Assembly (NCBI RefSeq): GCF_025273675.1
Contig: NZ_CP045809.1
Span: 558,001 to 622,000 of the forward strand
Origin: Gordonia pseudamarae
GTDB taxonomy: Bacteria; Actinomycetota; Actinomycetes; Mycobacteriales; Mycobacteriaceae
DNA length: 64,000 nucleotides
Reading direction: 5' to 3'
In this document: one piece after another, positions 1 through 64,000 of the stretch
Numbering within the stretch: position 1 is the stretch's first letter
Layout: every line of letters starts with the position of its first letter
Translations under genes and position numbers: made by a program
Notes under the pieces: generated by a model
What the model was told of the DNA's origin: nothing
Seen by the model: only the letters and a program-made list of their open reading frames with translations
Database searches by the model: none

Positions 1-349
1 GCCGGTCGCGGAGCGCGCGCACGAACGTGGGCAGGACGGAGTAGGTGGCCGAGCCGACGCAGCCGATCGATAGTCTGCCGACGCTGCCGTCGGCCACCCG
101 TTGCGCGTGGAGTCCGGCGGCGTCGACGGCGTCGAGGATGGCGATGGTGTGCGCGAGGTAGTCCACGCCGGCGGGTGTCAGTTCGACCCGGCGTGTGGAT
201 CGGGTGAGGAGGGTGACGCCCAGTTCCTCCTCGAGGTGCCGGATCTGAGTGGACAGCGGTGGTTGCGCGATGTGCAGACGCGCGGCGGCGCGGCCGAAAT
301 GCAGTTCCTCGGCAACGGCCCGGAAGTACCGGAGGTGACGCAACTCCAT
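1..349 (-). CDS. LysR-family transcriptional regulator (partial, runs off window start)
   Basis: Reading the minus strand from the ATG at 349 gives [19 protein letters not shown], then a LysR winged helix-turn-helix (AARLHIAQPPLSTQIRHLE) and the start of the effector-binding domain (SIGCVGSATYSVLPTFVRAL). Only the first 116 or so residues are present; the rest lies outside the window. The gene diverges from pcaF with a 93-bp gap, the usual position for a CatR/PcaQ-like activator of 3-oxoadipate genes. Its N-terminus clearly resembles the other LysR gene at 9704, so the two look like paralogues. The family call is secure; the target (the pca operon) is inferred from position only. Confidence 0.88.
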   Translation of the reverse strand, partial: MELRHLRYFRAVAEELHFGRAAARLHIAQPPLSTQIRHLEEELGVTLLTRSTRRVELTPAGVDYLAHTIAILDAVDAAGLHAQRVADGSVGRLSIGCVGSATYSVLPTFVRALRDR

Positions 350-370
350 ACGGGCGACGATAGCCTCAGT

Positions 371-406
371 GATATTCTATAGGTATCAATAATCCCGATA
401 TAGGTA
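371..406. promoter_or_regulatory. Candidate operator in the LysR-pcaF divergent promoter
   Basis: The AT-rich gap between the divergent LysR and pcaF genes holds two direct copies of TATAGGTA, at 378-385 and 399-406. They are 21 bp apart, two turns of the helix. The first lies within a larger GATA...TATC dyad. LysR regulators usually bind such dyads in the shared promoter. The sites are seen directly; binding is inference. Confidence 0.4.
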
Positions 407-442
407 CTTCACTATGAAGAATATACTGCCTACGCTGGGTTT

Positions 443-1666
443 ATGTCCTCACCTACCGACATCGTCATCTGCTCGCCACTTCGTACGCCCGTGGGGCGCA
501 TGGGTGGCGCGCTGGCCGCGGTGCCCACCGCCGACCTGGCAACGGGTCTGCTCCGCGAACTGGTCGCACGCACCGGGCTGACCGGCGACGACGTCGATGA
601 CGTGGTGCTCGGCCAGGGCTACCCGAGCGGTGAATCGCCGGCCATCGGGCGGATCGCGGCACTCGACGCCGGTCTGGGCGAGTCCGTTCCCGGCATGCAG
701 CTCGATCGTCGCTGCGGGTCGGGCCTGCAGGCGGTCCTGTCCGCGGCCTCGGCCATCGCCTCGGGCGGTGGTGACCTCATCATCGCCGGCGGCGCCGATT
801 CGATGTCGAACGTCGAGCACTACGCGCTCGGTCTGCGGACCGGTGTGCGGCAGGGCGGGATCGACCTGATGGACCGCCTCGACCGGTCGCGTGCCACCGC
901 CGGCGGCCGATCGCACCCGATCGGCGGCGGCATGATCGAGACCGCCGAGAATCTCCGGGCCCGGTACGGGATCAGCCGGGAGGCGCAGGACGCGCTCGCG
1001 GTCCGCTCGCACGCACGCGCCGTCGACGCCCAGAAGAACGGACGTTTCGACGACGAGCTCGTCGCGGTGACCATCCCCGGCACGCGCGGGCATCCCGACG
1101 TCGTCGTCGACACCGACGAACATCCCCGCGCCGATATCGATCTCGCCTCGCTGGCCGCGCTGCGGGCGGTCCGTGGCCGAACGGACCCCGAAGCGACTGT
1201 GACAGCCGGCAACTCATCGGGTCAGAACGACGGTGCGGCGCTGTGCGTGGTGACCACCGCCGACGTCGCCGAACGCCGGGGACTGACTCCGCTACTCGCG
1301 CTGCGCGCGTGGGCCGTGACCGGTTGCGCCCCCGAGACGATGGGCATCGGCCCGGTCGGCGCGACGGCGAAAGCCCTTGCGCGGGCGCGGCTGACACTCG
1401 ACGACATGGATGTGATCGAACTGAACGAGGCATTCGCCGTGCAGGTGCTCGCCGTGCTCGCCGAATGGGGTGTCGACGCCGAGGACGAACGACTCAACCC
1501 GAACGGGTCCGGGATATCGCTCGGGCATCCGATCGGGGCCACCGGTGCCCGTATCCTGGCCACCGCGGCCCACGAGGCGAGGCGCCGCGACGCGCGCTAC
1601 GTCCTGGAGACGATGTGCATCGGCGGCGGACAAGGGCTCGCGGCGGTCTTCGAGGCGATCCGATGA
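443..1666 (+). CDS. pcaF: 3-oxoadipyl-CoA thiolase
   Basis: A 407-residue thiolase of full family length. The acyl-accepting Cys lies in DRRCGSGLQA (about residue 91), the catalytic His in SLGHPIGATGAR (about 361) and the second Cys in CIGGGQG (about 392). Thiolases of this group cleave 3-oxoadipyl-CoA with CoA to succinyl-CoA and acetyl-CoA in the cytoplasm, the last step of the beta-ketoadipate pathway. The assignment to PcaF rather than another thiolase rests on the operon: the enol-lactonase starts inside its stop codon (ATGA overlap) and pcaI-pcaJ follow. The gene is first in the operon and divergent from a LysR regulator. Confidence 0.9.
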   Translation: MSSPTDIVICSPLRTPVGRMGGALAAVPTADLATGLLRELVARTGLTGDDVDDVVLGQGYPSGESPAIGRIAALDAGLGESVPGMQLDRRCGSGLQAVLSAASAIASGGGDLIIAGGADSMSNVEHYALGLRTGVRQGGIDLMDRLDRSRATAGGRSHPIGGGMIETAENLRARYGISREAQDALAVRSHARAVDAQKNGRFDDELVAVTIPGTRGHPDVVVDTDEHPRADIDLASLAALRAVRGRTDPEATVTAGNSSGQNDGAALCVVTTADVAERRGLTPLLALRAWAVTGCAPETMGIGPVGATAKALARARLTLDDMDVIELNEAFAVQVLAVLAEWGVDAEDERLNPNGSGISLGHPIGATGARILATAAHEARRRDARYVLETMCIGGGQGLAAVFEAIR

Positions 1667-2439
1667 GCGCCGTGACGGTCGATGCCGTCGTCACCGGACA
1701 TCCCGACGGGCCCACCGTGGTGCTGTCGAACTCGCTCGGCTCGGACCGGCGGATGTGGGACGCCCAGCTCCCCGAACTGGAGAAACACTTCCGCGTCGTC
1801 CGGTACGACACCAGAGGCCACGGACGCTCGCCCGTACCCGACGGGGCCGCCACGATCGACGACCTGGCCGACGACCTGATCGCACTGCTGGACAGGCTCG
1901 ATATCGCCTCGTGCCACCTCGTCGGGCTCTCACTCGGCGGCATGACCGCGATGCGGGTGGCGATGCGCGTCCCCGCGCGGGTCGACCGGATGGTCCTGTT
2001 GTGCACGGGGGCTCAGCTGCCGCCGCGATCGGGCTGGATCGAGCGCGCCGCGCTCGTGCGCGAGCACGGCACATCGGCGGTGGCCGAGAGCGTCGTGGGA
2101 CGGTGGTTCACACCGTCCTACCTCGAATCCGAACCCGATCGCCGCCGATTCTACGAGGCGATGGTGGCCGCCACGCCCAGCGCGGGATACGCCGCGTGTT
2201 GCGAGGCCATCGCCGATCTCGACCTGCGCGAGGGGCTGTCGTCGATCACCGCGCCCACGCTGTCGATCGCCGGAGCCGACGATGTGGCCACTCCGCCCGC
2301 CAAACTCGAGGAGATCGTGTCCGCGATCCCCGATGCGCGGCTGCTGGTGGTGCCCGAGTCGGCCCACCTCGCCAATGCGCAACAGCCGCAGATCATCACA
2401 CCCGCGATCATCGACCACCTGGAGGGTTCGGATGGCTAG
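1663..2439 (+). CDS. pcaD: 3-oxoadipate enol-lactonase
   Basis: A 258-residue alpha/beta hydrolase. The nucleophile elbow is GLSLGGM (Ser near residue 90), the acid is in GADDVATP (near 205) and the His in SAHLAN (near 234). PcaD hydrolyses 3-oxoadipate enol-lactone, the product of muconolactone isomerase, to 3-oxoadipate, so this gene links the cat branch to PcaIJ and PcaF. The ATG at 1663 overlaps the pcaF stop codon, which fixes the start; the longer upstream extension is pcaF read in another frame. The protein ends soon after the His, so it is not the PcaL fusion with carboxymuconolactone decarboxylase. Confidence 0.9.
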   Translation: MSAVTVDAVVTGHPDGPTVVLSNSLGSDRRMWDAQLPELEKHFRVVRYDTRGHGRSPVPDGAATIDDLADDLIALLDRLDIASCHLVGLSLGGMTAMRVAMRVPARVDRMVLLCTGAQLPPRSGWIERAALVREHGTSAVAESVVGRWFTPSYLESEPDRRRFYEAMVAATPSAGYAACCEAIADLDLREGLSSITAPTLSIAGADDVATPPAKLEEIVSAIPDARLLVVPESAHLANAQQPQIITPAIIDHLEGSDG

Positions 2440-3127
2440 GACAGCGATAATGCCCACACCCGATGAGGCGGTGGCGGGCATCGAGGATGGATCGACCGTT
2501 CTGGTCGGCGGATTCGGTCTGGCAGGAATGCCGTTCGACCTGATCGACGCCCTGATCCGGCAGGGGGCGGCCGATCTCACGATCGTCGCCAACAACGCGG
2601 GCAACGGCGACGTCGGCCTGGCCGCGCTGCTCGCGGCGGGCCGCGTGCGAAAGGTCATCTGTTCCTTTCCGCGACAGGTGGATTCCTACGTCTTCGACGA
2701 GCTCTTCCTGGCCGGGAAGATCGAACTGGAAGTGGTGCCGCAGGGCAATCTCGCCGAACGGATGCGGGCCGCCGGTGCCGGGATCGGGGCGTTCTACTGT
2801 CCCACCGGGGTGGGCACCTCGCTCACCGAGGGCAAGGAGATCCGCTCGATCGACGGCCGCGACTACGCGCTCGAATATCCCATCCGCGGCGACTACGCGC
2901 TGATCAGCGCCCACATCGGCGACCGGATGGGAAACCTCGTGTACCGCAAGACCGCCCGCAATTTCGGCCCGGTGATGGCCACCGCGGCCACGACCACCAT
3001 CGCGCAGGTCTCCTCGATCGTGCCCACCGGTGACCTCGACCCCGAGGCGGTGGTCACCCCGTCGATCTACGTTGACAGGGTCGTCGCCGTGCAGGCCCGC
3101 CACTACACCGTACAAGGAGCCCGATGA
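2432..3127 (+). CDS. pcaI: 3-oxoadipate CoA-transferase, subunit A
   Basis: A 231-residue family I CoA-transferase alpha subunit. The typical N-terminal motif VLVGGFGLAGMP and the LTIVANNAGNGDVGLAALL segment are present. With PcaJ it moves CoA from succinyl-CoA to 3-oxoadipate. The ATG at 2432 overlaps the end of pcaD by 8 bp, and the stop overlaps the pcaJ start by 4 bp, so translation is probably coupled. A homologous pair sits at 15270-16723 in the ketone carboxylase operon; the pca context, not sequence alone, gives this pair its substrate. Confidence 0.88.
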   Translation: MARTAIMPTPDEAVAGIEDGSTVLVGGFGLAGMPFDLIDALIRQGAADLTIVANNAGNGDVGLAALLAAGRVRKVICSFPRQVDSYVFDELFLAGKIELEVVPQGNLAERMRAAGAGIGAFYCPTGVGTSLTEGKEIRSIDGRDYALEYPIRGDYALISAHIGDRMGNLVYRKTARNFGPVMATAATTTIAQVSSIVPTGDLDPEAVVTPSIYVDRVVAVQARHYTVQGAR

Positions 3128-3786
3128 TGATCCAGACAGCAACGGCGTTGGCCCCGGAACAGCTCGCCGCCCGTATCGCGCAGGACATTCCGGCCGGCGC
3201 CTTCGTCAATCTCGGTATCGGCCAGCCCACGAGGATCGCCGACCATCTGGCCCCCGAACTCGGTGTCGTGTTGCACACCGAGAACGGCATGCTCGGCATG
3301 GGCCGCGAGGCCAAGGGCGAGGAGATCGATCCCGACCTCACCAACGCGGGCAAGGTGCCGGTGACCGAGACGCCGGGTGCCTCCTACTTCCATCACGCGG
3401 ACTCGTTCGCGATGATGCGCGGCGGACATCTCGATGTGTGTGTGCTGGGTGCCTTCCAGGTGTCGGAGTCGGGCGATCTGGCCAACTGGCACACCGGGAA
3501 ACCCGGTGCCATCCCGGCCGTCGGCGGGGCGATGGATCTGGCGATCGGCGCCAAGGACGTATACGTGATGATGACCCTGTTCGCCAAGGACGGCAGCCCG
3601 AAACTGGTGCCGGCGTGTACCTATCCGCTGACCGGTGTCGGTTGCGTGAGCCGCATCTACACCGACCGGGCGATCTTCGAGATCACCGGTGACGGGGTAC
3701 GGGTGACCGAGACCTTCGGGATCGGTGTGGACGAACTGCGGGACAGGCTCGACGTACCGCTGGAGACCGCCCATCCCGCCGGTTGA
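3124..3786 (+). CDS. pcaJ: 3-oxoadipate CoA-transferase, subunit B
   Basis: A 220-residue beta subunit of family I CoA-transferases. It contains the active-site glutamate motif TENGMLGMG near residue 53 and the VNLGIGQPTRIADHL motif. It forms the catalytic partner of PcaI. The ATGA overlap with pcaI sets the start. The reading frame ends in a TGA that lies inside the first copy of a 38-bp tandem repeat beginning at 3779, so the last codons may have been replaced by repeat sequence. It is the last gene of the pcaFDIJ operon. Confidence 0.88.
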   Translation: MMIQTATALAPEQLAARIAQDIPAGAFVNLGIGQPTRIADHLAPELGVVLHTENGMLGMGREAKGEEIDPDLTNAGKVPVTETPGASYFHHADSFAMMRGGHLDVCVLGAFQVSESGDLANWHTGKPGAIPAVGGAMDLAIGAKDVYVMMTLFAKDGSPKLVPACTYPLTGVGCVSRIYTDRAIFEITGDGVRVTETFGIGVDELRDRLDVPLETAHPAG

Positions 3787-3854
3787 GGCGTCAGCGTTTC
3801 CCGCCGCCCAACTGAGCCGGTTGAGGCGTCAGCGTTTCCCGCCGCCCAGCTGAG
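3779..3854. repeat. Two tandem 38-bp units carrying the pcaJ stop codon
   Basis: Units at 3779-3816 and 3817-3854 differ at one base. Each starts with CCGGTTGAGGCGTCAGCG. The same CCGGTTGAGG begins the palindromic element at 3855, so its left end occurs three times in tandem. The pcaJ TGA (3784-3786) is part of unit 1. Confidence 0.85.
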
Positions 3855-3957
3855 CCGGTTGAGGCGTGAGGAGCGCGAGCGACGAGCCTCGAAACCCCGT
3901 GAGAGAACATTGTCGTCTCACCGGGTTTCGAGGCTCGCGGGCTCGCACCTCAACCGG
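3855..3957. repeat. Dispersed palindromic element, copy A
   Basis: An inner inverted repeat, 3884-3904 and 3916-3936 (21 bp each, one mismatch, 11-bp loop), starts with GAGCCTCGAAACCC. It is enclosed by outer arms CCGGTTGAGG (3855-3864) and CCTCAACCGG (3948-3957). It fills the gap between two convergent genes and could act as a two-way terminator. Related copies lie at 35371-35483 and 53213-53330. There is no transposase and no obvious target duplication. Confidence 0.85.
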
Positions 3958-3965
3958 CCGGGTGG

Positions 3966-5576
3966 CTAATGCGTTCGGGAGCCACGGTCGGCCGGTGGCA
4001 CATAGTGCAGTCCACGGAACACGGCGCTGTGCGCGAACACCTCGGCGTCGGCGTCGGTACCGCGGTGGCGGGCCATCCGAAGTGCCATCCGCAGCAGCAT
4101 TTTGATGTCGCGGGCGGTGATGTCCGGGAAGCCGCCCACCAGGTCGTCGAGCAGATCATCACCGAGGGTGACGCCGTTGCCCTCGGCGAGAATCCGCCAG
4201 ATCCGGCGGGCATCGTCCGGCCCGGGCGGCTGGTACTCGATCACAGCCGCGCAGCGCGCGAGGATCGCCGCGTCGACGCCGTCGAGGCGGTTGGTGGTCA
4301 GGAACAGCAGGCCGTCGAAATACTCCAGGGTGCGCAGGAATTCGGCGACGATCGCGTTCTGCGACAGATCCAGTCCGCGTTCCATCACAAAAACGTCGGC
4401 CTCGTCGAGCAGCAGCACCGCATCCCAGCGTTTGGCGCGGTCGAAGATGACCTCGAGGTTCTTGCGGACCAGTTCGGCGGTAATGCCGAGCGATCCGGAA
4501 TGAATCGAGTAGAGCGGTCTGTGGGTGGTTTCGGCGTACACCTCGGCGGTCAGTGTCTTGCCCACTCCGGGGCGGCCTTTGGCCAGGATGACGTTGCCCG
4601 CCGACTTGCCGTCGATGATGTCCCCGGTGAATACGGAGATGTCGGTGGTGAGGATGTCGAGGAGTTCTCGTTGTTCGTCGGGCAGGACCAGCTTGTCGCG
4701 GAGGTGGGCGTCGTACCGGTAGTCGGTGAGGTCGCCGGTGTTCACGTCGAGGAAGTCCTGCGTGCCCAGATCAAACACCCGCACGGCGGTGATCACCGGC
4801 ACGGGACCGTAGTCGTCGTCGCCGAAGTTCTTGCCGCGGTGCAGGATCGATGGTGCCACCTGTCGCAGTGAGGCGATCTCCGCCGGTGCGACGTCGTGCA
4901 CGACCTTGCGGTACTGCCGCTTGTTGGGAGACCGGTGGTCGTCGGCGCGGATCACCCGGCCGGAGAAGAGGAACTGTTTGCCGAATCCGTGGTCGATGAG
5001 CCGCTGGTACCGTTCGCGCCGCCGCAGGTAGTCGGCCTTGAGCGCGGGGGTTTCCTTGTAGGCGCCGCCGGCGACCAGCACGTCGGCCGGTGTCTTGCCG
5101 ACGATCTCCGTCTCGTCGAGGGTGAGGATGCGAGGTTTGCGCGAGGGGCGTTTCACGGTGGCGTTGTCGGCCTCCATCGTGAACTTCACCCGCGGCCCGT
5201 GCGTCCGGTCGGCGTGTTCCATCGTGATGTCCATGACCAGATACGGGTGCAGGTATCCGTCGGTCTCGCGTACGTACAGCCAGCCATCGATCATGTTCTC
5301 CCGCAAGAAGGTCCGCATTATCTCCACTGCCGCGTCGATGTGCGGGATGCGGGCGAACCGTCCCGACCGGGCGGCCCGGATGGCGGCGGCGGCCCGGGCG
5401 AACGATTCCTCGCCGGCGCCGGCGGCGACGATCTCCAGGTCGGCCAGGGCGGCATCGGTGAGATCCCGGTCCGGGACGGTGATCTCGGGTGATCGCCAGG
5501 ATCGTGCCTGATCGCGGGCGGCCGTCAGATCGTCGGCGGTGGTTGCGGCCACCACCTCGGTGGGTGCGATGAGCAC
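3966..5576 (-). CDS. AAA+ ATPase of unknown function
   Basis: A 536-residue protein with a single C-terminal AAA+ module: Walker A GRPGVGKT near residue 333, Walker B AVLLLDEADVF near 390, then FLTTNRLDGVDAAILAR (sensor 1 and arginine-finger region). The N-terminal 300 residues have no motif I recognise. I chose the GTG at 5576 because AAAGGAG stands 5 bp upstream; the frame could extend to an ATG at 5639 but that adds a low-complexity stretch without a better ribosome site. AAA+ proteins of this layout remodel protein or nucleic-acid partners, but nothing here names the partner. It sits between the pca and cat operons and may be unrelated to them. Confidence 0.75.
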   Translation of the reverse strand: MLIAPTEVVAATTADDLTAARDQARSWRSPEITVPDRDLTDAALADLEIVAAGAGEESFARAAAAIRAARSGRFARIPHIDAAVEIMRTFLRENMIDGWLYVRETDGYLHPYLVMDITMEHADRTHGPRVKFTMEADNATVKRPSRKPRILTLDETEIVGKTPADVLVAGGAYKETPALKADYLRRRERYQRLIDHGFGKQFLFSGRVIRADDHRSPNKRQYRKVVHDVAPAEIASLRQVAPSILHRGKNFGDDDYGPVPVITAVRVFDLGTQDFLDVNTGDLTDYRYDAHLRDKLVLPDEQRELLDILTTDISVFTGDIIDGKSAGNVILAKGRPGVGKTLTAEVYAETTHRPLYSIHSGSLGITAELVRKNLEVIFDRAKRWDAVLLLDEADVFVMERGLDLSQNAIVAEFLRTLEYFDGLLFLTTNRLDGVDAAILARCAAVIEYQPPGPDDARRIWRILAEGNGVTLGDDLLDDLVGGFPDITARDIKMLLRMALRMARHRGTDADAEVFAHSAVFRGLHYVPPADRGSRTH

Positions 5577-5658
5577 GGGGACTCCTTTGTCCTCGGGGCC
5601 GGTCGGGGTACGGGGAGGGCGGCCGGAGGCCTTCGGCATCCTGTGGCAGAAGGCGTTA

Positions 5659-5690
5659 CAGGGGTGGTGATCTCGCGATCACCACCCCTG
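5659..5690 (-). terminator. Strong hairpin downstream of catA
   Basis: A perfect 14-bp stem, CAGGGGTGGTGATC (5659-5672) and its complement (5677-5690), with a 4-base TCGC loop. It lies 41 bp beyond the catA stop and upstream of the AAA+ gene, so it probably ends the catBCA transcript. No long T-run follows, as is common in actinobacteria. Confidence 0.8.
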
Positions 5691-5731
5691 AGTCTCAGCC
5701 CCGCATGATGTGTTGCGCCCGGCGATGCCGA

Positions 5732-6619
5732 TTACGACTCGGGGTCGAGCACGAAGTCGTAGTCGACGTGGAAGCCCTCACCGTCCGGGTTGTCGATGGG
5801 ATTGAGCATCAGCTCCGGCTTCACCGCCGAGGCGATGTCGTCGTCGTTGTGCGGGTCGCCGGGGAAGTAGAGCTGGGTGGTGATGAGCTCGTAGCCGGGG
5901 GCGCTGATCTTGAAGTGCAGGTGGGCGGGCCGCCACGCGTGCCAGCCGGCGGCCGCGATCAGCTGGCCGCACGCGCCGTCGGTCGGGATCTGGTACGGGG
6001 CCGGGCGCAGGGTGTGGATCTCGAAGCGACCCTCGTCGCCGGCGATCCAGGTGCCGCGCAGGTTCCACTCCGGCAGACCGGGCGCGAACTGCGAGTAGAA
6101 GCCGAGATCGTCGGCGTGCCACAGTTCGACCTTCGCGCCCGGCAAAGGAGTTCCGTCGACCGCGCGCACCTGACCGGCGAACACCAGCGGGTTGCCGGGC
6201 TCGTCGTCGCGCATCGGGATGGTGCCGTTCCACTCCAGTTGGGGTGAGTCTTCGATGTAGTACGGTCCCTCGATGGTGCCCTTGCTGCCCTCGCGGTGTT
6301 CGCTGGCGACCTCCTCGACCGAATGCTCGATCCAGACATCGAGGAACAGCGGCCATTCGCCGTCCTCGCCGACCTTGATCAGCCATGCTTTGAGCGCGTT
6401 GTACTCGGCGTAGCTGACCTTGTCCTCCAGGACGATGTCGTTGATGCCCTTGATGACCTTCGAGGCCAGGTAGTTGACGCGTGCGGTGTCGACCATTGCC
6501 GAACGGCCACCGGCCCCGGTCATCCGCTCGCGGAATCGGGCCGATGCGTTGGCGCCGGATTCAGCGGCCTTGGCGGTGACTTCCGCATCGAAACTGGTGT
6601 CAAAAGCTGTGTCGGTCAT
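5732..6619 (-). CDS. catA: Catechol 1,2-dioxygenase
   Basis: A 295-residue intradiol ring-cleavage dioxygenase. The N-terminal helical dimerisation domain is followed by the catalytic domain with EGPYYIEDSP, VELWHADDLGFYSQF and RPAHLHFKISAPG, which hold the Tyr and His ligands of the non-haem Fe(III). It converts catechol to cis,cis-muconate. AAGGAG lies just upstream of the ATG at 6619. It is the last gene of a catB-catC-catA operon, so its product feeds the two genes upstream. Chlorocatechol dioxygenases are related, but the catB and catC partners argue for ordinary catechol. Confidence 0.94.
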   Translation of the reverse strand: MTDTAFDTSFDAEVTAKAAESGANASARFRERMTGAGGRSAMVDTARVNYLASKVIKGINDIVLEDKVSYAEYNALKAWLIKVGEDGEWPLFLDVWIEHSVEEVASEHREGSKGTIEGPYYIEDSPQLEWNGTIPMRDDEPGNPLVFAGQVRAVDGTPLPGAKVELWHADDLGFYSQFAPGLPEWNLRGTWIAGDEGRFEIHTLRPAPYQIPTDGACGQLIAAAGWHAWRPAHLHFKISAPGYELITTQLYFPGDPHNDDDIASAVKPELMLNPIDNPDGEGFHVDYDFVLDPES

Positions 6620-6673
6620 GGGAACTCCTTGGTTGTGTGGCCTGTGGGCTGAAGCGCTGGGGATGAGAGCCGG

Positions 6674-6958
6674 TCAGCCCGCAGCGATATCCGAGGGATG
6701 GGTGGCCAGTGGGGTCACCGTGATGGTCATGTAAGGGAAGAGCGGCAGTCCGGACAGGAGCGCGTGCAGTTCGTCGTTGTCGGTGACGTCGAAGATCGAA
6801 TAGTTGGAGTACTCGCCGACGATGCGCCAAATGTGCGGCCAGGTGCCCGCGCGCTGCAGGTCCTGCGAGTACGCCTTCTCGCGGGCGACGGTGTCGGCGC
6901 GCACCTCCGGGTCGAGGTCGCGGGGGATGTCGACGTCCATACGAACGTGGAACAGCAT
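6674..6958 (-). CDS. catC: Muconolactone delta-isomerase
   Basis: A 94-residue protein of the usual CatC length. It shows the family pattern MLFHVRMDVDIPRDLDPE, GTWPHIWRIVGEYSNYSIFDV and LPLFPYMTITVTPLATHP. The enzyme is a small multimeric ferredoxin-fold isomerase that turns muconolactone into 3-oxoadipate enol-lactone, the substrate of PcaD at 1663-2439. It starts 1 bp after the catB stop codon, so the two are probably translationally coupled; catA follows after 54 bp. Confidence 0.94.
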   Translation of the reverse strand: MLFHVRMDVDIPRDLDPEVRADTVAREKAYSQDLQRAGTWPHIWRIVGEYSNYSIFDVTDNDELHALLSGLPLFPYMTITVTPLATHPSDIAAG

Positions 6959-6959
6959 G

Positions 6960-8066
6960 TCAGCTCCGATCGGTGCGGTAGTGCGCGAGCTTGTCGGGGT
7001 CGATCACGACGCCCGTTCCCGGCAGCGGTGAGGTGTGCAGCCGGCCGTCCCGGATTTGCAGTGGCTCGGCGAGCAGGTCGTCGGTCATATCCAGGAAGTT
7101 GGACAGCTCACCGGCGTGGTGCGAGGTGGCGGCGAACGCGGCGCCGAAGGCCAGCGAGCAGGCGGTGCCCACCTGGCCGTCGATCTGGTTGCCCATGACG
7201 ACTTCGAGGCCGAGGCCCTCGGCCAGATGGTGGACTCGGCGAGACGTGGTGAAACCGGTCCGCGCGGTCTTGATGCTGACGGCCGTCAGTGCGCCGGAAA
7301 GGCTTTCGCGGGTCACATCGGCCGGGGTGGGCACCGACTCGTCGGCGATGAACGGCACGTCGATCTGCTCGACGAGCCAGCGCCGGCCCAACACGTCGTC
7401 GGCGGGGCACAGTTCCTCGGCGAACAGCAGTCCGAGGTCGCTCATGTCCTTCATCGCGCGTGCCGATTCCGATGCGGTCCATCCACGGTTGCCGTCGACA
7501 TAGAGGTCGATCCGGTCGCCGAACCGGTCGCGCAGGGCGCGTACGACCGCGGTGTCCAGGTGCACCGGCCGCCTCCCGACCTTTACCTTGAAGGTGGTGA
7601 TCCCGTAGGTGTCGACCATCTTCTCGGCCTCGGTGACCATCGCGGCCGGATCGTCGAATCCGAGCATGTGGCTGACCCGCATGTGATCGGTGTAGCCGCC
7701 GAGCATGTCCACGACGCGCAGTTCGAGTGTGCGGCCGAGGGCATCCCAGAGGGCCATGTCGAGTGCGGATTTGGCGGTGGGGTTGCCGATGGTGCGCTGC
7801 AGCCGCGCGGCGACGACCTCGCGTTCGAGTAGGGTCAGCCCGACGACGGCCGGTGCGAAGATCGTGTTGATGACGGCGACGATGCCGTCCTGGGTCTCGC
7901 CGTAGGTGAAGGGGCGGGGCGGTGCCTCGGCAACACCCACGACGCCGTCGTCGGTGTGTACCCGGACGAGCACGTGCTCGGCGACGTGCACCTCGCCCGA
8001 CGCGAACCGTAACGGTTTGCGATAGGGAATGGCGAAGGGAATCGCCTCGATCGCGGTGATCTTCAT
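6960..8066 (-). CDS. catB: Muconate cycloisomerase
   Basis: A 368-residue enolase-superfamily enzyme. The catalytic lysine pair is in TTFKVKVGRR, metal ligands lie in LYVDGNRGW, FAEELC and IADESV, and the opposite catalytic lysine is in AVSIKTARTG. It lactonises cis,cis-muconate to muconolactone using Mn2+. It is the first gene of the catBCA operon. Upstream, instead of an intact regulator, stands the benB/LuxR relic, so the usual catR neighbour is absent from this side. Confidence 0.93.
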   Translation of the reverse strand: MKITAIEAIPFAIPYRKPLRFASGEVHVAEHVLVRVHTDDGVVGVAEAPPRPFTYGETQDGIVAVINTIFAPAVVGLTLLEREVVAARLQRTIGNPTAKSALDMALWDALGRTLELRVVDMLGGYTDHMRVSHMLGFDDPAAMVTEAEKMVDTYGITTFKVKVGRRPVHLDTAVVRALRDRFGDRIDLYVDGNRGWTASESARAMKDMSDLGLLFAEELCPADDVLGRRWLVEQIDVPFIADESVPTPADVTRESLSGALTAVSIKTARTGFTTSRRVHHLAEGLGLEVVMGNQIDGQVGTACSLAFGAAFAATSHHAGELSNFLDMTDDLLAEPLQIRDGRLHTSPLPGTGVVIDPDKLAHYRTDRS

Positions 8067-8234
8067 GTGTTACTCCGAATAGGTGGGTGATGTTGTGATC
8101 GGCACCACTTCTAGGAACAACAGTATGGCGTAAATACATACGAAACAAGGACTTTATATTTGGCTATTAATCGATCAGATCAATCAATATGGTACTAGGG
8201 CAGGCCAGGTATTTGTCCGGGTCGCGGAGGTGGC
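8067..8234. promoter_or_regulatory. AT-rich upstream region of catBCA
   Basis: This 168-bp gap separates catB from the LuxR tail fragment. Its middle (about 8120-8195) is much more AT-rich than the surroundings and contains the near-repeat GATCAGATCAATCA. It must hold the catB promoter. I see no operator that I can name. Confidence 0.4.
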
Positions 8235-8651
8235 TCAGGCCCTGCTCGCAACGAGCTCCGAGCGCGAGCGCAGACCGAGCTTCGCGTAGATCCGGGTGAG
8301 GTGCCGCTCGATCACCTCCACATTGCCGATGTTGTGGCTGGTACGCGGTTCCGGGATCGAGGTGGCCGACGAACGCTCGGTGCGGATCCGGAAGACGCGA
8401 TCCTCCAGGCCGCCCTTGTTGGGGTAGTAGATCAACGAGATGTCGCGTTGCGGATCCTCGGTGAGACGGTCGTCATCGCCCTACGACGGCATCCAGTAGA
8501 CGACGTCGTCGGCATAGCAGTCGAGCCACTTCTCGAACTCGCGATCATCGAGATGGCGTGCCTCCCGGTACAGGAACTGCTCGATCGCGTTCTGGGTGAT
8601 GAGTGTGCCGCCGGTGGCTGTTCCGGTCGGCGCGGGCTGTGTGGTGGTCAT
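8235..8651 (-). pseudogene. benB: benB fragment with in-frame stop, fused to the end of a LuxR regulator gene
   Basis: From the ATG at 8651 the frame reads as a benzoate dioxygenase beta subunit: ITQNAIEQFLYREARHLDD, then CYADDVVYWMPS. Codon 57 (8483-8481) is TAG, where a TGG for Trp would be expected. The frame continues as GDDDRLTEDPQRDISLIYYP and PEPRTSHNIGNVEV. At about 8310-8322 it turns into a different protein, IERHLTRIYAKLGLRSR, the recognition-helix end of a LuxR-type helix-turn-helix, then stops. The deletion therefore removed the rest of benB, presumably benC, benD and transport genes, and most of a LuxR regulator. It cannot make a working oxygenase subunit. Confidence 0.85.
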
Positions 8652-8655
8652 TTCT

Positions 8656-9648
8656 TCAGACTTCCGGTCGAGGCGATGCGGTTGCCGATTCTTCGGATTC
8701 GAGTGCGCGGCGCATCGTCCGGAGCCAGTAGCCGTGCTGCACGGGGTACAGGCCCTCGTCCTCGTTCGTGACGCCGGCCGAGATCACCCCGGGCATGTCG
8801 AGGGACCTGGCCACCTCGTCGGGGCCGGTGAGCCAGTGTTCGGCACCCCGGCTCATGTCGTTCCAGGGGGCCGCGGTGGCGCGGTAGGTGAGCTGGCACG
8901 ACCGGAACTCCTCCAGATCGTCCGGGGTGGCCATGCCGGAGGCGTTGAAGAAGTCCTCGTACTGGCGGATTCGGTGGGCCCGGGCCGCATCGCTCTCGCC
9001 CTTGGCCTCGCCGAACTGCTCGGTGAGCCGGTCCAGCTTGTCCCAGAGCGGACGGTCCTGCGGGTTGGCGGCCCAGGTCCACAGGCACAGATGGCCGTTC
9101 GGGTACGACCAGTAGCCGCCGCCCGATTTGCCCCAGCCGCCCGCGTCGAGTGCCTTCGTGCCGTTCGTGGACTCGCCGGTGGTGCGGCGGGATGTGGTGG
9201 CGGCGTAGTTCCAGTGGGTGGCGGTGACGTGGTAACCGTCGGCGCCGTTCTCCGCCTGCACTTTCCAGTTGCCGTCGTAGGTGTAGGTCGACGAGCCGCG
9301 CAGCACTTCGAGCCCGTCGGGGGACTGATCGACCAGCATGTCGATGATCTTGGTGGTGTCACCGAGATGTTCGGTGAGGTCGACGACATCGGGATTGAGG
9401 CTGCCGAACAGGAAGCCGCGGTAGTTGCCGAATCGCGCCACCTTGGTCAGGTTGTGCGAACCGGCGACGTCGAAGGTATCGGGGTAGCCGGCGCCGTCGG
9501 GGTCCTTCACCTTGAGCAGGGTGCCGTCGTTGCGGAACGTCCAGCCGTGGAACGGGCAGGTGAGCGTGGTCCGATTGTCGGTCTTGCGGCGGCAGATCAT
9601 GGCGCCGCGGTGTGCGCAGGCGTTGATCAGGCAGTGCAGTGCACAGTC
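8656..9648 (-). pseudogene. benA: benA, N-terminally truncated benzoate dioxygenase alpha subunit
   Basis: The frame carries the Rieske site CAHRGAM...CPFHGWTF, the mononuclear iron region [15 protein letters not shown] and a normal C-terminus, which is why the family is clear. The homology starts only at [13 protein letters not shown], so about the first 80 to 90 residues of a roughly 450-residue protein are gone. The breakpoint is near 9640-9650, just upstream of the LysR gene at 9704. An ATG at 9687 is in frame but lies in LysR upstream DNA and would add unrelated residues. It ends 5 bp before the benB relic, the normal benAB spacing. The loss of half the Rieske domain makes activity unlikely. 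Confidence 0.82.
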
Positions 9649-9703
9649 GATATATTTGTGGGGTTGTCGCCGGGCGTGCGACCACACCGGGAGAGGGGTC
9701 GAC

Positions 9704-10657
9704 GTGGAGCTTCGCCACCTGCGCTACTTCGCCGCGGTTGCCGAGACCTGCCATTTCGGGCAGGCCGCGGGGCAACTCCACGTGGCCCAGCCGGCGCTGT
9801 CGCATGCGATCCGCCAACTCGAGACCGAACTCGACGTGGCACTGTTCGAACGCACAACCCGCCGCGTGTCCCTGACGGCGGCCGGCGAATACCTGCAGGG
9901 GGAGACACGCCGGATACTTGACGCGGTCGATCACGCCACCGACGGTGTGCGGCGCATCGCCGCCGGGCGCAGCGGTCTGGTGCGGGTGGGTCTGACCGGA
10001 ACCGCTTCGTTCTCGCATCTGCCGCTGATGGCCCGGGCCGTGCAGCGGGAACTGCCCGACGTCGCCCTGCAGATCGTCGCCGACATGCTCACCCCCGCGC
10101 AGTGCGACGGCCTGCGCGCGGGCACCATCGACCTCGGTCTGCTGCGCCCGCCCGCCGTCGGTGGTGGGATCGACGTCCGCATGATCGACCACGAGCCGCT
10201 GGCACTGGTGGTGTCGGCCGATCACCGGCTGGCCGTCGAACCCGTGGTCTCGATGACCGATCTGCGGCCCGAACCCTTCGTCATGTACGGCAGCCGGGAT
10301 TCGGCGGTCAACGACGCAGTGCTGCGCAGCTGCCGGGCGGCGGGGTTCATGCCGCGCCGCGAACACGAGGCCCCGGGGACGGCGGTGCTGCTCGCCCTGG
10401 TCACGGCCGGGCTCGGGGTCGCGGTGGTGCCGTCGTCGGTGCGCGCGCTGCCCTTGCAGGGCATGGTCATCCGGGATCTCGCCGACGGCGGCACCGTCGA
10501 CCTCGCCCTGGCGCGCCGCCTCGACGACGACAATCCGGTGGTCGAGACGGTGATCGGCGTCGTCGAAGCCGCTATCGCGGCGGCCTCACTCACGGTCGAT
10601 GGGAGCGGGCGGACCGCCGGGCGCCCGGGGTGGTCCTCGGACCGGCCGACCCCGTGA
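9704..10657 (+). CDS. LysR-family transcriptional regulator
   Basis: A 317-residue LysR protein with an N-terminal winged helix-turn-helix ([35 protein letters not shown]) and a full effector domain. The GTG at 9704 has GAGAGGGG 5 bp upstream; the longer frame upstream runs through the benA relic on the other strand. The N-terminal half resembles the LysR gene at 1-349. Its place beside benA remnants and near catBCA suggests a CatR/BenM-like role with muconate as effector, but position after a deletion is weak evidence. It is convergent with the VanY-like gene. Confidence 0.85.
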
Positions 10658-10694
10658 CGGGGCCGGTGTGCCGGTGCCCGCCGAATCGGTGTTC

Positions 10695-11249
10695 TCAGCG
10701 CATCCGGGGGTCGTGGGTCGGGTCCGTGTAGCCGGGCGGGCAGCCCCGGGTGGTGGCTCGGGCGCGGAACTCGAAGTGCCACGGCTCGTTCTGGTAGATA
10801 CGGCACAGGCCGTAGGTGGCGCCGAATCTGCCGAGCCAGTCGGCGGCGCCGGTGCCGCCGATGTCGACGGCCTTACCGGATACGTGCGGGGAGGTGGCCG
10901 GGGTGGCCACCCAGCGGCGGGCCTCCGATAGCGAACCGTAGGTGGTGACGGCCTGGTCGAGCAGGTACTGCTGGTAGGCGCGTGAGCGCCAGCCGCTGTT
11001 CACCACGAACGTCACGCCGCCGGTGCGGGCGACACCGGCCGCCGACCGCAACGCCACCAGGAGGGTGCCGTCGAGCCTGCTGACCGCCGGATAGCTGTTG
11101 TCGAAGACGCTCACACCGGCCGGGACCACCCCGTCCTCTATACCGATCGCGCCCGTCGGGGCGGCCGAGGCGGTCGAGGCGGCCACGCCGACGGTGGCCG
11201 GGATGACGGCGATGGCGAGCGCCGCCACCAGCTGCCGTGCGTGACGCAT
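10695..11249 (-). CDS. Secreted VanY/M15B-type D-alanyl-D-alanine carboxypeptidase
   Basis: A 184-residue protein with a Sec signal peptide (MRHARQLVAALAIAVIPATV to ASAAPTG). The mature part has the M15B zinc motifs SPHVSGKAVDIGG (His and Asp ligands, near residue 120) and EPWHFEF (catalytic Glu and His ligand, near 155), plus GWRSRAYQQYLL. Such enzymes trim the terminal D-Ala from peptidoglycan stem peptides outside the membrane. It is monocistronic, with a 140-bp gap to the kinase gene upstream. Substrate preference (dipeptide or pentapeptide) cannot be read from sequence. Confidence 0.82.
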   Translation of the reverse strand: MRHARQLVAALAIAVIPATVGVAASTASAAPTGAIGIEDGVVPAGVSVFDNSYPAVSRLDGTLLVALRSAAGVARTGGVTFVVNSGWRSRAYQQYLLDQAVTTYGSLSEARRWVATPATSPHVSGKAVDIGGTGAADWLGRFGATYGLCRIYQNEPWHFEFRARATTRGCPPGYTDPTHDPRMR

Positions 11250-11389
11250 GATGAGTCCTCCGATGCTGCGTAGCTCGCCGGGACCGATGGTGGCCGTGCG
11301 CGGGGTTCCGTGCGATCGTACGTGGACCCGAGACCGCTGGGCCGTCGCCGCGACCGGGGGTGGCGCTGATATCGGGGATGCGTCGCCGG

Positions 11390-12904
11390 TCAGCCCCGGG
11401 AGGTGATGAGCGCCTCATAGACGGCCTCGAACCGCTCGGCCCGGTCCGCGTAGTAGGGCGCCCGGCCGGGATGCGGTTCGCACACCTGGCCGGGCTCCGG
11501 CCGCCATCGCTCGATCGATGGTGCCGGCCCAGCCGATGGGGCCACGATGTCCAGTGCGAGGCGGGCGGTGCCCAACAGGGTGGTGCGTTTGGCATCGACG
11601 ATCTCGATGGGCAGGCCGAGGACGTCGCTCACGGCCTGGAACAGTTCCGGGCGGGCGGTCGCGGCACGCCCGCCCGCGGCGATCTTGACCGCGCCGGGTG
11701 CGACGGGACGCAATTGGCGGGCGATGCGCGCGTAGCTCAGGGCGATACCTTCCACGACGCCGCGATAGATGTCGGTGGCGCTGCTCGCGGCACTCACCCC
11801 GGTCATGATCGCGCGGGCGTCGGCGGCCCAGCCGGTCGATCGTTCACCGGTGAAGAACGGCAGTACCAGCGGCGTCGTTTCCGAAGGTTCGGCGAGCAGC
11901 GCCGTGCGGATCGCATCGTCGGTGAGTTGGTCGGCGGCGAGGTTCCCCGCGAGCCAGTCGGTGGCCCGGCCCACGTCGTTCAGCGCGCCGCCGACGATCC
12001 ACTTCTGCGCCGACACCGCGTAGCACCACAGCCCGGGCGGCAGCTTCGCGGGCAACGTGTCGACAATCACCCGCAGCGCGCCGCTGGTGGCGCCGGTCGC
12101 GCCGATCGTGGTCGAGTCGGCGGCACCGAGTCCGACATTGGCCGAGAGGCCGTCGGAGACCGGAGCGAACCAGCGGGCACCGGCGATCGCCGGCCAGCGC
12201 CGGGCCGATTCGTCGGCCGCCCGGCCGATGGGTGTGAACGGGTCGTCGAGATGGTGGATCGGTGGCAGCTGATCTGGTGAAATACCGGCCAGGTCAATGA
12301 CATCCGCCGACCAGTCGCAGGCTCTGCGGTCCACCAGGCCGGTCCAGGAGGCGCAGGCGGTACCGGTGCCGTGTACCCCGATCAACCGGCGGTAGACGTA
12401 GTCGCCCAGCGACAGATAGCGCGCGGGGGTCAGATCGGGCCGGGTCGCGGACAGCCATCGCAGTCGGGCGGGCCAGTAGCTGGAGTGGATGCGGGTGCCG
12501 GTGAGCTGCTGCACGGCGTGTTCGTCGGCCTCGGCCCGCAATTGCTCCACCTGGGCGGCGCACCGTCCGTCGGCGTAGGTGAAACACGGGGTCAGCGCGG
12601 TGCCGTCACGGTCGACGGCGACCAACGACGAGGCGAAGGAGTCGAAGGCCACCGCTTCGACGAGGCCGGGCCGCACCCGGTCAGCCAGTACGTCGAGGAT
12701 CTGGGAGAGTTCGTCGACCACCTGGTCGGGGTCGATGGTCGAGGTGCCGTCGGCGACGGCGGTGAAGCTGTGCGGAATCTTGACTCGCTTGCCGATGGGC
12801 CGGCCGTGGGCGTCGTACAGCGCGCCGCGACATGCCGTCGACCCCACATCCAGGCCCAGAACGAGTGGCGGCTCGGCTTCGTCGAGCGGGATTCCCTTGC
12901 TCAC
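11390..12904 (-). CDS. FGGY-family carbohydrate kinase, probably gluconokinase
   Basis: A 504-residue FGGY kinase. The ATP-binding phosphate 1 loop is LVLGLDVGSTACRGALYD, with a later ATPase-fold segment IYRGVVEGIALSYARI and the adenosine motif KIAAGGRAATARPELFQAVSD. FGGY kinases phosphorylate sugars or sugar acids in the cytoplasm. The gene follows a GntP permease by 48 bp on the same strand, which makes gluconate the best guess; xylulose or another polyol is the alternative. No regulator of the GntR type is next to it. Confidence 0.8.
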   Translation of the reverse strand: MSKGIPLDEAEPPLVLGLDVGSTACRGALYDAHGRPIGKRVKIPHSFTAVADGTSTIDPDQVVDELSQILDVLADRVRPGLVEAVAFDSFASSLVAVDRDGTALTPCFTYADGRCAAQVEQLRAEADEHAVQQLTGTRIHSSYWPARLRWLSATRPDLTPARYLSLGDYVYRRLIGVHGTGTACASWTGLVDRRACDWSADVIDLAGISPDQLPPIHHLDDPFTPIGRAADESARRWPAIAGARWFAPVSDGLSANVGLGAADSTTIGATGATSGALRVIVDTLPAKLPPGLWCYAVSAQKWIVGGALNDVGRATDWLAGNLAADQLTDDAIRTALLAEPSETTPLVLPFFTGERSTGWAADARAIMTGVSAASSATDIYRGVVEGIALSYARIARQLRPVAPGAVKIAAGGRAATARPELFQAVSDVLGLPIEIVDAKRTTLLGTARLALDIVAPSAGPAPSIERWRPEPGQVCEPHPGRAPYYADRAERFEAVYEALITSRG

Positions 12905-12952
12905 GATTCTCTGTCCTCGAAAGTCTTTGTTGTCAGGCCGGCTACGTCTTTG

Positions 12953-14395
12953 TCAGGTGATCAGGCTCAGCAGCCAGACGAAGATGAATCCGACCACCGA
13001 GATGGCCGTCTCCATCAGCGACCAGGTTTTGATGGTCTGGCCGACCGTCATCCCGAAGTATTCCTTGACCAGCCAGAAGCCCGCGTCGTTCACGTGCGAG
13101 AAGAACAGCGACCCGCAGCCTATCGCGAGTACCAGCAGCGCAAGGTGATTGGCCGACAGGTCGGCGGCCAGCCCGGCGACGATACCCGCGGCGGTGACGG
13201 TGGCGACGGTCGCCGACCCGGTGGCCAGCCGGATACCGACGGCGACAAGCCAGCCGAGCAGCAACACCGAGATGTTCTTCCCGTCGGCCCAGTCCGCGAT
13301 GACGTTCCCGACGCCCGCGTCCACCAGGACCTGTTTGAAACCGCCGCCCGCACACACGATCAACATGATCCCGGCGACGCCGGGCAGGCCCCGGCCGAGC
13401 GAATCGCTGGCCTGGGAACGGTTCATGCCGCTGCCGAGTCCCAGCACGAAGTAGGCCACCGACACCGTGATCAGCAGCGCCACCGACGGCGTGCCGATGA
13501 CGTCGAAGATCTTGCGCGCCGTGTTGTCCTCGTCGGTGATGACCAGTTTGATGATCGCGTCGGGCAGCATCAGCGCGACCGGCAGCAGCAGCATCGCCAC
13601 CGCGCGGGAAAACCTGGGTTGCCTTGTCGCTCCGGTCACCTCCTGCGAGGTGGCCTCCCCGACGGCACCGACCGTCGCGTTCGCGTTGAGCGGCACGAGC
13701 CGGTCGAGGTACCGGCCCAGGATCGGCCCGCAGATGATCAGGGTGGGAATCGCCACGATGATGCCGAACAGCAGGGTGCGTCCGTGGTCGGCGCTCAGGC
13801 TCGCGATCGCCGTCTCCGGGCCGGGGTGCGGGGGCACCAGACCGTGCAGCACGGACAGGCCGGCGAGGGCGGGGATCCCGACGAGCATCAGCCGGTGCCC
13901 GGAGCGGCGGGCCACCATCACCACGATCGGCACCAGGATCACGACGCCGATCTCGAAGAACATCGGCAGACCGATCAGTGCCGCCATCAGCGTCATCCCC
14001 CAGGGCAGTGCGGCATCGGACAGTCTGTTGCTGATGGTGTCGACGACCCGTTGGGCGCCGCCGGACTCGATCAGGATCTGCCCCAGCATCGCGCCCAGGG
14101 CGACCAGTAACGCCACCGACCCGGCGGTCCCGGAGAATCCGCCGTTGGGGGAGATCGCGCCGGTGGTGAAACTCTTCACGGCGGTGGCACCGGGGATCCA
14201 GGCGACCAGCGCGACCGTGCCCGAGGCGATGAGCAGCGACAGGAACGGATGGAGCCTGATGACCGTGATCAACACGACGACGGCCGCGATGCCGGCGAGT
14301 GCCGCGAGAATCAGCTGGGTGTTTCCCGCGGAACTGATCTGTGTCGGCGCACTGATCTGTGTCGGCGCGTCCGCGGCGACGGCGAGCATGCTCAT
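12953..14395 (-). CDS. GntP-family gluconate:H+ symporter
   Basis: A 480-residue, very hydrophobic protein with about 12 to 14 predicted membrane segments and GntP-family features: FFEIGVVILVPIV, HGLVPPHPGPETAIASL, CAGGGFKQVLVDAGVG and GSLFFSHVNDAGFWLVKEYFG. Family members take up gluconate or related sugar acids with protons. It is upstream of the FGGY kinase, and together they would bring gluconate in as 6-phosphogluconate. The 9-residue direct repeat in the N-terminus (two copies of the sequence around APTQISA) has no known role. Confidence 0.88.
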   Translation of the reverse strand: MSMLAVAADAPTQISAPTQISSAGNTQLILAALAGIAAVVVLITVIRLHPFLSLLIASGTVALVAWIPGATAVKSFTTGAISPNGGFSGTAGSVALLVALGAMLGQILIESGGAQRVVDTISNRLSDAALPWGMTLMAALIGLPMFFEIGVVILVPIVVMVARRSGHRLMLVGIPALAGLSVLHGLVPPHPGPETAIASLSADHGRTLLFGIIVAIPTLIICGPILGRYLDRLVPLNANATVGAVGEATSQEVTGATRQPRFSRAVAMLLLPVALMLPDAIIKLVITDEDNTARKIFDVIGTPSVALLITVSVAYFVLGLGSGMNRSQASDSLGRGLPGVAGIMLIVCAGGGFKQVLVDAGVGNVIADWADGKNISVLLLGWLVAVGIRLATGSATVATVTAAGIVAGLAADLSANHLALLVLAIGCGSLFFSHVNDAGFWLVKEYFGMTVGQTIKTWSLMETAISVVGFIFVWLLSLIT

Positions 14396-14489
14396 CAGCG
14401 AAACGTAACGCAGATGCCGACGTTCGTCGGCCGATTGTCGAATAGAGGATCAGACGCGGCAGTGGCGAACGCGGCGCGGGCCCACCCGC

Positions 14490-15224
14490 TCACCTCGCCA
14501 CGTCGAGGGCGATGACTCCGGGGATGACACTGATGACCGTCGGCGGGCTCTGGTACTGCTCCCGCAGCACCGAGATCGTCGCCACGACCGGCCCGCCGCC
14601 GGTGGTCACGCTCGCCTCGGTCTGCAACGATGCCGGATAGCCGGTACTGCTCGGACGTGTGCGCCAATGCCGCAGGTCGACGGTTCCGGTCTTCCCGGAG
14701 GCGAGGTTGCGCCAGCCGACCCGCAGATAGCGGTATTCGTACAGCGGGTAATGCGGTGCGACGTTGCGGACGGTGAAGGTGACCGCCGCCGGGGGCGGCG
14801 GGAACTGCAGGGTGCGGGGACTCTGCGAGGCCGTGACGGTGATCTGCCGGAACGACCCGCCCGGGACATCGGCCGGCGGAATCTCCAGGCCGCCGGTGGC
14901 CGGGAGATGGAAACTCAGCCCGCTCGATACGGTGGCCGCCGGTGCTGCCGCCGCGACGGACGGGACGGCAGCCACCGCTCCGGCGGTGAGGAACGTTGCC
15001 ACGGCGGTACATACCCGCGATATCGAAAGATCTCGCGGCTTTGAAAGATCTTGCGGCGTCGAAAGTCCTCGTGGCATTGAAAGTCCTCGTGGCATTGAAA
15101 GTCCTCGGTGTCTTGGGGATCGGCGCCCGGCCGGGTACACGCCCCGAACCGGATGCCACATGCCCTCGGTGCCCGATGTTGTGGTCCCGTTAACCTCCTT
15201 ACCTGTCTTCGGCGGGTGCGTCAA
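14490..15224 (-). CDS. Secreted protein of unknown function with N-terminal hexapeptide repeats
   Basis: The frame encodes a basic N-terminus with five hexapeptide repeats (RGLSMP, RGLSMP, RGLSTP, QDLSKP, RDLSIS), a hydrophobic signal-peptide core (VCTAVATFLTAGAVAAVP), an Ala-rich cleavage region and a mature part of about 150 residues. I recognise no domain. The start is uncertain: the ATG at 15224 gives the longest protein, but a perfect AAGGAGG lies inside that frame at about codon 9 with no start codon at normal spacing after it, so translation may start at an internal ATG such as those in the repeats. Expansion of the 18-bp repeats may have moved the original start. Confidence 0.6.
   Translation of the reverse strand: MTHPPKTGKEVNGTTTSGTEGMWHPVRGVYPAGRRSPRHRGLSMPRGLSMPRGLSTPQDLSKPRDLSISRVCTAVATFLTAGAVAAVPSVAAAAPAATVSSGLSFHLPATGGLEIPPADVPGGSFRQITVTASQSPRTLQFPPPPAAVTFTVRNVAPHYPLYEYRYLRVGWRNLASGKTGTVDLRHWRTRPSSTGYPASLQTEASVTTGGGPVVATISVLREQYQSPPTVISVIPGVIALDVAR
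15017..15106. repeat. Five tandem 18-bp repeats inside a secreted-protein gene
   Basis: Units start at 15017, 15035, 15053, 15071 and 15089. The last two are identical and the others degenerate around GTGGCATTGAAAGTCCTC. Because 18 is a multiple of 3, copy number can change without a frameshift. Each unit adds one hexapeptide before the signal peptide. Confidence 0.9.
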
Positions 15225-15269
15225 CAGGCCGATCAGCCGTCGGCGCCCGTCACCAGCACCTAATTGCCT

Positions 15270-15923
15270 TCATTGTCTTCCCTTCGTTGTGAGGTTCACC
15301 GACACTGATGCGCCGGACTTTTCGAGGACTTCCGCGGGCTGCACCCCGGGAGCCAGTTCCACCAGGGACAAGCCGTCCCCGGTCACATCGAGTACCCCGA
15401 GGTCGGTGATGATCCGGTCCACGACCCTGCGGCCGGTGAGTGGCAAGGTGTTCTCCCGCAGCAGTTTCGGTGACCCGTCGCGGGCCACGTGCTCCATCAC
15501 GACGATGACCTTCCGCGCGCCGTGGACCAGGTCCATCGCGCCGCCCATTCCCTTGACGAGCTTGCCGGGCACCACCCAGTTGCTGAGATCGCCCCGTTCG
15601 CTGACCTGCATGCCGCCGAGGATCGCGATGTCGATGCGGCCGGACCGGATCATCGCGAAGCTGGCCGCGGAGTCGAAGAAGCTGGCGCCGTCGAGTACCG
15701 TCACCGTCTCTTTGCCGGCGTTGATGAGATCCGGATCCTCTTCGCCGTCAAACGGATACGGGCCGAGGCCCAGGATGCCGTTCTCGGACTGCAGGACGAT
15801 GTGCAGATCCGCAGGGACGAATCCGGGAACCATTGTGGGCAAACCGATCCCGAGGTTCACGTAGTCGCCGTCGTGCAGTTCGGCCGCAGCCCTCGCGGCC
15901 ATCTCGTCTCGTGTCCAGGCCAT
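15270..15923 (-). CDS. scoB: Succinyl-CoA:3-ketoacid CoA-transferase, subunit B
   Basis: A 217-residue beta subunit of family I CoA-transferases, with [13 protein letters not shown] and the active-site glutamate motif [13 protein letters not shown]. The ATG at 15923 overlaps the stop codon of subunit A. It is the last gene of the ketone carboxylase operon. If the carboxylase makes acetoacetate or another 3-oxoacid, this enzyme would activate it with CoA from succinyl-CoA, ready for a thiolase. It resembles PcaJ (3124-3786); the operon context separates the two. Confidence 0.85.
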
Positions 15924-16723
15924 CACGCGGCACCTTCCCGTATCGCCGAGTCGTCGTGCGTCCGCACCGTCCGGCGTTCGATGCCCTTGCCCGCCACGTC
16001 GTGGACCGACAAGGGCAGGATCTGATTGACGTACACGCCGGGAAGGTGGATGTCGTCGGGGTCGAGCACACCCGGCTCCACCACGTCCTCGACCTCGGCG
16101 ATGGTCACCTTCGCCGCCATCGCGCACATCGGGTTGAAGTTGCGGGCCGCCTTGCGGAACAGCAGGTTTCCGTGCCGGTCTCCCTTCCAGGCCCGGATGA
16201 GTGCGACGTCCGGGTAGAGTGCGTGCTCAAGGACGAAGTCCCGTTCGGTACCGCGCCAGTCGAAGCGCTCCACGCGTTTGGGCGCCGAGGCCACGGCCAC
16301 TGAACCGTCGGCGGCGTACCTGATCGGCAGCCCGCCCTCGGCGACGACGGTACCGACGCCGCTCTGGGTGAAGAACGCCGCTATCCCGGCGCCCCCGGCG
16401 CGCAGCCGCTCGGCGAGGGTTCCCTGCGGGTTCAGTTCGATCTCGATCTCCCCGGCCAGGTACTGCCGTTCGAGTTCCTTGTTCTCGCCGACATATGAGG
16501 CGATGAGCTTGCGGATCTGCCGGTTCTCCAGCAGCAGCGAGTTGCCCACCCCGGCGATGCCGCAGTTGTTGGAGATGACCGTGAGGTCGCCGCTTCCCCG
16601 GCCGGCCAGGGCCGCCAGCAGCACGGTCGGGATGCCGCACACGCCGAAACCGCCGGTCGCGATGGTCATCGAATCCTCGACCACCCGCACTGCGGCGGCG
16701 GCGCTCGATACTTCCTTGTCCAT
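15923..16723 (-). CDS. scoA: Succinyl-CoA:3-ketoacid CoA-transferase, subunit A
   Basis: A 266-residue alpha subunit: [17 protein letters not shown] near the start, then [19 protein letters not shown] and [19 protein letters not shown]. The ATG at 16723 has GAAGGAAG 5 bp upstream. Four bases overlap subunit B. It follows the 16735-17520 gene by 11 bp, so it belongs to the carboxylase operon. Expected reaction: 3-oxoacid plus succinyl-CoA gives 3-oxoacyl-CoA plus succinate. Confidence 0.86.
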
Positions 16724-16734
16724 ATGTTCTTCCT

Positions 16735-17520
16735 TCACGCCAGATGCTTGAGCTTGTCGAGCACGACCTCGGGGTTCGCCTGCGCGGGAATTCTGGTCAG
16801 CACGATGTCGGTTTCGGGGACCGCCGAACCGCCGGACCAGAATTCGGCCGGCAGAATGCCGATGGTGGTGTCGGTGCCGGTGTCGACCCGGTCGGTGTAG
16901 CGCATCACGACCGACCAGCCGAAGTGTTGGGCCACGTTGGTGATCGAGGTGTATTCGGCGAGCGCCTCGGTCAGGCCGTCCGGTGTCTCTACGGCGTCCA
17001 GGACGACCGCGGCCACCGGCAGCGTCCCGAGCTGGCCGAGCCATTCGGCGACATACATCGAGGCCCCGTCCGCGTTGTCGGCGTCGATCTCCTCGATCGG
17101 CGTACCCGCGACCTCGTGTGCCCAGGCCAGCCAGGTTCCCGGTGAGGGCACCCGCAGGATCAGGCGCCGGCGGGTCGTGTCGGCGACCGTGGCGACGGCC
17201 TTGACCAACTGTTGCACCAGTTCCGGGTCGCCGAGCAGGGTGCGCAGCGCGTAGCCCGCGCGGCTTCGGGCACCCATGTCGGTGACGATGTCCGGTCGCG
17301 AATCCAGTTGGGCGCGTTGCCAGCGCTGGACGTCGACCCACGTGGCGTCGGCGTTGAGCAGCGCCTGAACCTGGCCGAAATATCCTGCCAGGGACGCGAT
17401 GTCGGTCCACGGCGGCGAGGATCCCTGGCCGATCACCGTGGTCGCGTAATCGGTGTCGTCGATGATGAGGGGGCGGCTGCGTCCGCTCGGGGGTGCGGCG
17501 GCGAGCGAGATGAGGCTCAT
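16735..17520 (-). CDS. Unknown protein in carboxylase operon, in the position of Apc5
   Basis: A 261-residue soluble protein that I cannot assign from motifs. The ATG at 17520 (MSLISLAAAPPSG) is preceded by AAGGAC; the longer frame to 17712 overlaps no better ribosome site and reads through the HyuB end. It lies directly after the HyuB-type subunit and before scoA. In the acetophenone carboxylase operon of Aromatoleum, as I recall it, a fifth, loosely bound subunit (Apc5, about 34 kDa) follows the HyuB-type subunit. The size here, about 28 kDa, and the place fit that role. This is inference from gene order. Confidence 0.55.
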   Translation of the reverse strand: MSLISLAAAPPSGRSRPLIIDDTDYATTVIGQGSSPPWTDIASLAGYFGQVQALLNADATWVDVQRWQRAQLDSRPDIVTDMGARSRAGYALRTLLGDPELVQQLVKAVATVADTTRRRLILRVPSPGTWLAWAHEVAGTPIEEIDADNADGASMYVAEWLGQLGTLPVAAVVLDAVETPDGLTEALAEYTSITNVAQHFGWSVVMRYTDRVDTGTDTTIGILPAEFWSGGSAVPETDIVLTRIPAQANPEVVLDKLKHLA

Positions 17521-17629
17521 GGGGGTGTCCTTGGCTGGCGAAATCGGGGGCCGGAGAAATCGGGTGCCGGCGGGAATTCGGGTGGACGTGTACCCGGGGA
17601 CGCGGTGGCATCCCCGGGTACACGCTGAG

Positions 17630-19933
17630 TCAGCGGAGTCTGCTGACCTTCTCGCCGTGCTTGGCTTCAAGCTCGGCGATGCGCTTCTCGAGTTTCGAGA
17701 TCTTGACCTCACGACGGTCGGGGATGTTGATGATCGGCAGTTCGGCCAGCGGCGCGGTCACCCGCTCCGGTCCGTCGATCCCGAACACCGTCGCGGTCAG
17801 TTCGTCGGTGTCCGATCCCCAGGAGCCGTAGTAGAGAAGGTCCTTCGGGGGTTCGGGCGTGACGAACCCGGCGCAGAACTCGGCGAAGGGCTTGCCGCGC
17901 TTGAGGCGCGCCTTGCGTGCGGCGGCGCGGGCCTTGTCGGTCGCCGCGATGTCGAGGCGGAAGGTCGCCGGGTCGTAGTGCACCGCGAAGATGTCCTCGG
18001 CGACCTTGCGGCTGATGCGGCCGAGTTCGGCGTCGGCGACAACCGACTCGGGTGCTCGCTCCAGCGGATCACCATAGCCGCCGCCGGCGCCCTGGCTGAT
18101 CATGTACAGCTCGCCGTCCTTGGCCCGGTCGAACTGCAGTCCCATGTGATAGGTCGAGTACTGACCGTCGGCGAAGGGCTGCTCGTTCATGATCTTCTCG
18201 ATCGACAGGTCGAACGTCTTGTTGTCGCGGCGGAAGTGCTCGTAGACGTTGGTGCCCTTGACCATCGCCAGTGGGTAGGTGCCGCAGCCGTAGCCGCCGT
18301 ACATCCCGTAGATGGAGGAGAACTTGGCGCCCGAGGTGACCGTCATGAATCCCCACTCCGGGGTGCCCTCGGCCGCGACGATCATCTCGTAGCCCATGCC
18401 GCCGTTGAACTTTCCGAAGCCCATGTTGTCACGGACCAGTCGCTTGGCCACCAGCTGCATGAACGGGACCTCTTCCTCCATCACCTCCTGCTCGGCGGTG
18501 TCGGCCATCGCGCAGAACAGCGGGGACACGGCGTCCTCGCCGTCGCGGAACGGCTTTGCGCCACCGGGCATCCCGTTGAGGTCGGCGCAGAGGTTGCCCA
18601 CCATGTCGCCGTGCTGGGTGATGCCGCCCCACAGGAACGTGTTGATCTGGTTGAACCAGTTGGCGACGACATTGCTGTACTTGTTCGGCGTCGAGAACGA
18701 GATGCGGCTGTAGAGCGCCTGCATCATCGAGAACCCGCGGAAAGAGGCCTGCAGCGACTGTCCCATCGGGGCGTCGTAGGAGGCGTCGGCCCAGGTGCCC
18801 TCGTCGGAGATGATCTCGATGCAGCTCATCGCGGCCGTGCACCGCGGCAGATCCGGCCACCAGAATGCCAGGATCGCCTGCATCATCATCGATTTCACCG
18901 AACACAAGGGTGAGTTGATCGCGCGGTTGCGGATCTCGGGTCCGGTGCCACGAAGATCCACGGTCATGTGATCACCCTTGATGGTGACCTCGCACGCGAT
19001 CTTGATGAGGATGTTCTCCTTGAGCGTGCTGTCCATGAACTGATCGAAACGGTAGGTGCCGTCGGGCAGTTCGGCGATCCGCCGGCGCACCTCGGCGTCG
19101 ACGTCCTCCACCGTGGTGCGCAGCGCGGCCACGAACGTGTCCACCCCCACCTCGTCGATCACCTTGTCGACGCGCTCCATGATCTTGCGGACAGCGGTGA
19201 TCTTCACCTTGAGGTCGGCGAGCTGCAGTTTGGGATCGCGCACCGAATGCTGAAGGAAGGTCAGCAGATCCCGGCGCAGGTGGCCGCGTTCGACGATCTT
19301 GAACGGGCTCATCCGCAGGCCGTCATCGAACGGGGTCTCCGAGCCCGACGGCATGCCGCCCGGCTCACAGGCGCCGTTCTCGCCCTCGTGGATGGTCGCG
19401 GCCACCCAGGCGATGATCTGGTCGTCACGGATGATCGGCATGATCATCGACTGATCGGTGTTGTGCACGTTGCCGTATCGGGCATCGTTGTGGATGAAGC
19501 CGTCACCGGGGTGTACGCCGACGGTCGGCTCGTCCTTCCAGTACTTCATGATGTAGCGGATCGGGTGGTGCAGGATCGCGCTGAAGGCGATGACGCCGTG
19601 GCAGGACAGGTAGGAGACGTCACCGGCGGCGGTGTAGATGGCGGTCGTGAGGTCGCCCCACTTGGCGCCGGGTGCCGCGCCCTGCGCCTCGCACATCTCG
19701 TAGCCCTCGTCGAGTGCGCCGGCGATGCGCTTGCGGATGCGCTCGACCTCGAGCCGGTCGATGCCCGCGGCGATGGCGATCTCTTCGTGGTCGGTGCGCG
19801 CGGAGATGCTGTGATCGCGCATGATGTCGGGGTCGGGCCCCAGGAACAGGGTGGTCTCGTCCATGAACTTGTCCACCCACTCCTGCTCTTCGGGAGTGAG
19901 GGGAGTGACGGGACGTTCGTTGATTGCGGTCAT
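17630..19933 (-). CDS. HyuB-type subunit of an ATP-dependent ketone carboxylase
   Basis: A 767-residue hydantoinase B/oxoprolinase-family protein. Features include GVIAFSAILHHPIRYIMKYW, HNDARYGNVHNTDQSM, VDLRGTGPEIRNRAINSP and the glycine-rich QGAGGGYGDPLERAPE, with a charged helical C-terminus (KISKLEKRIAELEAKH). In acetone and acetophenone carboxylases this subunit carries out the carboxylation while HyuA-type subunits use ATP. The presence of the gamma-like zinc protein at 22128 separates it from plain hydantoinase or 5-oxoprolinase operons. The start at 19933 has GAAGGA 6 bp upstream. The ketone used is not determined: acetone, butanone or an aryl ketone are possible. Confidence 0.82.
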   Translation of the reverse strand: MTAINERPVTPLTPEEQEWVDKFMDETTLFLGPDPDIMRDHSISARTDHEEIAIAAGIDRLEVERIRKRIAGALDEGYEMCEAQGAAPGAKWGDLTTAIYTAAGDVSYLSCHGVIAFSAILHHPIRYIMKYWKDEPTVGVHPGDGFIHNDARYGNVHNTDQSMIMPIIRDDQIIAWVAATIHEGENGACEPGGMPSGSETPFDDGLRMSPFKIVERGHLRRDLLTFLQHSVRDPKLQLADLKVKITAVRKIMERVDKVIDEVGVDTFVAALRTTVEDVDAEVRRRIAELPDGTYRFDQFMDSTLKENILIKIACEVTIKGDHMTVDLRGTGPEIRNRAINSPLCSVKSMMMQAILAFWWPDLPRCTAAMSCIEIISDEGTWADASYDAPMGQSLQASFRGFSMMQALYSRISFSTPNKYSNVVANWFNQINTFLWGGITQHGDMVGNLCADLNGMPGGAKPFRDGEDAVSPLFCAMADTAEQEVMEEEVPFMQLVAKRLVRDNMGFGKFNGGMGYEMIVAAEGTPEWGFMTVTSGAKFSSIYGMYGGYGCGTYPLAMVKGTNVYEHFRRDNKTFDLSIEKIMNEQPFADGQYSTYHMGLQFDRAKDGELYMISQGAGGGYGDPLERAPESVVADAELGRISRKVAEDIFAVHYDPATFRLDIAATDKARAAARKARLKRGKPFAEFCAGFVTPEPPKDLLYYGSWGSDTDELTATVFGIDGPERVTAPLAELPIINIPDRREVKISKLEKRIAELEAKHGEKVSRLR

Positions 19934-19958
19934 TGTGTGTCCTTCGTTGGTGGGCGGG

Positions 19959-22088
19959 TCAGTCCTGGAGGAACCAGACCGCGCCCTGCTTGGTCGGTTC
20001 CAGACGCCACGTGGGCTCGACGAGGAATGTGGTGGTCTCGGTGGTCACGATGGCCGGGCCGGGAATGACCCGATCGGCGGTGAGGGCCGCGTCGTTGTAG
20101 ACGGGGGTGTCGATGGCCTTGTCGTGGCCGATGAAGTACGCCTTGCGATGGCCCACCGGATCCGGCACGGTACGTTCCCCGCCGCTTTCCAGCGCGTCGA
20201 AGTTGACCACGTCGCCGTCGACGAAGGCGGCCACGCGCACGGTGTTGCAACGGATCCCGGCCTCCGGCGCGGCCGACGCGGCGCCGAATCGGTGACTGTA
20301 CACGTCGCCGAAGGTCTTGATGATGTCCAGTACGTCGCCGACGCCCGACACCCGGGTCAGGTCCTCGAGCGCGACGGCCTGGGTGAGAAGCTGGTTGCCG
20401 TAACGCATGTCGAGTTCCAGCCGGAACTTGACGTCGTCGCCGGCGAACCCCTGCCGGACCAGGTCCTCGCGCCCCTTGGCCTCCAGGTCCTCGATCACCG
20501 CGTTGATCTCCGCGTAGTCGTCGTACAGGGCGCGGGTGGTGGCGTTGTACAGGGTGACGTGTACGCCGCGCTCGTGGAAATGCAACTGCCGCATGTTGCC
20601 CGCGCCGCAGGCCGAGAACACCGATGAGAATGGCGGTGCCAGAACGCGTTTGATTCCGGCGTGGCGGGCGATGCCGCAGGCGTGCAGCGGGCCGTTGCCG
20701 CCGTAGGCGAGCATGGTGAAGTCCTCGGGCAGGTAGCCGCGCACGCGCAGTTCCTTGCCGATGCCGATCGCCATCTGCTCGTCGACGCCGTCCTTGATGA
20801 CCCGGGCGACCTCGATGACGTCCATGTCGAGGTGATCGCACAGGTTTTCCTCGATGGCGAACCTGGCGCGCTTCGGGTTGAGCTTGATGTACCCGTTGGC
20901 GTAGTTGTCGGGATCGAAGTATCCGAGTACCAGGTCGGCGTCGGTGACCGTGGGCTTGAGACCACCCCGGTCGTAGCAGGCCGGACCCGGATTGGAGCCC
21001 GCCGACTGCGGACCGATCTTCACCGAGTTGTGGATGCGATCGTAGCCGGCGATCGAACCGCCACCGGCTCCGAGGGTGTCGAGGTGAACCATCGGCACCG
21101 ACACCAGCCAGCGATCGATGGTGGGCAGGAAGTCATAGTGTTTCACACCGCCCTCGGGCACCAGGCCGATGTCGAAGGACGTGCCGCCCATGTCGGTGGA
21201 GATCAGGTTGCCGACCCCGGTCTCGTTCGAAAGGTGTTCGGCGGCACCGACACCGGCAATGGGTCCGGAGTGGATGGTTTGCAGCGCGTCCGTCGAGTTC
21301 ATCTGCGCCATGCCGCCGGAGTTGTGGATCACCAGCATCGGTCGGTCATAGCCGAAGTCGCGCAGGTTGTTCGACAGCTGCGACAGCGCGTGGAACATGA
21401 TCGAGTGCAGATATCCGTCGACGATGGTGGAGGTGGCTCGCACATACTCGCCCTTGCGGCCGGAGACCTGGTGTCCCAGCAGGACCGGGATGGCGCCGAG
21501 CTCGTGCGGCGGGAACTCGTCGAGGATGATCTCCTGGATCGCCAGCTCGTGTTCGGGGTTCTCGGTCGCGTTGGTCAACGACACCACGATGGCCTCGGCG
21601 CCGGCGTCGACCAGTTCGCGCACGACCTTGCGGACATCGTCGGGATCGATTCGGGCGACGATCTTTCCGGCCGAGTTGATGCGTTCCTTGACCGATCGGA
21701 TGAGCGAGCGTGCGACCAGCGGCTCGGGACGTTCGGCGGCCGGCAGGTTCTGCTGCATCGAGTAGTCCAGGCCCTCGCCGTAGCCGCGGCCACGCGAGAG
21801 CGGGATGGTGTCCTCGAAGCCGTGCGTCACGATGGCCGCCACCTTGGGGCCGTTGCGCTCGATGAGCGCGTTGGTGCCCAGGGTGGTGGCATAGCGGACC
21901 GAGTCGACCTCGGAGAGGACGGTCGAGCGGTCGAGTCCGGCCCGCTTGCAGGCGAGATCGAGTGCCTCGTTGAATCCGAGCGCGAGATTGTGGTGGGTGG
22001 TCAGCGCCTTGGCGTCGACGTAGATGTCGTCCCAGACGAAAAAGCAGTCGGTGAAGGTACCACCGATGTCAACGGAGATGCGTTTCAT
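19959..22088 (-). CDS. HyuA-type subunit of an ATP-dependent ketone carboxylase (long form)
   Basis: A 709-residue hydantoinase A/oxoprolinase-family protein of the ASKHA fold. The phosphate-binding motif is VDIGGTFTDCFFVWDD, followed by YATTLGTNALIERNG, STDMGGTSFDIGLV and LAYGGNGPLHACGIARHAG. It is close to AcxA or Apc3 in length. It would activate the ketone and bicarbonate by ATP-dependent phosphorylation. It sits 25 bp upstream of the HyuB gene. A second, shorter HyuA paralogue (22592-24499) starts the operon, which is a feature of acetophenone carboxylase rather than the three-subunit acetone carboxylase. Confidence 0.84.
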   Translation of the reverse strand: MKRISVDIGGTFTDCFFVWDDIYVDAKALTTHHNLALGFNEALDLACKRAGLDRSTVLSEVDSVRYATTLGTNALIERNGPKVAAIVTHGFEDTIPLSRGRGYGEGLDYSMQQNLPAAERPEPLVARSLIRSVKERINSAGKIVARIDPDDVRKVVRELVDAGAEAIVVSLTNATENPEHELAIQEIILDEFPPHELGAIPVLLGHQVSGRKGEYVRATSTIVDGYLHSIMFHALSQLSNNLRDFGYDRPMLVIHNSGGMAQMNSTDALQTIHSGPIAGVGAAEHLSNETGVGNLISTDMGGTSFDIGLVPEGGVKHYDFLPTIDRWLVSVPMVHLDTLGAGGGSIAGYDRIHNSVKIGPQSAGSNPGPACYDRGGLKPTVTDADLVLGYFDPDNYANGYIKLNPKRARFAIEENLCDHLDMDVIEVARVIKDGVDEQMAIGIGKELRVRGYLPEDFTMLAYGGNGPLHACGIARHAGIKRVLAPPFSSVFSACGAGNMRQLHFHERGVHVTLYNATTRALYDDYAEINAVIEDLEAKGREDLVRQGFAGDDVKFRLELDMRYGNQLLTQAVALEDLTRVSGVGDVLDIIKTFGDVYSHRFGAASAAPEAGIRCNTVRVAAFVDGDVVNFDALESGGERTVPDPVGHRKAYFIGHDKAIDTPVYNDAALTADRVIPGPAIVTTETTTFLVEPTWRLEPTKQGAVWFLQD

Positions 22089-22127
22089 GAATTGGCTCCT
22101 GGGGGAATGCGGTCGCGGCGGACCGGA

Positions 22128-22556
22128 TCATCGAATGTGGCCTGCGGCTTTGAGTTCTGCGGTGTACTTCTGCGCGTCCTCGCCGGGCCCGTAGTTGTGG
22201 ACCTCCTCGGCGTCGACGCCACGCTCTTCCCACTGCGCGCGCAGCGCGGGGATGTCGATGATCATGTCGATGGCCGGCGGGTGGCCCGGCGGCAGGTATT
22301 CGACCTCGATCTGCGTCGCGCAGCCGGGGCAGTAGTACTCGACGATGCGGCAGTATCCCGGGTCGGGACTGAAGGTGTACTCGTACCGTTCGGGATCGAT
22401 GATCGGCTGGTGGATCTCGCGCGGATCACGGTCGTAGGCGAGGGTTCCGGGCTTGTAGTTGCCGTGCGCCGAGCCCATGTCGTGGGTGCACACGCGGCAC
22501 AGCCAGCGTTCGGTCTCGAGGTCGATCGACAGGTATTCGGTCATGGGCACTCGCAT
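22128..22556 (-). CDS. Small zinc-type subunit (AcxC/Apc2-like) of ketone carboxylase
   Basis: A 142-residue protein with two cysteine pairs, WLCRVCTHDMG and EYYCPGCATQIEVEYLPPGH, spaced like a zinc-binding site. This matches the small gamma-type subunit of acetone carboxylase (AcxC, about 19 kDa) or Apc2 (about 15 kDa). Its presence marks the operon as a ketone carboxylase. AAAGGAGGG lies 5 bp before the ATG at 22556, a very strong ribosome site. It lies between the two HyuA-type genes. Confidence 0.82.
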   Translation of the reverse strand: MRVPMTEYLSIDLETERWLCRVCTHDMGSAHGNYKPGTLAYDRDPREIHQPIIDPERYEYTFSPDPGYCRIVEYYCPGCATQIEVEYLPPGHPPAIDMIIDIPALRAQWEERGVDAEEVHNYGPGEDAQKYTAELKAAGHIR

Positions 22557-22591
22557 GAGAGCCCTCCTTTCGGATGGGTGGGTGGGCCGCG

Positions 22592-24499
22592 TCAGTGGTG
22601 GTCGGACAGGAGCAGGTCGCCGGCGGCGGTGACCTGGAAGTACCAGCCGGGCAGCACGCGCGCGGTGAAGAACGGGCCCTCGATGATCGCCGGGCCCTCA
22701 CCGACGTGGCCGGGGCTCAGGTCGTCGAGGACGTGGACGGCGACCTCGTCGACCCGCTCGGCCGACGAACGCACCGCGCGGGTGCCCGACGACGGGGCCG
22801 CGGCCACGGTGACCGCACGGTCGGCGTCGAGCTCGGGGTGCGGCAGACGGGCGGTGACAGTCAGTTCCAGCGACAGCGCGTGTCCGGGGTACTCGACCTC
22901 GTCGCCGTCGGTGTAGGGGATCCGGCTTGCTGATCCGTCGTCGAGGTTCTCCAGGACGAGCTGCCAGTCGGTGTCGCAGTCGGTGAGCGCGTATCCCTCC
23001 TGGAACATGTCGCGTTCGGCGCGGGCGGCGAGGCCGGCGTACGCCTGCGTCGCGGCCGCCGGGGTCGCCTCGTTGAGGATGACCTCGTAGGTTTTGCCGA
23101 TGTCGGAGAACGCGATACCGAAGGCGGAGAACACCGCCGCGGTGCGGGGGATCAGGACGCGCCGGACTCCGGCGAGCCGGGCCGCGCCCGCCGCGCTCAT
23201 GGGTCCGGCGCCGCCGAAGGCGAGCAGCGTGGTGTCGGGTTCGACCCAGCGTTCGAAGGCGCCGGCCAGCGCGGTGAAGTACGCGTTCTCCATCCGCACG
23301 AGAGCCTCTTCGAGGCTGACGCCGAGCGGTCGGGCGACGGTCTCGGTGATGACGGCACGAGAGCGCTCGGGGTCGAGGGTGAAGGTGCCGTCGAGGTAGG
23401 TGTCGGGGTCGAGCACGCCGAGCAGCAGGTTGACGTCGGTGATGGTGGCCTGCTTGCCGCCGAACCCGAAGCAGGCGGGCCCGGGTGCGGCGCCGACGGA
23501 TTGGGGACCGACGGTGATCCGGCCGTCGACGACCTCGATCACCGACGAGCCGCCGACACCGGTCGACCCGACATCGCTCATGGCGTAGGAGATGTCGACG
23601 CCTTCGATGGCGCCGCGCTCACGGACCAGGACCTGGTTGTCGCCGACGACGCCGACATCGGTGGTGGTGCCGCCGATGTCCATCATGAGCGCGTGGCGCA
23701 GGCCGTACACCTTGGCCAGGGCTGCGGTGCCCTCCAGTCCGCCGCGCGGGCCCGAGGAGTAGGTCTTGAGCGCGATCGACTTGGCCACGCGCGAGGACGC
23801 GCCGTCGTTGCGGTAGACCAGCAGCGGGTTGGCGACCTTGTACTCCTTGAGACGCCGCTCGGCGCCGTAGAGGAAGCGTTCCATCGTGGGGTGCAGGAAG
23901 GCGTTGATCACGCACGACCAGGTGCGGCGGGCGGCGTCGCGATCGCCGGCGAGTTCCCAGCTGTAGATGAGCGGGACCGAACCGAGCAGGTGGCGCGGAA
24001 ATTTGCGCAGCAGGATGTGACGCAGGGTGTGCTCCTGGTCGGGGTCGGACCCGACGATGACCACACGAGCGGCGCCGAGCGTGGTGAGCCGGTTGACCAG
24101 CTGTACCGCGTCGAATTCCAGGTCGGCGGAGTTGGGGTCGACGACCAGGAAGCGGTCACCGATGACACCGTTGCGCAGCTTCTCCGCGGCGGGTGTGGTC
24201 ACCATCCGATCGGCGAGGTCGGCGATGGTGGTGACCACACCGATCATCGGTCCCTTGCGCTCCACCAGGGCGTTGGTGCCCTGGGTCGTGGAGTAGCGGA
24301 TGTGCTGGGCCTGATGCAGCAGGCGGGTCAGGTCGGCGTCGCCGTAGAGCTTCGCCGAGGCCTTCTCGATGCCGGCGAACAGGCATTCGGACAGGTCATG
24401 CGGGGTGGTCAGAGTCTTGGTGAAGCTGAGCTCGGTGCCATCCCACACGCAGATATCGGTGAGCGTGCCACCGTTGTCGATGTTGATGAGGGTTTCCAT
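22592..24499 (-). CDS. Second HyuA-type subunit of ketone carboxylase (short form, Apc1-like)
   Basis: A 635-residue HyuA-family protein: LINIDNGGTLTDICVWDG at the N-terminus, YSTTQGTNALVERKG, MMDIGGTTTDVGVVG and LAFGGAGPMSAAGAARLAG. The phosphate loop has DNGGT instead of DIGGT, a small change from its paralogue. I chose the ATG at 24499 because homology begins there; an ATG at 24535 is in frame but gives unrelated residues. It is the first gene of the operon and diverges from the regulator at 24717. Two HyuA genes of different length plus the small zinc subunit recall the Apc1-Apc2-Apc3 order. Confidence 0.82.
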   Translation of the reverse strand: METLINIDNGGTLTDICVWDGTELSFTKTLTTPHDLSECLFAGIEKASAKLYGDADLTRLLHQAQHIRYSTTQGTNALVERKGPMIGVVTTIADLADRMVTTPAAEKLRNGVIGDRFLVVDPNSADLEFDAVQLVNRLTTLGAARVVIVGSDPDQEHTLRHILLRKFPRHLLGSVPLIYSWELAGDRDAARRTWSCVINAFLHPTMERFLYGAERRLKEYKVANPLLVYRNDGASSRVAKSIALKTYSSGPRGGLEGTAALAKVYGLRHALMMDIGGTTTDVGVVGDNQVLVRERGAIEGVDISYAMSDVGSTGVGGSSVIEVVDGRITVGPQSVGAAPGPACFGFGGKQATITDVNLLLGVLDPDTYLDGTFTLDPERSRAVITETVARPLGVSLEEALVRMENAYFTALAGAFERWVEPDTTLLAFGGAGPMSAAGAARLAGVRRVLIPRTAAVFSAFGIAFSDIGKTYEVILNEATPAAATQAYAGLAARAERDMFQEGYALTDCDTDWQLVLENLDDGSASRIPYTDGDEVEYPGHALSLELTVTARLPHPELDADRAVTVAAAPSSGTRAVRSSAERVDEVAVHVLDDLSPGHVGEGPAIIEGPFFTARVLPGWYFQVTAAGDLLLSDHH

Positions 24500-24588
24500 G
24501 CCGGTCCATTCGTGAGACTTTCGGGGCGTTCGCAAGTGGCCTGCGCCACATTCGCCTCATAAGACTGACTCCCGTCCCGGGGCGTCGA

Positions 24589-24609
24589 GGTGTCCCACGA
24601 TGAGACACC
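24589..24609. promoter_or_regulatory. Palindromic operator between carboxylase operon and its activator
   Basis: A 21-bp dyad: GGTGTC (24589-24594) and GACACC (24604-24609), with inner CA and TG also matching. Its right half, TGAGACA, recurs at 26600-26606. It lies between the divergent promoters, so the activator at 24717 may bind here. Binding is inferred. Confidence 0.5.
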
Positions 24610-24716
24610 GAGGGCCTTGGATTGTGACCCATGTCTCGTTCACTATGTGTGAGTACACGTCGCGCCCGTGTCTGTGCCGAGGTCGACGAATGAACGGCGA
24701 GAGGCGGAAGACAAAC

Positions 24717-26564
24717 ATGCCCAATACCGACAATCGACTGCTGCGCGTGGCCGCCGCACGAGCCGATTTCCTGGAATCAGGCTCGCAGGGGGCGGCCGGC
24801 GTGGGCGATATCGTTGTCGCGTCGTGGGAGCGCAGTCATGCCGCCGGGGTCGATGTCGCCGCCGCGCACAGCACCTTCACCGACGGGATCGACACCGGGT
24901 CGTTGCTGGTCAGATGTGCCCGCCCGGTACTGGAACAACTCACCAGCGACACCGTGGACATGCCACTGGTGATCGCGCTGACCGACAGCCACGCCCGGGT
25001 GGTTCAGCGCGTCGACGCCTCGGTGGCGGTCGGGCGCCTGCTCGAACGCGTCGACTTCGCGCCCGGATTCACCTACGCCGAATCGACGATGGGCACCAAC
25101 GGGGTGGGTACCGTGTTCGAGGCCGGGCAGCCGGTGAGTGTGGTGGGGCCCGAACATTTCACCGAGCATCTGCAGCAGTTCGCCTGTACCGGTGCGCCGA
25201 TCATCGACCCGATGACCCGGCGCATCGAAGGTGTACTGGACATCTCGACGCTCAGCCACACGTGGAGCCCGATCATGCACGCGCTGGTCAAGAGTGCGGC
25301 CAAGGACATCGCGCAGAACCTGCTGCTCGATCGCAGCCAGGCGCAGCAGGCGATCTTCGCGACCTACCTGCGGGAATCCGTGCGCACCACCAAGAACGCC
25401 GTCTTCGCGTTCGGCGGGTCGGTATTCATGGCCAATGACATCGCGCAGGCATGGTTCGACACGGCCCAGCAGAAGGTGCTGCGTGAACACGCCGCGTTCC
25501 TGATGACCCGCAAGGACCGGATCAGCGACACCGTCCCGCTGGGCGACGGCAGGCACGTGCACATCACCGGAACCCGCATCATGACCGGCGCCGACGTGGC
25601 CGGGATGGTGGTGATCGCCGAGATCGTCGCCGGACGCAGGGCCGGAATGTCGGTGGACTTCGCCGATCACCACCTGCCCGAGATCGGCGTGACCACACAG
25701 GCGACGTCGTCGATCATCGACGACCTGTCGCGCCCGCGCGAGACCATCGTCTCCGGACGTTCCCCCGCCTGGCTGAGCGCGTGCCGGGAATTGCGTACCG
25801 CACTGGCCGAGCACACTCCCACGATCGTCGTCGGCGAGACCGGCGCCGGAAAGTTCACCCTGGTCACCGAGCTGTTCCACGCGCTGTTCGACGACGCCCG
25901 CAGCATCAGTGTCGACGCCGAAGAATTTGCCGCGCACTATGATTCGGCGGAAGTGGAGAAGCTCATCAATCCGGGTTCGGCGCCGACGCTCTACATCCTG
26001 CGCAACATCGACCAATGCACCACCGATGCCGCCGAGCAGGCCGAGCGGTTTCTCACCACGCTCGACGGCGTCGACGGGCCGGTCTGGTACATCGCGACGC
26101 TCTCGGACTCGGCCCTCGACTCCGACCTGCCCTTCCGGCAGATGCTCGGACACTTCGGTGCCTCGGTCAACATCCCGCCGCTGCGCTTTCGCACCGACGA
26201 CATCGATCAGGTGACGGCGTCGCTGCTGCGATTACTCGCCCCCGAGCGCAAGGTGCGGATCAGCCCGGAGGCGCGTCGGGTCATCAACCGGTATTCGTGG
26301 CCGCGCAACGTGTCCCAGTTGCACGAAGCCCTCGTTCACGCGCTCCGCCGACGCCCGGTCGGCGAGATCCAGGCGAGTGATCTGCCCGGCTACTGCCAGA
26401 GCTTCGCGCAGCGGACCCTGACCCCGGTGGAATCGGCCGAACGCGACCTGATCGTCTCGGCGCTGCGGGCCAACGACGGAAATCGTTCCGCCGCAGCGGA
26501 ACAGCTCGGTATGGCGCGATCGAGCCTGTACCGCAAACTCCGCACGTACGGGATCGCCGGCTGA
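24717..26564 (+). CDS. AcoR/AcxR-like activator with GAF, degenerate AAA+ and Fis domains
   Basis: About 615 residues. The N-terminus has VASWERSHAAGVD and a GAF-type sensor (AESTMGTNGVGTVFEAGQPV). The central region keeps a Walker A-like GETGAGKF, but Walker B is degraded (LYILRNIDQC) and I find no GAFTGA loop, the sigma-54 contact. The C-terminus is a Fis helix-turn-helix (RSAAAEQLGMARSSLYRKL). Actinobacteria lack sigma-54, so this protein must activate another polymerase form, as proposed for MimR-type regulators of propane and acetone genes. The start is uncertain: ATG at 24717, or 24690 with GAGG 7 bp upstream. It diverges from the carboxylase operon and probably controls it. Confidence 0.8.
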   Translation: MPNTDNRLLRVAAARADFLESGSQGAAGVGDIVVASWERSHAAGVDVAAAHSTFTDGIDTGSLLVRCARPVLEQLTSDTVDMPLVIALTDSHARVVQRVDASVAVGRLLERVDFAPGFTYAESTMGTNGVGTVFEAGQPVSVVGPEHFTEHLQQFACTGAPIIDPMTRRIEGVLDISTLSHTWSPIMHALVKSAAKDIAQNLLLDRSQAQQAIFATYLRESVRTTKNAVFAFGGSVFMANDIAQAWFDTAQQKVLREHAAFLMTRKDRISDTVPLGDGRHVHITGTRIMTGADVAGMVVIAEIVAGRRAGMSVDFADHHLPEIGVTTQATSSIIDDLSRPRETIVSGRSPAWLSACRELRTALAEHTPTIVVGETGAGKFTLVTELFHALFDDARSISVDAEEFAAHYDSAEVEKLINPGSAPTLYILRNIDQCTTDAAEQAERFLTTLDGVDGPVWYIATLSDSALDSDLPFRQMLGHFGASVNIPPLRFRTDDIDQVTASLLRLLAPERKVRISPEARRVINRYSWPRNVSQLHEALVHALRRRPVGEIQASDLPGYCQSFAQRTLTPVESAERDLIVSALRANDGNRSAAAEQLGMARSSLYRKLRTYGIAG

Positions 26565-26589
26565 TCGGGGTCGTGTCACGCTGGGGCAG

Positions 26590-26606
26590 TGTGCCGCAGT
26601 GAGACA
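26590..26606. promoter_or_regulatory. Second candidate operator after the activator gene
   Basis: TGTGCCGCAGTGAGACA matches 13 of 17 bases of the site at 24591-24607. It lies 26 bp after the activator stop and upstream of a thiolase relic, as if it once drove another operon controlled by the same protein. Confidence 0.4.
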
Positions 26607-26639
26607 TCCATAGTGTGGCCTGGGTAGCCTCTACCGGTC

Positions 26640-26756
26640 AACGTGTCCGGTCGCGCAGACGACATGCAACTGCCCGACGCCCGACTCGGCCTGATCCACA
26701 ACATGGGTGGCCTCGCAGTCGCCAACCACGTCACGATTCTCGGCGCACCCGGCTGA
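26640..26756 (+). pseudogene. C-terminal relic of a thiolase-family gene
   Basis: An open stretch ending in TGA at 26754 reads VSGRADDMQLPDARLG then LIHNMGGLAVANHVTILGAP. This is the typical last 35 residues of thiolase and lipid-transfer proteins. There is no start codon or catalytic region: the gene is almost wholly deleted, joined to the promoter region after the activator. A thiolase would fit the pathway (acetoacetyl-CoA cleavage). The match is from recall of the family pattern. Confidence 0.6.
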
Positions 26757-26784
26757 CGTTGGGTCCGGCGAGCCCAGAAGCACG

Positions 26785-26821
26785 AACTCTCCTGGTCGAT
26801 TGCCTCCTGACCAGGAGAGTT
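26785..26821 (-). terminator. Terminator of tRNA-Gly
   Basis: A perfect 13-bp stem, AACTCTCCTGGTC (26785-26797) and GACCAGGAGAGTT (26809-26821), with an 11-base loop. It begins 5 bp beyond the tRNA 3' end on the minus strand. Confidence 0.85.
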
Positions 26822-26826
26822 GTCGG

Positions 26827-26897
26827 AGCCGATGACGGGAATCGAACCCGCGTATTCAGCTTGGGAAGCTGATGTTCTGCCATTGAACTACATCGGC
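26827..26897 (-). tRNA. tRNA-Gly (anticodon CCC)
   Basis: The minus strand folds as a full cloverleaf. The acceptor stem GCCGATG pairs with CATCGGC, the D arm contains GTTCAATGGCAGAAC, the anticodon stem TCAGC/GCTGA holds the loop TTCCCAA (anticodon CCC), and the T arm has GGGTTCGATTCCC. No CCA is encoded; 71 bases to the discriminator. A strong hairpin follows. Confidence 0.95.
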
Positions 26898-27033
26898 GTG
26901 CGCCGCGAGACGCAAGACACAGAGTAGCAAGCCCACGGGCGGCGCGAGCAGGGGGTACCCCTGGGTGGGACGTCCGTACCTTGTCGTTCGCCGGGCGTTC
27001 ACAATCTCGCCGCATGCCGCACAATGGTCGCTT

Positions 27034-28701
27034 ATGGCGATAGTGGCGGCGGTACTCCTGATTGCGACCCTGGTGGTGATGACCAGCGGCCGGGTTCCGG
27101 CCGTGTTGGCGCTGATCGTGGCGTTGATGCTGGCCGGTGTCATCGGGATCGCGACACCGGCCCAGTTGCTGGGCGGTCTGAGCAACAGCGGTGTCGTCAC
27201 CATCGCGGCGATGCTGGTTATCGCGAAGGGCGTGTTATCGACGGGCGTGGTATCGCGGGTGACGTTCAGGCTCCTGTCGGAGGTGTCGAGCCCCACCCGG
27301 ATGCTGGTGCGGCTCATTCCGCCCGTCGGGGTGATCTCCTCGCTGATCAACACCACACCGATCGTCGCGATGCTGATCCCGGCGACCAAGGAAGTACAAC
27401 AGCGCGCGGGCATCCCTGCCCGCAGCGTGCTGCTCCCGGTGGCACATGCGACGACCCTGGCGGGGTCGACGACGCTGATCGGAACCAGTTCCAACCTGAT
27501 CATCGCCGGATTCGCGGCGTCGGCCGGGGTGCACCTCAACATGTTCTCGTTCGTGCCGATCGCGCTGCCCGTCGCACTCGTCGGCTGGCTGGCGGTGATC
27601 CTGCTGTCCCGCCGGCTGCTGACGGGCCGCCCCCGGAACAAAGAACGTGAGCTGGCCTGGCGTGCGGAGATCCCCGTCTCCGGGAACGCGGTCGGTATCG
27701 GCCGTTCGGCCATGCAGATCGGCATGCACAAGACCGCCGAGTTCGAACTGATCGAGATTCGGCGCTGGGGCCAGCCGGTGGACGTCGACAGCCCCATCGA
27801 GGGCGGCGACCTGCTGGTGTACCGGGCCACCGAACTCGGTGTCCGGATGTTGTGGGGTTCGCCGCGCTTCGGGCTGGCACCGCTGCGCCTGTTCGCCGTC
27901 ACCATCGGCACCGAGAACCCGGGCACCGTCCGCGACCTGCAGGACGACGAGGATCTGCTGGTGGTGGCCGCCGAAACCCACCGACGCTTCCGCGACACGC
28001 CCGCCCGGCCGGGCACCGTGTGTTACGTGTCCGTCGCCTCCAGCGAGGTGCTGGAGAAACACGAGTTCGTGAGCCTGTGGCAGAACGTCGCCGGCAAGGC
28101 GCCGCAACCGGGCAAGACCTGGGTGGCGATGAGCATCCTCGTCGGCGTCATCGTCGCCGCCAGCTTCAGTCTCGTCGACGTCTCGCTGGCCGCGGGCTGC
28201 GGCGCGACGCTGATGGTGCTCGGTGGCGTGCTCACCCCCCGTTCGGCGGTCCGGGCCCTGGACTGGAACATTCTGGCGATCATCGCCGGCTCCATCGGTC
28301 TCGGTGTGATCGTGGTGGAAAGCGGCCTCGCCGAACACATATCCGACGCGATCCTGTCACTGGGCTCGGGCAACGTGGCGCTGATAGTCGCAGTCCTGGC
28401 CATCGGGACCACCGTGCTCACCAACGCCGTCACCAACGCCGCCGCGGCCAGTATCCTCACCCCGGTGGCGCTCACGATCGCGGCGGCGGCCGACCTGAGC
28501 CCGGTGCTGCTGCTGACGCTGATCGGTACCTGCATCTCGTTCACGTTCATCAACCCGTACAGCCACCAGTCCAACCTGATGGTGATGGAACCGGGCAAGT
28601 ACACCACCGGGACCTTCGTGCGTTTCGGTATCCCGATCACCCTGATCTGCCTGGTGACGGTGTTCCTGGTCGCCTGGCCGCTGCTCGCCTACTGGGATTG
28701 A
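27034..28701 (+). CDS. SLC13/DASS-type permease with internal TrkA-C-like domain
   Basis: A 555-residue membrane protein. An N-terminal half with about five membrane segments includes SSLINTTPIVAMLIP and AGSTTLIGTSSNLIIAGF, the SNT-type motif of SLC13 carriers. A soluble central part (about residues 200-340) resembles RCK/TrkA C-terminal domains. The C-terminal half repeats the pattern with TNAVTNAAAASILTPVAL and NPYSHQSNLMVMEPG. Related proteins carry sulfate, phosphate or dicarboxylates. The ATG at 27034 puts a membrane helix at the N-terminus; the longer frame overlaps the region near the tRNA. No neighbour tells the substrate. Confidence 0.8.
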   Translation: MAIVAAVLLIATLVVMTSGRVPAVLALIVALMLAGVIGIATPAQLLGGLSNSGVVTIAAMLVIAKGVLSTGVVSRVTFRLLSEVSSPTRMLVRLIPPVGVISSLINTTPIVAMLIPATKEVQQRAGIPARSVLLPVAHATTLAGSTTLIGTSSNLIIAGFAASAGVHLNMFSFVPIALPVALVGWLAVILLSRRLLTGRPRNKERELAWRAEIPVSGNAVGIGRSAMQIGMHKTAEFELIEIRRWGQPVDVDSPIEGGDLLVYRATELGVRMLWGSPRFGLAPLRLFAVTIGTENPGTVRDLQDDEDLLVVAAETHRRFRDTPARPGTVCYVSVASSEVLEKHEFVSLWQNVAGKAPQPGKTWVAMSILVGVIVAASFSLVDVSLAAGCGATLMVLGGVLTPRSAVRALDWNILAIIAGSIGLGVIVVESGLAEHISDAILSLGSGNVALIVAVLAIGTTVLTNAVTNAAAASILTPVALTIAAAADLSPVLLLTLIGTCISFTFINPYSHQSNLMVMEPGKYTTGTFVRFGIPITLICLVTVFLVAWPLLAYWD

Positions 28702-28748
28702 GGGCAGGGGCCCGACCGACAGTCGCCCGGTACCCGCTGACCCGAGTC

Positions 28749-29252
28749 CTACCGGCCCAGGTAGGACTTCATGTCGAAGAGCGACTCGACGGGGGCGATG
28801 AACTCCGCGAGCCTGTCCGCGGTGTCCCCTGCGCCACAGCCGGTAACGGTCAGATCCTTGACGACGTCGCCGTCGGCGGTGATCTTGACACTCGTCGTGC
28901 CGGCACCCGCACACGGTGTGGTCTGCGGTGAGGCATCGGGAAGTGAACCGACGCCGTCGACCAGCTTCTGCCACACCTCGTCGTCGACGGGTGTGGTGTC
29001 GGTGACCTCCGGGGTGGCCTGCCCCGACAACGATCCGTAGCCACCGAGGGTGAGCGTGGCGACGCCGTCGGCGACGACGATCTGATACTCCTTGTGCGAA
29101 GCCGGTGGCGTCGAACCGTCCTCGTGCGTGTAGGCGATCAGCGTCGAGGATCGTTCGAGATCGACGGCGTCGTCGGAGGAACCGCAGGCGGTGACCATCA
29201 TCGCGGACATACCGAGCACGGCGCACATCGTCAGCGACCGGAGAGCGTTCAT
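28749..29252 (-). CDS. Putative lipoprotein of unknown function
   Basis: A 167-residue protein with a type II signal peptide: [20 protein letters not shown], then TACGSS as lipobox with the Cys at residue 23. The mature part is acidic and Thr-rich, with two further Cys (TTPCAGAG and VTGCGAG) that may pair outside the membrane. No known domain recognised. It is convergent with the SLC13-type gene and divergent from dcd, so probably monocistronic. Confidence 0.75.
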
Positions 29253-29314
29253 ACGGCCACCCTACGACCGGGCAGTGCCGCCGTTCTGGACGATGGTCCG
29301 ATAACCTCACTAAC

Positions 29315-29878
29315 GTGCTGCTTTCCGACCGCGACATCCGAGCCGAACTCGCCGAGGGCCGCCTGGCGGTCGAACCGTTCGACGAGCAGCTGGTACAGCC
29401 CTCGAGTATCGATGTGCGGCTCGACAGCCTGTTCCGGGTGTTCAACAACACCCGCTACACCCATATCGACCCGGCGCAACGTCAGGACGAGCTGACCAGT
29501 CTCGTCGAACCGGGTGACGGGGAGCCGTTCGTGCTGCACCCGGGCGAGTTCGTGCTCGGCTCGACACTGGAGGTGTGCACGCTGCCCGACTATCTCGCGG
29601 GCCGGCTGGAAGGCAAGTCGTCGCTGGGCAGGCTCGGTCTGCTCACCCACTCGACGGCGGGATTCATCGACCCCGGATTCTCGGGCCACATCACCCTGGA
29701 ACTGTCCAACGTGGCCAACCTCCCGATCACCCTGTGGCCGGGGATGAAGATCGGCCAGCTGTGCCTGTTGCGGCTGACCAGCCCCGCGCAGAACCCGTAC
29801 GGCAGCGCCGCGGTCGGCTCGAAGTATCAGGGCCAGCGGGGGCCGACACCGTCGAAGGCCTACCTGAACTTCTCGTAG
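29315..29878 (+). CDS. dcd: dCTP deaminase, likely bifunctional dCTP deaminase/dUTPase
   Basis: A 187-residue trimeric dUTPase-fold enzyme. Key motifs are [36 protein letters not shown] and [17 protein letters not shown], with [15 protein letters not shown] at the flexible C-terminus. The length and motifs match the mycobacterial Dcd, which converts dCTP directly to dUMP; that bifunctionality is known for the family in mycobacteria and assumed here. It starts with GTG at 29315. Confidence 0.93.
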
Positions 29879-29954
29879 CCGGCCGAACCCGGTCGTGGCT
29901 CCCGAATCAGGGTGAGTCGGTGGGGTCGGGGGTCGCTGGAGACTGCCCCCGCGA

Positions 29955-31091
29955 TCACAGGTCGACGGTGAGATTTCCTTCGGTGCAACGCGATACGCAG
30001 GTCAAGAACTGGCCGTCGGCCCGCTCCGGCGCGGTGAGCAGGGTGTCCCGGTGGTCGGGCTCGCCGTCGAGCACACGGAGCCTGCACGTCCCGCAGAACC
30101 CCTGCCGGCACGAATACGGCACCGACGGCGCGACTGTGCGGAGTGCGGCCAGTGCCGTCTCGTCGGCGGCCACCGCCACCCGCCGGCCGGTCGAGGCCAG
30201 GGTGATGGTGAACGGTGCGCCGTCGACGACGGGCGGCGGGCTGAACCGTTCGTAGTGCAGCTCCACATCGCCCCGATCGGCGAGGTGACGGCGCAGACCC
30301 GCCAACATCGGTACCGGACCGCAGGCGTACACGGCGAGCCCTGCCGGGGTTCGGCCGGTGGCCGGGTCGATCCCGGTGAGCTCGGCCATCGTCGGCAGGC
30401 CGTGCTCGTCGTCGGCGCGAATGGTGACCCGGTCGCCGTGACGGGACACCTCCTCGACGAAGGGGATCGAGTCGAGGGTGCGGCCGGTATAGATCATCGA
30501 CCAGTCCAGACCGTGCCGCTCGGCGGCGGCGAGCATCGGCAGGATCGGGGTGATCCCGATCCCCGCGGCGATGAACCGCACCGAACGCGCCGACGACCCG
30601 TACCCCGGCATCGACAGTGGGAAGGCATTGCGGGGACCCTTGATCCGCAGCTCGTCGCCCACCCGCAGGTCGTCGTGGACCTCGATGGAGCCGCCACCGC
30701 CGCCGGGGATGCGCCGAACGGCGATCCGGTAGGTGCTGCGGTCGGCGGGGTCGCCGCACAGCGAGTACTCGCGCATCCGTCCCGACGGCAACAGCAGGTC
30801 GAGGTGGGCCCCGACATACCAGCGCGGCAGCGGCCCGCCGTCCGGTGCGGCGAACGTCAACGCGACGACGTTCTCGTCCTTGGCGACCACCGCGCGGTCG
30901 ATGATCCGCACGGTGGTGACACCGTCATCGATCGGTGTGGTGTGCAGCGAGGACAGCCGGCCCCAGAACGGCCACCACCGCTTGCCCAGCCACGCGCCCG
31001 CCGCCATCAGCGGGTCGTGCCGGTACTTGCCGTACAGGTCGGGCGGCGGTGCGGTGAGGTCGCGGTTGTGCAGCCCGGCGCCGGTGGCCAT
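29955..31091 (-). CDS. Ferredoxin reductase-type oxidoreductase with C-terminal [2Fe-2S] domain
   Basis: A 378-residue protein of the phthalate dioxygenase reductase layout. It has an FMN/FAD domain with REYSLCGDP, an NAD(P)-binding domain with FIAAGIGITPILPML and YACGPVPMLAGL, and a plant-type [2Fe-2S] domain with CRQGFCGTC and a fourth Cys in LTCVSRC. It would pass electrons from NAD(P)H to an oxygenase or hydroxylase. The ATG at 31091 overlaps the stop of the PF10118-type gene, so that protein may be its partner. The upstream operon gene is an EphD homologue. Confidence 0.87.
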   Translation of the reverse strand: MATGAGLHNRDLTAPPPDLYGKYRHDPLMAAGAWLGKRWWPFWGRLSSLHTTPIDDGVTTVRIIDRAVVAKDENVVALTFAAPDGGPLPRWYVGAHLDLLLPSGRMREYSLCGDPADRSTYRIAVRRIPGGGGGSIEVHDDLRVGDELRIKGPRNAFPLSMPGYGSSARSVRFIAAGIGITPILPMLAAAERHGLDWSMIYTGRTLDSIPFVEEVSRHGDRVTIRADDEHGLPTMAELTGIDPATGRTPAGLAVYACGPVPMLAGLRRHLADRGDVELHYERFSPPPVVDGAPFTITLASTGRRVAVAADETALAALRTVAPSVPYSCRQGFCGTCRLRVLDGEPDHRDTLLTAPERADGQFLTCVSRCTEGNLTVDL

Positions 31092-32086
31092 CAGGGTGCC
31101 CGCCGCGCGGCCGGCGACGATGCCAGATAGGCGACAGCCTGTGCGGTGCTGCCGATCTCGTCGGGGTAGAAGCCGGGACGGAAGTAGCTGAACGACTGAT
31201 ACGCGGTCGCGAACATGTTGGGCATCACCGTGGCCCGCACGCCCCGCCAGATCGCCAGGGAACGCTGGAATCTGTTCAGTGACAACGTTTGGTCCTGGGC
31301 CATGATGAACACGAAGCCGCGCCGGATGAGCAGCAGGAGCAGTGGTGTGACGACGAGCATCGCCCTGGCCCGCCGGAAGTATCCGTCGGCGAAGTAGGTG
31401 GCGACATCGTGTGCCACACAACGATGTTCCACCTCCTCGGCGCCGTGCCAGGTGAACATGTCCACCATGTTGGGGTCGGCGCCCACGTCGGTCCACCGGT
31501 TGTTGAGCGCGAAATCGCCGAGAATGGCGGTGAAGTGCTCGATGGCGGCGATCAGCCACAGCCGTTCGACGAGGTGCTTCTGCTGAGCCCGAGGATCGCT
31601 GCTGTCGGTCGGCGCGAGGATCTTGCGGAACACCCATTCCATCTGTAGCTGGTAGGGCCGGGGGTCGATCCCGTGTCGTTCGAGCACCTCCCACAACGCC
31701 TTGTCGTGGGTCTCGGCGTGCATCGCCTCCTGTCCGATGAAACCGCGCATGGCCGAGGCGAGTTCGGCATCCTTGACCAGAGGAAGCGCTTCGTTGAAGG
31801 TCCGTACGAACCATCGCTCGCCTTCGGGGAGCAGCATGTTCAGGACGCTGATGTAGTTGGCGCACACCGGATGGCCGGGAATCCAGTGCAACGGTGTGTC
31901 GGCCCAGTCGAACGAGACGTTGCGGGCGTGCAGTTCGACGGCGCCGGGGACGGTGTCGCCGCCCGTCGCGTCGTGTCCGGGCCGATCGGTGTGCCGGGCC
32001 CGCGTGGCCGGGAGCCCCGCACGATGTCCGCGCACGGTCGCCATCTGACGGATCCGGGGCACCCTGGTGGTGGATCGAATCGACAT
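31091..32086 (-). CDS. Putative metal-dependent hydrolase, PF10118 type
   Basis: A 331-residue protein with His/Glu clusters HWIPGHPVCANY, FIGQEAMHAETHD, AIEHFTAILGDF and WHGAEEVEHRCVAHDVA. These are spaced like metal ligands in a ferritin-like helical fold and typical of the PF10118 family, labelled metal-dependent hydrolase although function is poorly known. The E..EEVEH pattern and the overlapping reductase gene allow another reading: a di-iron oxygenase fed by that reductase. A hydrophobic segment (LVVTPLLLLLI) suggests membrane contact. It is the second gene of the ephD operon. Confidence 0.72.
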   Translation of the reverse strand: MSIRSTTRVPRIRQMATVRGHRAGLPATRARHTDRPGHDATGGDTVPGAVELHARNVSFDWADTPLHWIPGHPVCANYISVLNMLLPEGERWFVRTFNEALPLVKDAELASAMRGFIGQEAMHAETHDKALWEVLERHGIDPRPYQLQMEWVFRKILAPTDSSDPRAQQKHLVERLWLIAAIEHFTAILGDFALNNRWTDVGADPNMVDMFTWHGAEEVEHRCVAHDVATYFADGYFRRARAMLVVTPLLLLLIRRGFVFIMAQDQTLSLNRFQRSLAIWRGVRATVMPNMFATAYQSFSYFRPGFYPDEIGSTAQAVAYLASSPAARRAP

Positions 32087-32095
32087 GTGTCCCTC

Positions 32096-33904
32096 TCAGC
32101 GAGCAACTTTTTGGCGGGCACCCAGACGTGACATCCAGGGTGCGAAACGATAGACGCGGTAACCGATCTTGGCCTCGGCGGTGACCGGTGCGACGGCCTT
32201 GTCGGCGACGATGGCCTTGACGATGTCGGCGGCCACCCGGTCGGGGGTGAAACCGCGCTTCTGATAGAAGCGGTCGAGTCGGTCACGCTGGGCTGCTTCG
32301 GTTTCCGCGTCGACACCGGCGATCGCCGTGGATCGCACGATGTTGGTGTCGACGATGCCGGGGCAGATGGCGCTCACGCCGATACGGTGTTCGGCGAGTT
32401 CGCCGCGCAGCGATTCGGAGAACATCAGCACGCCCGCCTTGGCGGCCGAGTAGACGCCGAGGTCGCGGGACGGGGTGAAGGCAGCCGCCGACGCGATGTT
32501 GACGATCTGTCCGCCGACCCCGCGCTCGACCATCTGCCTGCCGAACTCGCGGCTGCCGGTGATCACCCCACGCAGATCGATGGCCAGGAGTTTGTCGATC
32601 TGTTCGTCGGTGGCGGCCAGAGCCGAACCCGCCAGGGCGATCCCGGCGTTGTTGACGACGATGTCGGCCACGCCGTGGCGCTCGCGCACCTGTCCGGCGA
32701 ACTCCGCGAAGGCGGCCGTATCGGCGACGTCGAGCCGGTAGGCGCTCGCCTGTACGCCGAAGCGTTTACTCTCGCGGACGGTCTCCTCGGCGGAGTCGAG
32801 GTCGAGGTCGGCCAGCACCAATTCGCAGCCCTGCTCTGCCAGTGCGTAGGCGGTCTCCCGGCCGATTCCGCTACCCGCACCGGTGATCACCGCCAGCTTT
32901 CCCGACAGTCGCCCGGGGGGTCCGAGAACCCGGAGCCGATCGAGTGATTCGCTCGTCGGGCCACTGATTCCCGCTCGGTCCCGGAAGAATTCGCGCGCGA
33001 TATCGGCCAGGTAGTCGGGGTGGGTCAGCGGCAACCAGTGTCCGGTCGGGCTGTTGCGCCGCCAGAGCCGTTCGGCGAACCTGTGGGTGTCGTCGAAAAT
33101 GGCGGGGCGCAAGGCGATGTCGCGTTCGTTGACAACCTCCAGCACTGGCACTTTGGTCGGCTGTGGATCAGGGTGGGCCAGCTTGGGCCGGATGTTGGCG
33201 CGGTACAGCCGCAGACCCGAGATCATGTCCTCACGCAGCGTCGGGCCGAATACGGCGTTCGCACGCGGGGTGCCCTCCACACGGTGCAGGAACTCGCGCC
33301 AGACCGTCTGCGAGCCGGTGGCTGTGAAGAACAACCGGGGCGCGACCGGAATCTGGAAGAACACCGTGTACGCCGACGAGCCGGTCTGCGCCATGGCACG
33401 GGCCAGATTTCGTGGCGTGGGCCGCCGCAGCCGTGCCCGTGCCCAGGAACCGAGCTGGTCGAGGCTGGGACCGGACACCGAGACGAACGAGGCGATGCGC
33501 TGCTCGGTGCCCGGCCGCGTGACGGCCTCCCACGTCATGACCGAACCCCAGTCGTGGGCGAGGACGTGCGCACCCCGGTCGGGACTGACGGCGTCGATCA
33601 CCGCCAGCAGATCGTCGGCCATCTCGCCGAGTCGGTACGGCGCGTCACCGTCGGGTCGGTCACTGTCACCGAAACCGCGGCAGTCGTACGCGACGACGCG
33701 GAAGTCGTCGGCGAGCGCCGTCGCAACCCGGGTCCACAGGTGATGGGTGTCGGGCCAGCCGTGCACCAGCACGACCGTCGGGCGTGCGGCATCGGCTGCC
33801 GGTGCGTCCGCTTCGGCGCCCGTCGTCCCGGCCGGTTGTGGCTCGAAGACGGCCAGTCGGACAGCACCGTTGTGGACATCGTCCACCCTGCGCCATTGCA
33901 CCAT
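32096..33904 (-). CDS. ephD: EphD-like epoxide hydrolase / short-chain dehydrogenase fusion
   Basis: A 602-residue two-domain protein. Residues 1 to about 300 are an alpha/beta hydrolase with VLVHGWPDTHH (oxyanion hole) and AHDWGSVM (nucleophile Asp). Residues 320 to 600 are an SDR with ITGAGSGIG and the YSAAKAG active site. This architecture and length match mycobacterial EphD, which has been linked to turnover of epoxy-mycolates. CAGGAGAG precedes the ATG at 33904. The gene leads an operon with the PF10118-type protein and a reductase, suggesting a lipid-modifying unit at the membrane. The substrate is inferred. Confidence 0.82.
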   Translation of the reverse strand: MVQWRRVDDVHNGAVRLAVFEPQPAGTTGAEADAPAADAARPTVVLVHGWPDTHHLWTRVATALADDFRVVAYDCRGFGDSDRPDGDAPYRLGEMADDLLAVIDAVSPDRGAHVLAHDWGSVMTWEAVTRPGTEQRIASFVSVSGPSLDQLGSWARARLRRPTPRNLARAMAQTGSSAYTVFFQIPVAPRLFFTATGSQTVWREFLHRVEGTPRANAVFGPTLREDMISGLRLYRANIRPKLAHPDPQPTKVPVLEVVNERDIALRPAIFDDTHRFAERLWRRNSPTGHWLPLTHPDYLADIAREFFRDRAGISGPTSESLDRLRVLGPPGRLSGKLAVITGAGSGIGRETAYALAEQGCELVLADLDLDSAEETVRESKRFGVQASAYRLDVADTAAFAEFAGQVRERHGVADIVVNNAGIALAGSALAATDEQIDKLLAIDLRGVITGSREFGRQMVERGVGGQIVNIASAAAFTPSRDLGVYSAAKAGVLMFSESLRGELAEHRIGVSAICPGIVDTNIVRSTAIAGVDAETEAAQRDRLDRFYQKRGFTPDRVAADIVKAIVADKAVAPVTAEAKIGYRVYRFAPWMSRLGARQKVAR

Positions 33905-34020
33905 GCGGCTCTCCTGACTCCGGTCTATGAGTGGTATTCCTCACAGACAACCCGGAGTTGGACGTTACCACCGGTTACAGGTAAGTCGAAAGGTCTGCCG
34001 TCGGCAGGTGGTGTACCGGC

Positions 34021-35274
34021 CTACTGGCGGTACGACGACAGGAAGTTACCGATCCGTTCGATCGCCTCGGTCAGGTCCCGTGCCCACGGCAGCGTGACGA
34101 TCCGGAAATGGTTGTGATCGGTCATGTTGAAGCCGGTACCCTGCACCACCAGGATCTTTTCCTGCAGCAGCAGATCCTGTACGAACAGCTCGTCGTTGTG
34201 GATCTCGTGCACATTCGGGTCCAGGGACGGGAAGGCGTAGAGCGCACCCATCGGCTTCACACAGCTCACACCGGGAATCTCGTTCAGCTTGTCCCAGGTG
34301 ACATTGCGCTGTTCGTACAGGCGGCCTCCGGGCTGGATCAGCGCCTCGATGCTCTGATAGCCGCCGAGCGCCACCTGGATGGCGTGCTGCCCGGGAACAT
34401 TCGCGCACAGCCGCGTCGAGGCGAGAATGCCCAGGCCCTCGATGAACCCGGCCGCGTGCTCCTTCGGGCCGGTCAGGACGAGCCAGCCGGCGCGGTAGCC
34501 GCACACCCGGTACGCCTTCGAAAGCCCGTTGAACGTCAAGCACAGCAGGTCCGGGGCCAGCGAGGCGATGTTGATGTGCTGGGCGTCGTCGTAGAGGATC
34601 TTGTCGTAGATCTCGTCGGCCAGGATCAACAGCGAGTGCTCCCGCGCCAGATCGACAAGCTGTTGCAGCACCTCCCGCGAGTACACCGCACCCGTCGGGT
34701 TGTTGGGGTTGATCACCACGATCGCCTTGGTGCGGTCGGTGATCTTGGCCGCGATATCGGCGATGTCGGGGTTCCAATTGTTGGCCTCGTCGCACTTGTA
34801 GTGCACCGGGCTACCGCCGGCCAGCGACGTCATCGCCGTCCACAGCGGATAGTCGGGGGCCGGGATCAGCACCTCGTCGCCGTCGTTGAGCAATGCCTGC
34901 ATCGTCATCGTGATCAGCTCGGACACCCCGTTGCCCAGAATGACGTCATCGACGTCGAAGTACGGGAAGTCCGGGATGAGTTCGTACCGGGTCACCACCG
35001 CGCGCCGGGCCGACAGCACACCCGATGATTCGGAGTAGCCCTGCGAATAGGGCAGGGCGTGGATCATGTCGCGCATGATCACATCGGGGGCCTCGAAACC
35101 GAACAGCGCCGGATTGCCGATGTTCAGTTTGAGAATGCGATGACCCTCGGCCTCCAGCCGCGCCGCGTGCGCGTGTACCGGGCCCCTGATCTCGTAGCAC
35201 ACGTTCTGCAGCTTCTGCGACTGCTCCAGCGGCTTCAGATTCTGATTGAGGTGCGATACATGCGGTCTACTCAC
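34021..35274 (-). CDS. Class I/II PLP-dependent aminotransferase (Rv0337c AspC-like)
   Basis: A 417-residue aminotransferase with VVINPNNPTGAVYS, ILADEIYDKILYD and the PLP-binding lysine in FNGLSKAYRVCGYRAGW. In mycobacteria a protein of this type is encoded next to the Fe-S reductase Rv0338c, and the same order is seen here. The family includes alanine and aspartate transaminases of the AlaA type, so pyruvate/glutamate specificity is as likely as aspartate. It starts with GTG at 35274. Copy B of the palindromic repeat lies between it and the next gene. Confidence 0.85.
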   Translation of the reverse strand: MSRPHVSHLNQNLKPLEQSQKLQNVCYEIRGPVHAHAARLEAEGHRILKLNIGNPALFGFEAPDVIMRDMIHALPYSQGYSESSGVLSARRAVVTRYELIPDFPYFDVDDVILGNGVSELITMTMQALLNDGDEVLIPAPDYPLWTAMTSLAGGSPVHYKCDEANNWNPDIADIAAKITDRTKAIVVINPNNPTGAVYSREVLQQLVDLAREHSLLILADEIYDKILYDDAQHINIASLAPDLLCLTFNGLSKAYRVCGYRAGWLVLTGPKEHAAGFIEGLGILASTRLCANVPGQHAIQVALGGYQSIEALIQPGGRLYEQRNVTWDKLNEIPGVSCVKPMGALYAFPSLDPNVHEIHNDELFVQDLLLQEKILVVQGTGFNMTDHNHFRIVTLPWARDLTEAIERIGNFLSSYRQ

Positions 35275-35370
35275 GAGTTCAATTGTGACAGCTCAAGGCA
35301 AGCCCGTTTCACGTCCCCGCGTCTTGAGTTGTGCCGAACGCAATCGTAGATCCGGAAGACCGCCCGCCGG

Positions 35371-35483
35371 CCGGTTGAGGTACGAGGAGCGCACGCGATG
35401 AGCCTCGGAACCCGGTGAGACGACAATGTCATCTCACCGGGTTCCGAGGCTCATCACCCAGCTGGTCTTCGTACCTCAACCGG
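35371..35483. repeat. Dispersed palindromic element, copy B
   Basis: A perfect 21-bp inverted repeat, 35400-35420 (GAGCCTCGGAACCCGG...) and 35432-35452, with an 11-bp loop. It is enclosed by CCGGTTGAGG (35371-35380) and CCTCAACCGG (35474-35483). It lies 8 bp beyond the stop of the Fe-S reductase gene and may serve as its terminator. The paired change GAGCCTCGGAA/TTCCGAGGCTC relative to copy A keeps base-pairing, a sign that the hairpin itself is under selection or was copied as a unit. Confidence 0.88.
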
Positions 35484-35491
35484 CCGAGGGG

Positions 35492-38400
35492 TCAGCGGTG
35501 TCCGGGTCGCTTCTTTCCCGAGGCGATGCCGAAGCCCTTGGCCTTGGTCGCACCGGTCTCGGTGATGGTGCGGTCGGCGCCGTTCAGCGACGGCGTGGCG
35601 TCGGAAACCACGGTTTCGGGTTCAACCTTCTCGGGCTCGGCCGCTTCGGGCACATCACTGTCGGGCTCGGGCTCGGGCTCGGGTTCGGGCGCCGGGGCCG
35701 GAGCGGCCTTGGCGACGGAACCGACCTTGGCCGCACCCGGACGCTTCTTGCCCGCAGACATGCCGAAGCCCTTCGCCTTGGCCTCGGTCGCCTCGGTGAC
35801 CGGAGCCTGCACGGCCTCGGCGACCTCGACCTCGGCCACGACTTCGGCGACCTCGACCTCGGCGACCACCGGTTCGTCCGCCTGCGGCGCCGCAGCCGCG
35901 GCGGGCTTGGGCGAGGGCTTGGCACCTGGCCGCTTCTTGCCCGCGGCCATCCCGAAGCCCTTGGCCTTGGCCTCCGTGGCCTCGGTCAACGCGGCGGCAG
36001 GAGTTTCGTCCGCCTCGACTGCGGCGACGACCGCTGCGGGAGTCTCCTCCGCGGCCGGTGCGGCTGCCGGCTTCGCGGCGGGCTTGGCGCCCGGCCGCTT
36101 CTTGCCGGCGGCCATGCCGAAGCCCTTGGCCTTGGCCGGTGCCGCCTCGGTGGTGGCCGCGACGGCCGGTGCCTCGGTGGTGGGTGTCTCGGTGGCGGGT
36201 GCTGCGGCGGCGGGGGCGGTGCTCTTGGCGGCGCCGGGCTTCTTCATGCCACTCTTCATGCCGAAGCCCTTCGCGGCGGGCTTCTTCTCCGTGGTGGTGG
36301 CCGCGGGTGCGGACTCGGCGGCAGCGGCGGCCGGCTTGGTGCCGGGCTTCTTCATGCCGCCCTTCATGCCGAAGCCCTTCGCGGCGGGCTTCTTATCCTC
36401 GGTGGTGGCCGCGGGTGCGGACTCGGCGGCAGCGGCGGCCGGCTTGGTGCCGGGCTTCTTCATGCCGCCCTTCATGCCGAAGCCCTTCGCAGCGGGCTTC
36501 CTATCCTCGGCGGGTGCGGCCTCGGCCGGGGCGGCGGCCTTCGTGGCACCGCCCGGCTTCTTCATGCCGCCCTTCATACCCAGGCCGACCTTGGGCTTGG
36601 CCGCGCCGCCGGAGGCGGCAGGTGCCTTGTCGACGACCTTCACCGGCTCGGGTTCGGGTTCCGGCTCGGGTTCGGGTGCCGGAGCCGACGGGAACAGGAA
36701 CTTGCCGCCGCGCGTGATCTCGGTGGGTTCGCCGCGCTTGACCGATTCGAGCAGCATCTGCGCGACGTCGACGACCTCGATCTTGTCCTCGAGTTCGGTG
36801 CCCGCGGTGCGGGCGGTAACGCCGTCGGTGAGCATGACGCGGCAGAACGGGCAGCCGGTGGCGACCTTCTTGACCTCCTGCGGGGCGGTCTCCAGGACGC
36901 CGAGCGCCTCGTCGACGCGGTCGACGTTGATGCGCTTGCCGATCTGCTCCTCCATCCACATGCGGGCACCGCCGGCGCCGCAGCACATCGACCGTTCGCC
37001 GTGGCGCGGCATCTCGGTGAGGGTGGAGCCCGACGCGGCCATCAGCTCGCGCGGCGCGTCGTAGACCTTGTTGTGACGGCCCAGGTAGCACGGGTCGTGG
37101 TAGGTGACGCCCTCGCCGATCGGCGCGACCGGGACGAGTCGCTTCTCCCGCACGAGGCGGTTGAGCAGCTGGGTGTGGTGGACAACCTCGTAGGTGCCGC
37201 CGACCTGGGGATACTCGTTACCGAGCGCGTTGAAGCAGTGGGCGCAGGTGACGACGATCTTCTTACGCTGGTGCGGCGCGGTGTCGAAGACCTGGTTCAT
37301 CATTTCGATGTTCTGCTGCGCCAGCATCTGGAACAGGAACTCGTTGCCCGCACGCCGTGCCGAGTCGCCGGTGCAGGTCTCGCCCTGACCGAGGACCAGG
37401 AAGTTGACGGCGGCCATGTCGAGGAGTTCGGCGACGGCCTTGGTGGTCTTCTTCGCCCGGTCCTCGTAGGCGCCGGCGCAACCGACCCAGAACAGGTACT
37501 CGAAGCCCTCGAAGGACTCGACGTCCTGCCCGAAGACAGGGATGTCGATGTCGATCTCATCGATCCACGCGGTGCGCTGGTTGGCGTTCTGGCCCCACGG
37601 GTTGCCCTTGGTCTCGAGCTTCTTGAACATGCCCGCGAGCTCGGTGGGGAAGTCCGATTCGATGAGCACCTGGTAGCGGCGCATATCGAGGATGTGGTCG
37701 ACGTGCTCGATGTCGACGGGGCACTGCTCCACGCACGCGCCGCAGGTGGTGCAGCTCCACAGGGTTTCGGTGTCGATGACCGCGCCGAGCGCCTCCGGAT
37801 CGAAGGTGCCGTCCTCGGCGATGACGGGTTCACCGCCGCCGGTGGCGCCCTTGGAGTCGCCGACCAGCTTGCGGGCCGCCTCGGCCCGCGCCGCCACCGG
37901 GATCGCGCCCAGCCTGTCCTCGTCGGGTTTGCCGTCGGCGTCGAGCAGTCCCACCTCCTCGCCGCCCATGTCGGTGCTGCCGCCGGCCAGCAGGTACGGC
38001 GCCTTGGCCAGACCGTGTTCGCGCAGCGACATGATGAGCAGCTTGGGGGAGAGCGGCTTGCCGGTGTTCCAGGCCGGGCACTGCGACTGACAGCGGCCGC
38101 ATTCGGTACAGGTGGTGAAGTCGAGCCAGGCCTTCCAGCTGAAATCCTCGATCTTGCCGGCGCCGAACGCGTCGACATCGGGATCGGCGGTCTCCATCTC
38201 CAGGACCTTGCCGTTGCTCATCATCGGCTTGGCCGCACCGAGCGCGACGCCGCCGTCCTGCTCGCGCTTGAAGTAGATGTTGAAGAACGCCGAGAACCGG
38301 TGCCAGGCCACACCCCAGTTGAGGTGGGTGCCCACCAGCAGCAGGAACAGGCTGCCCGAGAGCAGCTTGATCAGTGCGAACAGGCCGACCATGTTGGGGC

Positions 38401-38995
38401 TGGCGGGCAGCAGCTTGGCCACCTGCATGGTGAAGAAGTCCGAGTAGGCGTTGCTGTGGTGGTAGGTGGAGATCTTGCCGGCCTTGACGAAGATCATGCC
38501 CAGGCCCTCGACCAGCACGATCGCCTCGATCGTGTAGGCGGGCAGGAACCGCGAGCCGGAGAAACGGGAGATGCGCTCGGGGATCCGCGGGTGGTTGAGC
38601 TGGCGGATGACGATGAGGGTCACGATGCCGATGACGGTGGCGATGCCCAGGATCTCGTCCCACAGGTGCCAGCCGAAGGTGGCGCCGATGATCGGCCAGT
38701 GGAACTCGGGGTTGATGGCCTGCCCGTACGCCTCGAAGAACAGCAGCATGCCGCCGAGGAAGCCGATCATCACCATCCAGTGCGCGATGCCGACGGTGCG
38801 GAACTTGATCATGCGGGTGTGGGCGATGAACTCCTTGATCATCGTCCACAGCCGGGGCAGGATCGGGAAGAATCGTGAGCTGGGCACGCTCTGGCCGAGC
38901 AGGATGGTGCGCACGATGCCGAAGGCGCCGCGAACGAACGCGAACCAGCACCCGAGGCTGATCAGCACACCGATTGTGCCCAGCGTTGCGGTCAT
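35492..38995 (-). CDS. Membrane Fe-S oxidoreductase (heterodisulfide reductase-like) with long repetitive tail
   Basis: About 1167 residues. The first 250 hold several membrane helices of NarI type. Two [4Fe-4S] motifs follow, CTECGRCQSQCP (near 295) and CTTCGACVEQCP (near 415), then two Cys-rich domains with TCAHCFNALGNEYP and SMCCGAGGARMW. This part resembles mycobacterial Rv0338c and GlpC/HdrD-type enzymes. From about residue 785 comes a Lys/Ala/Pro-rich tail with eight copies of a GFGM...KKPG or GFGM...KKRPG motif, which the mycobacterial protein (about 880 residues, from memory) lacks at this length. The ATG at 38995 is preferred; a GTG at 39037 is possible. Its electron donor is unknown. 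Confidence 0.8.
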   Translation of the reverse strand: MTATLGTIGVLISLGCWFAFVRGAFGIVRTILLGQSVPSSRFFPILPRLWTMIKEFIAHTRMIKFRTVGIAHWMVMIGFLGGMLLFFEAYGQAINPEFHWPIIGATFGWHLWDEILGIATVIGIVTLIVIRQLNHPRIPERISRFSGSRFLPAYTIEAIVLVEGLGMIFVKAGKISTYHHSNAYSDFFTMQVAKLLPASPNMVGLFALIKLLSGSLFLLLVGTHLNWGVAWHRFSAFFNIYFKREQDGGVALGAAKPMMSNGKVLEMETADPDVDAFGAGKIEDFSWKAWLDFTTCTECGRCQSQCPAWNTGKPLSPKLLIMSLREHGLAKAPYLLAGGSTDMGGEEVGLLDADGKPDEDRLGAIPVAARAEAARKLVGDSKGATGGGEPVIAEDGTFDPEALGAVIDTETLWSCTTCGACVEQCPVDIEHVDHILDMRRYQVLIESDFPTELAGMFKKLETKGNPWGQNANQRTAWIDEIDIDIPVFGQDVESFEGFEYLFWVGCAGAYEDRAKKTTKAVAELLDMAAVNFLVLGQGETCTGDSARRAGNEFLFQMLAQQNIEMMNQVFDTAPHQRKKIVVTCAHCFNALGNEYPQVGGTYEVVHHTQLLNRLVREKRLVPVAPIGEGVTYHDPCYLGRHNKVYDAPRELMAASGSTLTEMPRHGERSMCCGAGGARMWMEEQIGKRINVDRVDEALGVLETAPQEVKKVATGCPFCRVMLTDGVTARTAGTELEDKIEVVDVAQMLLESVKRGEPTEITRGGKFLFPSAPAPEPEPEPEPEPVKVVDKAPAASGGAAKPKVGLGMKGGMKKPGGATKAAAPAEAAPAEDRKPAAKGFGMKGGMKKPGTKPAAAAAESAPAATTEDKKPAAKGFGMKGGMKKPGTKPAAAAAESAPAATTTEKKPAAKGFGMKSGMKKPGAAKSTAPAAAAPATETPTTEAPAVAATTEAAPAKAKGFGMAAGKKRPGAKPAAKPAAAPAAEETPAAVVAAVEADETPAAALTEATEAKAKGFGMAAGKKRPGAKPSPKPAAAAAPQADEPVVAEVEVAEVVAEVEVAEAVQAPVTEATEAKAKGFGMSAGKKRPGAAKVGSVAKAAPAPAPEPEPEPEPDSDVPEAAEPEKVEPETVVSDATPSLNGADRTITETGATKAKGFGIASGKKRPGHR
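36236..36559. repeat. Three near-identical 108-bp repeats in the Fe-S reductase tail
   Basis: Units begin at 36236, 36344 and 36452. Each encodes 36 residues with KGFGMKGGMKKPG or a close variant plus an Ala-rich spacer. The two central units are almost identical at the DNA level, pointing to recent in-frame duplication. Confidence 0.85.
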
Positions 38996-39037
38996 GGGAG
39001 TCACGGGCGCGTACCGGCCTTCCTCTTGGTCGATCAC

Positions 39038-39519
39038 AGCGTTCTGCGTCCAGGGCTGAGTGCGCAGAACCGTCGTCTACTACAAGTAACGGTAAAACCT
39101 CACGCAAGCGAAGTGCTGCCAAGGATGGCCTAACTAACCTTTGCGTGGGCGCGAGCGCCGCCGCTCAGGATACCCACCAGTAACTTACTGTCGAGTCAGA
39201 TTGGTGTCAATCGGCTTAATGTGAGGTGAATCACGGTTCGGTGTGCCGAGCGGTGCGGGTGTGGAAATTGATTGACAAGCGGGCCGCGATTCACCCGATC
39301 GGCCGGTGTGGATATTTCCGCCGTGCACAATCCGCGGTGATTCATGACGGTGCTATTTCATGCCGAACGGCATCCGGTGCGGAGGGCCGCGGGGCGGCGG
39401 TGCTCGCGTCGCGCGACACCGCGATCACCTCGCTACTGGTGCTGAACTGCAACGAAAGCAGTTAGCCGGTCCGTTTTCCCGATCACCTCGGGGGAGGGGT
39501 CCGTGGGATCTGTTCGGCT
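39038..39519. other. Intergenic region of lower GC, no gene recognised
   Basis: About 480 bp without a supported gene. Base composition falls compared with both sides. A short open frame on the plus strand (39226-39465) has no recognisable family and no clear ribosome site. The region leads into a glycosyltransferase relic, so it may be the remains of an acquired segment. Confidence 0.5.
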
Positions 39520-39812
39520 GTGTATCGTGCGATTCCCGGCTATTTTGGCGTTTCATTTGGGATCGTATATATTTCGCCACGCTGGATCGAGACAATTCCG
39601 TGGAATGCGGCATGGATCGCAATTCCGCGCGTTCTCGCGGAAACATATAGTCTCGATGAATCGGTCCTGTTCGCGGTCATGATGTGGCGGGCCCGACGAC
39701 GTGCGGGCGCGCCGTCGGCTCTGGCCGGGCCCGGTGTCGATGTGTTCATCACCACATACAACGAGCCGCTGGGTCTGGTGATGCGAACCGCGGTCGCGGT
39801 CCGGTCGGCGGA
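39520..39812 (+). pseudogene. Fragment of a family 2 glycosyltransferase (cellulose synthase-like)
   Basis: The frame reads IPWNAAWIAIPRVLAETYSL, then VDVFITTYNEPLGLVMRTA. This is the stretch before and at the start of the GT2 catalytic domain of cellulose-synthase-like proteins. Homology ends near 39810, before the first catalytic Asp, and the frame runs into the 3' end of the WS/DGAT gene on the other strand. Upstream membrane segments are missing or unclear. It cannot be an active enzyme. The local composition is AT-richer than its neighbours. Confidence 0.65.
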
Positions 39813-39821
39813 GCGATGTGG

Positions 39822-41240
39822 TCAGTCGCGGGCCACCGTGTCGGCCAGCTTCTCCAGCTCCTCCAGGGCGGTGCCGAGGTGGGTGAGCAGCCGTTGCAGA
39901 CTCGGCAATTCCTTGCGTGCGCCGATCAGGCCGAAGTTCATGTGGTTGGCGGTGGTGGTGACGGTGATGTTGAGCGCCAGGCCTTCCATCACCACCGACA
40001 CCGGGTACATGTCGGTGAGCCGGGCGCCGTTCCAGTACAGCTCCTTGCCGGGGCCGGGCACGTTGCTGATCATCAGGTTGAACTGTGGGGGGACGTACCG
40101 CACGAAGCCCGGCACGGTCGCCAGGGCGAGCGGGGCGATGTTGGCGGCCCCGAGAGCCAGCTGCTGCAGTGGGGCGAGACCGCGCACCACTTTCTTGGCT
40201 TCGCCTGTGGAGGCGACGATCGTGCGGACGCGCTGCCCCGGATCGGGCTGCTCGGTGCCGAGCTTGCACATGATCGCGGTGATCGCGTTGCCATCCTTGT
40301 CCTCGTCGGTGTGCAGGGACACCGGCAGTGCCGCCACCATCGACGAATCGGGCAGCGCGTCCTGATCGATCAGGTAGGACCGCAACGCACCCGAGCACAT
40401 CGCGAGCACCACGTCGTTGAGGGTGACCTCCAGCGCCTTGGCGACGGCCTTGAGCCGCGACAGCTCCCACTTCTCGCCCGCGAAACGCCGCGCACTGCCG
40501 ATGGGTACGTCGAGAAGGGTGCGCGGGGCGCTGGTCAGCGGAGCGGCGTAGTCGTCCTCACGGACCGCCGACCAGGCGATTCTTGCCGCCGCAGGTGCCA
40601 GACCCGCCATCTGACCGGCGACACCCGCGGCCGCTCCCGCGGCTCCGAGCACTCCCGAGATGAGCGGGATTGCTCCCGTCTCCTCGTTCGCGGACGCTTT
40701 TTGCCTGGCCGGTCGCGGTCGGGTTTGTAGCGACCACGGGGTGCGCCCCGAACGATCCTCCGGATCGGTCGACAGCGTGCGCCCGAGAATCCGCAGAGCG
40801 GTCACGCCGTCGACGAGTGAATGATGCACCTTGGTGTAGAGGGCGAGTCGGCCGTCGTTGAGGCCTTCGATGATGTGCACCTCCCACATCGGCCGGTTGC
40901 GGTCGAGGAGCGCGCCGTGGTTGAGCGAGACATAGCGCAGCAGCTCACGCACGCGGCCGGGCCGGGGCAGTACCACGCGTCGCACGTGATAGTCGAAGTC
41001 GATCTCCTCGTCGTGGGTCCAGAACAGGTTGCCCAGGATCGGCGCGGGGGAGGCGGGCCGCTTGCGGAACAGTTCGCTGACCTCGGTGCCGTTGTGGAAG
41101 GCGTCGAAGACTTCTTCGGCCAGGTCCGAGGAGGACTGTCCTTCGCGGGGTTCGAACAGTTGCAGGCCGCCGACGTGCATCGGCTGTTCGCGGGTCTCGG
41201 CGATCAGGAACATCGACTCGGTGATGGGCATGTACTGCAT
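39822..41240 (-). CDS. Wax ester synthase/diacylglycerol acyltransferase (WS/DGAT)
   Basis: A 472-residue protein with the catalytic motif VHHSLVDG near residue 130 and the conserved PMHVGGLQLF, PMWEVHIIEGL and NLMISNVPGPG segments. It transfers acyl groups from acyl-CoA to diacylglycerol or long-chain alcohols, making storage lipid. I chose the ATG at 41240 (MQYMPITESMF) because family homology begins there and GGGGAGG lies upstream; the frame extends to 41291. Mycolata usually have many paralogues, so the individual role is unknown. Confidence 0.88.
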   Translation of the reverse strand: MQYMPITESMFLIAETREQPMHVGGLQLFEPREGQSSSDLAEEVFDAFHNGTEVSELFRKRPASPAPILGNLFWTHDEEIDFDYHVRRVVLPRPGRVRELLRYVSLNHGALLDRNRPMWEVHIIEGLNDGRLALYTKVHHSLVDGVTALRILGRTLSTDPEDRSGRTPWSLQTRPRPARQKASANEETGAIPLISGVLGAAGAAAGVAGQMAGLAPAAARIAWSAVREDDYAAPLTSAPRTLLDVPIGSARRFAGEKWELSRLKAVAKALEVTLNDVVLAMCSGALRSYLIDQDALPDSSMVAALPVSLHTDEDKDGNAITAIMCKLGTEQPDPGQRVRTIVASTGEAKKVVRGLAPLQQLALGAANIAPLALATVPGFVRYVPPQFNLMISNVPGPGKELYWNGARLTDMYPVSVVMEGLALNITVTTTANHMNFGLIGARKELPSLQRLLTHLGTALEELEKLADTVARD

Positions 41241-41420
41241 CGCCGCGGCCTCCCCGGCATCTGGCCCCCTGGGTGTGGAGGCAGGATTCAAGTGTCGGAC
41301 GGATCGTGTGGTCTGTCGATGCGGTCGAGCCGTGCCGTGATGTGCGCTACTTTATCCGCGCCGCACTATCGCGGATGCCGCCGGGGTGGCATCGGTCCCG
41401 CCGGGGGATACGGTGAACGG

Positions 41421-42020
41421 GTGAACCGGCCGATGGGACCGATCGCCAAGTCCGCATGTGCCGTAGCCATCGTCGTCGAGCTGATCATCACGGTATCGCT
41501 GACGTGGATTCATGTGGCCTCCTCCGGTCGTGTGCTTGAGCCGTCGGGTGTGCCGTCGGGGTCGACGCTGCTGGTCCTGGGCTCGCTCGTGTCCGACGGC
41601 GAACCGGGCGTCTACGTGCGGGGTCGACTCGACACGGCCGTCGAGTTGTACCGGTCGGGCGCAGTGGTGCGCATCATCAACTCGGGGAACGGTTCGGCGG
41701 GTGCGGGTGACGAGCCGGCGGTGATGGGGGCCTACCTGCGGGAGCACGGCGTACCCGCCGAGGTGATCACCGCCGACGCGCTGGGCACGGACACCGCGGC
41801 GAGCTGCCGGCGGGCACGTGCGGTGTTCGGCGTGACGGCGCTGGTGGTGGTGACCCAGGACTTTCATCTGCGCAGGGCGATCGCGCTGTGCCGGGACGCG
41901 GGGGTCCAGGCGCGCGGGGTGCGGGCACAATGCCGGTGCCCGGTCACCGGACAGATCCGTAACCGTGTCCGGGAGCTCGTATTCGCCGGGCCGCGGGCGC
42001 TGTGGACGATTCTGACCTGA
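41421..42020 (+). CDS. YdcF/SanA-type DUF218 protein with N-terminal membrane anchor
   Basis: A 199-residue protein. An N-terminal helix (SACAVAIVVELIITVSLTWI) is followed by a DUF218 domain with STLLVLGSLVSDG, RLDTAVELYRSG, NSGNGSAGAGDEPAVM and VVTQDFHLRRAIALCR. E. coli relatives (SanA, ElyC) affect envelope integrity; the reaction is not established. The GTG at 41421 is the likely start, with an in-frame ATG four codons later. The gene diverges from WS/DGAT across a 180-bp gap. Confidence 0.75.
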   Translation: MNRPMGPIAKSACAVAIVVELIITVSLTWIHVASSGRVLEPSGVPSGSTLLVLGSLVSDGEPGVYVRGRLDTAVELYRSGAVVRIINSGNGSAGAGDEPAVMGAYLREHGVPAEVITADALGTDTAASCRRARAVFGVTALVVVTQDFHLRRAIALCRDAGVQARGVRAQCRCPVTGQIRNRVRELVFAGPRALWTILT

Positions 42021-42082
42021 ACGCACCCGACCCGGCCCGGGCGTGCGCCGGGCCGGGTCGAGTGCCTGCCGATGAGTATGCC

Positions 42083-43426
42083 TTACAGCGCGATCGTGGC
42101 GGCCGCGTCGGCGGAGTATCGGCTGCCGGGCCGGGGCAGGCCGTAATGCTCACGCAGCGTGGAGGTCTCGTACTCGCCGCGGAACAGGCCGCGCTGTGTC
42201 AGGATCGGCACGACCTCGTCGACGAACCGCTCCAGCCCGGAGGGCAGCACCGCGGGCATCACGTTGAACCCGTCGGCGGCACCGGCGTTGAACCACTCCT
42301 CGATGGTGTCGGCGACCTGTTCGGCGGTGCCGGCGAACGTCCGGTGCCCGCGGCCGCCGCCCAGGCGCGCGATGAGCTGGCGCACCGTGAGTTGTTCGCG
42401 CCGGGCAAGATTCACGATCAGGGTGAATCGGCTCTTGGCGCCCTGGATCTCGTCCTCGGTGGGCAGGTCGGCGGGCAGCGGGCTGTCCAGATCGAGTTCC
42501 TCGGCCGGCAGGTTGAATCGTTCGGCGAGGTTGCGGCGCTGGAACTCGGGCAGGATCAGCCGGGTCAGTTCCTCGTCGAGTTCGCGGGCGTGCGCCTCGG
42601 TGTCACCGATGACCGGCACGATTCCCGGCAGGATCTTGATGTTCTCCGGATCGCGGCCGAGTCGGCGGGTGCGGTCCTTCAAGTCGGAGTAGAAGGCGGT
42701 GCCGTCATCGAGTGTCTGCTGGGCGGTGAACACCGCCTCGGCGTAGCGGGCGGCGAAATTCTTGCCGTCCTCCGACGAACCGGCCTGCACCAGCACCGGA
42801 TATGCCTGCGGTGAGCGGGGGACGTTGAGCGGTCCGGCGATCCGGAAGAACCGGCCGACGTGATCGGTGGGGTGGACCTTGTCGGGATCGGAGTGGATGC
42901 CGAGCCGCTTGTCGCCGATGAAGGCATCATCATCCCAACTGTCCCACAGTTTTGTTGCCACATCGACGAATTCGGCGGCCTTCTCATACCGTTCGGCGTG
43001 GTCGGGGGTGTCATCGAGCCCGAAGTTGCGAGCGGCGTCGGCGCCCGCGGTGGTGACGATGTTCCAGCCCACCCGGCCACCGGACACCCAGTCGACCGAG
43101 GCGAACCGGCGCGCCAGGTTGTACGGATCGTTGTAGCTGGTCGAGGCCGTCGCGATCAGCCCGATCTTCGAGGTGCGCGCCGCGATGGCCGTCAACAGGA
43201 TGGTGGGTTCGAGCTTGCCCGCCGGACGCCGTCCCGGCTCGCCCTGCAGCACCGGGGAATCGGCGAAGAAGATGGAGTCGAAATGGCCGCGTTCGGCGGT
43301 CCGGGCCAGGTGGACGTAGTGGTCGACGCTCAGATGGGCGAGCGGGTCCGACTCGGGCAGGCGCCACGATGCCTCGTGGTGTCCGGTCGACATCAGAAAC
43401 GCGTTCAGGTGCAGCTTTCGGGACAT
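42083..43426 (-). CDS. Flavin-dependent monooxygenase of the NtaA/SnaA/DszA (LLM) family
   Basis: A 447-residue luciferase-like monooxygenase with LHLNAFLMSTGHHEASWRLP, FDSIFFADSP, SVDWVSGGRVGWNIVTT and QAGSSEDGKNFAARYAEAVF, all typical of the NtaA/SnaA/DszA group. These use FMNH2 from a separate reductase to cleave C-S or C-N bonds, for example in sulfones or aminopolycarboxylates. The ATG at 43426 is set by the family N-terminus. It is last in an operon with a ROK regulator and a sulfonate/nitrate-type ABC importer, so the imported compound is probably its substrate. An organosulfur compound is the best guess. Confidence 0.85.
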   Translation of the reverse strand: MSRKLHLNAFLMSTGHHEASWRLPESDPLAHLSVDHYVHLARTAERGHFDSIFFADSPVLQGEPGRRPAGKLEPTILLTAIAARTSKIGLIATASTSYNDPYNLARRFASVDWVSGGRVGWNIVTTAGADAARNFGLDDTPDHAERYEKAAEFVDVATKLWDSWDDDAFIGDKRLGIHSDPDKVHPTDHVGRFFRIAGPLNVPRSPQAYPVLVQAGSSEDGKNFAARYAEAVFTAQQTLDDGTAFYSDLKDRTRRLGRDPENIKILPGIVPVIGDTEAHARELDEELTRLILPEFQRRNLAERFNLPAEELDLDSPLPADLPTEDEIQGAKSRFTLIVNLARREQLTVRQLIARLGGGRGHRTFAGTAEQVADTIEEWFNAGAADGFNVMPAVLPSGLERFVDEVVPILTQRGLFRGEYETSTLREHYGLPRPGSRYSADAAATIAL

Positions 43427-43509
43427 CGTGAACCTTTCGGTTGGTGATTCGTCGGGCGGTGATTCGTCGTGCGGTGACTGGGTGGGTGGTGGCCGGCGAC
43501 CACCTGATC

Positions 43510-44322
43510 TCACGGGACTGGTTGAGGAGCAGCGGCGTCCACACCCAATGCGGCGAGCAGATCGTGCCTGGTCCGCTGGAACGCCGGCTGTGCCGGATTC
43601 CGGTCCTCGGGCAGGTCGATGATGAGGTCGCGGCCTATCCGCCCCGACTGCAACACCAGTACCCGCTGGGCCAGGCTGATCGCCTCGTCGACGTCGTGGG
43701 TCACCAGCAGCACCGTCGGCCGATGGGCCTGCACCAGCGTGCGCAGCAGTGCGTGCATCTTGATGCGGGTGAGCGCGTCGAGTGCGCCGAACGGCTCGTC
43801 GGCCAGCAACAACTGCGGTTCACCGGCCAGTGCCCGTGCGAGTGCCACCCGCTGTTGCTCGCCACCGGAAAGTCCTTTGGGCCAGGACTTCTCACGCCCG
43901 GCCAGACCTACCTCCGCCAGCAGGTCGATGCCGTGCCGCCTGCGTGAACGCGGCTGGCCGTAGAGCACATTGGGCAGCACCCGCTGCCACGGCAGCAGCC
44001 GGGAGTCCTGAAAGACCATCGAGGTGCGTTCGGGCACCCGCAACAGCCCGGAACCGGGAACATTGTGGTCGAGCCCGGCGATTGCCCGCAGCAACGTCGA
44101 TTTGCCCGAACCGCTGCGGCCGAGGAGGGCCACGAACTGACCGTCGGGAATGGTCAGGTCGATGCCTTTGAGGATGTCGTCATCACCGAAGTTCCTGGTC
44201 AGCCCCCGCAGCTCTATCGACCCGTCGGATTCGGCGGCTTGCGGGCCGACCGAGACCCGACGGTCTCGGCCATCGGGTTCGGCTGCGAAACGCGAGGTCA
44301 GTCGACCAAGGATTGACGCCAC
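43510..44322 (-). CDS. ABC transporter ATP-binding protein, sulfonate/nitrate/taurine type
   Basis: A 270-residue ATPase: Walker A GRSGSGKSTLLRA, signature LSGGEQQRVALARAL, Walker B LLLADEPFGALD and switch His in VLLVTHDVDEA. The Q-loop region VFQDSRLLPW is typical of SsuB/TauB. The GTG at 44322 overlaps the permease gene by 25 bp. It powers import with the permease (44298-45170) and binding protein (45172-46251). Confidence 0.86.
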   Translation of the reverse strand: MASILGRLTSRFAAEPDGRDRRVSVGPQAAESDGSIELRGLTRNFGDDDILKGIDLTIPDGQFVALLGRSGSGKSTLLRAIAGLDHNVPGSGLLRVPERTSMVFQDSRLLPWQRVLPNVLYGQPRSRRRHGIDLLAEVGLAGREKSWPKGLSGGEQQRVALARALAGEPQLLLADEPFGALDALTRIKMHALLRTLVQAHRPTVLLVTHDVDEAISLAQRVLVLQSGRIGRDLIIDLPEDRNPAQPAFQRTRHDLLAALGVDAAAPQPVP

Positions 44323-45170
44323 GACAGCACCTTTCGTTCGGCGATTCTGATGAGGGAGTCGGCGGTCAGGCCGAAGACGGCATACACCAGCAGACCGACC
44401 ATGATGACGTCGGATTGGCCGTAGTACTGGGCGTTCTGCATCATCTTGCCCAGACCGTCGGTGGCGTTGACGGATTCGACGACGATCAGCGACAGCCAGG
44501 CGCCGGTGACCGCCAGTCGCAGACCGAGGAACCAGCCGGGCAACGATCCCGGCAGCACCACGTTGCGGATGAAGCTGACCCGCGAAACATCCTGTATTTC
44601 GGACAGTTCCACCAGTCTTCGGTCGATCCCGATGAGTGCGGCATGGGTGGGAACATAGATCGACACCAGTACCCCGAGGGTGATGATGATGACCTTGAAA
44701 CCCTCGCCGATACCCAGCCACAGGATCAGCAGCGGAATCAACCCGAGTGTCGGAATAGAGCGCTTGAGCTGGACCAGGCCGTCGACGGTGGCCTCACCCA
44801 GCCGTGACAGACCCGCCAGGACCGCCAGTACGGTGCCGAGGAACACGCCTGCCGCGATACCGATGCCCGCCCGCCGCAGCGAGACGACGGTGTTGTCGAA
44901 CAGCGCGCCGTTGACCAGCAGATCCCAGCCCGTCGACACGATCGTCCACGGCGCCGACAGCTTTCGCGGATCGAACCAGCCCAGGTGTGCCCCGATCGAC
45001 CAGAAGGCCAGTAGCAGTGCGACACCGAGAAGTCTGCCGAACGGCACCTCGCGCCGCCGGCCCAGTTGTTTGCGCGCAGGCCGGGCGACGAACCCCTGTC
45101 TCTGATCGTCGGTGCCGGAGTGCTTCGGCGCCGGGGCGCGTACCCGGGAGCGGGGAAGAAGCGTGGTCAT
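44298..45170 (-). CDS. ABC transporter permease, sulfonate/nitrate/taurine type
   Basis: A 290-residue inner-membrane protein with about six helices and the EAA-loop region GIDRRLVELSEIQDVSR, followed by VVLPGSLPGWFLGLRLAV, as in SsuC/TauC. The N-terminal 45 residues are basic and cytoplasmic. The ATG is 1 bp after the binding-protein stop. Confidence 0.86.
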   Translation of the reverse strand: MTTLLPRSRVRAPAPKHSGTDDQRQGFVARPARKQLGRRREVPFGRLLGVALLLAFWSIGAHLGWFDPRKLSAPWTIVSTGWDLLVNGALFDNTVVSLRRAGIGIAAGVFLGTVLAVLAGLSRLGEATVDGLVQLKRSIPTLGLIPLLILWLGIGEGFKVIIITLGVLVSIYVPTHAALIGIDRRLVELSEIQDVSRVSFIRNVVLPGSLPGWFLGLRLAVTGAWLSLIVVESVNATDGLGKMMQNAQYYGQSDVIMVGLLVYAVFGLTADSLIRIAERKVLSWRQSLVD

Positions 45171-45171
45171 G

Positions 45172-46251
45172 TCAGCTCGCCACCGGCTCGGACCGGTACT
45201 TCTCGGGGACGGCGTCGGCGACGACCTTCTCGAAGCGCCGGTCGAAGAGGGTGTTGGCGTCGAACGAGGTGCCGCCGAGTTGTCCTGCGTCGGTGACCAG
45301 GTCGATGGTCTCCTGCTCCCACGTGATCGCGTCGGTCCAGTCGGTGGGGAAGTAGGGCTGACCCAGGGTCGCGATGATGCGCCGGCCGTCCTCGGGGGTG
45401 ACGCCCTGGTCCTTGACGTAGTAGGTGTCGATCCACTTCGCCTGGTTCTCCCACTGCCACACCTCGCCCTTGGCCCAGTACTTGACGAATTCGGTGATGG
45501 CCGAGAGCTTCTTGTCGTCGGCCAGGACCGTGGACGGGGCCCACAGAATGCTCAGCGCGTCGACGGCGTCGGTGTGCACCCCGCGCGCGCCGTCGGCGGC
45601 GTACTGGTCGAGGTACTTGGTCAGTGACGGCTCGCTCAGCGGCGCGACATCGACCTGTTTGCCCTGCAGTGCGGTCAGGAACTGGGGGCCGTTGAGTTCG
45701 ACCAGCTTCACCTCATCGATATCGATTCCGGCGGCCTTCAGGGTGCGCAGGACGACAACGCCCTGTGCCTGTCCGGGCGAGAATGCGATCTTCTTGCCGC
45801 GCAGGTCCTGGACGCTGGAAATGTGGGTTCCCGGTGCGGTGGCGAGTTTGTAGATCGGCCAGGTTCGTACGCTCACGCCGACGATCTTGGCGTCGAGACC
45901 CTGCGCATGGGCCTGAATCGGCGGAACTCCGGCATTGGTGGCCAGGTCCACCGAGCCGCCTTTGAATGCCTGGATGACATCGGGACCACCGCTGATAGCG
46001 GCCCAATTCGTCACCGTGAACGGGAGTTTGTCGATATCGCCGTTGGCGGTCAGGGCAACCTTGGTTCTTGCTGTGGCAAGCGATAATTCGACGCCGTCGG
46101 CGACGGTGGTGGGCAGTTCCTTGCCTTCGTCGAGTTGCTCACTGTTGTCGGCACACGAAGTGAGGGTGAGTGCGGTGGCAACGCAGCCGATCAGTATGCG
46201 GGTGATCGGACGAGAATATCTGTGAGATCTGAAGCGCTTGGCTCTGGACAT
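45172..46251 (-). CDS. ABC transporter substrate-binding lipoprotein, SsuA/TauA type
   Basis: A 359-residue protein with a lipoprotein signal (ILIGCVATALTLTSCADN, lipobox Cys near residue 33) and an NMT1/SsuA-like binding domain: GGPDVIQAFKGGSVDLAT, DLRGKKIAFSPGQAQGVVV and VAPLSEPSLTKYLDQY. It would capture a sulfonate-like anion outside the membrane and hand it to the permease. The longer open frame upstream is the ROK gene read in another frame. It follows the ROK gene by 47 bp. Confidence 0.86.
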   Translation of the reverse strand: MSRAKRFRSHRYSRPITRILIGCVATALTLTSCADNSEQLDEGKELPTTVADGVELSLATARTKVALTANGDIDKLPFTVTNWAAISGGPDVIQAFKGGSVDLATNAGVPPIQAHAQGLDAKIVGVSVRTWPIYKLATAPGTHISSVQDLRGKKIAFSPGQAQGVVVLRTLKAAGIDIDEVKLVELNGPQFLTALQGKQVDVAPLSEPSLTKYLDQYAADGARGVHTDAVDALSILWAPSTVLADDKKLSAITEFVKYWAKGEVWQWENQAKWIDTYYVKDQGVTPEDGRRIIATLGQPYFPTDWTDAITWEQETIDLVTDAGQLGGTSFDANTLFDRRFEKVVADAVPEKYRSEPVAS

Positions 46252-46298
46252 ATCCCGATCGTGGCGAAGAAACCCGGCCGTCTCAATATTCAGTCCAG

Positions 46299-47438
46299 TT
46301 AAAATAAGTCCGGTTGCAAGGTGCTTCCCGTATGTGCGATGAATTGCAGGGGATCGTCGTAGAGTGCGCGCAGAACCGCCGCCGCGGCGGACTGTTCCAG
46401 TATCCGGCCGGGAAACGACGTACCGGTGACCAAAGATTGCGCATCCAGGATGGTGGTGGAGTGTTCGGCTATTCCGGTGAGATAGGCGGTGCGGACCTCG
46501 TCGATGAGGGTGAACGACGAATCGGGGATGATCACCGTGTCGGGGTTCAGGATGTCGACGAGCACCGCGACCACTCGTGCCAGGACCCCGGCCCGCTCCA
46601 CCAGGCGGGCCCGCACCCGGGCGTCGAGGCGGGCGGCGGCCACCACGTCCACGAACGACGGCACCGGCCGCGGCAACAGGCCCTGCTGCGAGAGTTCCTC
46701 GCACAGTGAATGATGTGTCAGTGAGCGCATCGAGCCGATGCCGCCGGGCAGTGCCGAGCCCACCAGTGCCTCCAGTGAGCCCGCCGACGCCCCCGGGCCG
46801 TAGCGCACCCGCCCGTCGACGGCGAACGCCGCGTCGATCACGTTGCCGACGAACAGCACCAGTGCCGACGATTCGGCGGGCAACGCGCCGAACAACTGCT
46901 CGGAGTGCACGATGCCGCGCGCTTGGTCCGATACCCGCACACCCTCCCAGTTCAGGAACGGGTGCGAGTGCACGATACCGGCCGCCGAATCGACCCAGCC
47001 CCCGGTCGCCGCGCCCAGGGCTCGCGGTGCCACCTCGGCCGGCAGCGAGTCGATGACCCGGGCGAGCGCGTCGGTGGCGTGGGCGACGAGTTCGGCGCCG
47101 TCTGTGCTGCGGTGGGGGATGATCTCCGACGACAGTACCTCTCCGGAGATGTCGACGACGGCGACCCGCGTGCGGGCCGCGGCGAAATGGATTGCGGCGA
47201 CCGTCGTTTCCGTATTGAGTGTCAGTGGTGTGTGTGGACGGCCGACCCGGGGCGTATCCGGTCCGGCGCCGGTTTCGACGATCAGCCCGGCTTCGAGTAG
47301 GTACCGGGTCGCCGAGGTGACGGTCGCCGGTGACAGGCGCGCGTGTGTGGCGATCACCGAGCGCGGTGCGGGTCCCAGTGTAGACAGCGCGCGCAGCACC
47401 AATCCGGCCGGCGTCGGCCGATCGGCAGTCGTCCGCAT
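46299..47438 (-). CDS. ROK-family transcriptional regulator
   Basis: A 379-residue protein with an N-terminal winged helix-turn-helix (PAPRSVIATHARLSPATVTS, YLLEAGLIVETG) and a ROK-type sugar-kinase fold (ALGAATGGWVDSAAGIVHSH, DILNPDTVIIPDSSF). The CXCGXXGCXE zinc signature of sugar-responding ROK repressors is not seen; the matching region is ASAGSLEALVGS. ROK proteins usually sense sugars, so its place at the head of a sulfonate-type transporter operon is unusual. AGGGGG lies upstream of the ATG at 47438. Confidence 0.82.
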   Translation of the reverse strand: MRTTADRPTPAGLVLRALSTLGPAPRSVIATHARLSPATVTSATRYLLEAGLIVETGAGPDTPRVGRPHTPLTLNTETTVAAIHFAAARTRVAVVDISGEVLSSEIIPHRSTDGAELVAHATDALARVIDSLPAEVAPRALGAATGGWVDSAAGIVHSHPFLNWEGVRVSDQARGIVHSEQLFGALPAESSALVLFVGNVIDAAFAVDGRVRYGPGASAGSLEALVGSALPGGIGSMRSLTHHSLCEELSQQGLLPRPVPSFVDVVAAARLDARVRARLVERAGVLARVVAVLVDILNPDTVIIPDSSFTLIDEVRTAYLTGIAEHSTTILDAQSLVTGTSFPGRILEQSAAAAVLRALYDDPLQFIAHTGSTLQPDLF

Positions 47439-47454
47439 CTCTGGCCCCCTCGGG

Positions 47455-47510
47455 TGTCGGTGTCCCGGGCTGTCGGTGTCCCGATGTGGCCCGCACGGTG
47501 CTGTCGGTGT
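47455..47510. repeat. Three direct TGTCGGTGT copies upstream of the ROK gene
   Basis: Copies at 47455-47463, 47471-47479 and 47502-47510 lie in the 270-bp divergent gap between the ROK and SDR genes. Spacings are 16 and 31 bp. They could be regulator sites, or chance in a low-complexity stretch. Nothing else was recognised in this gap. Confidence 0.45.
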
Positions 47511-47708
47511 GGCCTGCACGGCCGCATCGGCCGAGCCTAGACCCGGCGGGCGGCGACGGGGCCGGTCTATGTCGTGGTGATCGTTACCCTTGCCCGCGTC
47601 GCCCGCGCGTGCTGCCCGGGCCGGTGTTCGCGGCGGGCGGGGTGAAGCCGATGTGGCACGCTGTCTGAGAGCGAGCCGGACGGGCTCACCGCCAGACAAG
47701 GAGATGCC

Positions 47709-48674
47709 GTGCCCAGATCCGGCGCCGGATGGACGTCGGCAGACGCACCCCGACTCGACGGCAGGACGGCCGTCGTGACCGGAGCCAACAGCGGCCTCGG
47801 CCTCGAAACCGCACGCGCGCTGGCCCGGCTGGGCGCTACCGTCGTCCTGGCCTGCCGCAACCTCGACGCCGCGACGATCGCGGCCGAGGACATCACCGCC
47901 ACCGACCACGACGCCGACCTCGCCATCGTCCGCCTGGACCTGAGTGACCTCGCGGCGGTCCGCGAGGCGGCCGACACGATCCGTGCCGACCACCGGCAGG
48001 TCGACATCCTCGTCAACAACGCCGGTGTCATGAGCAAGGCCCGCAGCTTCACCGCGGACGGGTTCGAACTCGATTTCGGAACCAATTTTCTCGGGCACTA
48101 CGCCCTCACCGGCCTGCTCCTCGATCGGATCAACTTCAGCAGGGGCGAGCGAAGCGACGGGAGATGTGGCGGGCGGGTGGTCACCGTGACCAGCGCCGCG
48201 CACCGCAAGGGCTCGATCGATTTCGACGACCTGCCGATGGACCACAACTACTCGGTGCCCGCAGCCTACGCGCGCTCGAAGCTGGCCGAACTGATGTTCG
48301 CTATCGAGTTGCAGCGTCGGCTTGCCGCGGCGGGTATGCCCGGTGCGTCGCTGGCCGCGCATCCGGGAGCGAGCTACAGCGGTGTCATGCGCGACCAGAG
48401 CAAGATCCTGAACTGGGCGTTCACCAGTCCCAGGATGCGCTGGCTGCTCAATCTGTTCGTTCAGGAACCCGATCGGGGCGCCCTGCCGGCCCTGCGTGCG
48501 GCGACCGATCCCGCGGCATTCGGCGGACAGTTCTACGGTCCGTCCGGGCGGCTGGAGGCCACGGGCTCGCCGGTGCTGGTCAGTCCCGCCGATCGTGCGG
48601 TGGATTCGGCTGTGGCGCAAAGACTCTGGGATGTCGCTGAGGAGCTCACCGGCGTCCGGTACTCGTTCGACTGA
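47709..48674 (+). CDS. Short-chain dehydrogenase/reductase
   Basis: A 321-residue SDR: cofactor motif VVTGANSGLGLETA, LVNNAGVM, and the active site TVTSAAH with YARSKLAE. This set is typical of NADP-dependent retinol dehydrogenase/protochlorophyllide reductase-like SDRs of mycolata. The GTG at 47709 has AAGGAGA 6 bp upstream. About ten residues (FSRGERSDGRC) between LLDRIN and GGRVVTV look inserted, encoded by a GAGCGAAGCGACGG-type sequence at 48141-48162. Substrate unknown. Confidence 0.82.
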   Translation: MPRSGAGWTSADAPRLDGRTAVVTGANSGLGLETARALARLGATVVLACRNLDAATIAAEDITATDHDADLAIVRLDLSDLAAVREAADTIRADHRQVDILVNNAGVMSKARSFTADGFELDFGTNFLGHYALTGLLLDRINFSRGERSDGRCGGRVVTVTSAAHRKGSIDFDDLPMDHNYSVPAAYARSKLAELMFAIELQRRLAAAGMPGASLAAHPGASYSGVMRDQSKILNWAFTSPRMRWLLNLFVQEPDRGALPALRAATDPAAFGGQFYGPSGRLEATGSPVLVSPADRAVDSAVAQRLWDVAEELTGVRYSFD

Positions 48675-48813
48675 CCCGTGCGGCAGTTCTCCGGCGGCCT
48701 GACCGGGCAACCGTATGCGTTACCGGACGTGGCACGGGTTACAGTCGGATAAGCCGGTGTGCCGGCAGTTGCCCGGGTGCTGACAACGACGTCAGCCGTA
48801 AAGGAGTCCTACA

Positions 48814-49116
48814 GTGAGCGAGCAAGCAGTGTCCGTGTCCACGTCGCCGTACAGCGTTGTCATCCTGACGCCCGGTCCGGAGCACGATTCCGACGTGGCC
48901 GACTCCGAGCTTCTGGTCCAGTGGCTGAACAACTTCGCCGCCCCCGCGGGCCGTCTGCCCGCGCTGATGGAGGTCGATGACAATCCGCTGATCAGCGGTA
49001 TCGCGGTGGTGCCGGTCGACGCGCAGGCCGCCGCCACGATCCTCGCCGCGGATCCGGCGGTCGTCTCCGGGCGGTTCGCCTTCGAAGTCCACCCCGCAGA
49101 GGGTTTTCCGGGCTGA
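48814..49116 (+). CDS. Small protein of unknown function, possibly YCII-like
   Basis: A 100-residue protein starting with GTG at 48814, AAGGAG 8 bp upstream. The sequence (YSVVILTPGPEH, ALMEVDDNPLISGIAVVPVD, AATILAADPAVVSGRFAFEVHP) has the look of the YCII/dimeric alpha-beta-barrel fold, but I cannot confirm it. Its last codons and TGA match the unit of a 15-bp tandem repeat that follows at once. Confidence 0.7.
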   Translation: MSEQAVSVSTSPYSVVILTPGPEHDSDVADSELLVQWLNNFAAPAGRLPALMEVDDNPLISGIAVVPVDAQAAATILAADPAVVSGRFAFEVHPAEGFPG

Positions 49117-49192
49117 CGGTTTTCGGGCCGAAGGGTTTCGGACTGAAGGGTTTCGGACTGAGGGGTTTCGGACTGAAGGTTTTCAGGCCGGG
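49101..49192. repeat. Tandem 15-bp repeats at the 3' end of a small gene
   Basis: Units at 49118, 49133, 49148, 49163 and 49178 follow the pattern GGGTTTCGGACTGAA, with a diverged first copy at 49101-49117 that includes the stop codon of the gene before it. The array fills the gap to the convergent endonuclease gene. Confidence 0.85.
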
Positions 49193-49199
49193 GGTGGGT

Positions 49200-50252
49200 T
49201 CAGGTCGTCCGGGCGCTCTCGCGTAGTGCCCGGGCTTGACGATGTTGGGCGACGGTGCTGTTGTACAGCACAATCGTCAGCATCTCGGTGAAGAACCGGG
49301 CCGGGCTGAGCTCGTCGGGCACCAGGTCGTGCCGCAGCCGCACCGTGGGCAGTCGGTCGATCGCGGCGGTTCCGGCCGGCGCCGACGTCTCGGCGGCGGG
49401 AGTGGGCAGGTGCAGCTCGAACAGGCCCGGCTCGTCGGGTTCGGGCTCCGGGCCGGCGAACAGTTCCGGAAACAACTCGGGCACCTCGGGCTCGGGGACG
49501 GTGTCCGGCTCGTCGGGTACCTCGACCCCTTCCCATTCGGGCACGATCAGCGCGCACGCGTCGTAGGCGTCGTCCTCGCGGCCCAGTTTGGTGAGCAGGT
49601 CGACCAGCCAGTCGAAGTGGTACCGCTCCTGCGTGTAGGCGGTCGACCGCAGGCTGTACACAAATCCCAGCGCGGCCAACGGGTGTCGCAGGGCGAGGTT
49701 CTTGGCGTCGCCGTAGGATTCCTCGACCCGGTTGGCGGCGTTCTTGCCGAACGACGAGTCCATCCGCTTGGTGGAGATCAGCAGTTCGGGGCCGGTCTGC
49801 CACGAGGTCATCAGCACGTCGACCTGTTTGAGGTAGTTCTTGCCCAGGATGTTGGCCGAGGCCGACGCCACCGAACCCGAACCGCGTTCGAGTCGGGCGA
49901 TCAGCTCGGCGCGGTGCTGTTTGGGCAGCGACTCGATGAAGCGCAGCACGTCGCGGTCGACGACGCGGGGTGCCTGTTCGCGCGGCCAGACCGCGTCGGG
50001 GTCGAGGGCCGCCCGGCGCAGCTCGTAGGCCACCCACACGTCGATGGCCAGTGCGGGTACCCCGGACTGCGAGGTCGCGGCCAGCTGCAGCGGCACCGCC
50101 AGCAGCTTTTCCAACGTGCCGTAGTCGGGGTGGAACCGCGGTTCGCCCGTCTCGTCGAGGGCCCACGGGTTGGTGTGGCGCCCGGCTCCGGCGGCGACGA
50201 TCGCGTCGAACATCGGCCACGCCCGGCTCTTGCCGCTGGGCTCAGCGGACAC
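49200..50252 (-). CDS. Putative type II restriction endonuclease (possibly XamI/SalI-like)
   Basis: A 350-residue protein overlapping the end of a DNA methyltransferase gene by 11 bp. The region KNYLKQVDVLMTSWQ, then ELLISTKRMDSSFGKNAANR, resembles a nuclease core of Asp and (D/E/S)XK type. The C-terminal third contains an acidic Pro/Glu-rich stretch. The family label XamI comes to mind from the overall layout (a roughly 300-residue endonuclease beside a gamma-type methyltransferase), but I cannot check it. If so, the target might be GTCGAC, frequent in this genome. Function as partner of the methyltransferase is inferred from the overlap. Confidence 0.65.
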   Translation of the reverse strand: MSAEPSGKSRAWPMFDAIVAAGAGRHTNPWALDETGEPRFHPDYGTLEKLLAVPLQLAATSQSGVPALAIDVWVAYELRRAALDPDAVWPREQAPRVVDRDVLRFIESLPKQHRAELIARLERGSGSVASASANILGKNYLKQVDVLMTSWQTGPELLISTKRMDSSFGKNAANRVEESYGDAKNLALRHPLAALGFVYSLRSTAYTQERYHFDWLVDLLTKLGREDDAYDACALIVPEWEGVEVPDEPDTVPEPEVPELFPELFAGPEPEPDEPGLFELHLPTPAAETSAPAGTAAIDRLPTVRLRHDLVPDELSPARFFTEMLTIVLYNSTVAQHRQARALRESARTT

Positions 50253-51924
50253 CGGCGCCGCTCCTCCCGGTGCTCGAGCGCCCCCGTGCCCGGCGCCGTG
50301 CCGACAGCCGCGCGTGATCCTCGCGCAGCGCGCCGAGCCGGCGGCCGGACAGCCCCATGCCGCCGGTCAGCAGGATACGGTCGACGATCTCGACCGCGCC
50401 GAGCAGATCGCCCTCGCGCAGCCGCCGCCGCACCGACGTCCGGGCCGCGCGCAGTTCGGCGGCGTGCGCGCGCACCAGCGACGGAGCGGGAACCGGCAGC
50501 TGATCGGCCTCGCGCGGCTCGATCTTCAGCATCCCGCCGCCGTACGGTCTGCCGACCAACTCGGCACCGAGCAGAGTGAGCGAGTTGAGCGAGGCCGGCG
50601 GCAGCAGGCTCATGCCGTCGGCGCGCAGGTCGGTGCGCAGGTACACCCCGTGCACCGAGTTGAGGTGGTGTGTTCGAGCCTGATTGGCCGCCAGCCGTGG
50701 GGTGTCGGCATTCATGTAGGTCAGCAGCAGATCGGCCGGTTTCAGGTACGGCACCCGCCACCACGGGGTGCGCACGCGGCACTTGTAGGCCTCATGGACG
50801 TCCAGGTCCTCGCCGGAGCGGATGTAGTGTTCGGCCGCCCGCGACGGGGCGTCCGCGGGCCGGAACAGGAGGGTGGCCGAGCCGTCCGCACCGAGTGCCG
50901 CCAGCTGTGCGGCGGTCAGCGTCATGGCCCGCAGGTGCCGCGAGCCCGGCGGCGACAGCGCGATGGTGTCGGTGGGGGCCAGGCCCAGCTGTTCGGCCTT
51001 GGCCGGGGACAGGGTGAAGAACCGATTGTTGCCGGTCACCATGCCCAGCGTCGTCTCACCCCAGGTCTGCAGTCCGGCGAAGCCGGTGTCGCCGAGCGCG
51101 TGGGTGTAGGCGTCGAGGCCGTCCGGTGACAGCAGTCCCGCCGACCATTTGGCGGACTTGTCCTCCGGCATCCAGCGCCGGCTGGGGCCGGTCGCGGCGA
51201 GCGCGCCCAGATCGTCGGCGTTGTGCAATGAGCGGACGACCATATGCTCGGTGCCGCCCACCCCGGTCGGGCCGGCATCGGGTGTGTACCCGTCGGCCAG
51301 GAGCAGGATCACCTCCTCCTGTACCTCGGGGATCACCCGTTCGGTGAACAGCACCAGCTCGACGTGTGTGAACCGGTCCATGAGGAATTGCCGCACCGCG
51401 CCCGCGTAGTTGACCGTCAGCAGTTCGGCCGGGAGCACCAGTGCGAGCCGTCCACCGGTCCGCAGGTGCAGTGCGGCGTGCACGGTGAACGCGGCCCACG
51501 ACGATGCGAGGTTGGTCAGGCGCACCCCGCCGCGCAGCGCGGCCCGGTGCGCATGGGCCCGGTCGGTTCCGGAGAAGTCCTGATAGCGGACGTACGGCGG
51601 ATTGCCGACGACGGCGTCGTAGCATCCGAACTCGTTGTGGATGAAGAAGTCCCCGGTATGGATGCGGGCGGCGATGCCCTTCTCGGCCAGGGTGCGCGCA
51701 GCCTGCCGCGCCGACGCCCGGTGCAACTCCACACCCACCAGCCGGCCCGCGTCGCCGATCTTGCCGGCTGCCTCGTGCAGGAACACGGCCTCGCCGCAGG
51801 AGGGCTCCAGGACCGCGTCCGAGTGCTTCCGGACCGCCCAGTCGACCAGGAAGCGGGCCACGGGCGCGGGTGTGAAGAACGCGCCGCGTGCCTTGCGCAG
51901 GGTCGAGCTGTCGCCGGTGAGCAT
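50242..51924 (-). CDS. DNA adenine N6-methyltransferase (gamma class)
   Basis: A 560-residue methyltransferase. AdoMet motif I is VLEPSCGEAVFL, the catalytic motif IV is VVGNPPYVRYQDF, in the order of gamma-class N6-adenine enzymes. The C-terminal half, with GMVTGNNRFF and RVPYLKPADLLL, would be the target recognition domain. It would protect host sites from the endonuclease at 49200. The methyltransferase comes first in the operon, which lets protection precede cutting. The ATG at 51924 has a weak ribosome site. Confidence 0.85.
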   Translation of the reverse strand: MLTGDSSTLRKARGAFFTPAPVARFLVDWAVRKHSDAVLEPSCGEAVFLHEAAGKIGDAGRLVGVELHRASARQAARTLAEKGIAARIHTGDFFIHNEFGCYDAVVGNPPYVRYQDFSGTDRAHAHRAALRGGVRLTNLASSWAAFTVHAALHLRTGGRLALVLPAELLTVNYAGAVRQFLMDRFTHVELVLFTERVIPEVQEEVILLLADGYTPDAGPTGVGGTEHMVVRSLHNADDLGALAATGPSRRWMPEDKSAKWSAGLLSPDGLDAYTHALGDTGFAGLQTWGETTLGMVTGNNRFFTLSPAKAEQLGLAPTDTIALSPPGSRHLRAMTLTAAQLAALGADGSATLLFRPADAPSRAAEHYIRSGEDLDVHEAYKCRVRTPWWRVPYLKPADLLLTYMNADTPRLAANQARTHHLNSVHGVYLRTDLRADGMSLLPPASLNSLTLLGAELVGRPYGGGMLKIEPREADQLPVPAPSLVRAHAAELRAARTSVRRRLREGDLLGAVEIVDRILLTGGMGLSGRRLGALREDHARLSARRRARGRSSTGRSGAGVR

Positions 51925-52104
51925 GGGTCAATCCTGCCGGACGGTTGCGACAACAGTGCGACGGCCCGCGCCCGCGCGTGGTGCGGCCGCCGAGGGACGC
52001 GGTGAACACATTTCACTTTCGCATCGGAGCGGGTGCCGGTGCCGGAGATGAACTCCCAGGTGACCGGCCTTGCGCTACCCTGCGCGCAGGGGTTCTGATA
52101 CAAC

Positions 52105-52118
52105 TAGAACAAGTTCTA
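52105..52118. promoter_or_regulatory. KstR-type operator
   Basis: TAGAACAAGTTCTA fits the KstR consensus TNNAACNNGTTNNA exactly. It lies 19 bp upstream of the fadE start. KstR represses cholesterol catabolism genes in mycolata and is released by steroid-CoA intermediates. This supports the side-chain assignment of the operon. Confidence 0.8.
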
Positions 52119-52137
52119 ATTGTGATGAGGAGGGTTC

Positions 52138-54561
52138 GTGGACTTCGCGCTCGATTCCACCGCATGTGCGGTGCGCGATGTGGCGGCCGATGTGCTGTCA
52201 CGGCACGAGGCCGAGTGGTCGGCCACATTCGGCAAACCGGCCTTCGGTGAACACGGCACCACGCACCCGGCCGACGATCACGACGCCAAGCTGTGGCAGG
52301 CACTGGTCGACGCCGGACTGCTCGCGCTCACGCTCCCGGAATCGGTCGGCGGTGACGATCTCGGCGTACTCGGCGTGGCGCCGCTGCTGTCCGGACTCGG
52401 TGCCGCCGCCGCGGTGACCCCGGCCGTCGGCGCGGTTGCGGCGGCACTCACCCTGCGTTCGGCCGACGCGGCCACCCGCGAACGCCTCGCCGCACCACTC
52501 ACACGCGGTGCCTGGTACTCGGTGGCCGCCTCCGAGCCGGGTGACGCACTCACCGCGCGGCCCGCCACAAGGGTCGTCGACGGCACACTCACCGGCACGA
52601 AAACCGGTGTACTGCATGCCGACGGCGCTCACGCCTTCTTCGTCACCACCGCAGACGGCGTGGTCGTTGTGCCCCGCGACGCGACCGGTGTCGACGTGCG
52701 GCGCACCCCGTCGTCCAGCGGTGCGGGCGAATACACGGTCACCTTCACCGATGTCGCGGTTGCGGGCGGCGACGTCCTCGGCGTCGACTCGGCGGTGCTG
52801 CGCGATCACTACCGGCTGGCCCTGGCCCGCTACGCCGACGGACTCATCGACGGCGCCACCCGGCTGACCGCCGACCATGTATCCACGCGTGAACAGTTCG
52901 GCAAACCGATCGCATTGTTCCAGGCCGTTTCCCAGCAGCTGGCCGACATCTACGTCATCGGCCGGGGGATGCGACTGGCCACCACCGCCGCCGGATGGCG
53001 ACTGTCCCAGGGGCTGGAGGCCGATCGCGATCTGACGATCGCCCTGTATTGGCTCGCCGCCGAGATTCCGGCCACCATGCGCACCATGACGCACCTGCAC
53101 GGGGGTATCGGTGTCGATATCACCTATCCGCTGCACCGCTACTTCTCCGTCGCCAAGGATCTCGCGCGACTCGTCGGTGGGGCGTACGCGCGGTTGGACG
53201 AGTTGGCGTCGACCTCTCACGAGGTTTCGAGGCTCATCGCTCGCGCTCCGCACACCTCCACCGGCGAGGTAGCGGCTACGTCGGTTGAGGTGCGGGGTAC
53301 GAGCCTCGAAACCTCGCACGCCGACAATGTCCATGCCGACAATGTCACCGCCCCCGAGGACACGACGATGTTCGTGGACCTCACCGCCGAACAGTACGCA
53401 CTGCGCGACGAAATGCGTTCGTACTTCACCGGACTCGTATCATCCGAGGATGCTCGCGAGATGCTGGTGGACCGGCATGGCGCGGCCTACCGCAAGGTCA
53501 TCAAGCGGATGGGCGACGACGGACGGCTCGGTGTGGGATGGCCGAAAGAGTATGGCGGCAAGGGGTTCGGTGAGATCGAGCAGCAGATCTTCACCAATGA
53601 AGCTGTGCGTGCCGATGTTCCGCTGCCGTCGGTGACACTGCAGACCGTCGGTCCGACTTTGCAGGCGCTGGGTACGGAGGAGCAGAAGAAGCGGTTCCTG
53701 CCCGCGATCCTGGCCGGTGAGGTGCATTTCGCGATCGGCTACACCGAACCCGGTGCGGGCACCGATCTGGCTTCGCTGGTCACCACCGCGGTGCGCGATG
53801 GCGATCACTACATCGTCAACGGGCAGAAGATCTTCACCACCGGAGGCCACGACGCCGACTACATCTGGCTGGCCTGCCGCACGGACCCGAATGGAGTCGG
53901 CCAGGACGGAGTCAAGCGCGATGTGCCCAAGCACAAGGGCATCACCATTCTGATCGTCGACACCAAGGATCCGGGTTTCAGCTGGACCCCGATCATCACC
54001 GCCGACGGCGCGCACCACGTCAACGCCACCTACTACAACGACGTCCGGGTTCCGGTGTCGATGCGCGTGGGCGACGAGGGCGGTGGCTGGCGCCTGATCA
54101 CCACCCAGCTCAACCACGAACGCGTGATGCTCGGCCCGGCGGGCAAACTCGACGGTCTGGCCGAACACGTCCGCGATTGGGCCCGTGGCACCGGTCCCGA
54201 CGGATCGGTGATCGGTGAACATACCGATGTACGACGAACACTCGCCCAGATCGACGCCTATGTGCGCATCAACGAACTGCTCAACTGGCAGGTCGCCGCA
54301 ACGGGCGAGGCGATCTCGATGGCCGACGCCGCGGCCACCAAGGTGTTCTCCACCGAACGGCTGCAACTGGTCGGCCGGATGATCGACGAGATCGTCGGGC
54401 GCTTCGGTGATCTCGCCGACGAGGCGACCGCCGACCTGGTGAACTGGCTCGACGCCCAGCAGAAGCGCAATGCCGTCATCACCTTCGGCGGTGGGGTCAA
54501 CGAAGTGATGCGGGACATGATCGCCACCGCCGGACTCGGACTGCCGCGAGCCAAACGATGA
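52138..54561 (+). CDS. FadE28-FadE29 (ChsE1-ChsE2) acyl-CoA dehydrogenase, single fused frame
   Basis: An 807-residue frame containing two acyl-CoA dehydrogenases. Residues 1 to about 355 match a FadE28-type subunit (degenerate active site, REQFGKPIALFQAVSQQLAD, HLHGGIGVDITYPLHRY). Residues 411 to 807 match FadE29 (MFVDLTAEQYALRDEMRSYF, AIGYTEPGAGTDLASL, ITFGGGVNEVMRDMIA). In Mycobacterium tuberculosis these are separate genes whose products form a heterotetramer that oxidises the three-carbon steroid side chain. Here the linker (about residues 355-410) is a copy of the dispersed palindrome read through without a stop. An ATG at 53368 keeps CGAGGA upstream, so FadE29 may also be made alone. 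Start GTG with GAGGAGG. Confidence 0.85.
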   Translation: MDFALDSTACAVRDVAADVLSRHEAEWSATFGKPAFGEHGTTHPADDHDAKLWQALVDAGLLALTLPESVGGDDLGVLGVAPLLSGLGAAAAVTPAVGAVAAALTLRSADAATRERLAAPLTRGAWYSVAASEPGDALTARPATRVVDGTLTGTKTGVLHADGAHAFFVTTADGVVVVPRDATGVDVRRTPSSSGAGEYTVTFTDVAVAGGDVLGVDSAVLRDHYRLALARYADGLIDGATRLTADHVSTREQFGKPIALFQAVSQQLADIYVIGRGMRLATTAAGWRLSQGLEADRDLTIALYWLAAEIPATMRTMTHLHGGIGVDITYPLHRYFSVAKDLARLVGGAYARLDELASTSHEVSRLIARAPHTSTGEVAATSVEVRGTSLETSHADNVHADNVTAPEDTTMFVDLTAEQYALRDEMRSYFTGLVSSEDAREMLVDRHGAAYRKVIKRMGDDGRLGVGWPKEYGGKGFGEIEQQIFTNEAVRADVPLPSVTLQTVGPTLQALGTEEQKKRFLPAILAGEVHFAIGYTEPGAGTDLASLVTTAVRDGDHYIVNGQKIFTTGGHDADYIWLACRTDPNGVGQDGVKRDVPKHKGITILIVDTKDPGFSWTPIITADGAHHVNATYYNDVRVPVSMRVGDEGGGWRLITTQLNHERVMLGPAGKLDGLAEHVRDWARGTGPDGSVIGEHTDVRRTLAQIDAYVRINELLNWQVAATGEAISMADAAATKVFSTERLQLVGRMIDEIVGRFGDLADEATADLVNWLDAQQKRNAVITFGGGVNEVMRDMIATAGLGLPRAKR
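53213..53330. repeat. Dispersed palindromic element, copy C, inside a coding frame
   Basis: A perfect 16-bp inverted repeat, CGAGGTTTCGAGGCTC (53220-53235) and its complement (53301-53316), with CGGTTGAGGTGCG (53282-53294) inside. The arms match copies A and B but in the opposite order, as if two elements met. ACAATGTC at 53325-53332 also recalls the loop of copy B. It encodes the FadE28-FadE29 linker. Confidence 0.82.
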
Positions 54562-55613
54562 GCACCCATACGAGCGAGGACATCCTGCGCGCGGCAGCCG
54601 CTATCAAGGCCGCCGGACCGAGTACGCCTACCCCGGGCCGCGACCCGATCAACACCCCGATGATCAATAACTGGGTCGAGGTGATGGGCCAGACCAACCC
54701 CATCTACGTCGACGAGGAGGCGGCCCGGGCGGCCGGGCATCCGGGAATCGTCGCCCCACCGGCGATGTCGCAGGTGTGGACGATGCGCGGCCTGCACGGT
54801 GAGCGTGCCCCCGAGGACCCGTTCCGGCTGGCCACCGAGCTGTTCGACGCCGCCGGCTACACCTCGGTGGTGGCCACCAACTGCGACACCGTCTACCACC
54901 GGTACACACGGGTGGGTGAACAGGTCACGCTCAGCAGCGAACTCACCGACGTCGTCGGGCCCAAGAACACGGGTCTGGGAGAGGGCTGGTTCTTCACCAC
55001 CCGCAACACCTGGCGGGTGGGTGAGGAGATCGTCGCCGAGATGGACTTCCGGATCCTCAAGTTCCGGCCGCGCGCCGACGTCCAGGAACCGACCGGTGTC
55101 TCCGGTCCGGTAGGGGGCGTCGCGGAGGTCCCGGAAGATCTTGATCCGGAAAAACTACTGCGCCCCAACGCGTCTCGCGACACCAAGTTCTTTTGGGACG
55201 GGGTGGCCGCGCATGAGCTCCGCATCCAGCAGATTGAGGACGGCACGCTGCGCCATCCGCCGGTGCCCGCGATCTGGAAGGCGCGTGCCGACGACGGCAC
55301 CGTGCCCGAGACCGACTACGTGGTGGCGGCGGGTACCGGAACCGTGTACAGCTACGTGGTACATCACGCACCCAAGGTGCCCGGCCGCTCACTGCCGTTC
55401 GTGGTGGCGCTCGTCGAACTCGACGAAGGTGTGCGGATGCTCGGCGAGCTGAGAGGGGCCGACCCCGCCGCGGTGCGCATCGGTATGCCGGTCGAGGTGA
55501 TGTTCCTCGACTTCGCCGCGGCCGGCGACAAGCCGGCGTGGACGCTGTACGCATGGCGCCCCTCGACCGCTTCAGGAGCGGGCGAAACTTCGGGAGAGGA
55601 CGCGAACCGATGA
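54558..55613 (+). CDS. chsH2: Steroid side-chain enoyl-CoA hydratase subunit, MaoC plus DUF35
   Basis: A 351-residue protein. The N-terminal half is a MaoC-like hot-dog domain (MINNWVEVMGQTNPIYVDEE, GIVAPPAMSQVW). The C-terminal half is a DUF35/OB-fold (KFFWDGVAAHELRIQQ, PVPAIWKARAD, GTVYSYVVHHAP). This is the layout of ChsH2 (Rv3542c), which pairs with ChsH1 to hydrate the three-carbon side chain and docks the aldolase Ltp2 through its DUF35 part. The start overlaps the fadE stop (ATGA). Confidence 0.9.
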   Translation: MSTHTSEDILRAAAAIKAAGPSTPTPGRDPINTPMINNWVEVMGQTNPIYVDEEAARAAGHPGIVAPPAMSQVWTMRGLHGERAPEDPFRLATELFDAAGYTSVVATNCDTVYHRYTRVGEQVTLSSELTDVVGPKNTGLGEGWFFTTRNTWRVGEEIVAEMDFRILKFRPRADVQEPTGVSGPVGGVAEVPEDLDPEKLLRPNASRDTKFFWDGVAAHELRIQQIEDGTLRHPPVPAIWKARADDGTVPETDYVVAAGTGTVYSYVVHHAPKVPGRSLPFVVALVELDEGVRMLGELRGADPAAVRIGMPVEVMFLDFAAAGDKPAWTLYAWRPSTASGAGETSGEDANR

Positions 55614-56056
55614 CCGCGGTGACATCGGCAACCATCGAGGCGGGAACGGTGTTGCCGCCGTTGATCATCGAGGCAACACCCACCTTCGTCGTGGCCTCCG
55701 CCCTGGCCACCCGCGACTTCCAGGACGTACACCACGATCGGGATCTGGCGCAGCGCAAGGGCTCTGAGGACATCTTCGTCAACATCCTGACCGACACCGG
55801 ACTGGTCGAACGGTTTGTCACCGACTGGGCCGGACCGTCGGCGCGTATCACCTCCATCAGGCTCAAGCTCGGCGTGCCGTGGTACGCCTACGATGCGGTG
55901 ACGTTCACCGGTGAGGTCACCGAGGTGGCCGGCGACGGCACGGTCACCGTCTCGGTGGTGGGTGCCAACAAGCTGGGCAAGCACGTGATCTCCACCGTCA
56001 CCGTCACATTCCCGGCCGCTGCGCCCGCCGGAGATACACCGGGGGAGTCGGCATGA
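55610..56056 (+). CDS. chsH1: Steroid side-chain enoyl-CoA hydratase subunit, MaoC-like
   Basis: A 148-residue hot-dog-fold protein, with FQDVHHDRDLAQRKGSEDIF carrying the Asp/His catalytic dyad of MaoC hydratases. It corresponds to ChsH1 (Rv3541c) in size and order. The ATG at 55610 overlaps the chsH2 stop by 4 bp; longer frames upstream are shadows of chsH2. It forms a heterotetramer with ChsH2. Confidence 0.9.
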   Translation: MTAVTSATIEAGTVLPPLIIEATPTFVVASALATRDFQDVHHDRDLAQRKGSEDIFVNILTDTGLVERFVTDWAGPSARITSIRLKLGVPWYAYDAVTFTGEVTEVAGDGTVTVSVVGANKLGKHVISTVTVTFPAAAPAGDTPGESA

Positions 56057-57228
56057 CGGGAACACTGTCCGGTGCCGCGGCGATCGCGGGCATCGGCGCC
56101 ACCGAATTCTCCAAGGACTCCGGCCGCAGCGAACTGCGCCTGGCCGCCGAAGCGGTTACCGCCGCCGTCGCCGACGCCGGACTCACCCCGGCCGACGTGG
56201 ACGGCCTGGTCAGCTTCACCATGGACACCAACGCCGAGATCGCGGTGGCCCGTGCCGCCGGTATCGGAGACCTGACCTACTTCTCCCGTATCCACTACGG
56301 TGGCGGCGCGGCCTGTTCGACCGTGCAGCAGGCGGCGATGGCGGTGGCCACGGGAGTCGCCGATGTCGTCGTCGCCTACCGGGCGTTCAACGAACGTTCG
56401 GGCCGTAGGTTCGGGCAGGTCGACAGTTCCGTGGCCAACCAGGAGAACTCCTCGGGTACCGACAACGCCTTCTCCTATCCACACGGACTGTCCACGCCGG
56501 CGGCCTTCGTCGCGATGATCGCACAGCGGTATATGCACGAATACGGCGCCGTGAGTGCCGATTTCGGACGGATAGCGGTCACCGCGCGCACACACGCGGC
56601 CAACAATCCGAATGCCTTCTTCTACGGCAAGCCGATCACCCTCGACGACCACCAGTCCTCCCGGTACATCGCCGAGCCGCTGCACCTGCTGGACTGCTGC
56701 CAGGAATCGGACGGCGGTGTGGCGATCGTCGTCGTATCCGCCGAACGCGCCAAGGACCTGCCGCACAAGCCGGTCACGATCGCCGCCGCCGCCTCAGGCA
56801 GCGCCGACAACCAGTTCATCATGACCAGCTACTACCGCGAACAGCTCGCCGCCCTGCCGGAGATGGGGCTCGTGGGCGATCAACTGTGGCGGCAGTCCGG
56901 GCTTGGCCCGTCCGACATGGATGCGGCGATCCTGTACGACCACTTCACCCCGTACACCCTGCTGCAGCTCGAGGAACTCGGGTTCTGCGGGCGCGGTGAG
57001 GCAAAGGATTTCGTGCGACAACCCGGTGCGCTGGAGGTGGGCGGGACGCTGCCGCTGAACACGCACGGCGGGCAACTCGGCGAGGCCTACATCCACGGTA
57101 TGAACGGCATCGCCGAGGCGGTCCGCCAGATCCGCGGCACCTCGGTCAATCAGGTGCCCGAGGCGTCCAAGGTCGTAGTCACCGCCGGAACCGGAGTCCC
57201 CACCAGCGGGCTTGTCCTCACCGGGTGA
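56053..57228 (+). CDS. ltp2: Steroid side-chain aldolase Ltp2 (thiolase-like)
   Basis: A 391-residue thiolase-fold protein of the lipid-transfer group: AAIAGIGATEFSKDSGRS, GGGAACSTVQQAAMAV, and NTHGGQLGEAYIHGMNG near the C-terminus. In M. tuberculosis Ltp2 (Rv3540c) performs a retro-aldol cleavage that releases propionyl-CoA and gives androstenedione-type ketone, working in complex with the DUF35 part of ChsH2. It starts inside the chsH1 stop codon. It completes the igr-type set. Confidence 0.9.
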   Translation: MTGTLSGAAAIAGIGATEFSKDSGRSELRLAAEAVTAAVADAGLTPADVDGLVSFTMDTNAEIAVARAAGIGDLTYFSRIHYGGGAACSTVQQAAMAVATGVADVVVAYRAFNERSGRRFGQVDSSVANQENSSGTDNAFSYPHGLSTPAAFVAMIAQRYMHEYGAVSADFGRIAVTARTHAANNPNAFFYGKPITLDDHQSSRYIAEPLHLLDCCQESDGGVAIVVVSAERAKDLPHKPVTIAAAASGSADNQFIMTSYYREQLAALPEMGLVGDQLWRQSGLGPSDMDAAILYDHFTPYTLLQLEELGFCGRGEAKDFVRQPGALEVGGTLPLNTHGGQLGEAYIHGMNGIAEAVRQIRGTSVNQVPEASKVVVTAGTGVPTSGLVLTG

Positions 57229-57263
57229 GGTGTTGGTAGTTTTCCGAGCATGAGGAGATAGCA

Positions 57264-58895
57264 ATGCAGTTCAATCTTGCCGACGTATTCGAGACCGTCG
57301 CCGACGCCGTGCCCGAGCGCATCGCGCTCAGCTACGAGGGCCGGCAGGTGAGTTACGCCGAACTCGACAGCGAGGCCAATCAGGTGGCACACCTGCTGGC
57401 GGCCAACGGGATCGGTGCGGGCGACAAGGTCGCACTGTTTCTCAAGAACAGTGTCGAACACGTCACCGGTCTGCTGGGTCTGATCAAGATCCGCGCCGTG
57501 CCGGTGAACATCAACTACCGGTACACGAACGCCGAGCTGCACTACATCTTCGACAACTCCGACTCGGTGGGCATCGCCGTCGAACTTCCCGAACATCAGC
57601 GCAGCGTCGCCGACCTGCTGCCGACGCTGCCGCAGGTGCGGGCGGTGTTCGTGATCGGCGAGGTGACCGACGAACTGCGGGCGGCCGTGGCGGCGCTCCC
57701 GGACGGCCGGCAGGTGGCGATCGCCACGTTCGCGGCCGCACAAGCACTGCCGACGGCAAGGGATTTCGAGCCACGAACCGGCGACGAGCTGTATCTGCTG
57801 TACACCGGCGGCACCACCGGATACCCCAAGGGCGTCATGTGGCGGCACGACGACTTCTTTCGCAAACCGCTCTCCGGCGGCAATCCGTACGGCGAGGACC
57901 GTCAGGATCTCGACGAGATCGCGGCAGCGGTCAAGGATTTCCCGTCGATGGCGTTCATGCTCGCGGCACCGTTGATGCACGGCGCGGCCTCGTATTCGCT
58001 GTTCACCTTCTTCACCCTCGGCGGCCGGCTGGTCATCATGCGCGACTTCGATCCGGCGAAGATGGTCACCTGCATCGCGGACGAGCAGGTGCAACTGGTA
58101 CTGATCGTCGGCGACGCCATGGGTATGCCGCTGGTGGAAGAGCTCGAACGCCGCAAGGGCGAGGTGGATCTGTCGTCGCTGTTCTCCATCACCTCCGGCG
58201 GTGCGATCTGGTCGCAGCATGTGCGCAACCGGATGCTCGCGGTCAAACCCGATCTGCTGCTCCGGGATAATTTCGGTGCCTCCGAATCCGGCAACGACGG
58301 CGAGATCACGATGGACGACGAGGGCAACCTGAAGGTGCCGCCGACCGACCGGATGATGGTGGTCGACGAACACCTGAATCCGATCGAGCCGGGCTCGGGG
58401 GAACTGGGTTACATCGCGCGGATCGGAAACGTTCCGCTCGGCTACTACAAGGACCCGGAGAAGTCCGCCAAGACGTTCCCGACGCTGCCGGACGGCCGTC
58501 GCGTGTCGATCCTCGGCGACATGGCCACCATCGAGGCCGACGGCACCATCGTGTTCCTGGGTCGCGGCTCGCAGTGCATCAACACCGGCGGCGAGAAGGT
58601 GTTCGCCGAGGAGGTGGAGGCCGTGCTGCACGCCCATCCGGCGATCGCCGATGCCCTCGTGGTCCCGGTCCCCGACGCCAAGTACGGTCAGGGGGTCGCC
58701 GCCGTCGCCGAGATCGCGGAAGGCTTCGCCGTACCCACCGAGGAAGAACTGCAGGAGCACGTGCGGGCCTCGCTGGCCGGCTACAAGGTGCCGCGGACCA
58801 TCGTGTTTGTCGACGAGGTCCGCCGCACCCCCGCGGGCAAGGCCGACTACCGCTGGGCCAAACAGACCGCGGAGTCCCGGAGCGCAGCGGTGTAG
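57264..58895 (+). CDS. Acyl-CoA synthetase, FadD19-like (steroid side chain)
   Basis: A 543-residue ANL-superfamily ligase with the phosphate loop YTGGTTGYPKGVMWRHDDFF, FGASESG and the GGEKVFAEEVE hinge. FadD19 of M. tuberculosis, which loads CoA on C5-carboxyl side chains of sterols, has the same start (FNLADVFE) and the VMWRHDDFFR block. It follows ltp2 after 35 bp with GAGGAG before the ATG, so it is likely co-transcribed with the KstR-controlled operon. Specific substrate by homology only. Confidence 0.82.
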   Translation: MQFNLADVFETVADAVPERIALSYEGRQVSYAELDSEANQVAHLLAANGIGAGDKVALFLKNSVEHVTGLLGLIKIRAVPVNINYRYTNAELHYIFDNSDSVGIAVELPEHQRSVADLLPTLPQVRAVFVIGEVTDELRAAVAALPDGRQVAIATFAAAQALPTARDFEPRTGDELYLLYTGGTTGYPKGVMWRHDDFFRKPLSGGNPYGEDRQDLDEIAAAVKDFPSMAFMLAAPLMHGAASYSLFTFFTLGGRLVIMRDFDPAKMVTCIADEQVQLVLIVGDAMGMPLVEELERRKGEVDLSSLFSITSGGAIWSQHVRNRMLAVKPDLLLRDNFGASESGNDGEITMDDEGNLKVPPTDRMMVVDEHLNPIEPGSGELGYIARIGNVPLGYYKDPEKSAKTFPTLPDGRRVSILGDMATIEADGTIVFLGRGSQCINTGGEKVFAEEVEAVLHAHPAIADALVVPVPDAKYGQGVAAVAEIAEGFAVPTEEELQEHVRASLAGYKVPRTIVFVDEVRRTPAGKADYRWAKQTAESRSAAV

Positions 58896-58908
58896 CCCCA
58901 TCGAGAGT

Positions 58909-58931
58909 GCTACCGTAGGACCAACGGTAGC
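58909..58931. promoter_or_regulatory. Perfect inverted repeat between two fadD genes
   Basis: GCTACCGT (58909-58916) and ACGGTAGC (58924-58931) around a 7-bp spacer, 17 bp before the next start codon. It may be an operator or a weak attenuator. It does not fit the KstR consensus. Confidence 0.5.
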
Positions 58932-58948
58932 TATGGGGTGCTGATGCC

Positions 58949-60637
58949 ATGACGATCTTCACCGGCGGTTTCGCCGACGACCCGCGACTGGCGGAACTGT
59001 TCGCCGAGGGTGGGCCCTTCGAGACCGGCGAAACGCTCGTCGACGGCCATCCGGTGCGCACGTACCTCCACGGCCCCCGCACGCTCGCCGACATCTTCGC
59101 CCAGTCCGCCGGTCACGGCGACCTGGTGTCGATGGTGTATCGCGAGCAGCGGCTCACCTTCGCCGACATCCGGGCGCAGGCGCTGTCCCTGGCGCACTCC
59201 TTCCGGTCCGATTTCGGTGTGGCGCCGGGCGATCGGGTGATGATCGCGATGCGAAACCTGCCCCAGTTCGCCGTCGCGTTCTGGGCGTCGGTGGCCTGCG
59301 GGGCGATTGCCGTACCGGTCAACGCCTGGTGGCAGGGGCCGGAACTGGCCGCGGCCGTCGACGAGTCGCAACCGAAGGTGATCGTCGCCGACGCCGAACG
59401 CGCCGACCGGCTGCGGCAATCCGGCTGTGCGGTGACTCTCATCGGTGTCGGTACCCCCGATGGCGCGGTCCGCTACGATGACTGCGCATTCGGCGCGCAC
59501 ACCTCGGCCGGCGACCTGGCGGTCCGCCAGCCCGACGATCCGGTCGCGATCCTGTACACCTCGGGCACCACCGGCCGCCCGAAGGGCGTGGTCATCACCC
59601 ACCGCGGCATCACCCACAACGTGATGAACATGGCGCTGATGATGCGTCGTGGCATGGTGATCGCATCGACCCCGCCCGCGGTGCAGCAGCGGCAGAGCGC
59701 GGGACTGCTCGGTACCCACCTGTTCCATATCGGCGGTATCGCGGCGATCGTCAACTCCGCGCTGACCGGCGCCAAGATCGTGATGCTGCACCGGTGGGAC
59801 GTCGACGACGTGCTGCGGCTGGGCAGGGAAGAACAGGTCACCGGCCTGGGCGGCGTGCCGACGATGGTCCGGAAGATGCTCGCGCACCCCGACATCGGAG
59901 ATTTCGCGGGCCAGGTACTGAGCTTCCAGATGGGCGCGGCGAGCGTACCGCCCGACATCCCGATCCGTGCCCGCGAGGTGCTCGGGGACAACCTGCTCAT
60001 CGTCAACGGCTACGGGGCCACCGAGACCACCTCGGCGATGGCCACCAATGTGGGCGACGAATACGCCGCGCATCCCTCCAGCGTCGGAAAGCTCAACCCC
60101 ACAGCGGATCTGCGCATCGTCACCGACGGCCGCAACCTGGGTACCGGCCAACTGGGCGAGCTGTGGTTCCGGTCCCCGCAGACAGCCCGCGGCTACTGGA
60201 ACAACCCCGGGGCCACCGCCGAATCGTTCGTCGACGGCTGGTGGCGCACCGGTGACGTCGGCTACATCGACGACGACGGCTTCATCTACGTCGTCGACCG
60301 CATCAAGGACGTGATCATCCGCGGCGGCGAGAACGTGTACTGCGTCGAGATCGAGTCGGTACTGGTCGAGCATCCCGCCGTGGTCGACGTGGCCGTGGTG
60401 GCGGTGCCCGACGAGTCGCTCGGCGAGAAGGTGTGCGCCGTCGTCATCCCCGAGCCCGGCCACGAACCGACCCTGACGGACCTGCGCGACTTCGCGGCCG
60501 GCCGGCTCGCCTACTTCAAACTCCCCGAACTCCTCGTCCTCGCCGACGACGTCCCCCGCACCGCCACCGGCAAGATCGCCAAACGCCGACTCCGCGACCG
60601 GATCGGTACCGACCCGGCGGCCGTGATCGGCGAGTAG
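58949..60637 (+). CDS. Acyl-CoA synthetase (FadD family)
   Basis: A 562-residue ANL-superfamily ligase: YTSGTTGRPKGVVITHRG phosphate loop, NGYGATETTS, WWRTGDVGYIDDDGF and RGGENVYCVEIE hinge. The catalytic Lys is in TATGKIAKRRLRD. The N-terminal 40 residues (FADDPRLAELFAEGGPFE) are of the kind seen in mycobacterial FadD36/FadD3-like and feruloyl-type ligases. Its substrate is not clear; position after a sterol operon suggests a steroid-derived acid. Confidence 0.82.
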   Translation: MTIFTGGFADDPRLAELFAEGGPFETGETLVDGHPVRTYLHGPRTLADIFAQSAGHGDLVSMVYREQRLTFADIRAQALSLAHSFRSDFGVAPGDRVMIAMRNLPQFAVAFWASVACGAIAVPVNAWWQGPELAAAVDESQPKVIVADAERADRLRQSGCAVTLIGVGTPDGAVRYDDCAFGAHTSAGDLAVRQPDDPVAILYTSGTTGRPKGVVITHRGITHNVMNMALMMRRGMVIASTPPAVQQRQSAGLLGTHLFHIGGIAAIVNSALTGAKIVMLHRWDVDDVLRLGREEQVTGLGGVPTMVRKMLAHPDIGDFAGQVLSFQMGAASVPPDIPIRAREVLGDNLLIVNGYGATETTSAMATNVGDEYAAHPSSVGKLNPTADLRIVTDGRNLGTGQLGELWFRSPQTARGYWNNPGATAESFVDGWWRTGDVGYIDDDGFIYVVDRIKDVIIRGGENVYCVEIESVLVEHPAVVDVAVVAVPDESLGEKVCAVVIPEPGHEPTLTDLRDFAAGRLAYFKLPELLVLADDVPRTATGKIAKRRLRDRIGTDPAAVIGE

Positions 60638-60730
60638 GGGAGGCGTTCTGGCCGGCCGGACGACTGCCTGAGAGCATGGATCGGGTGGCAGACGTCGTCG
60701 GGTGGCAGGCGTCGAGGTGAAGGGGCTGTG

Positions 60731-61975
60731 ATGGGTGAGAGCGCCGACAGCGCCCGGCAACGGGACTGGGCACGCAGCGGGGTCACCGCGCTGACCGGGC
60801 ATGCGGCCGCGCCGATGGTTCCACCCGGACGGGGAGCCTCGTGGGCGCGGGAGTGCGCCGATGCCCTGCGGCGGGCGTCCGGAGGGGCGATAGACGTCGA
60901 CGGTGCGGCGCTGTTGGGTGAACGGGCGGCATTCACCGGAATGCGGCGGTCGGGCCGCACGGCGCCCGGCGGGCATACCCGGTTGCTGCCGACATCCGAC
61001 GGCTGGGCGGTTCTGTCGTGTTCGCGCCCCGACGATCCGGTCCTGTACGGCGCCCTGATCTCCGACGACATGACCATCGATGATCCATGGCCACAACTCG
61101 AACGCTGGCTGGCCACCCGCACCGGAGCCGAACTCGACGAGCGCGCCGAACTTCTCGGCCTCGCCGCACATTCGGTGACGCCACCGCCACGGTCCGCCCG
61201 CTCGCCGGCCGGGGTACCCGGGGGAGTCTCGAAACCCGATGACGCGACAGGGCCGTTTCACGCCGGGATATCCCGGGCGACGAGATCGCCGCGCGGCCTG
61301 CGGGTGGTGGATTTCAGCGCGCTGTGGGCGGGACCGCTGTGCGCGCACCTGCTGGGACTCGGGGGCGCCGAGATCATCAAGGTGGAGACCACCACCCGGC
61401 CCGACGGTGCGCGGCGCGGCAACCAGGACTTCTACCATCTGCTCCATGGCGGCCATCGCAGCGTGACCTTCGACCCGGCCGACCGGCGTCGGCTCGGTGA
61501 GCTGGTGGCCTCGGCCGACATCGTAATCGAGGCATCGCGGCCGAGGGCGTTGCGCGGCTTCGGGATCGACGCCCACGAGATTGCCGCGGCGGGGGCCTCG
61601 TGGGTGTCGATCACCGCATTCGGCCGCGACAGCATCCGGATCGGTTTCGGCGACGACGTCGCGGCGGCGGCGGGCCTGGTGGCCCTCGACGGCGCCGGTG
61701 ACCCCGTATTCTGCGGCGATGCGATCGCCGATCCGCTCACCGGTCTCACCGCCGCCGTGCTGGCCCTCGGTGAACCCGGTGTGGTGCATGATGTTTCGAT
61801 GGCACAGGTGGTGGCATCGACCCTGACCGGCGAGCCGTCGGCGGCCTGCGGGCGATCCGGCGACCGATGGGCCACACCCGCCGGTCACCATGTGGCCGCG
61901 CCGACCGCCCGTGCGGTCCGGGCGGTCGCGCCGGCATCCGGTGCCGATACCGACGTGGTGTTCGGGGAGCTGTGA
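60731..61975 (+). CDS. CaiB/BaiF-type CoA-transferase-like protein, halves apparently permuted
   Basis: A 414-residue protein. Residues about 190-400 are the typical N-terminal CaiB/BaiF region (RVVDFSALWAGPLCAHLLGL, GGAEIIKVETTTRPDGAR, VTFDPADRRRLGELVASADI). Residues 1-185 instead resemble the C-terminal part of normal family members (LLPTSDGWAVLSCSRPDD, WLATRTGAELDERAELLGL). The usual order thus looks reversed. Whether it still transfers CoA is unclear. A GTG at 60728 directly precedes the ATG. It lies between a FadD and an amidohydrolase on one strand. Confidence 0.65.
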   Translation: MGESADSARQRDWARSGVTALTGHAAAPMVPPGRGASWARECADALRRASGGAIDVDGAALLGERAAFTGMRRSGRTAPGGHTRLLPTSDGWAVLSCSRPDDPVLYGALISDDMTIDDPWPQLERWLATRTGAELDERAELLGLAAHSVTPPPRSARSPAGVPGGVSKPDDATGPFHAGISRATRSPRGLRVVDFSALWAGPLCAHLLGLGGAEIIKVETTTRPDGARRGNQDFYHLLHGGHRSVTFDPADRRRLGELVASADIVIEASRPRALRGFGIDAHEIAAAGASWVSITAFGRDSIRIGFGDDVAAAAGLVALDGAGDPVFCGDAIADPLTGLTAAVLALGEPGVVHDVSMAQVVASTLTGEPSAACGRSGDRWATPAGHHVAAPTARAVRAVAPASGADTDVVFGEL

Positions 61976-63318
61976 TGCTGCTGACGAATGTGGTGGTCGA
62001 TGGTGCGCCGACCCGTATCCGTCTGGCGGGAAGCATTATCGATGGAACAGGCCCGGATCTCGAACGCAGGGCGGGGGAGCGGGTCGTCGACTGCGCCGGC
62101 GGTACCGCCGAACCCGGCTACACCGATCATCACCTTCATCTGCACGCCCTCGCGGCGGTGCGGCGCTCGGTGAGGTGCGGACCACCACAGATCGTCGACG
62201 GCGGTGCGCTCGCGACCGCGCTGGCCACCGCGGCCGCCGACGACAATGGCTGGGTCCGGGGTGTCGGATACGCCGAAACCGTTGCCGGTGATCTGGATTC
62301 GGATGCGCTGGACCTGATGTGCGCGGACCGTCCGATACGCATCTGTCATCGCAGCGGCGCGATGTGGATGGTCAACGGAATCGGTGCCCGGCTGCTCGGC
62401 CTGGACACCGCAGATCACCCGGGCATCGAACGCGGGCCCGACGGCACCGCCACCGGCCGCATCTTCCGCGCCGATGACTGGCTGCGGGAACGGCTTCCGA
62501 CCAACCGCTTCCCCGACCTCGCCGCGGTGGGAGCCGAGTTGCTCTCACTCGGCATCACCTCGGTCACCGACGCCACCCCCGATCTCGACGCCGCCGCTCT
62601 CGCTCACCTCCGGTCGTCGGTGGCCTGCGGTGCGCTCGCGCAACGCGTTCAGCTGCTCGGGGTTCGGCTGGGCCACGACGTCACCGAACCGCGGATCTCG
62701 ACGGGACCGTACAAGATCGTCGTCGCCGACTCGGGCCTGCCCGATCTCGACGACCTGACCGCACGCATCCGCGCCGCACACGATGTGGGCCGGTCCGTCG
62801 CCGTACACTGCGTCACCCGTGAAGCCCTGATTCTCACCCTCGTGGCCCTCGCCGACGCCGGACCCACCGGACACGACCGCATCGAGCACGCCGCGATCGT
62901 CCCCCCGGACCTGATCGACGAGCTGGTCAGACTCCGCGTCACGGTGGTGACGCAGCCCGGGTTCCTCGCCGACCGTGGCCACGACTACCTGCGCGAGGTC
63001 GACCCGGCCGACCATGACAACCTCTACCGCTGTGCCAGCCTCATCGACGCCGGGGTACCGGTGGCCCTGTCGAGCGACGCCCCGTACGGCCCGCTCGACC
63101 CGGCCGAGATCATCGACGCCGCGGTGACCCGCCGGGTTCCCGGCGGCCGGATCGCCGGTCCGTCGGAGCGGGTGACCGCGGCGGATGCGGCCGGTCGGCT
63201 CCGGACCCCGGCACGCGGATCACCGGCCCGCCTCGTCCGAGGCGCTCCGGCCGACCTCGTCATCCGGGATTCGTCGGGCCTCACACACGCGGTGATCGCC
63301 GGGGAGATGGTCCGGTGA
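61975..63318 (+). CDS. Amidohydrolase-superfamily protein
   Basis: A 447-residue amidohydrolase of the YtcJ-like type: a beta-sandwich start (LLTNVVVDGAPTRIRLAGS), metal motif YTDHHLHLHAL, AVHCVTREAL, HDRIEHAAIV and the late Asp in ALSSDAPYGPLD. These coordinate metal for hydrolysis of amide-like or cyclic bonds. The ATG overlaps the preceding stop codon by 1 bp, so it is coupled to the CoA-transferase-like gene. Substrate unknown; a steroid link is only positional. Confidence 0.8.
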   Translation: MLLTNVVVDGAPTRIRLAGSIIDGTGPDLERRAGERVVDCAGGTAEPGYTDHHLHLHALAAVRRSVRCGPPQIVDGGALATALATAAADDNGWVRGVGYAETVAGDLDSDALDLMCADRPIRICHRSGAMWMVNGIGARLLGLDTADHPGIERGPDGTATGRIFRADDWLRERLPTNRFPDLAAVGAELLSLGITSVTDATPDLDAAALAHLRSSVACGALAQRVQLLGVRLGHDVTEPRISTGPYKIVVADSGLPDLDDLTARIRAAHDVGRSVAVHCVTREALILTLVALADAGPTGHDRIEHAAIVPPDLIDELVRLRVTVVTQPGFLADRGHDYLREVDPADHDNLYRCASLIDAGVPVALSSDAPYGPLDPAEIIDAAVTRRVPGGRIAGPSERVTAADAAGRLRTPARGSPARLVRGAPADLVIRDSSGLTHAVIAGEMVR

Positions 63319-63351
63319 CCATGTGGCACATGCGGTGGCCGCCCTGAAATG

Positions 63352-64000
63352 TCAGCCGCGCACCCGGTCCAGAACGGCGTCGGCGACCTCGTCGGGCCGG
63401 GACTCGGGGAGCCAATGGTTGGCGCCGGTGATGATGCGGAACTCGTAGGGGGCCTGCACGCTGCGACCGGTGCGTTGTGCACCGAAACGGCTGAGGGCGA
63501 AATCGCCGTCGCTCCACACGTGGGTGGTGGGCACGGTGATCATGCCCGGCGTCCTGTCGGAGCGGGACCAGAACGGCAGGCCCCGGTACCAGTTGAGCGC
63601 ACCGGTGATCGCGCCGGAGGCGATGATGTCGTCGTAGAGTCGGTCGGCGTACTCCGGTGGCAGGCCGACCCGCGCCCGGGCCTTCGGGGACCGGAAGACC
63701 TTGCCGAGAAGCAGCTCGGGAACCTTGGGCAACTGGAACACCGCCATGTACCAGCTGCGCAGCAACTGGCCGCGTGGCATGGCCGCGCGGTAGGCCGCCG
63801 GATGCGGTACCGACAGCGTGGTCAGCGTGCTGATCCGTTCGGGATGCCTGGCGGCCACACCCCAGGCCAGCATCGAGCCCCAGTCGTGCCCGACGAGGTG
63901 GACGGGACCATTGCCGAGGGCGTCGAACAGGGCGAGTACGTCACCGATGAGCAGACCGAGCGCGTAGTCGCGGCGCCGGGCGGGCCGGGCGCGCGGTGAG
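63352..64000 (-). CDS. Alpha/beta hydrolase, epoxide-hydrolase-like (partial, runs off window end)
   Basis: The minus-strand frame continues past the window edge. The visible part has VHLVGHDWGSMLAWG (nucleophile Asp as in epoxide hydrolases and haloalkane dehalogenases), VPTTHVWSDGDFALSRFG (acid) and GANHWLPESRPDEVADAVL (catalytic His). The N-terminus with the oxyanion-hole HG motif is outside. It is convergent with the amidohydrolase gene, 33 bp apart. Confidence 0.85.
   Translation of the reverse strand, partial: SPRARPARRRDYALGLLIGDVLALFDALGNGPVHLVGHDWGSMLAWGVAARHPERISTLTTLSVPHPAAYRAAMPRGQLLRSWYMAVFQLPKVPELLLGKVFRSPKARARVGLPPEYADRLYDDIIASGAITGALNWYRGLPFWSRSDRTPGMITVPTTHVWSDGDFALSRFGAQRTGRSVQAPYEFRIITGANHWLPESRPDEVADAVLDRVRG

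Follow-up and report, generated by a model that had tools for sequence, protein, structure and literature searches.

A probable five-subunit ketone carboxylase operon related to acetophenone carboxylase in Gordonia pseudamarae, with acetone or another small ketone as its most likely substrate

The closest described systems to the operon analysed here are acetone carboxylase (Acx), the acetophenone carboxylase (Apc) of Aromatoleum aromaticum and the enzymes of the hydantoinase/oxoprolinase type. Acx consists of three subunits encoded in the order acxABC, the Apc genes are arranged as apcABCD(E), and the hydantoinase/oxoprolinase-type enzymes have two subunits (PMC5214803). As of 2017 a single Apc was known that had been characterised biochemically, and Apc and Acx were held to need different mechanisms, the former having two separate kinase sites and the latter one (PMC5214803).

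The window (the whole stretch of 64,000 nucleotides analysed, from the soil actinobacterium G. pseudamarae) contains seven minus-strand open reading frames in the order alpha', gamma, alpha, beta, epsilon, scoA and scoB, at the positions and with the lengths reported in a first-pass annotation. The series starts with alpha' (22592-24499; ApcA-like HyuA, 635 aa, 67.8 kDa), a predicted second ASKHA kinase, for bicarbonate by analogy, the start of which at 24499 is backed by an M1 that is invariant across 21 aligned sequences. It is followed by gamma (22128-22556; Acetone_carb_G, 142 aa, 16.3 kDa; PF08882, 124.8 bits), by the predicted ketone kinase alpha (19959-22088; ApcC-like HyuA, 709 aa, 76.8 kDa), by beta (17630-19933; ApcD-like HyuB, 767 aa, 85.1 kDa) and by epsilon (16735-17520; 261 aa, 28.0 kDa). 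The last two genes encode the subunits A and B of a 3-oxoacid CoA-transferase: scoA (15923-16723; TIGR02429, 224.5 against a cut-off of 128.5) and scoB (15270-15923; TIGR02428, 312.1 against 243.55). The corresponding Pfam families are Hydantoinase_A, Acetone_carb_G, Hydantoinase_A, Hydantoinase_B, none for epsilon, and twice CoA_trans. Since the intergenic gaps from alpha' through scoA are short (35, 39, 25, 109 and 11 nt) and the stop of scoA overlaps the start of scoB (TGATG), the seven genes likely form one transcript. A search of the host genome at E 0.001 found one HyuB and no HyuA besides alpha' and alpha. None of the ten operon-flanking frames scanned (6960-31865) encodes a thiolase, an alcohol dehydrogenase or an enzyme known to form ketones. 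An AcoR/DhaR-like regulator (24600-26564, plus strand; Pfam GAF, AAA_lid_14 and the Fis-type HTH_8) is encoded divergently, beyond the region delimited in the first-pass annotation.

A comparison of the core subunits with solved structures (PDB) revealed that each of the four has the matching Apc subunit as its best relative. For alpha' this is ApcA (5l9w, 268.8 bits), with which it groups in the tree, as a separate clade, with a support of 100/99; the ATP motifs DNGGTLTD, DIGGT and GAAPGP are kept, and ASKHA motifs are present in both alpha and alpha'. The gamma protein scores 117.8 bits with ApcB versus 27.4 with Acx gamma, and contains two CxxC motifs that form a predicted zinc site (C20, C23, C76, C79). 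Beta scores 291.0 bits with ApcD, 144.1 with Acx and 90.2 with hydantoinase, and its metal-site columns hold D94, H157, D160 and H182. For alpha the scores are 513.2 bits with ApcC, 291.8 with Acx and 283.3 with oxoprolinase. In the tree, which took in 20 of the 80 fetched loci, alpha lies at an open fork with Acx, ApcC and oxoprolinase, where the long branches of Acx, oxoprolinase and one hydantoinase-type row meet. A grouping with the hydantoinases or oxoprolinases, which the first-pass annotation had named as evidence against a ketone carboxylase, was not observed, alpha' joining ApcA and alpha being by score far closer to ApcC. The PDB chains nearest to scoA are succinyl-CoA:3-ketoacid CoA-transferases (SCOT), and scoB is nearest to a SCOT subunit B (3cdk_B).

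The fifth protein, previously listed as of no known kind, has no Pfam match and no match to NF042977, and by sequence it approaches ApcE only distantly (profile 10.7 bits, E 0.0019; hhalign probability 28%). Its AlphaFold model (pLDDT 96.8) is a uroporphyrinogen-decarboxylase-like barrel, and the three top Foldseek matches of this model are crystallised ApcE. Judged by predicted fold and gene position, the 261-aa protein is the epsilon subunit, a homologue of ApcE, and can be counted as the fifth subunit.

The operon proteins nevertheless missed all NCBIfam equivalog cut-offs for ApcA-E (321/1250, 129/250, 546/1500 and 315/1500 for A to D, and no score for E). The ketone pocket of Apc (L81, F281, N282, P285, I333, Q344, T345) reads L-F-N-P-I-Q-T; the same positions of alpha hold T-I-H-P-I-H-L and those of Acx L-I-V-P-M-A-M, and five of the seven residues of alpha are unlike both authentic ApcC sequences examined. 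In addition, the putative bicarbonate residues E248 and K281 of Apc are S and D in the operon protein, two of the three residues of the bicarbonate pocket being changed, and the fingerprint R/KERiDsxG appears in alpha as KERINSAG, with Asn for Asp. Panacagrimonas carries ApcA-E that pass the equivalog cut-offs as well as separate clusters of the present clade. The Apc-like character assigned earlier therefore holds for architecture, gene order and number of subunits, but the cut-offs and pocket residues indicate that the predicted enzyme is not Apc proper. The operon type appears to form a separate branch beside acetophenone carboxylase and does not fall among the well-studied acetone carboxylases. 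With the cut-offs missed and the pocket different, an aromatic substrate is unsupported.

The genomic context was compared over 81 loci, which include the window and the source loci of the query genes; neighbours were counted from mechanically derived open reading frames with blastp instead of curated genes, and loci truncated by contig ends were kept, which lowers the counts. The order alpha'-gamma-alpha-beta-epsilon is kept in 73 of these loci, and seven of the remaining eight stop at a contig end. Such recurrence shows that the order is not due to chance, and the five-subunit set, earlier thought unusual, is in fact the standard of a broad actinobacterial clade. In 56 of the 81 loci a relative of the regulator is encoded upstream in divergent orientation; in four it shares the strand of the operon. 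Both scoA and scoB were found in 23 loci and are absent from the fetched DNA of the other 58; thiolases occur in 20 loci, and in L028 and L034, both from Corynebacterium, scoA, scoB and a thiolase follow epsilon immediately. A zinc alcohol dehydrogenase is likewise present in 20 loci, where eight of the matches are just 29-37% identical to the query; in 10 of the 55 testable loci it is encoded on the strand of the operon, at most 4.5 kb downstream. Moreover, two Nevskiaceae clusters carry an acetoacetate-CoA ligase downstream of epsilon (819.8 and 817 against a TIGR01217 equivalog cut-off of 520.9). These clusters are proteobacterial, with an alpha' that is 47-49% identical to that of the window, and one of them (L108, Panacagrimonas) has alpha' and epsilon without adjoining gamma, alpha and beta. 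Taken together, the SCOT-type CoA-transferase, thiolase, alcohol dehydrogenase and acetoacetate-CoA ligase point to acetone or a small ketone.

From the genes and their homology, the predicted fold, the motifs and the neighbourhood we infer activity, substrate and order of steps as follows. The operon very probably encodes a ketone carboxylase of some kind, and the substrate is probably a small aliphatic ketone. Our main reading, to which we assign a probability of about 0.6, is that of a biotin-independent, ATP-dependent five-subunit ketone carboxylase, encoded together with the next enzyme of the pathway and acting most likely on acetone or another small aliphatic ketone. Such a ketone would arise from a secondary alcohol. 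By analogy with Apc, alpha would phosphorylate the enol of the ketone and alpha' would phosphorylate bicarbonate, with beta and gamma as a metal-bearing scaffold; docking of the epsilon barrel would let both activated substrates meet, after which the 3-oxoacid would be released. ScoAB could then transfer CoA from succinyl-CoA to the 3-oxoacid, and a thiolase could split the resulting 3-oxoacyl-CoA. The literature searched contained neither a measured activity for any member of the clade nor growth or proteome data linking the operon to a ketone.

Several other readings deserve consideration. That the nearest solved relatives are Apc subunits would also suit a strict acetophenone carboxylase for aromatic ketones, with ScoAB acting on an aroylacetate. 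In Rhodococcus ruber Chol-4, genes have been annotated as apc1-4 with a Fis-type regulator (PMC6498646), and an R. ruber locus of our set belongs to the present clade. We consider this unlikely, given the divergent pocket, the missed cut-offs, the passing ApcA-E that Panacagrimonas keeps apart from its clusters of the present clade, and the benzoylacetate-CoA ligase, not SCOT, that Aromatoleum uses (PMC4729919). Somewhat less likely still is the carboxylation of a larger or unusual ketone, for instance a cyclic ketone or a methyl ketone with a longer chain, with thiolysis of the 3-oxoacyl-CoA. The pocket is unlike those of both Acx and Apc, and enzymes from these CoA-transferase and thiolase families can use substrates beyond acetoacetate; the acetoacetate-CoA ligase equivalogs in two related clusters, however, speak against this reading.

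A hydrolase would fit the names in the sources, where the best 120 relatives listed are mostly called 'hydantoinase/oxoprolinase family protein' or the like, the HyuA and HyuB families of Pfam, and the score of CapA with alpha (427.8 bits). An ATP-dependent enzyme of the hydantoinase, oxoprolinase or caprolactamase kind that has gained extra subunits is nonetheless very improbable: such enzymes are two-subunit (PMC5214803), whereas gamma, alpha' and epsilon are present and conserved here, alpha' joins ApcA, and both the residues of the metal site and the presence of a 3-oxoacid CoA-transferase are in keeping with carboxylation.

The carboxylation of a small ketone would have a bearing on Gordonia rubripertincta strain B276, for which an acetone carboxylase has been reported. 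A sample of 351 genomes of the family yielded no gamma gene of the Acx type, which makes this operon type the best gene candidate for that enzyme. Clark and Ensign reportedly found in 1999 that its subunits measure 85, 74 and 16 kDa, and the masses computed here for beta, alpha and gamma (85.1, 76.8 and 16.3 kDa) resemble these sizes. A wider proposal, which we put forward tentatively and at slightly less than even odds, is that the clade adds a third kind to the biotin-independent ketone carboxylases, in which the five-subunit, two-kinase architecture of Apc was retuned for acetone and other small ketones, that actinobacteria of the Mycobacteriaceae group rely on it as their main acetone carboxylase, and that it is the B276 enzyme of 1999, with alpha' and epsilon overlooked there. 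Ketone use in actinobacteria is not limited to the carboxylation predicted for such operons: an acetone monooxygenase appears in the acetone proteome of an actinobacterium (PMC7176365) and a biotin-dependent carboxylase is proposed for acetovanillone in Rhodococcus (PMC8461187). If the Apc architecture also serves small aliphatic ketones, the mechanistic split between Apc and Acx is not explained by an aromatic versus an aliphatic substrate. In that case actinobacterial acetone carboxylation would gain its genes, many 'hydantoinase' annotations could be corrected, and a second full five-subunit set, epsilon included, would become available for study.

The operon shares the HyuA and HyuB folds with 5-oxoprolinase, hydantoinase and caprolactamase, but these are two-subunit enzymes that hydrolyse and lack gamma, alpha' and epsilon. 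Acx (5svb, 5m45) has homologous alpha, beta and gamma subunits, a beta of similar length (776 aa versus 767 aa) and probably the same kind of product. It differs in having three subunits in another order, without alpha' or epsilon, in a longer gamma (168 aa versus 142 aa), in the ketone pocket of alpha, and in the metal ligand Glu89, which is Asp here, while His150, Asp153 and His175 are kept. Apc (5l9w for the core, 9fou for ApcE) shares the five subunits in identical gene order, the subunit-by-subunit match of the core, the two ASKHA kinases, the ApcE fold, all four zinc cysteines of gamma and the metal residues D/H/D/H of beta, but it has a shorter beta (684 aa) and a pathway with benzoylacetate-CoA ligase where the present operon has SCOT. 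The subunit lengths point both ways, gamma being closer in size to that of Apc (129 aa) and beta to that of Acx.

The minus-strand operon claimed by the first-pass annotation is real: seven genes were confirmed head to tail at 15270-24499, separated by gaps of 11 to 109 nt, with scoA and scoB overlapping in TGATG, in a genome that consists of one contig of 5,147,008 bases. The named relatives closest to the encoded proteins point to Gordonia as the host genus. All on the minus strand, they encode the kinase-like HyuA protein alpha' (predicted mass 67.8 kDa), the predicted zinc protein gamma (16.3 kDa), a second HyuA, alpha (76.8 kDa), the HyuB protein beta (85.1 kDa), the ApcE-fold protein epsilon (28.0 kDa), ScoA (28.2 kDa) and ScoB (22.9 kDa). 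On the opposite strand, 100 nt from the operon, begins the gene of a 654-aa regulator that combines GAF, AAA-lid and Fis-type HTH domains; its top NCBIfam match is DhaR (118.7 bits versus a cut-off of 551). Pfam models matched all but two of 10 scanned frames flanking the operon, and included GntP permease, FGGY kinase, VanY, LysR, Rieske, enolase-like, CitMHS and Fer2/FAD. Both the FGGY kinase and the GntP permease, encoded at 11390-14395 on the downstream side, probably belong to sugar-acid use and probably have no connection with the operon, and the CitMHS-family transporter past the regulator (26965-28701) is a possible carrier. A 254-aa frame downstream of scoB (14395-15159, minus strand) has a tandem array of an 18-base unit at its start (15022-15107, 4.6 copies).

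The core subunits were compared with all solved structures. The top matches were ApcA for alpha' (268.8 bits, versus 194.0 for ApcC, 137.9 for oxoprolinase, 133.3 for N-methylhydantoinase and 120.7 for acetone carboxylase, Acx), ApcB for gamma (117.8; Acx 27.4), ApcC for alpha (513.2; Acx 291.8, oxoprolinase 283.3) and ApcD for beta (291.0; Acx 144.1, hydantoinase 90.2), and the NCBIfam ranking was the same. The proposed likeness to acetophenone carboxylase (Apc) holds for the nearest solved relatives of the four core subunits, but not for family membership, as none of the NCBIfam Apc equivalog cut-offs was reached and each was missed widely. In a tree of 51 HyuA proteins, for which the program warned of long branches, the alpha' of the window shares a branch with both authentic ApcA sequences (support 100/99), itself belonging to a distinct clade that comprises 22 rows. 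Support is also found in this tree for an alpha clade, but not for any particular placement of it relative to ApcC, Acx and oxoprolinase. The outline of the first-pass reading is correct, and we put the probability that the operon encodes a ketone carboxylase at roughly 0.85; a new branch alongside Apc is the more fitting description. A small aliphatic ketone is the somewhat favoured candidate substrate.

One scan for alpha' relatives gave 325 stretches, of which the best 80 were retained; with the window these make 81 loci. By record, the 80 comprise 74 actinobacteria and six others (Marinobacter, three Psychrobacter loci, Panacagrimonas and a Nevskiaceae MAG). The order alpha'-gamma-alpha-beta is found in 79 of the 81, and the remaining two run into a contig end. 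Epsilon comes next in 73; seven of the eight loci lacking it are cut by a contig end, the eighth being Panacagrimonas L081. A regulator resembling that of the window lies divergently upstream in 56/81 loci and on the same strand in 4/81. The nearest solved structures to the CoA-transferase of the window are succinyl-CoA:3-ketoacid CoA-transferases, and scoA and scoB each occur in 23 of the 81 loci. Alcohol dehydrogenase (ADH) occurs in 20, eight of the matches being no more than 29-37% identical to the query, and a thiolase of either of two kinds also in 20. The ADH query is zinc-dependent, its top solved match being a zinc ADH with isopropanol dehydrogenases lower in the list. In 55 loci the DNA extends 4 kb or more past epsilon; among them, the same strand carries downstream within 4.5 kb scoB in 14, scoA in 12, ADH in 10, thiolase in two (the second kind not being counted) and a match to the AMP-ligase query in one. 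Two Corynebacterium loci continue from epsilon as scoA-scoB-thiolase.

The distribution of the operon is sporadic. The gamma family exceeds its cut-off in 6 of 59 Gordonia genomes, and the same six carry an alpha' of full length, at 49-100% identity; in one further genome there is a weak HyuA match only. Among 351 sampled genomes of the host's family, alpha' (E 1e-100) was found in 18 (17 strong and one distant, at 352.6 bits) and gamma in 21, including all 18; the three with gamma only show weak matches of 25-34 bits within long frames matching HyuB. Acx was surveyed in these genomes through the gamma family, whose Pfam model gives 158.9 bits to a 91-residue fragment of Acx gamma, so that a canonical AcxC would be expected to show up. 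Across 396 sampled genomes from the rest of the phylum, gamma was present in 22 and alpha' (E 1e-150) in 2, so that the gamma family does occur there without a close alpha'. In L131, a locus of genome G477, a single long frame matches HyuB and, over 75 residues, gamma, which suggests a HyuB-gamma fusion. The loci of Mycolicibacterium agri and Gordonia paraffinivorans are 97.7% identical across 15.6 kb, which is either a recent transfer or a contaminated record.

Panacagrimonas perspica (G060; L106, L107, L108, L081) carries a genuine ApcABCDE operon that passes every NCBIfam cut-off, together with three clusters of the present clade: L081 (alpha'-gamma-alpha-beta), L107 (gamma-alpha-beta) and L108 (alpha'-SDR-epsilon-161 aa-acetoacetate-CoA ligase). 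This coexistence argues that the two kinds have different jobs. The Nevskiaceae MAG holds a complete cluster (L083; alpha'-gamma-alpha-beta-SDR-epsilon-154 aa-acetoacetate-CoA ligase), and both ligases exceed the TIGR01217 equivalog cut-off. The Panacagrimonas SDR reached no NCBIfam cut-off among the best 25 of 124 rows. The small proteins preceding the ligases (L083:18566-19030, 154 aa; L108:3814-4299, 161 aa) have no NCBIfam match.

An acetone carboxylase studied in strain B276 in 1999 reportedly has subunits of 85, 74 and 16 kDa. Since gamma occurs in the 59 Gordonia genomes only with the present operon type, this enzyme is most likely a member of it. Two papers cite the 1999 work on an inducible acetone carboxylase in Rhodococcus rhodochrous B276, with acetone and isopropanol cited as inducers (PMC5059922, PMC12214560), and in a third B-276 appears under Gordonia rubripertincta, with Rhodococcus corallinus as the former name (PMC4443254). 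Genes of R. ruber Chol-4 have been published under the names apc1-4, together with a Fis-type regulator (PMC6498646), and an acetone carboxylase is named in a Frankia (PMC5059922). A literature search, with most subscription journals outside its reach, found no paper on the activity, substrate or fifth subunit of the clade.

The ASKHA motifs are kept in both kinases, alpha and alpha', as are two CxxC pairs in gamma, and the metal columns of beta hold D94, H157, D160 and H182. One of these columns has an Asp in both the window and Apc, whereas Acx has Glu89 (Acx ligands from PMC10865871 and PMC5543143). ApcA residues E248/D274/K281 are S/D/D in 22/22 alpha' rows of the clade; the change at E248 and K281 is hard to interpret because the bicarbonate role of alpha' in Apc was assigned tentatively (PMC5214803). 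At the ketone-pocket residues named in the same paper, the alpha of the window and 17 of 20 other alpha rows of the clade read T I H P I H L, the exceptions being L081 and L083 (V instead of I) and L082 (R instead of the second H); the additional Panacagrimonas row, L107, likewise has V for I. For Acx the corresponding columns give L I V P M A M, and the two ApcC sequences compared both have L F N P I Q T.
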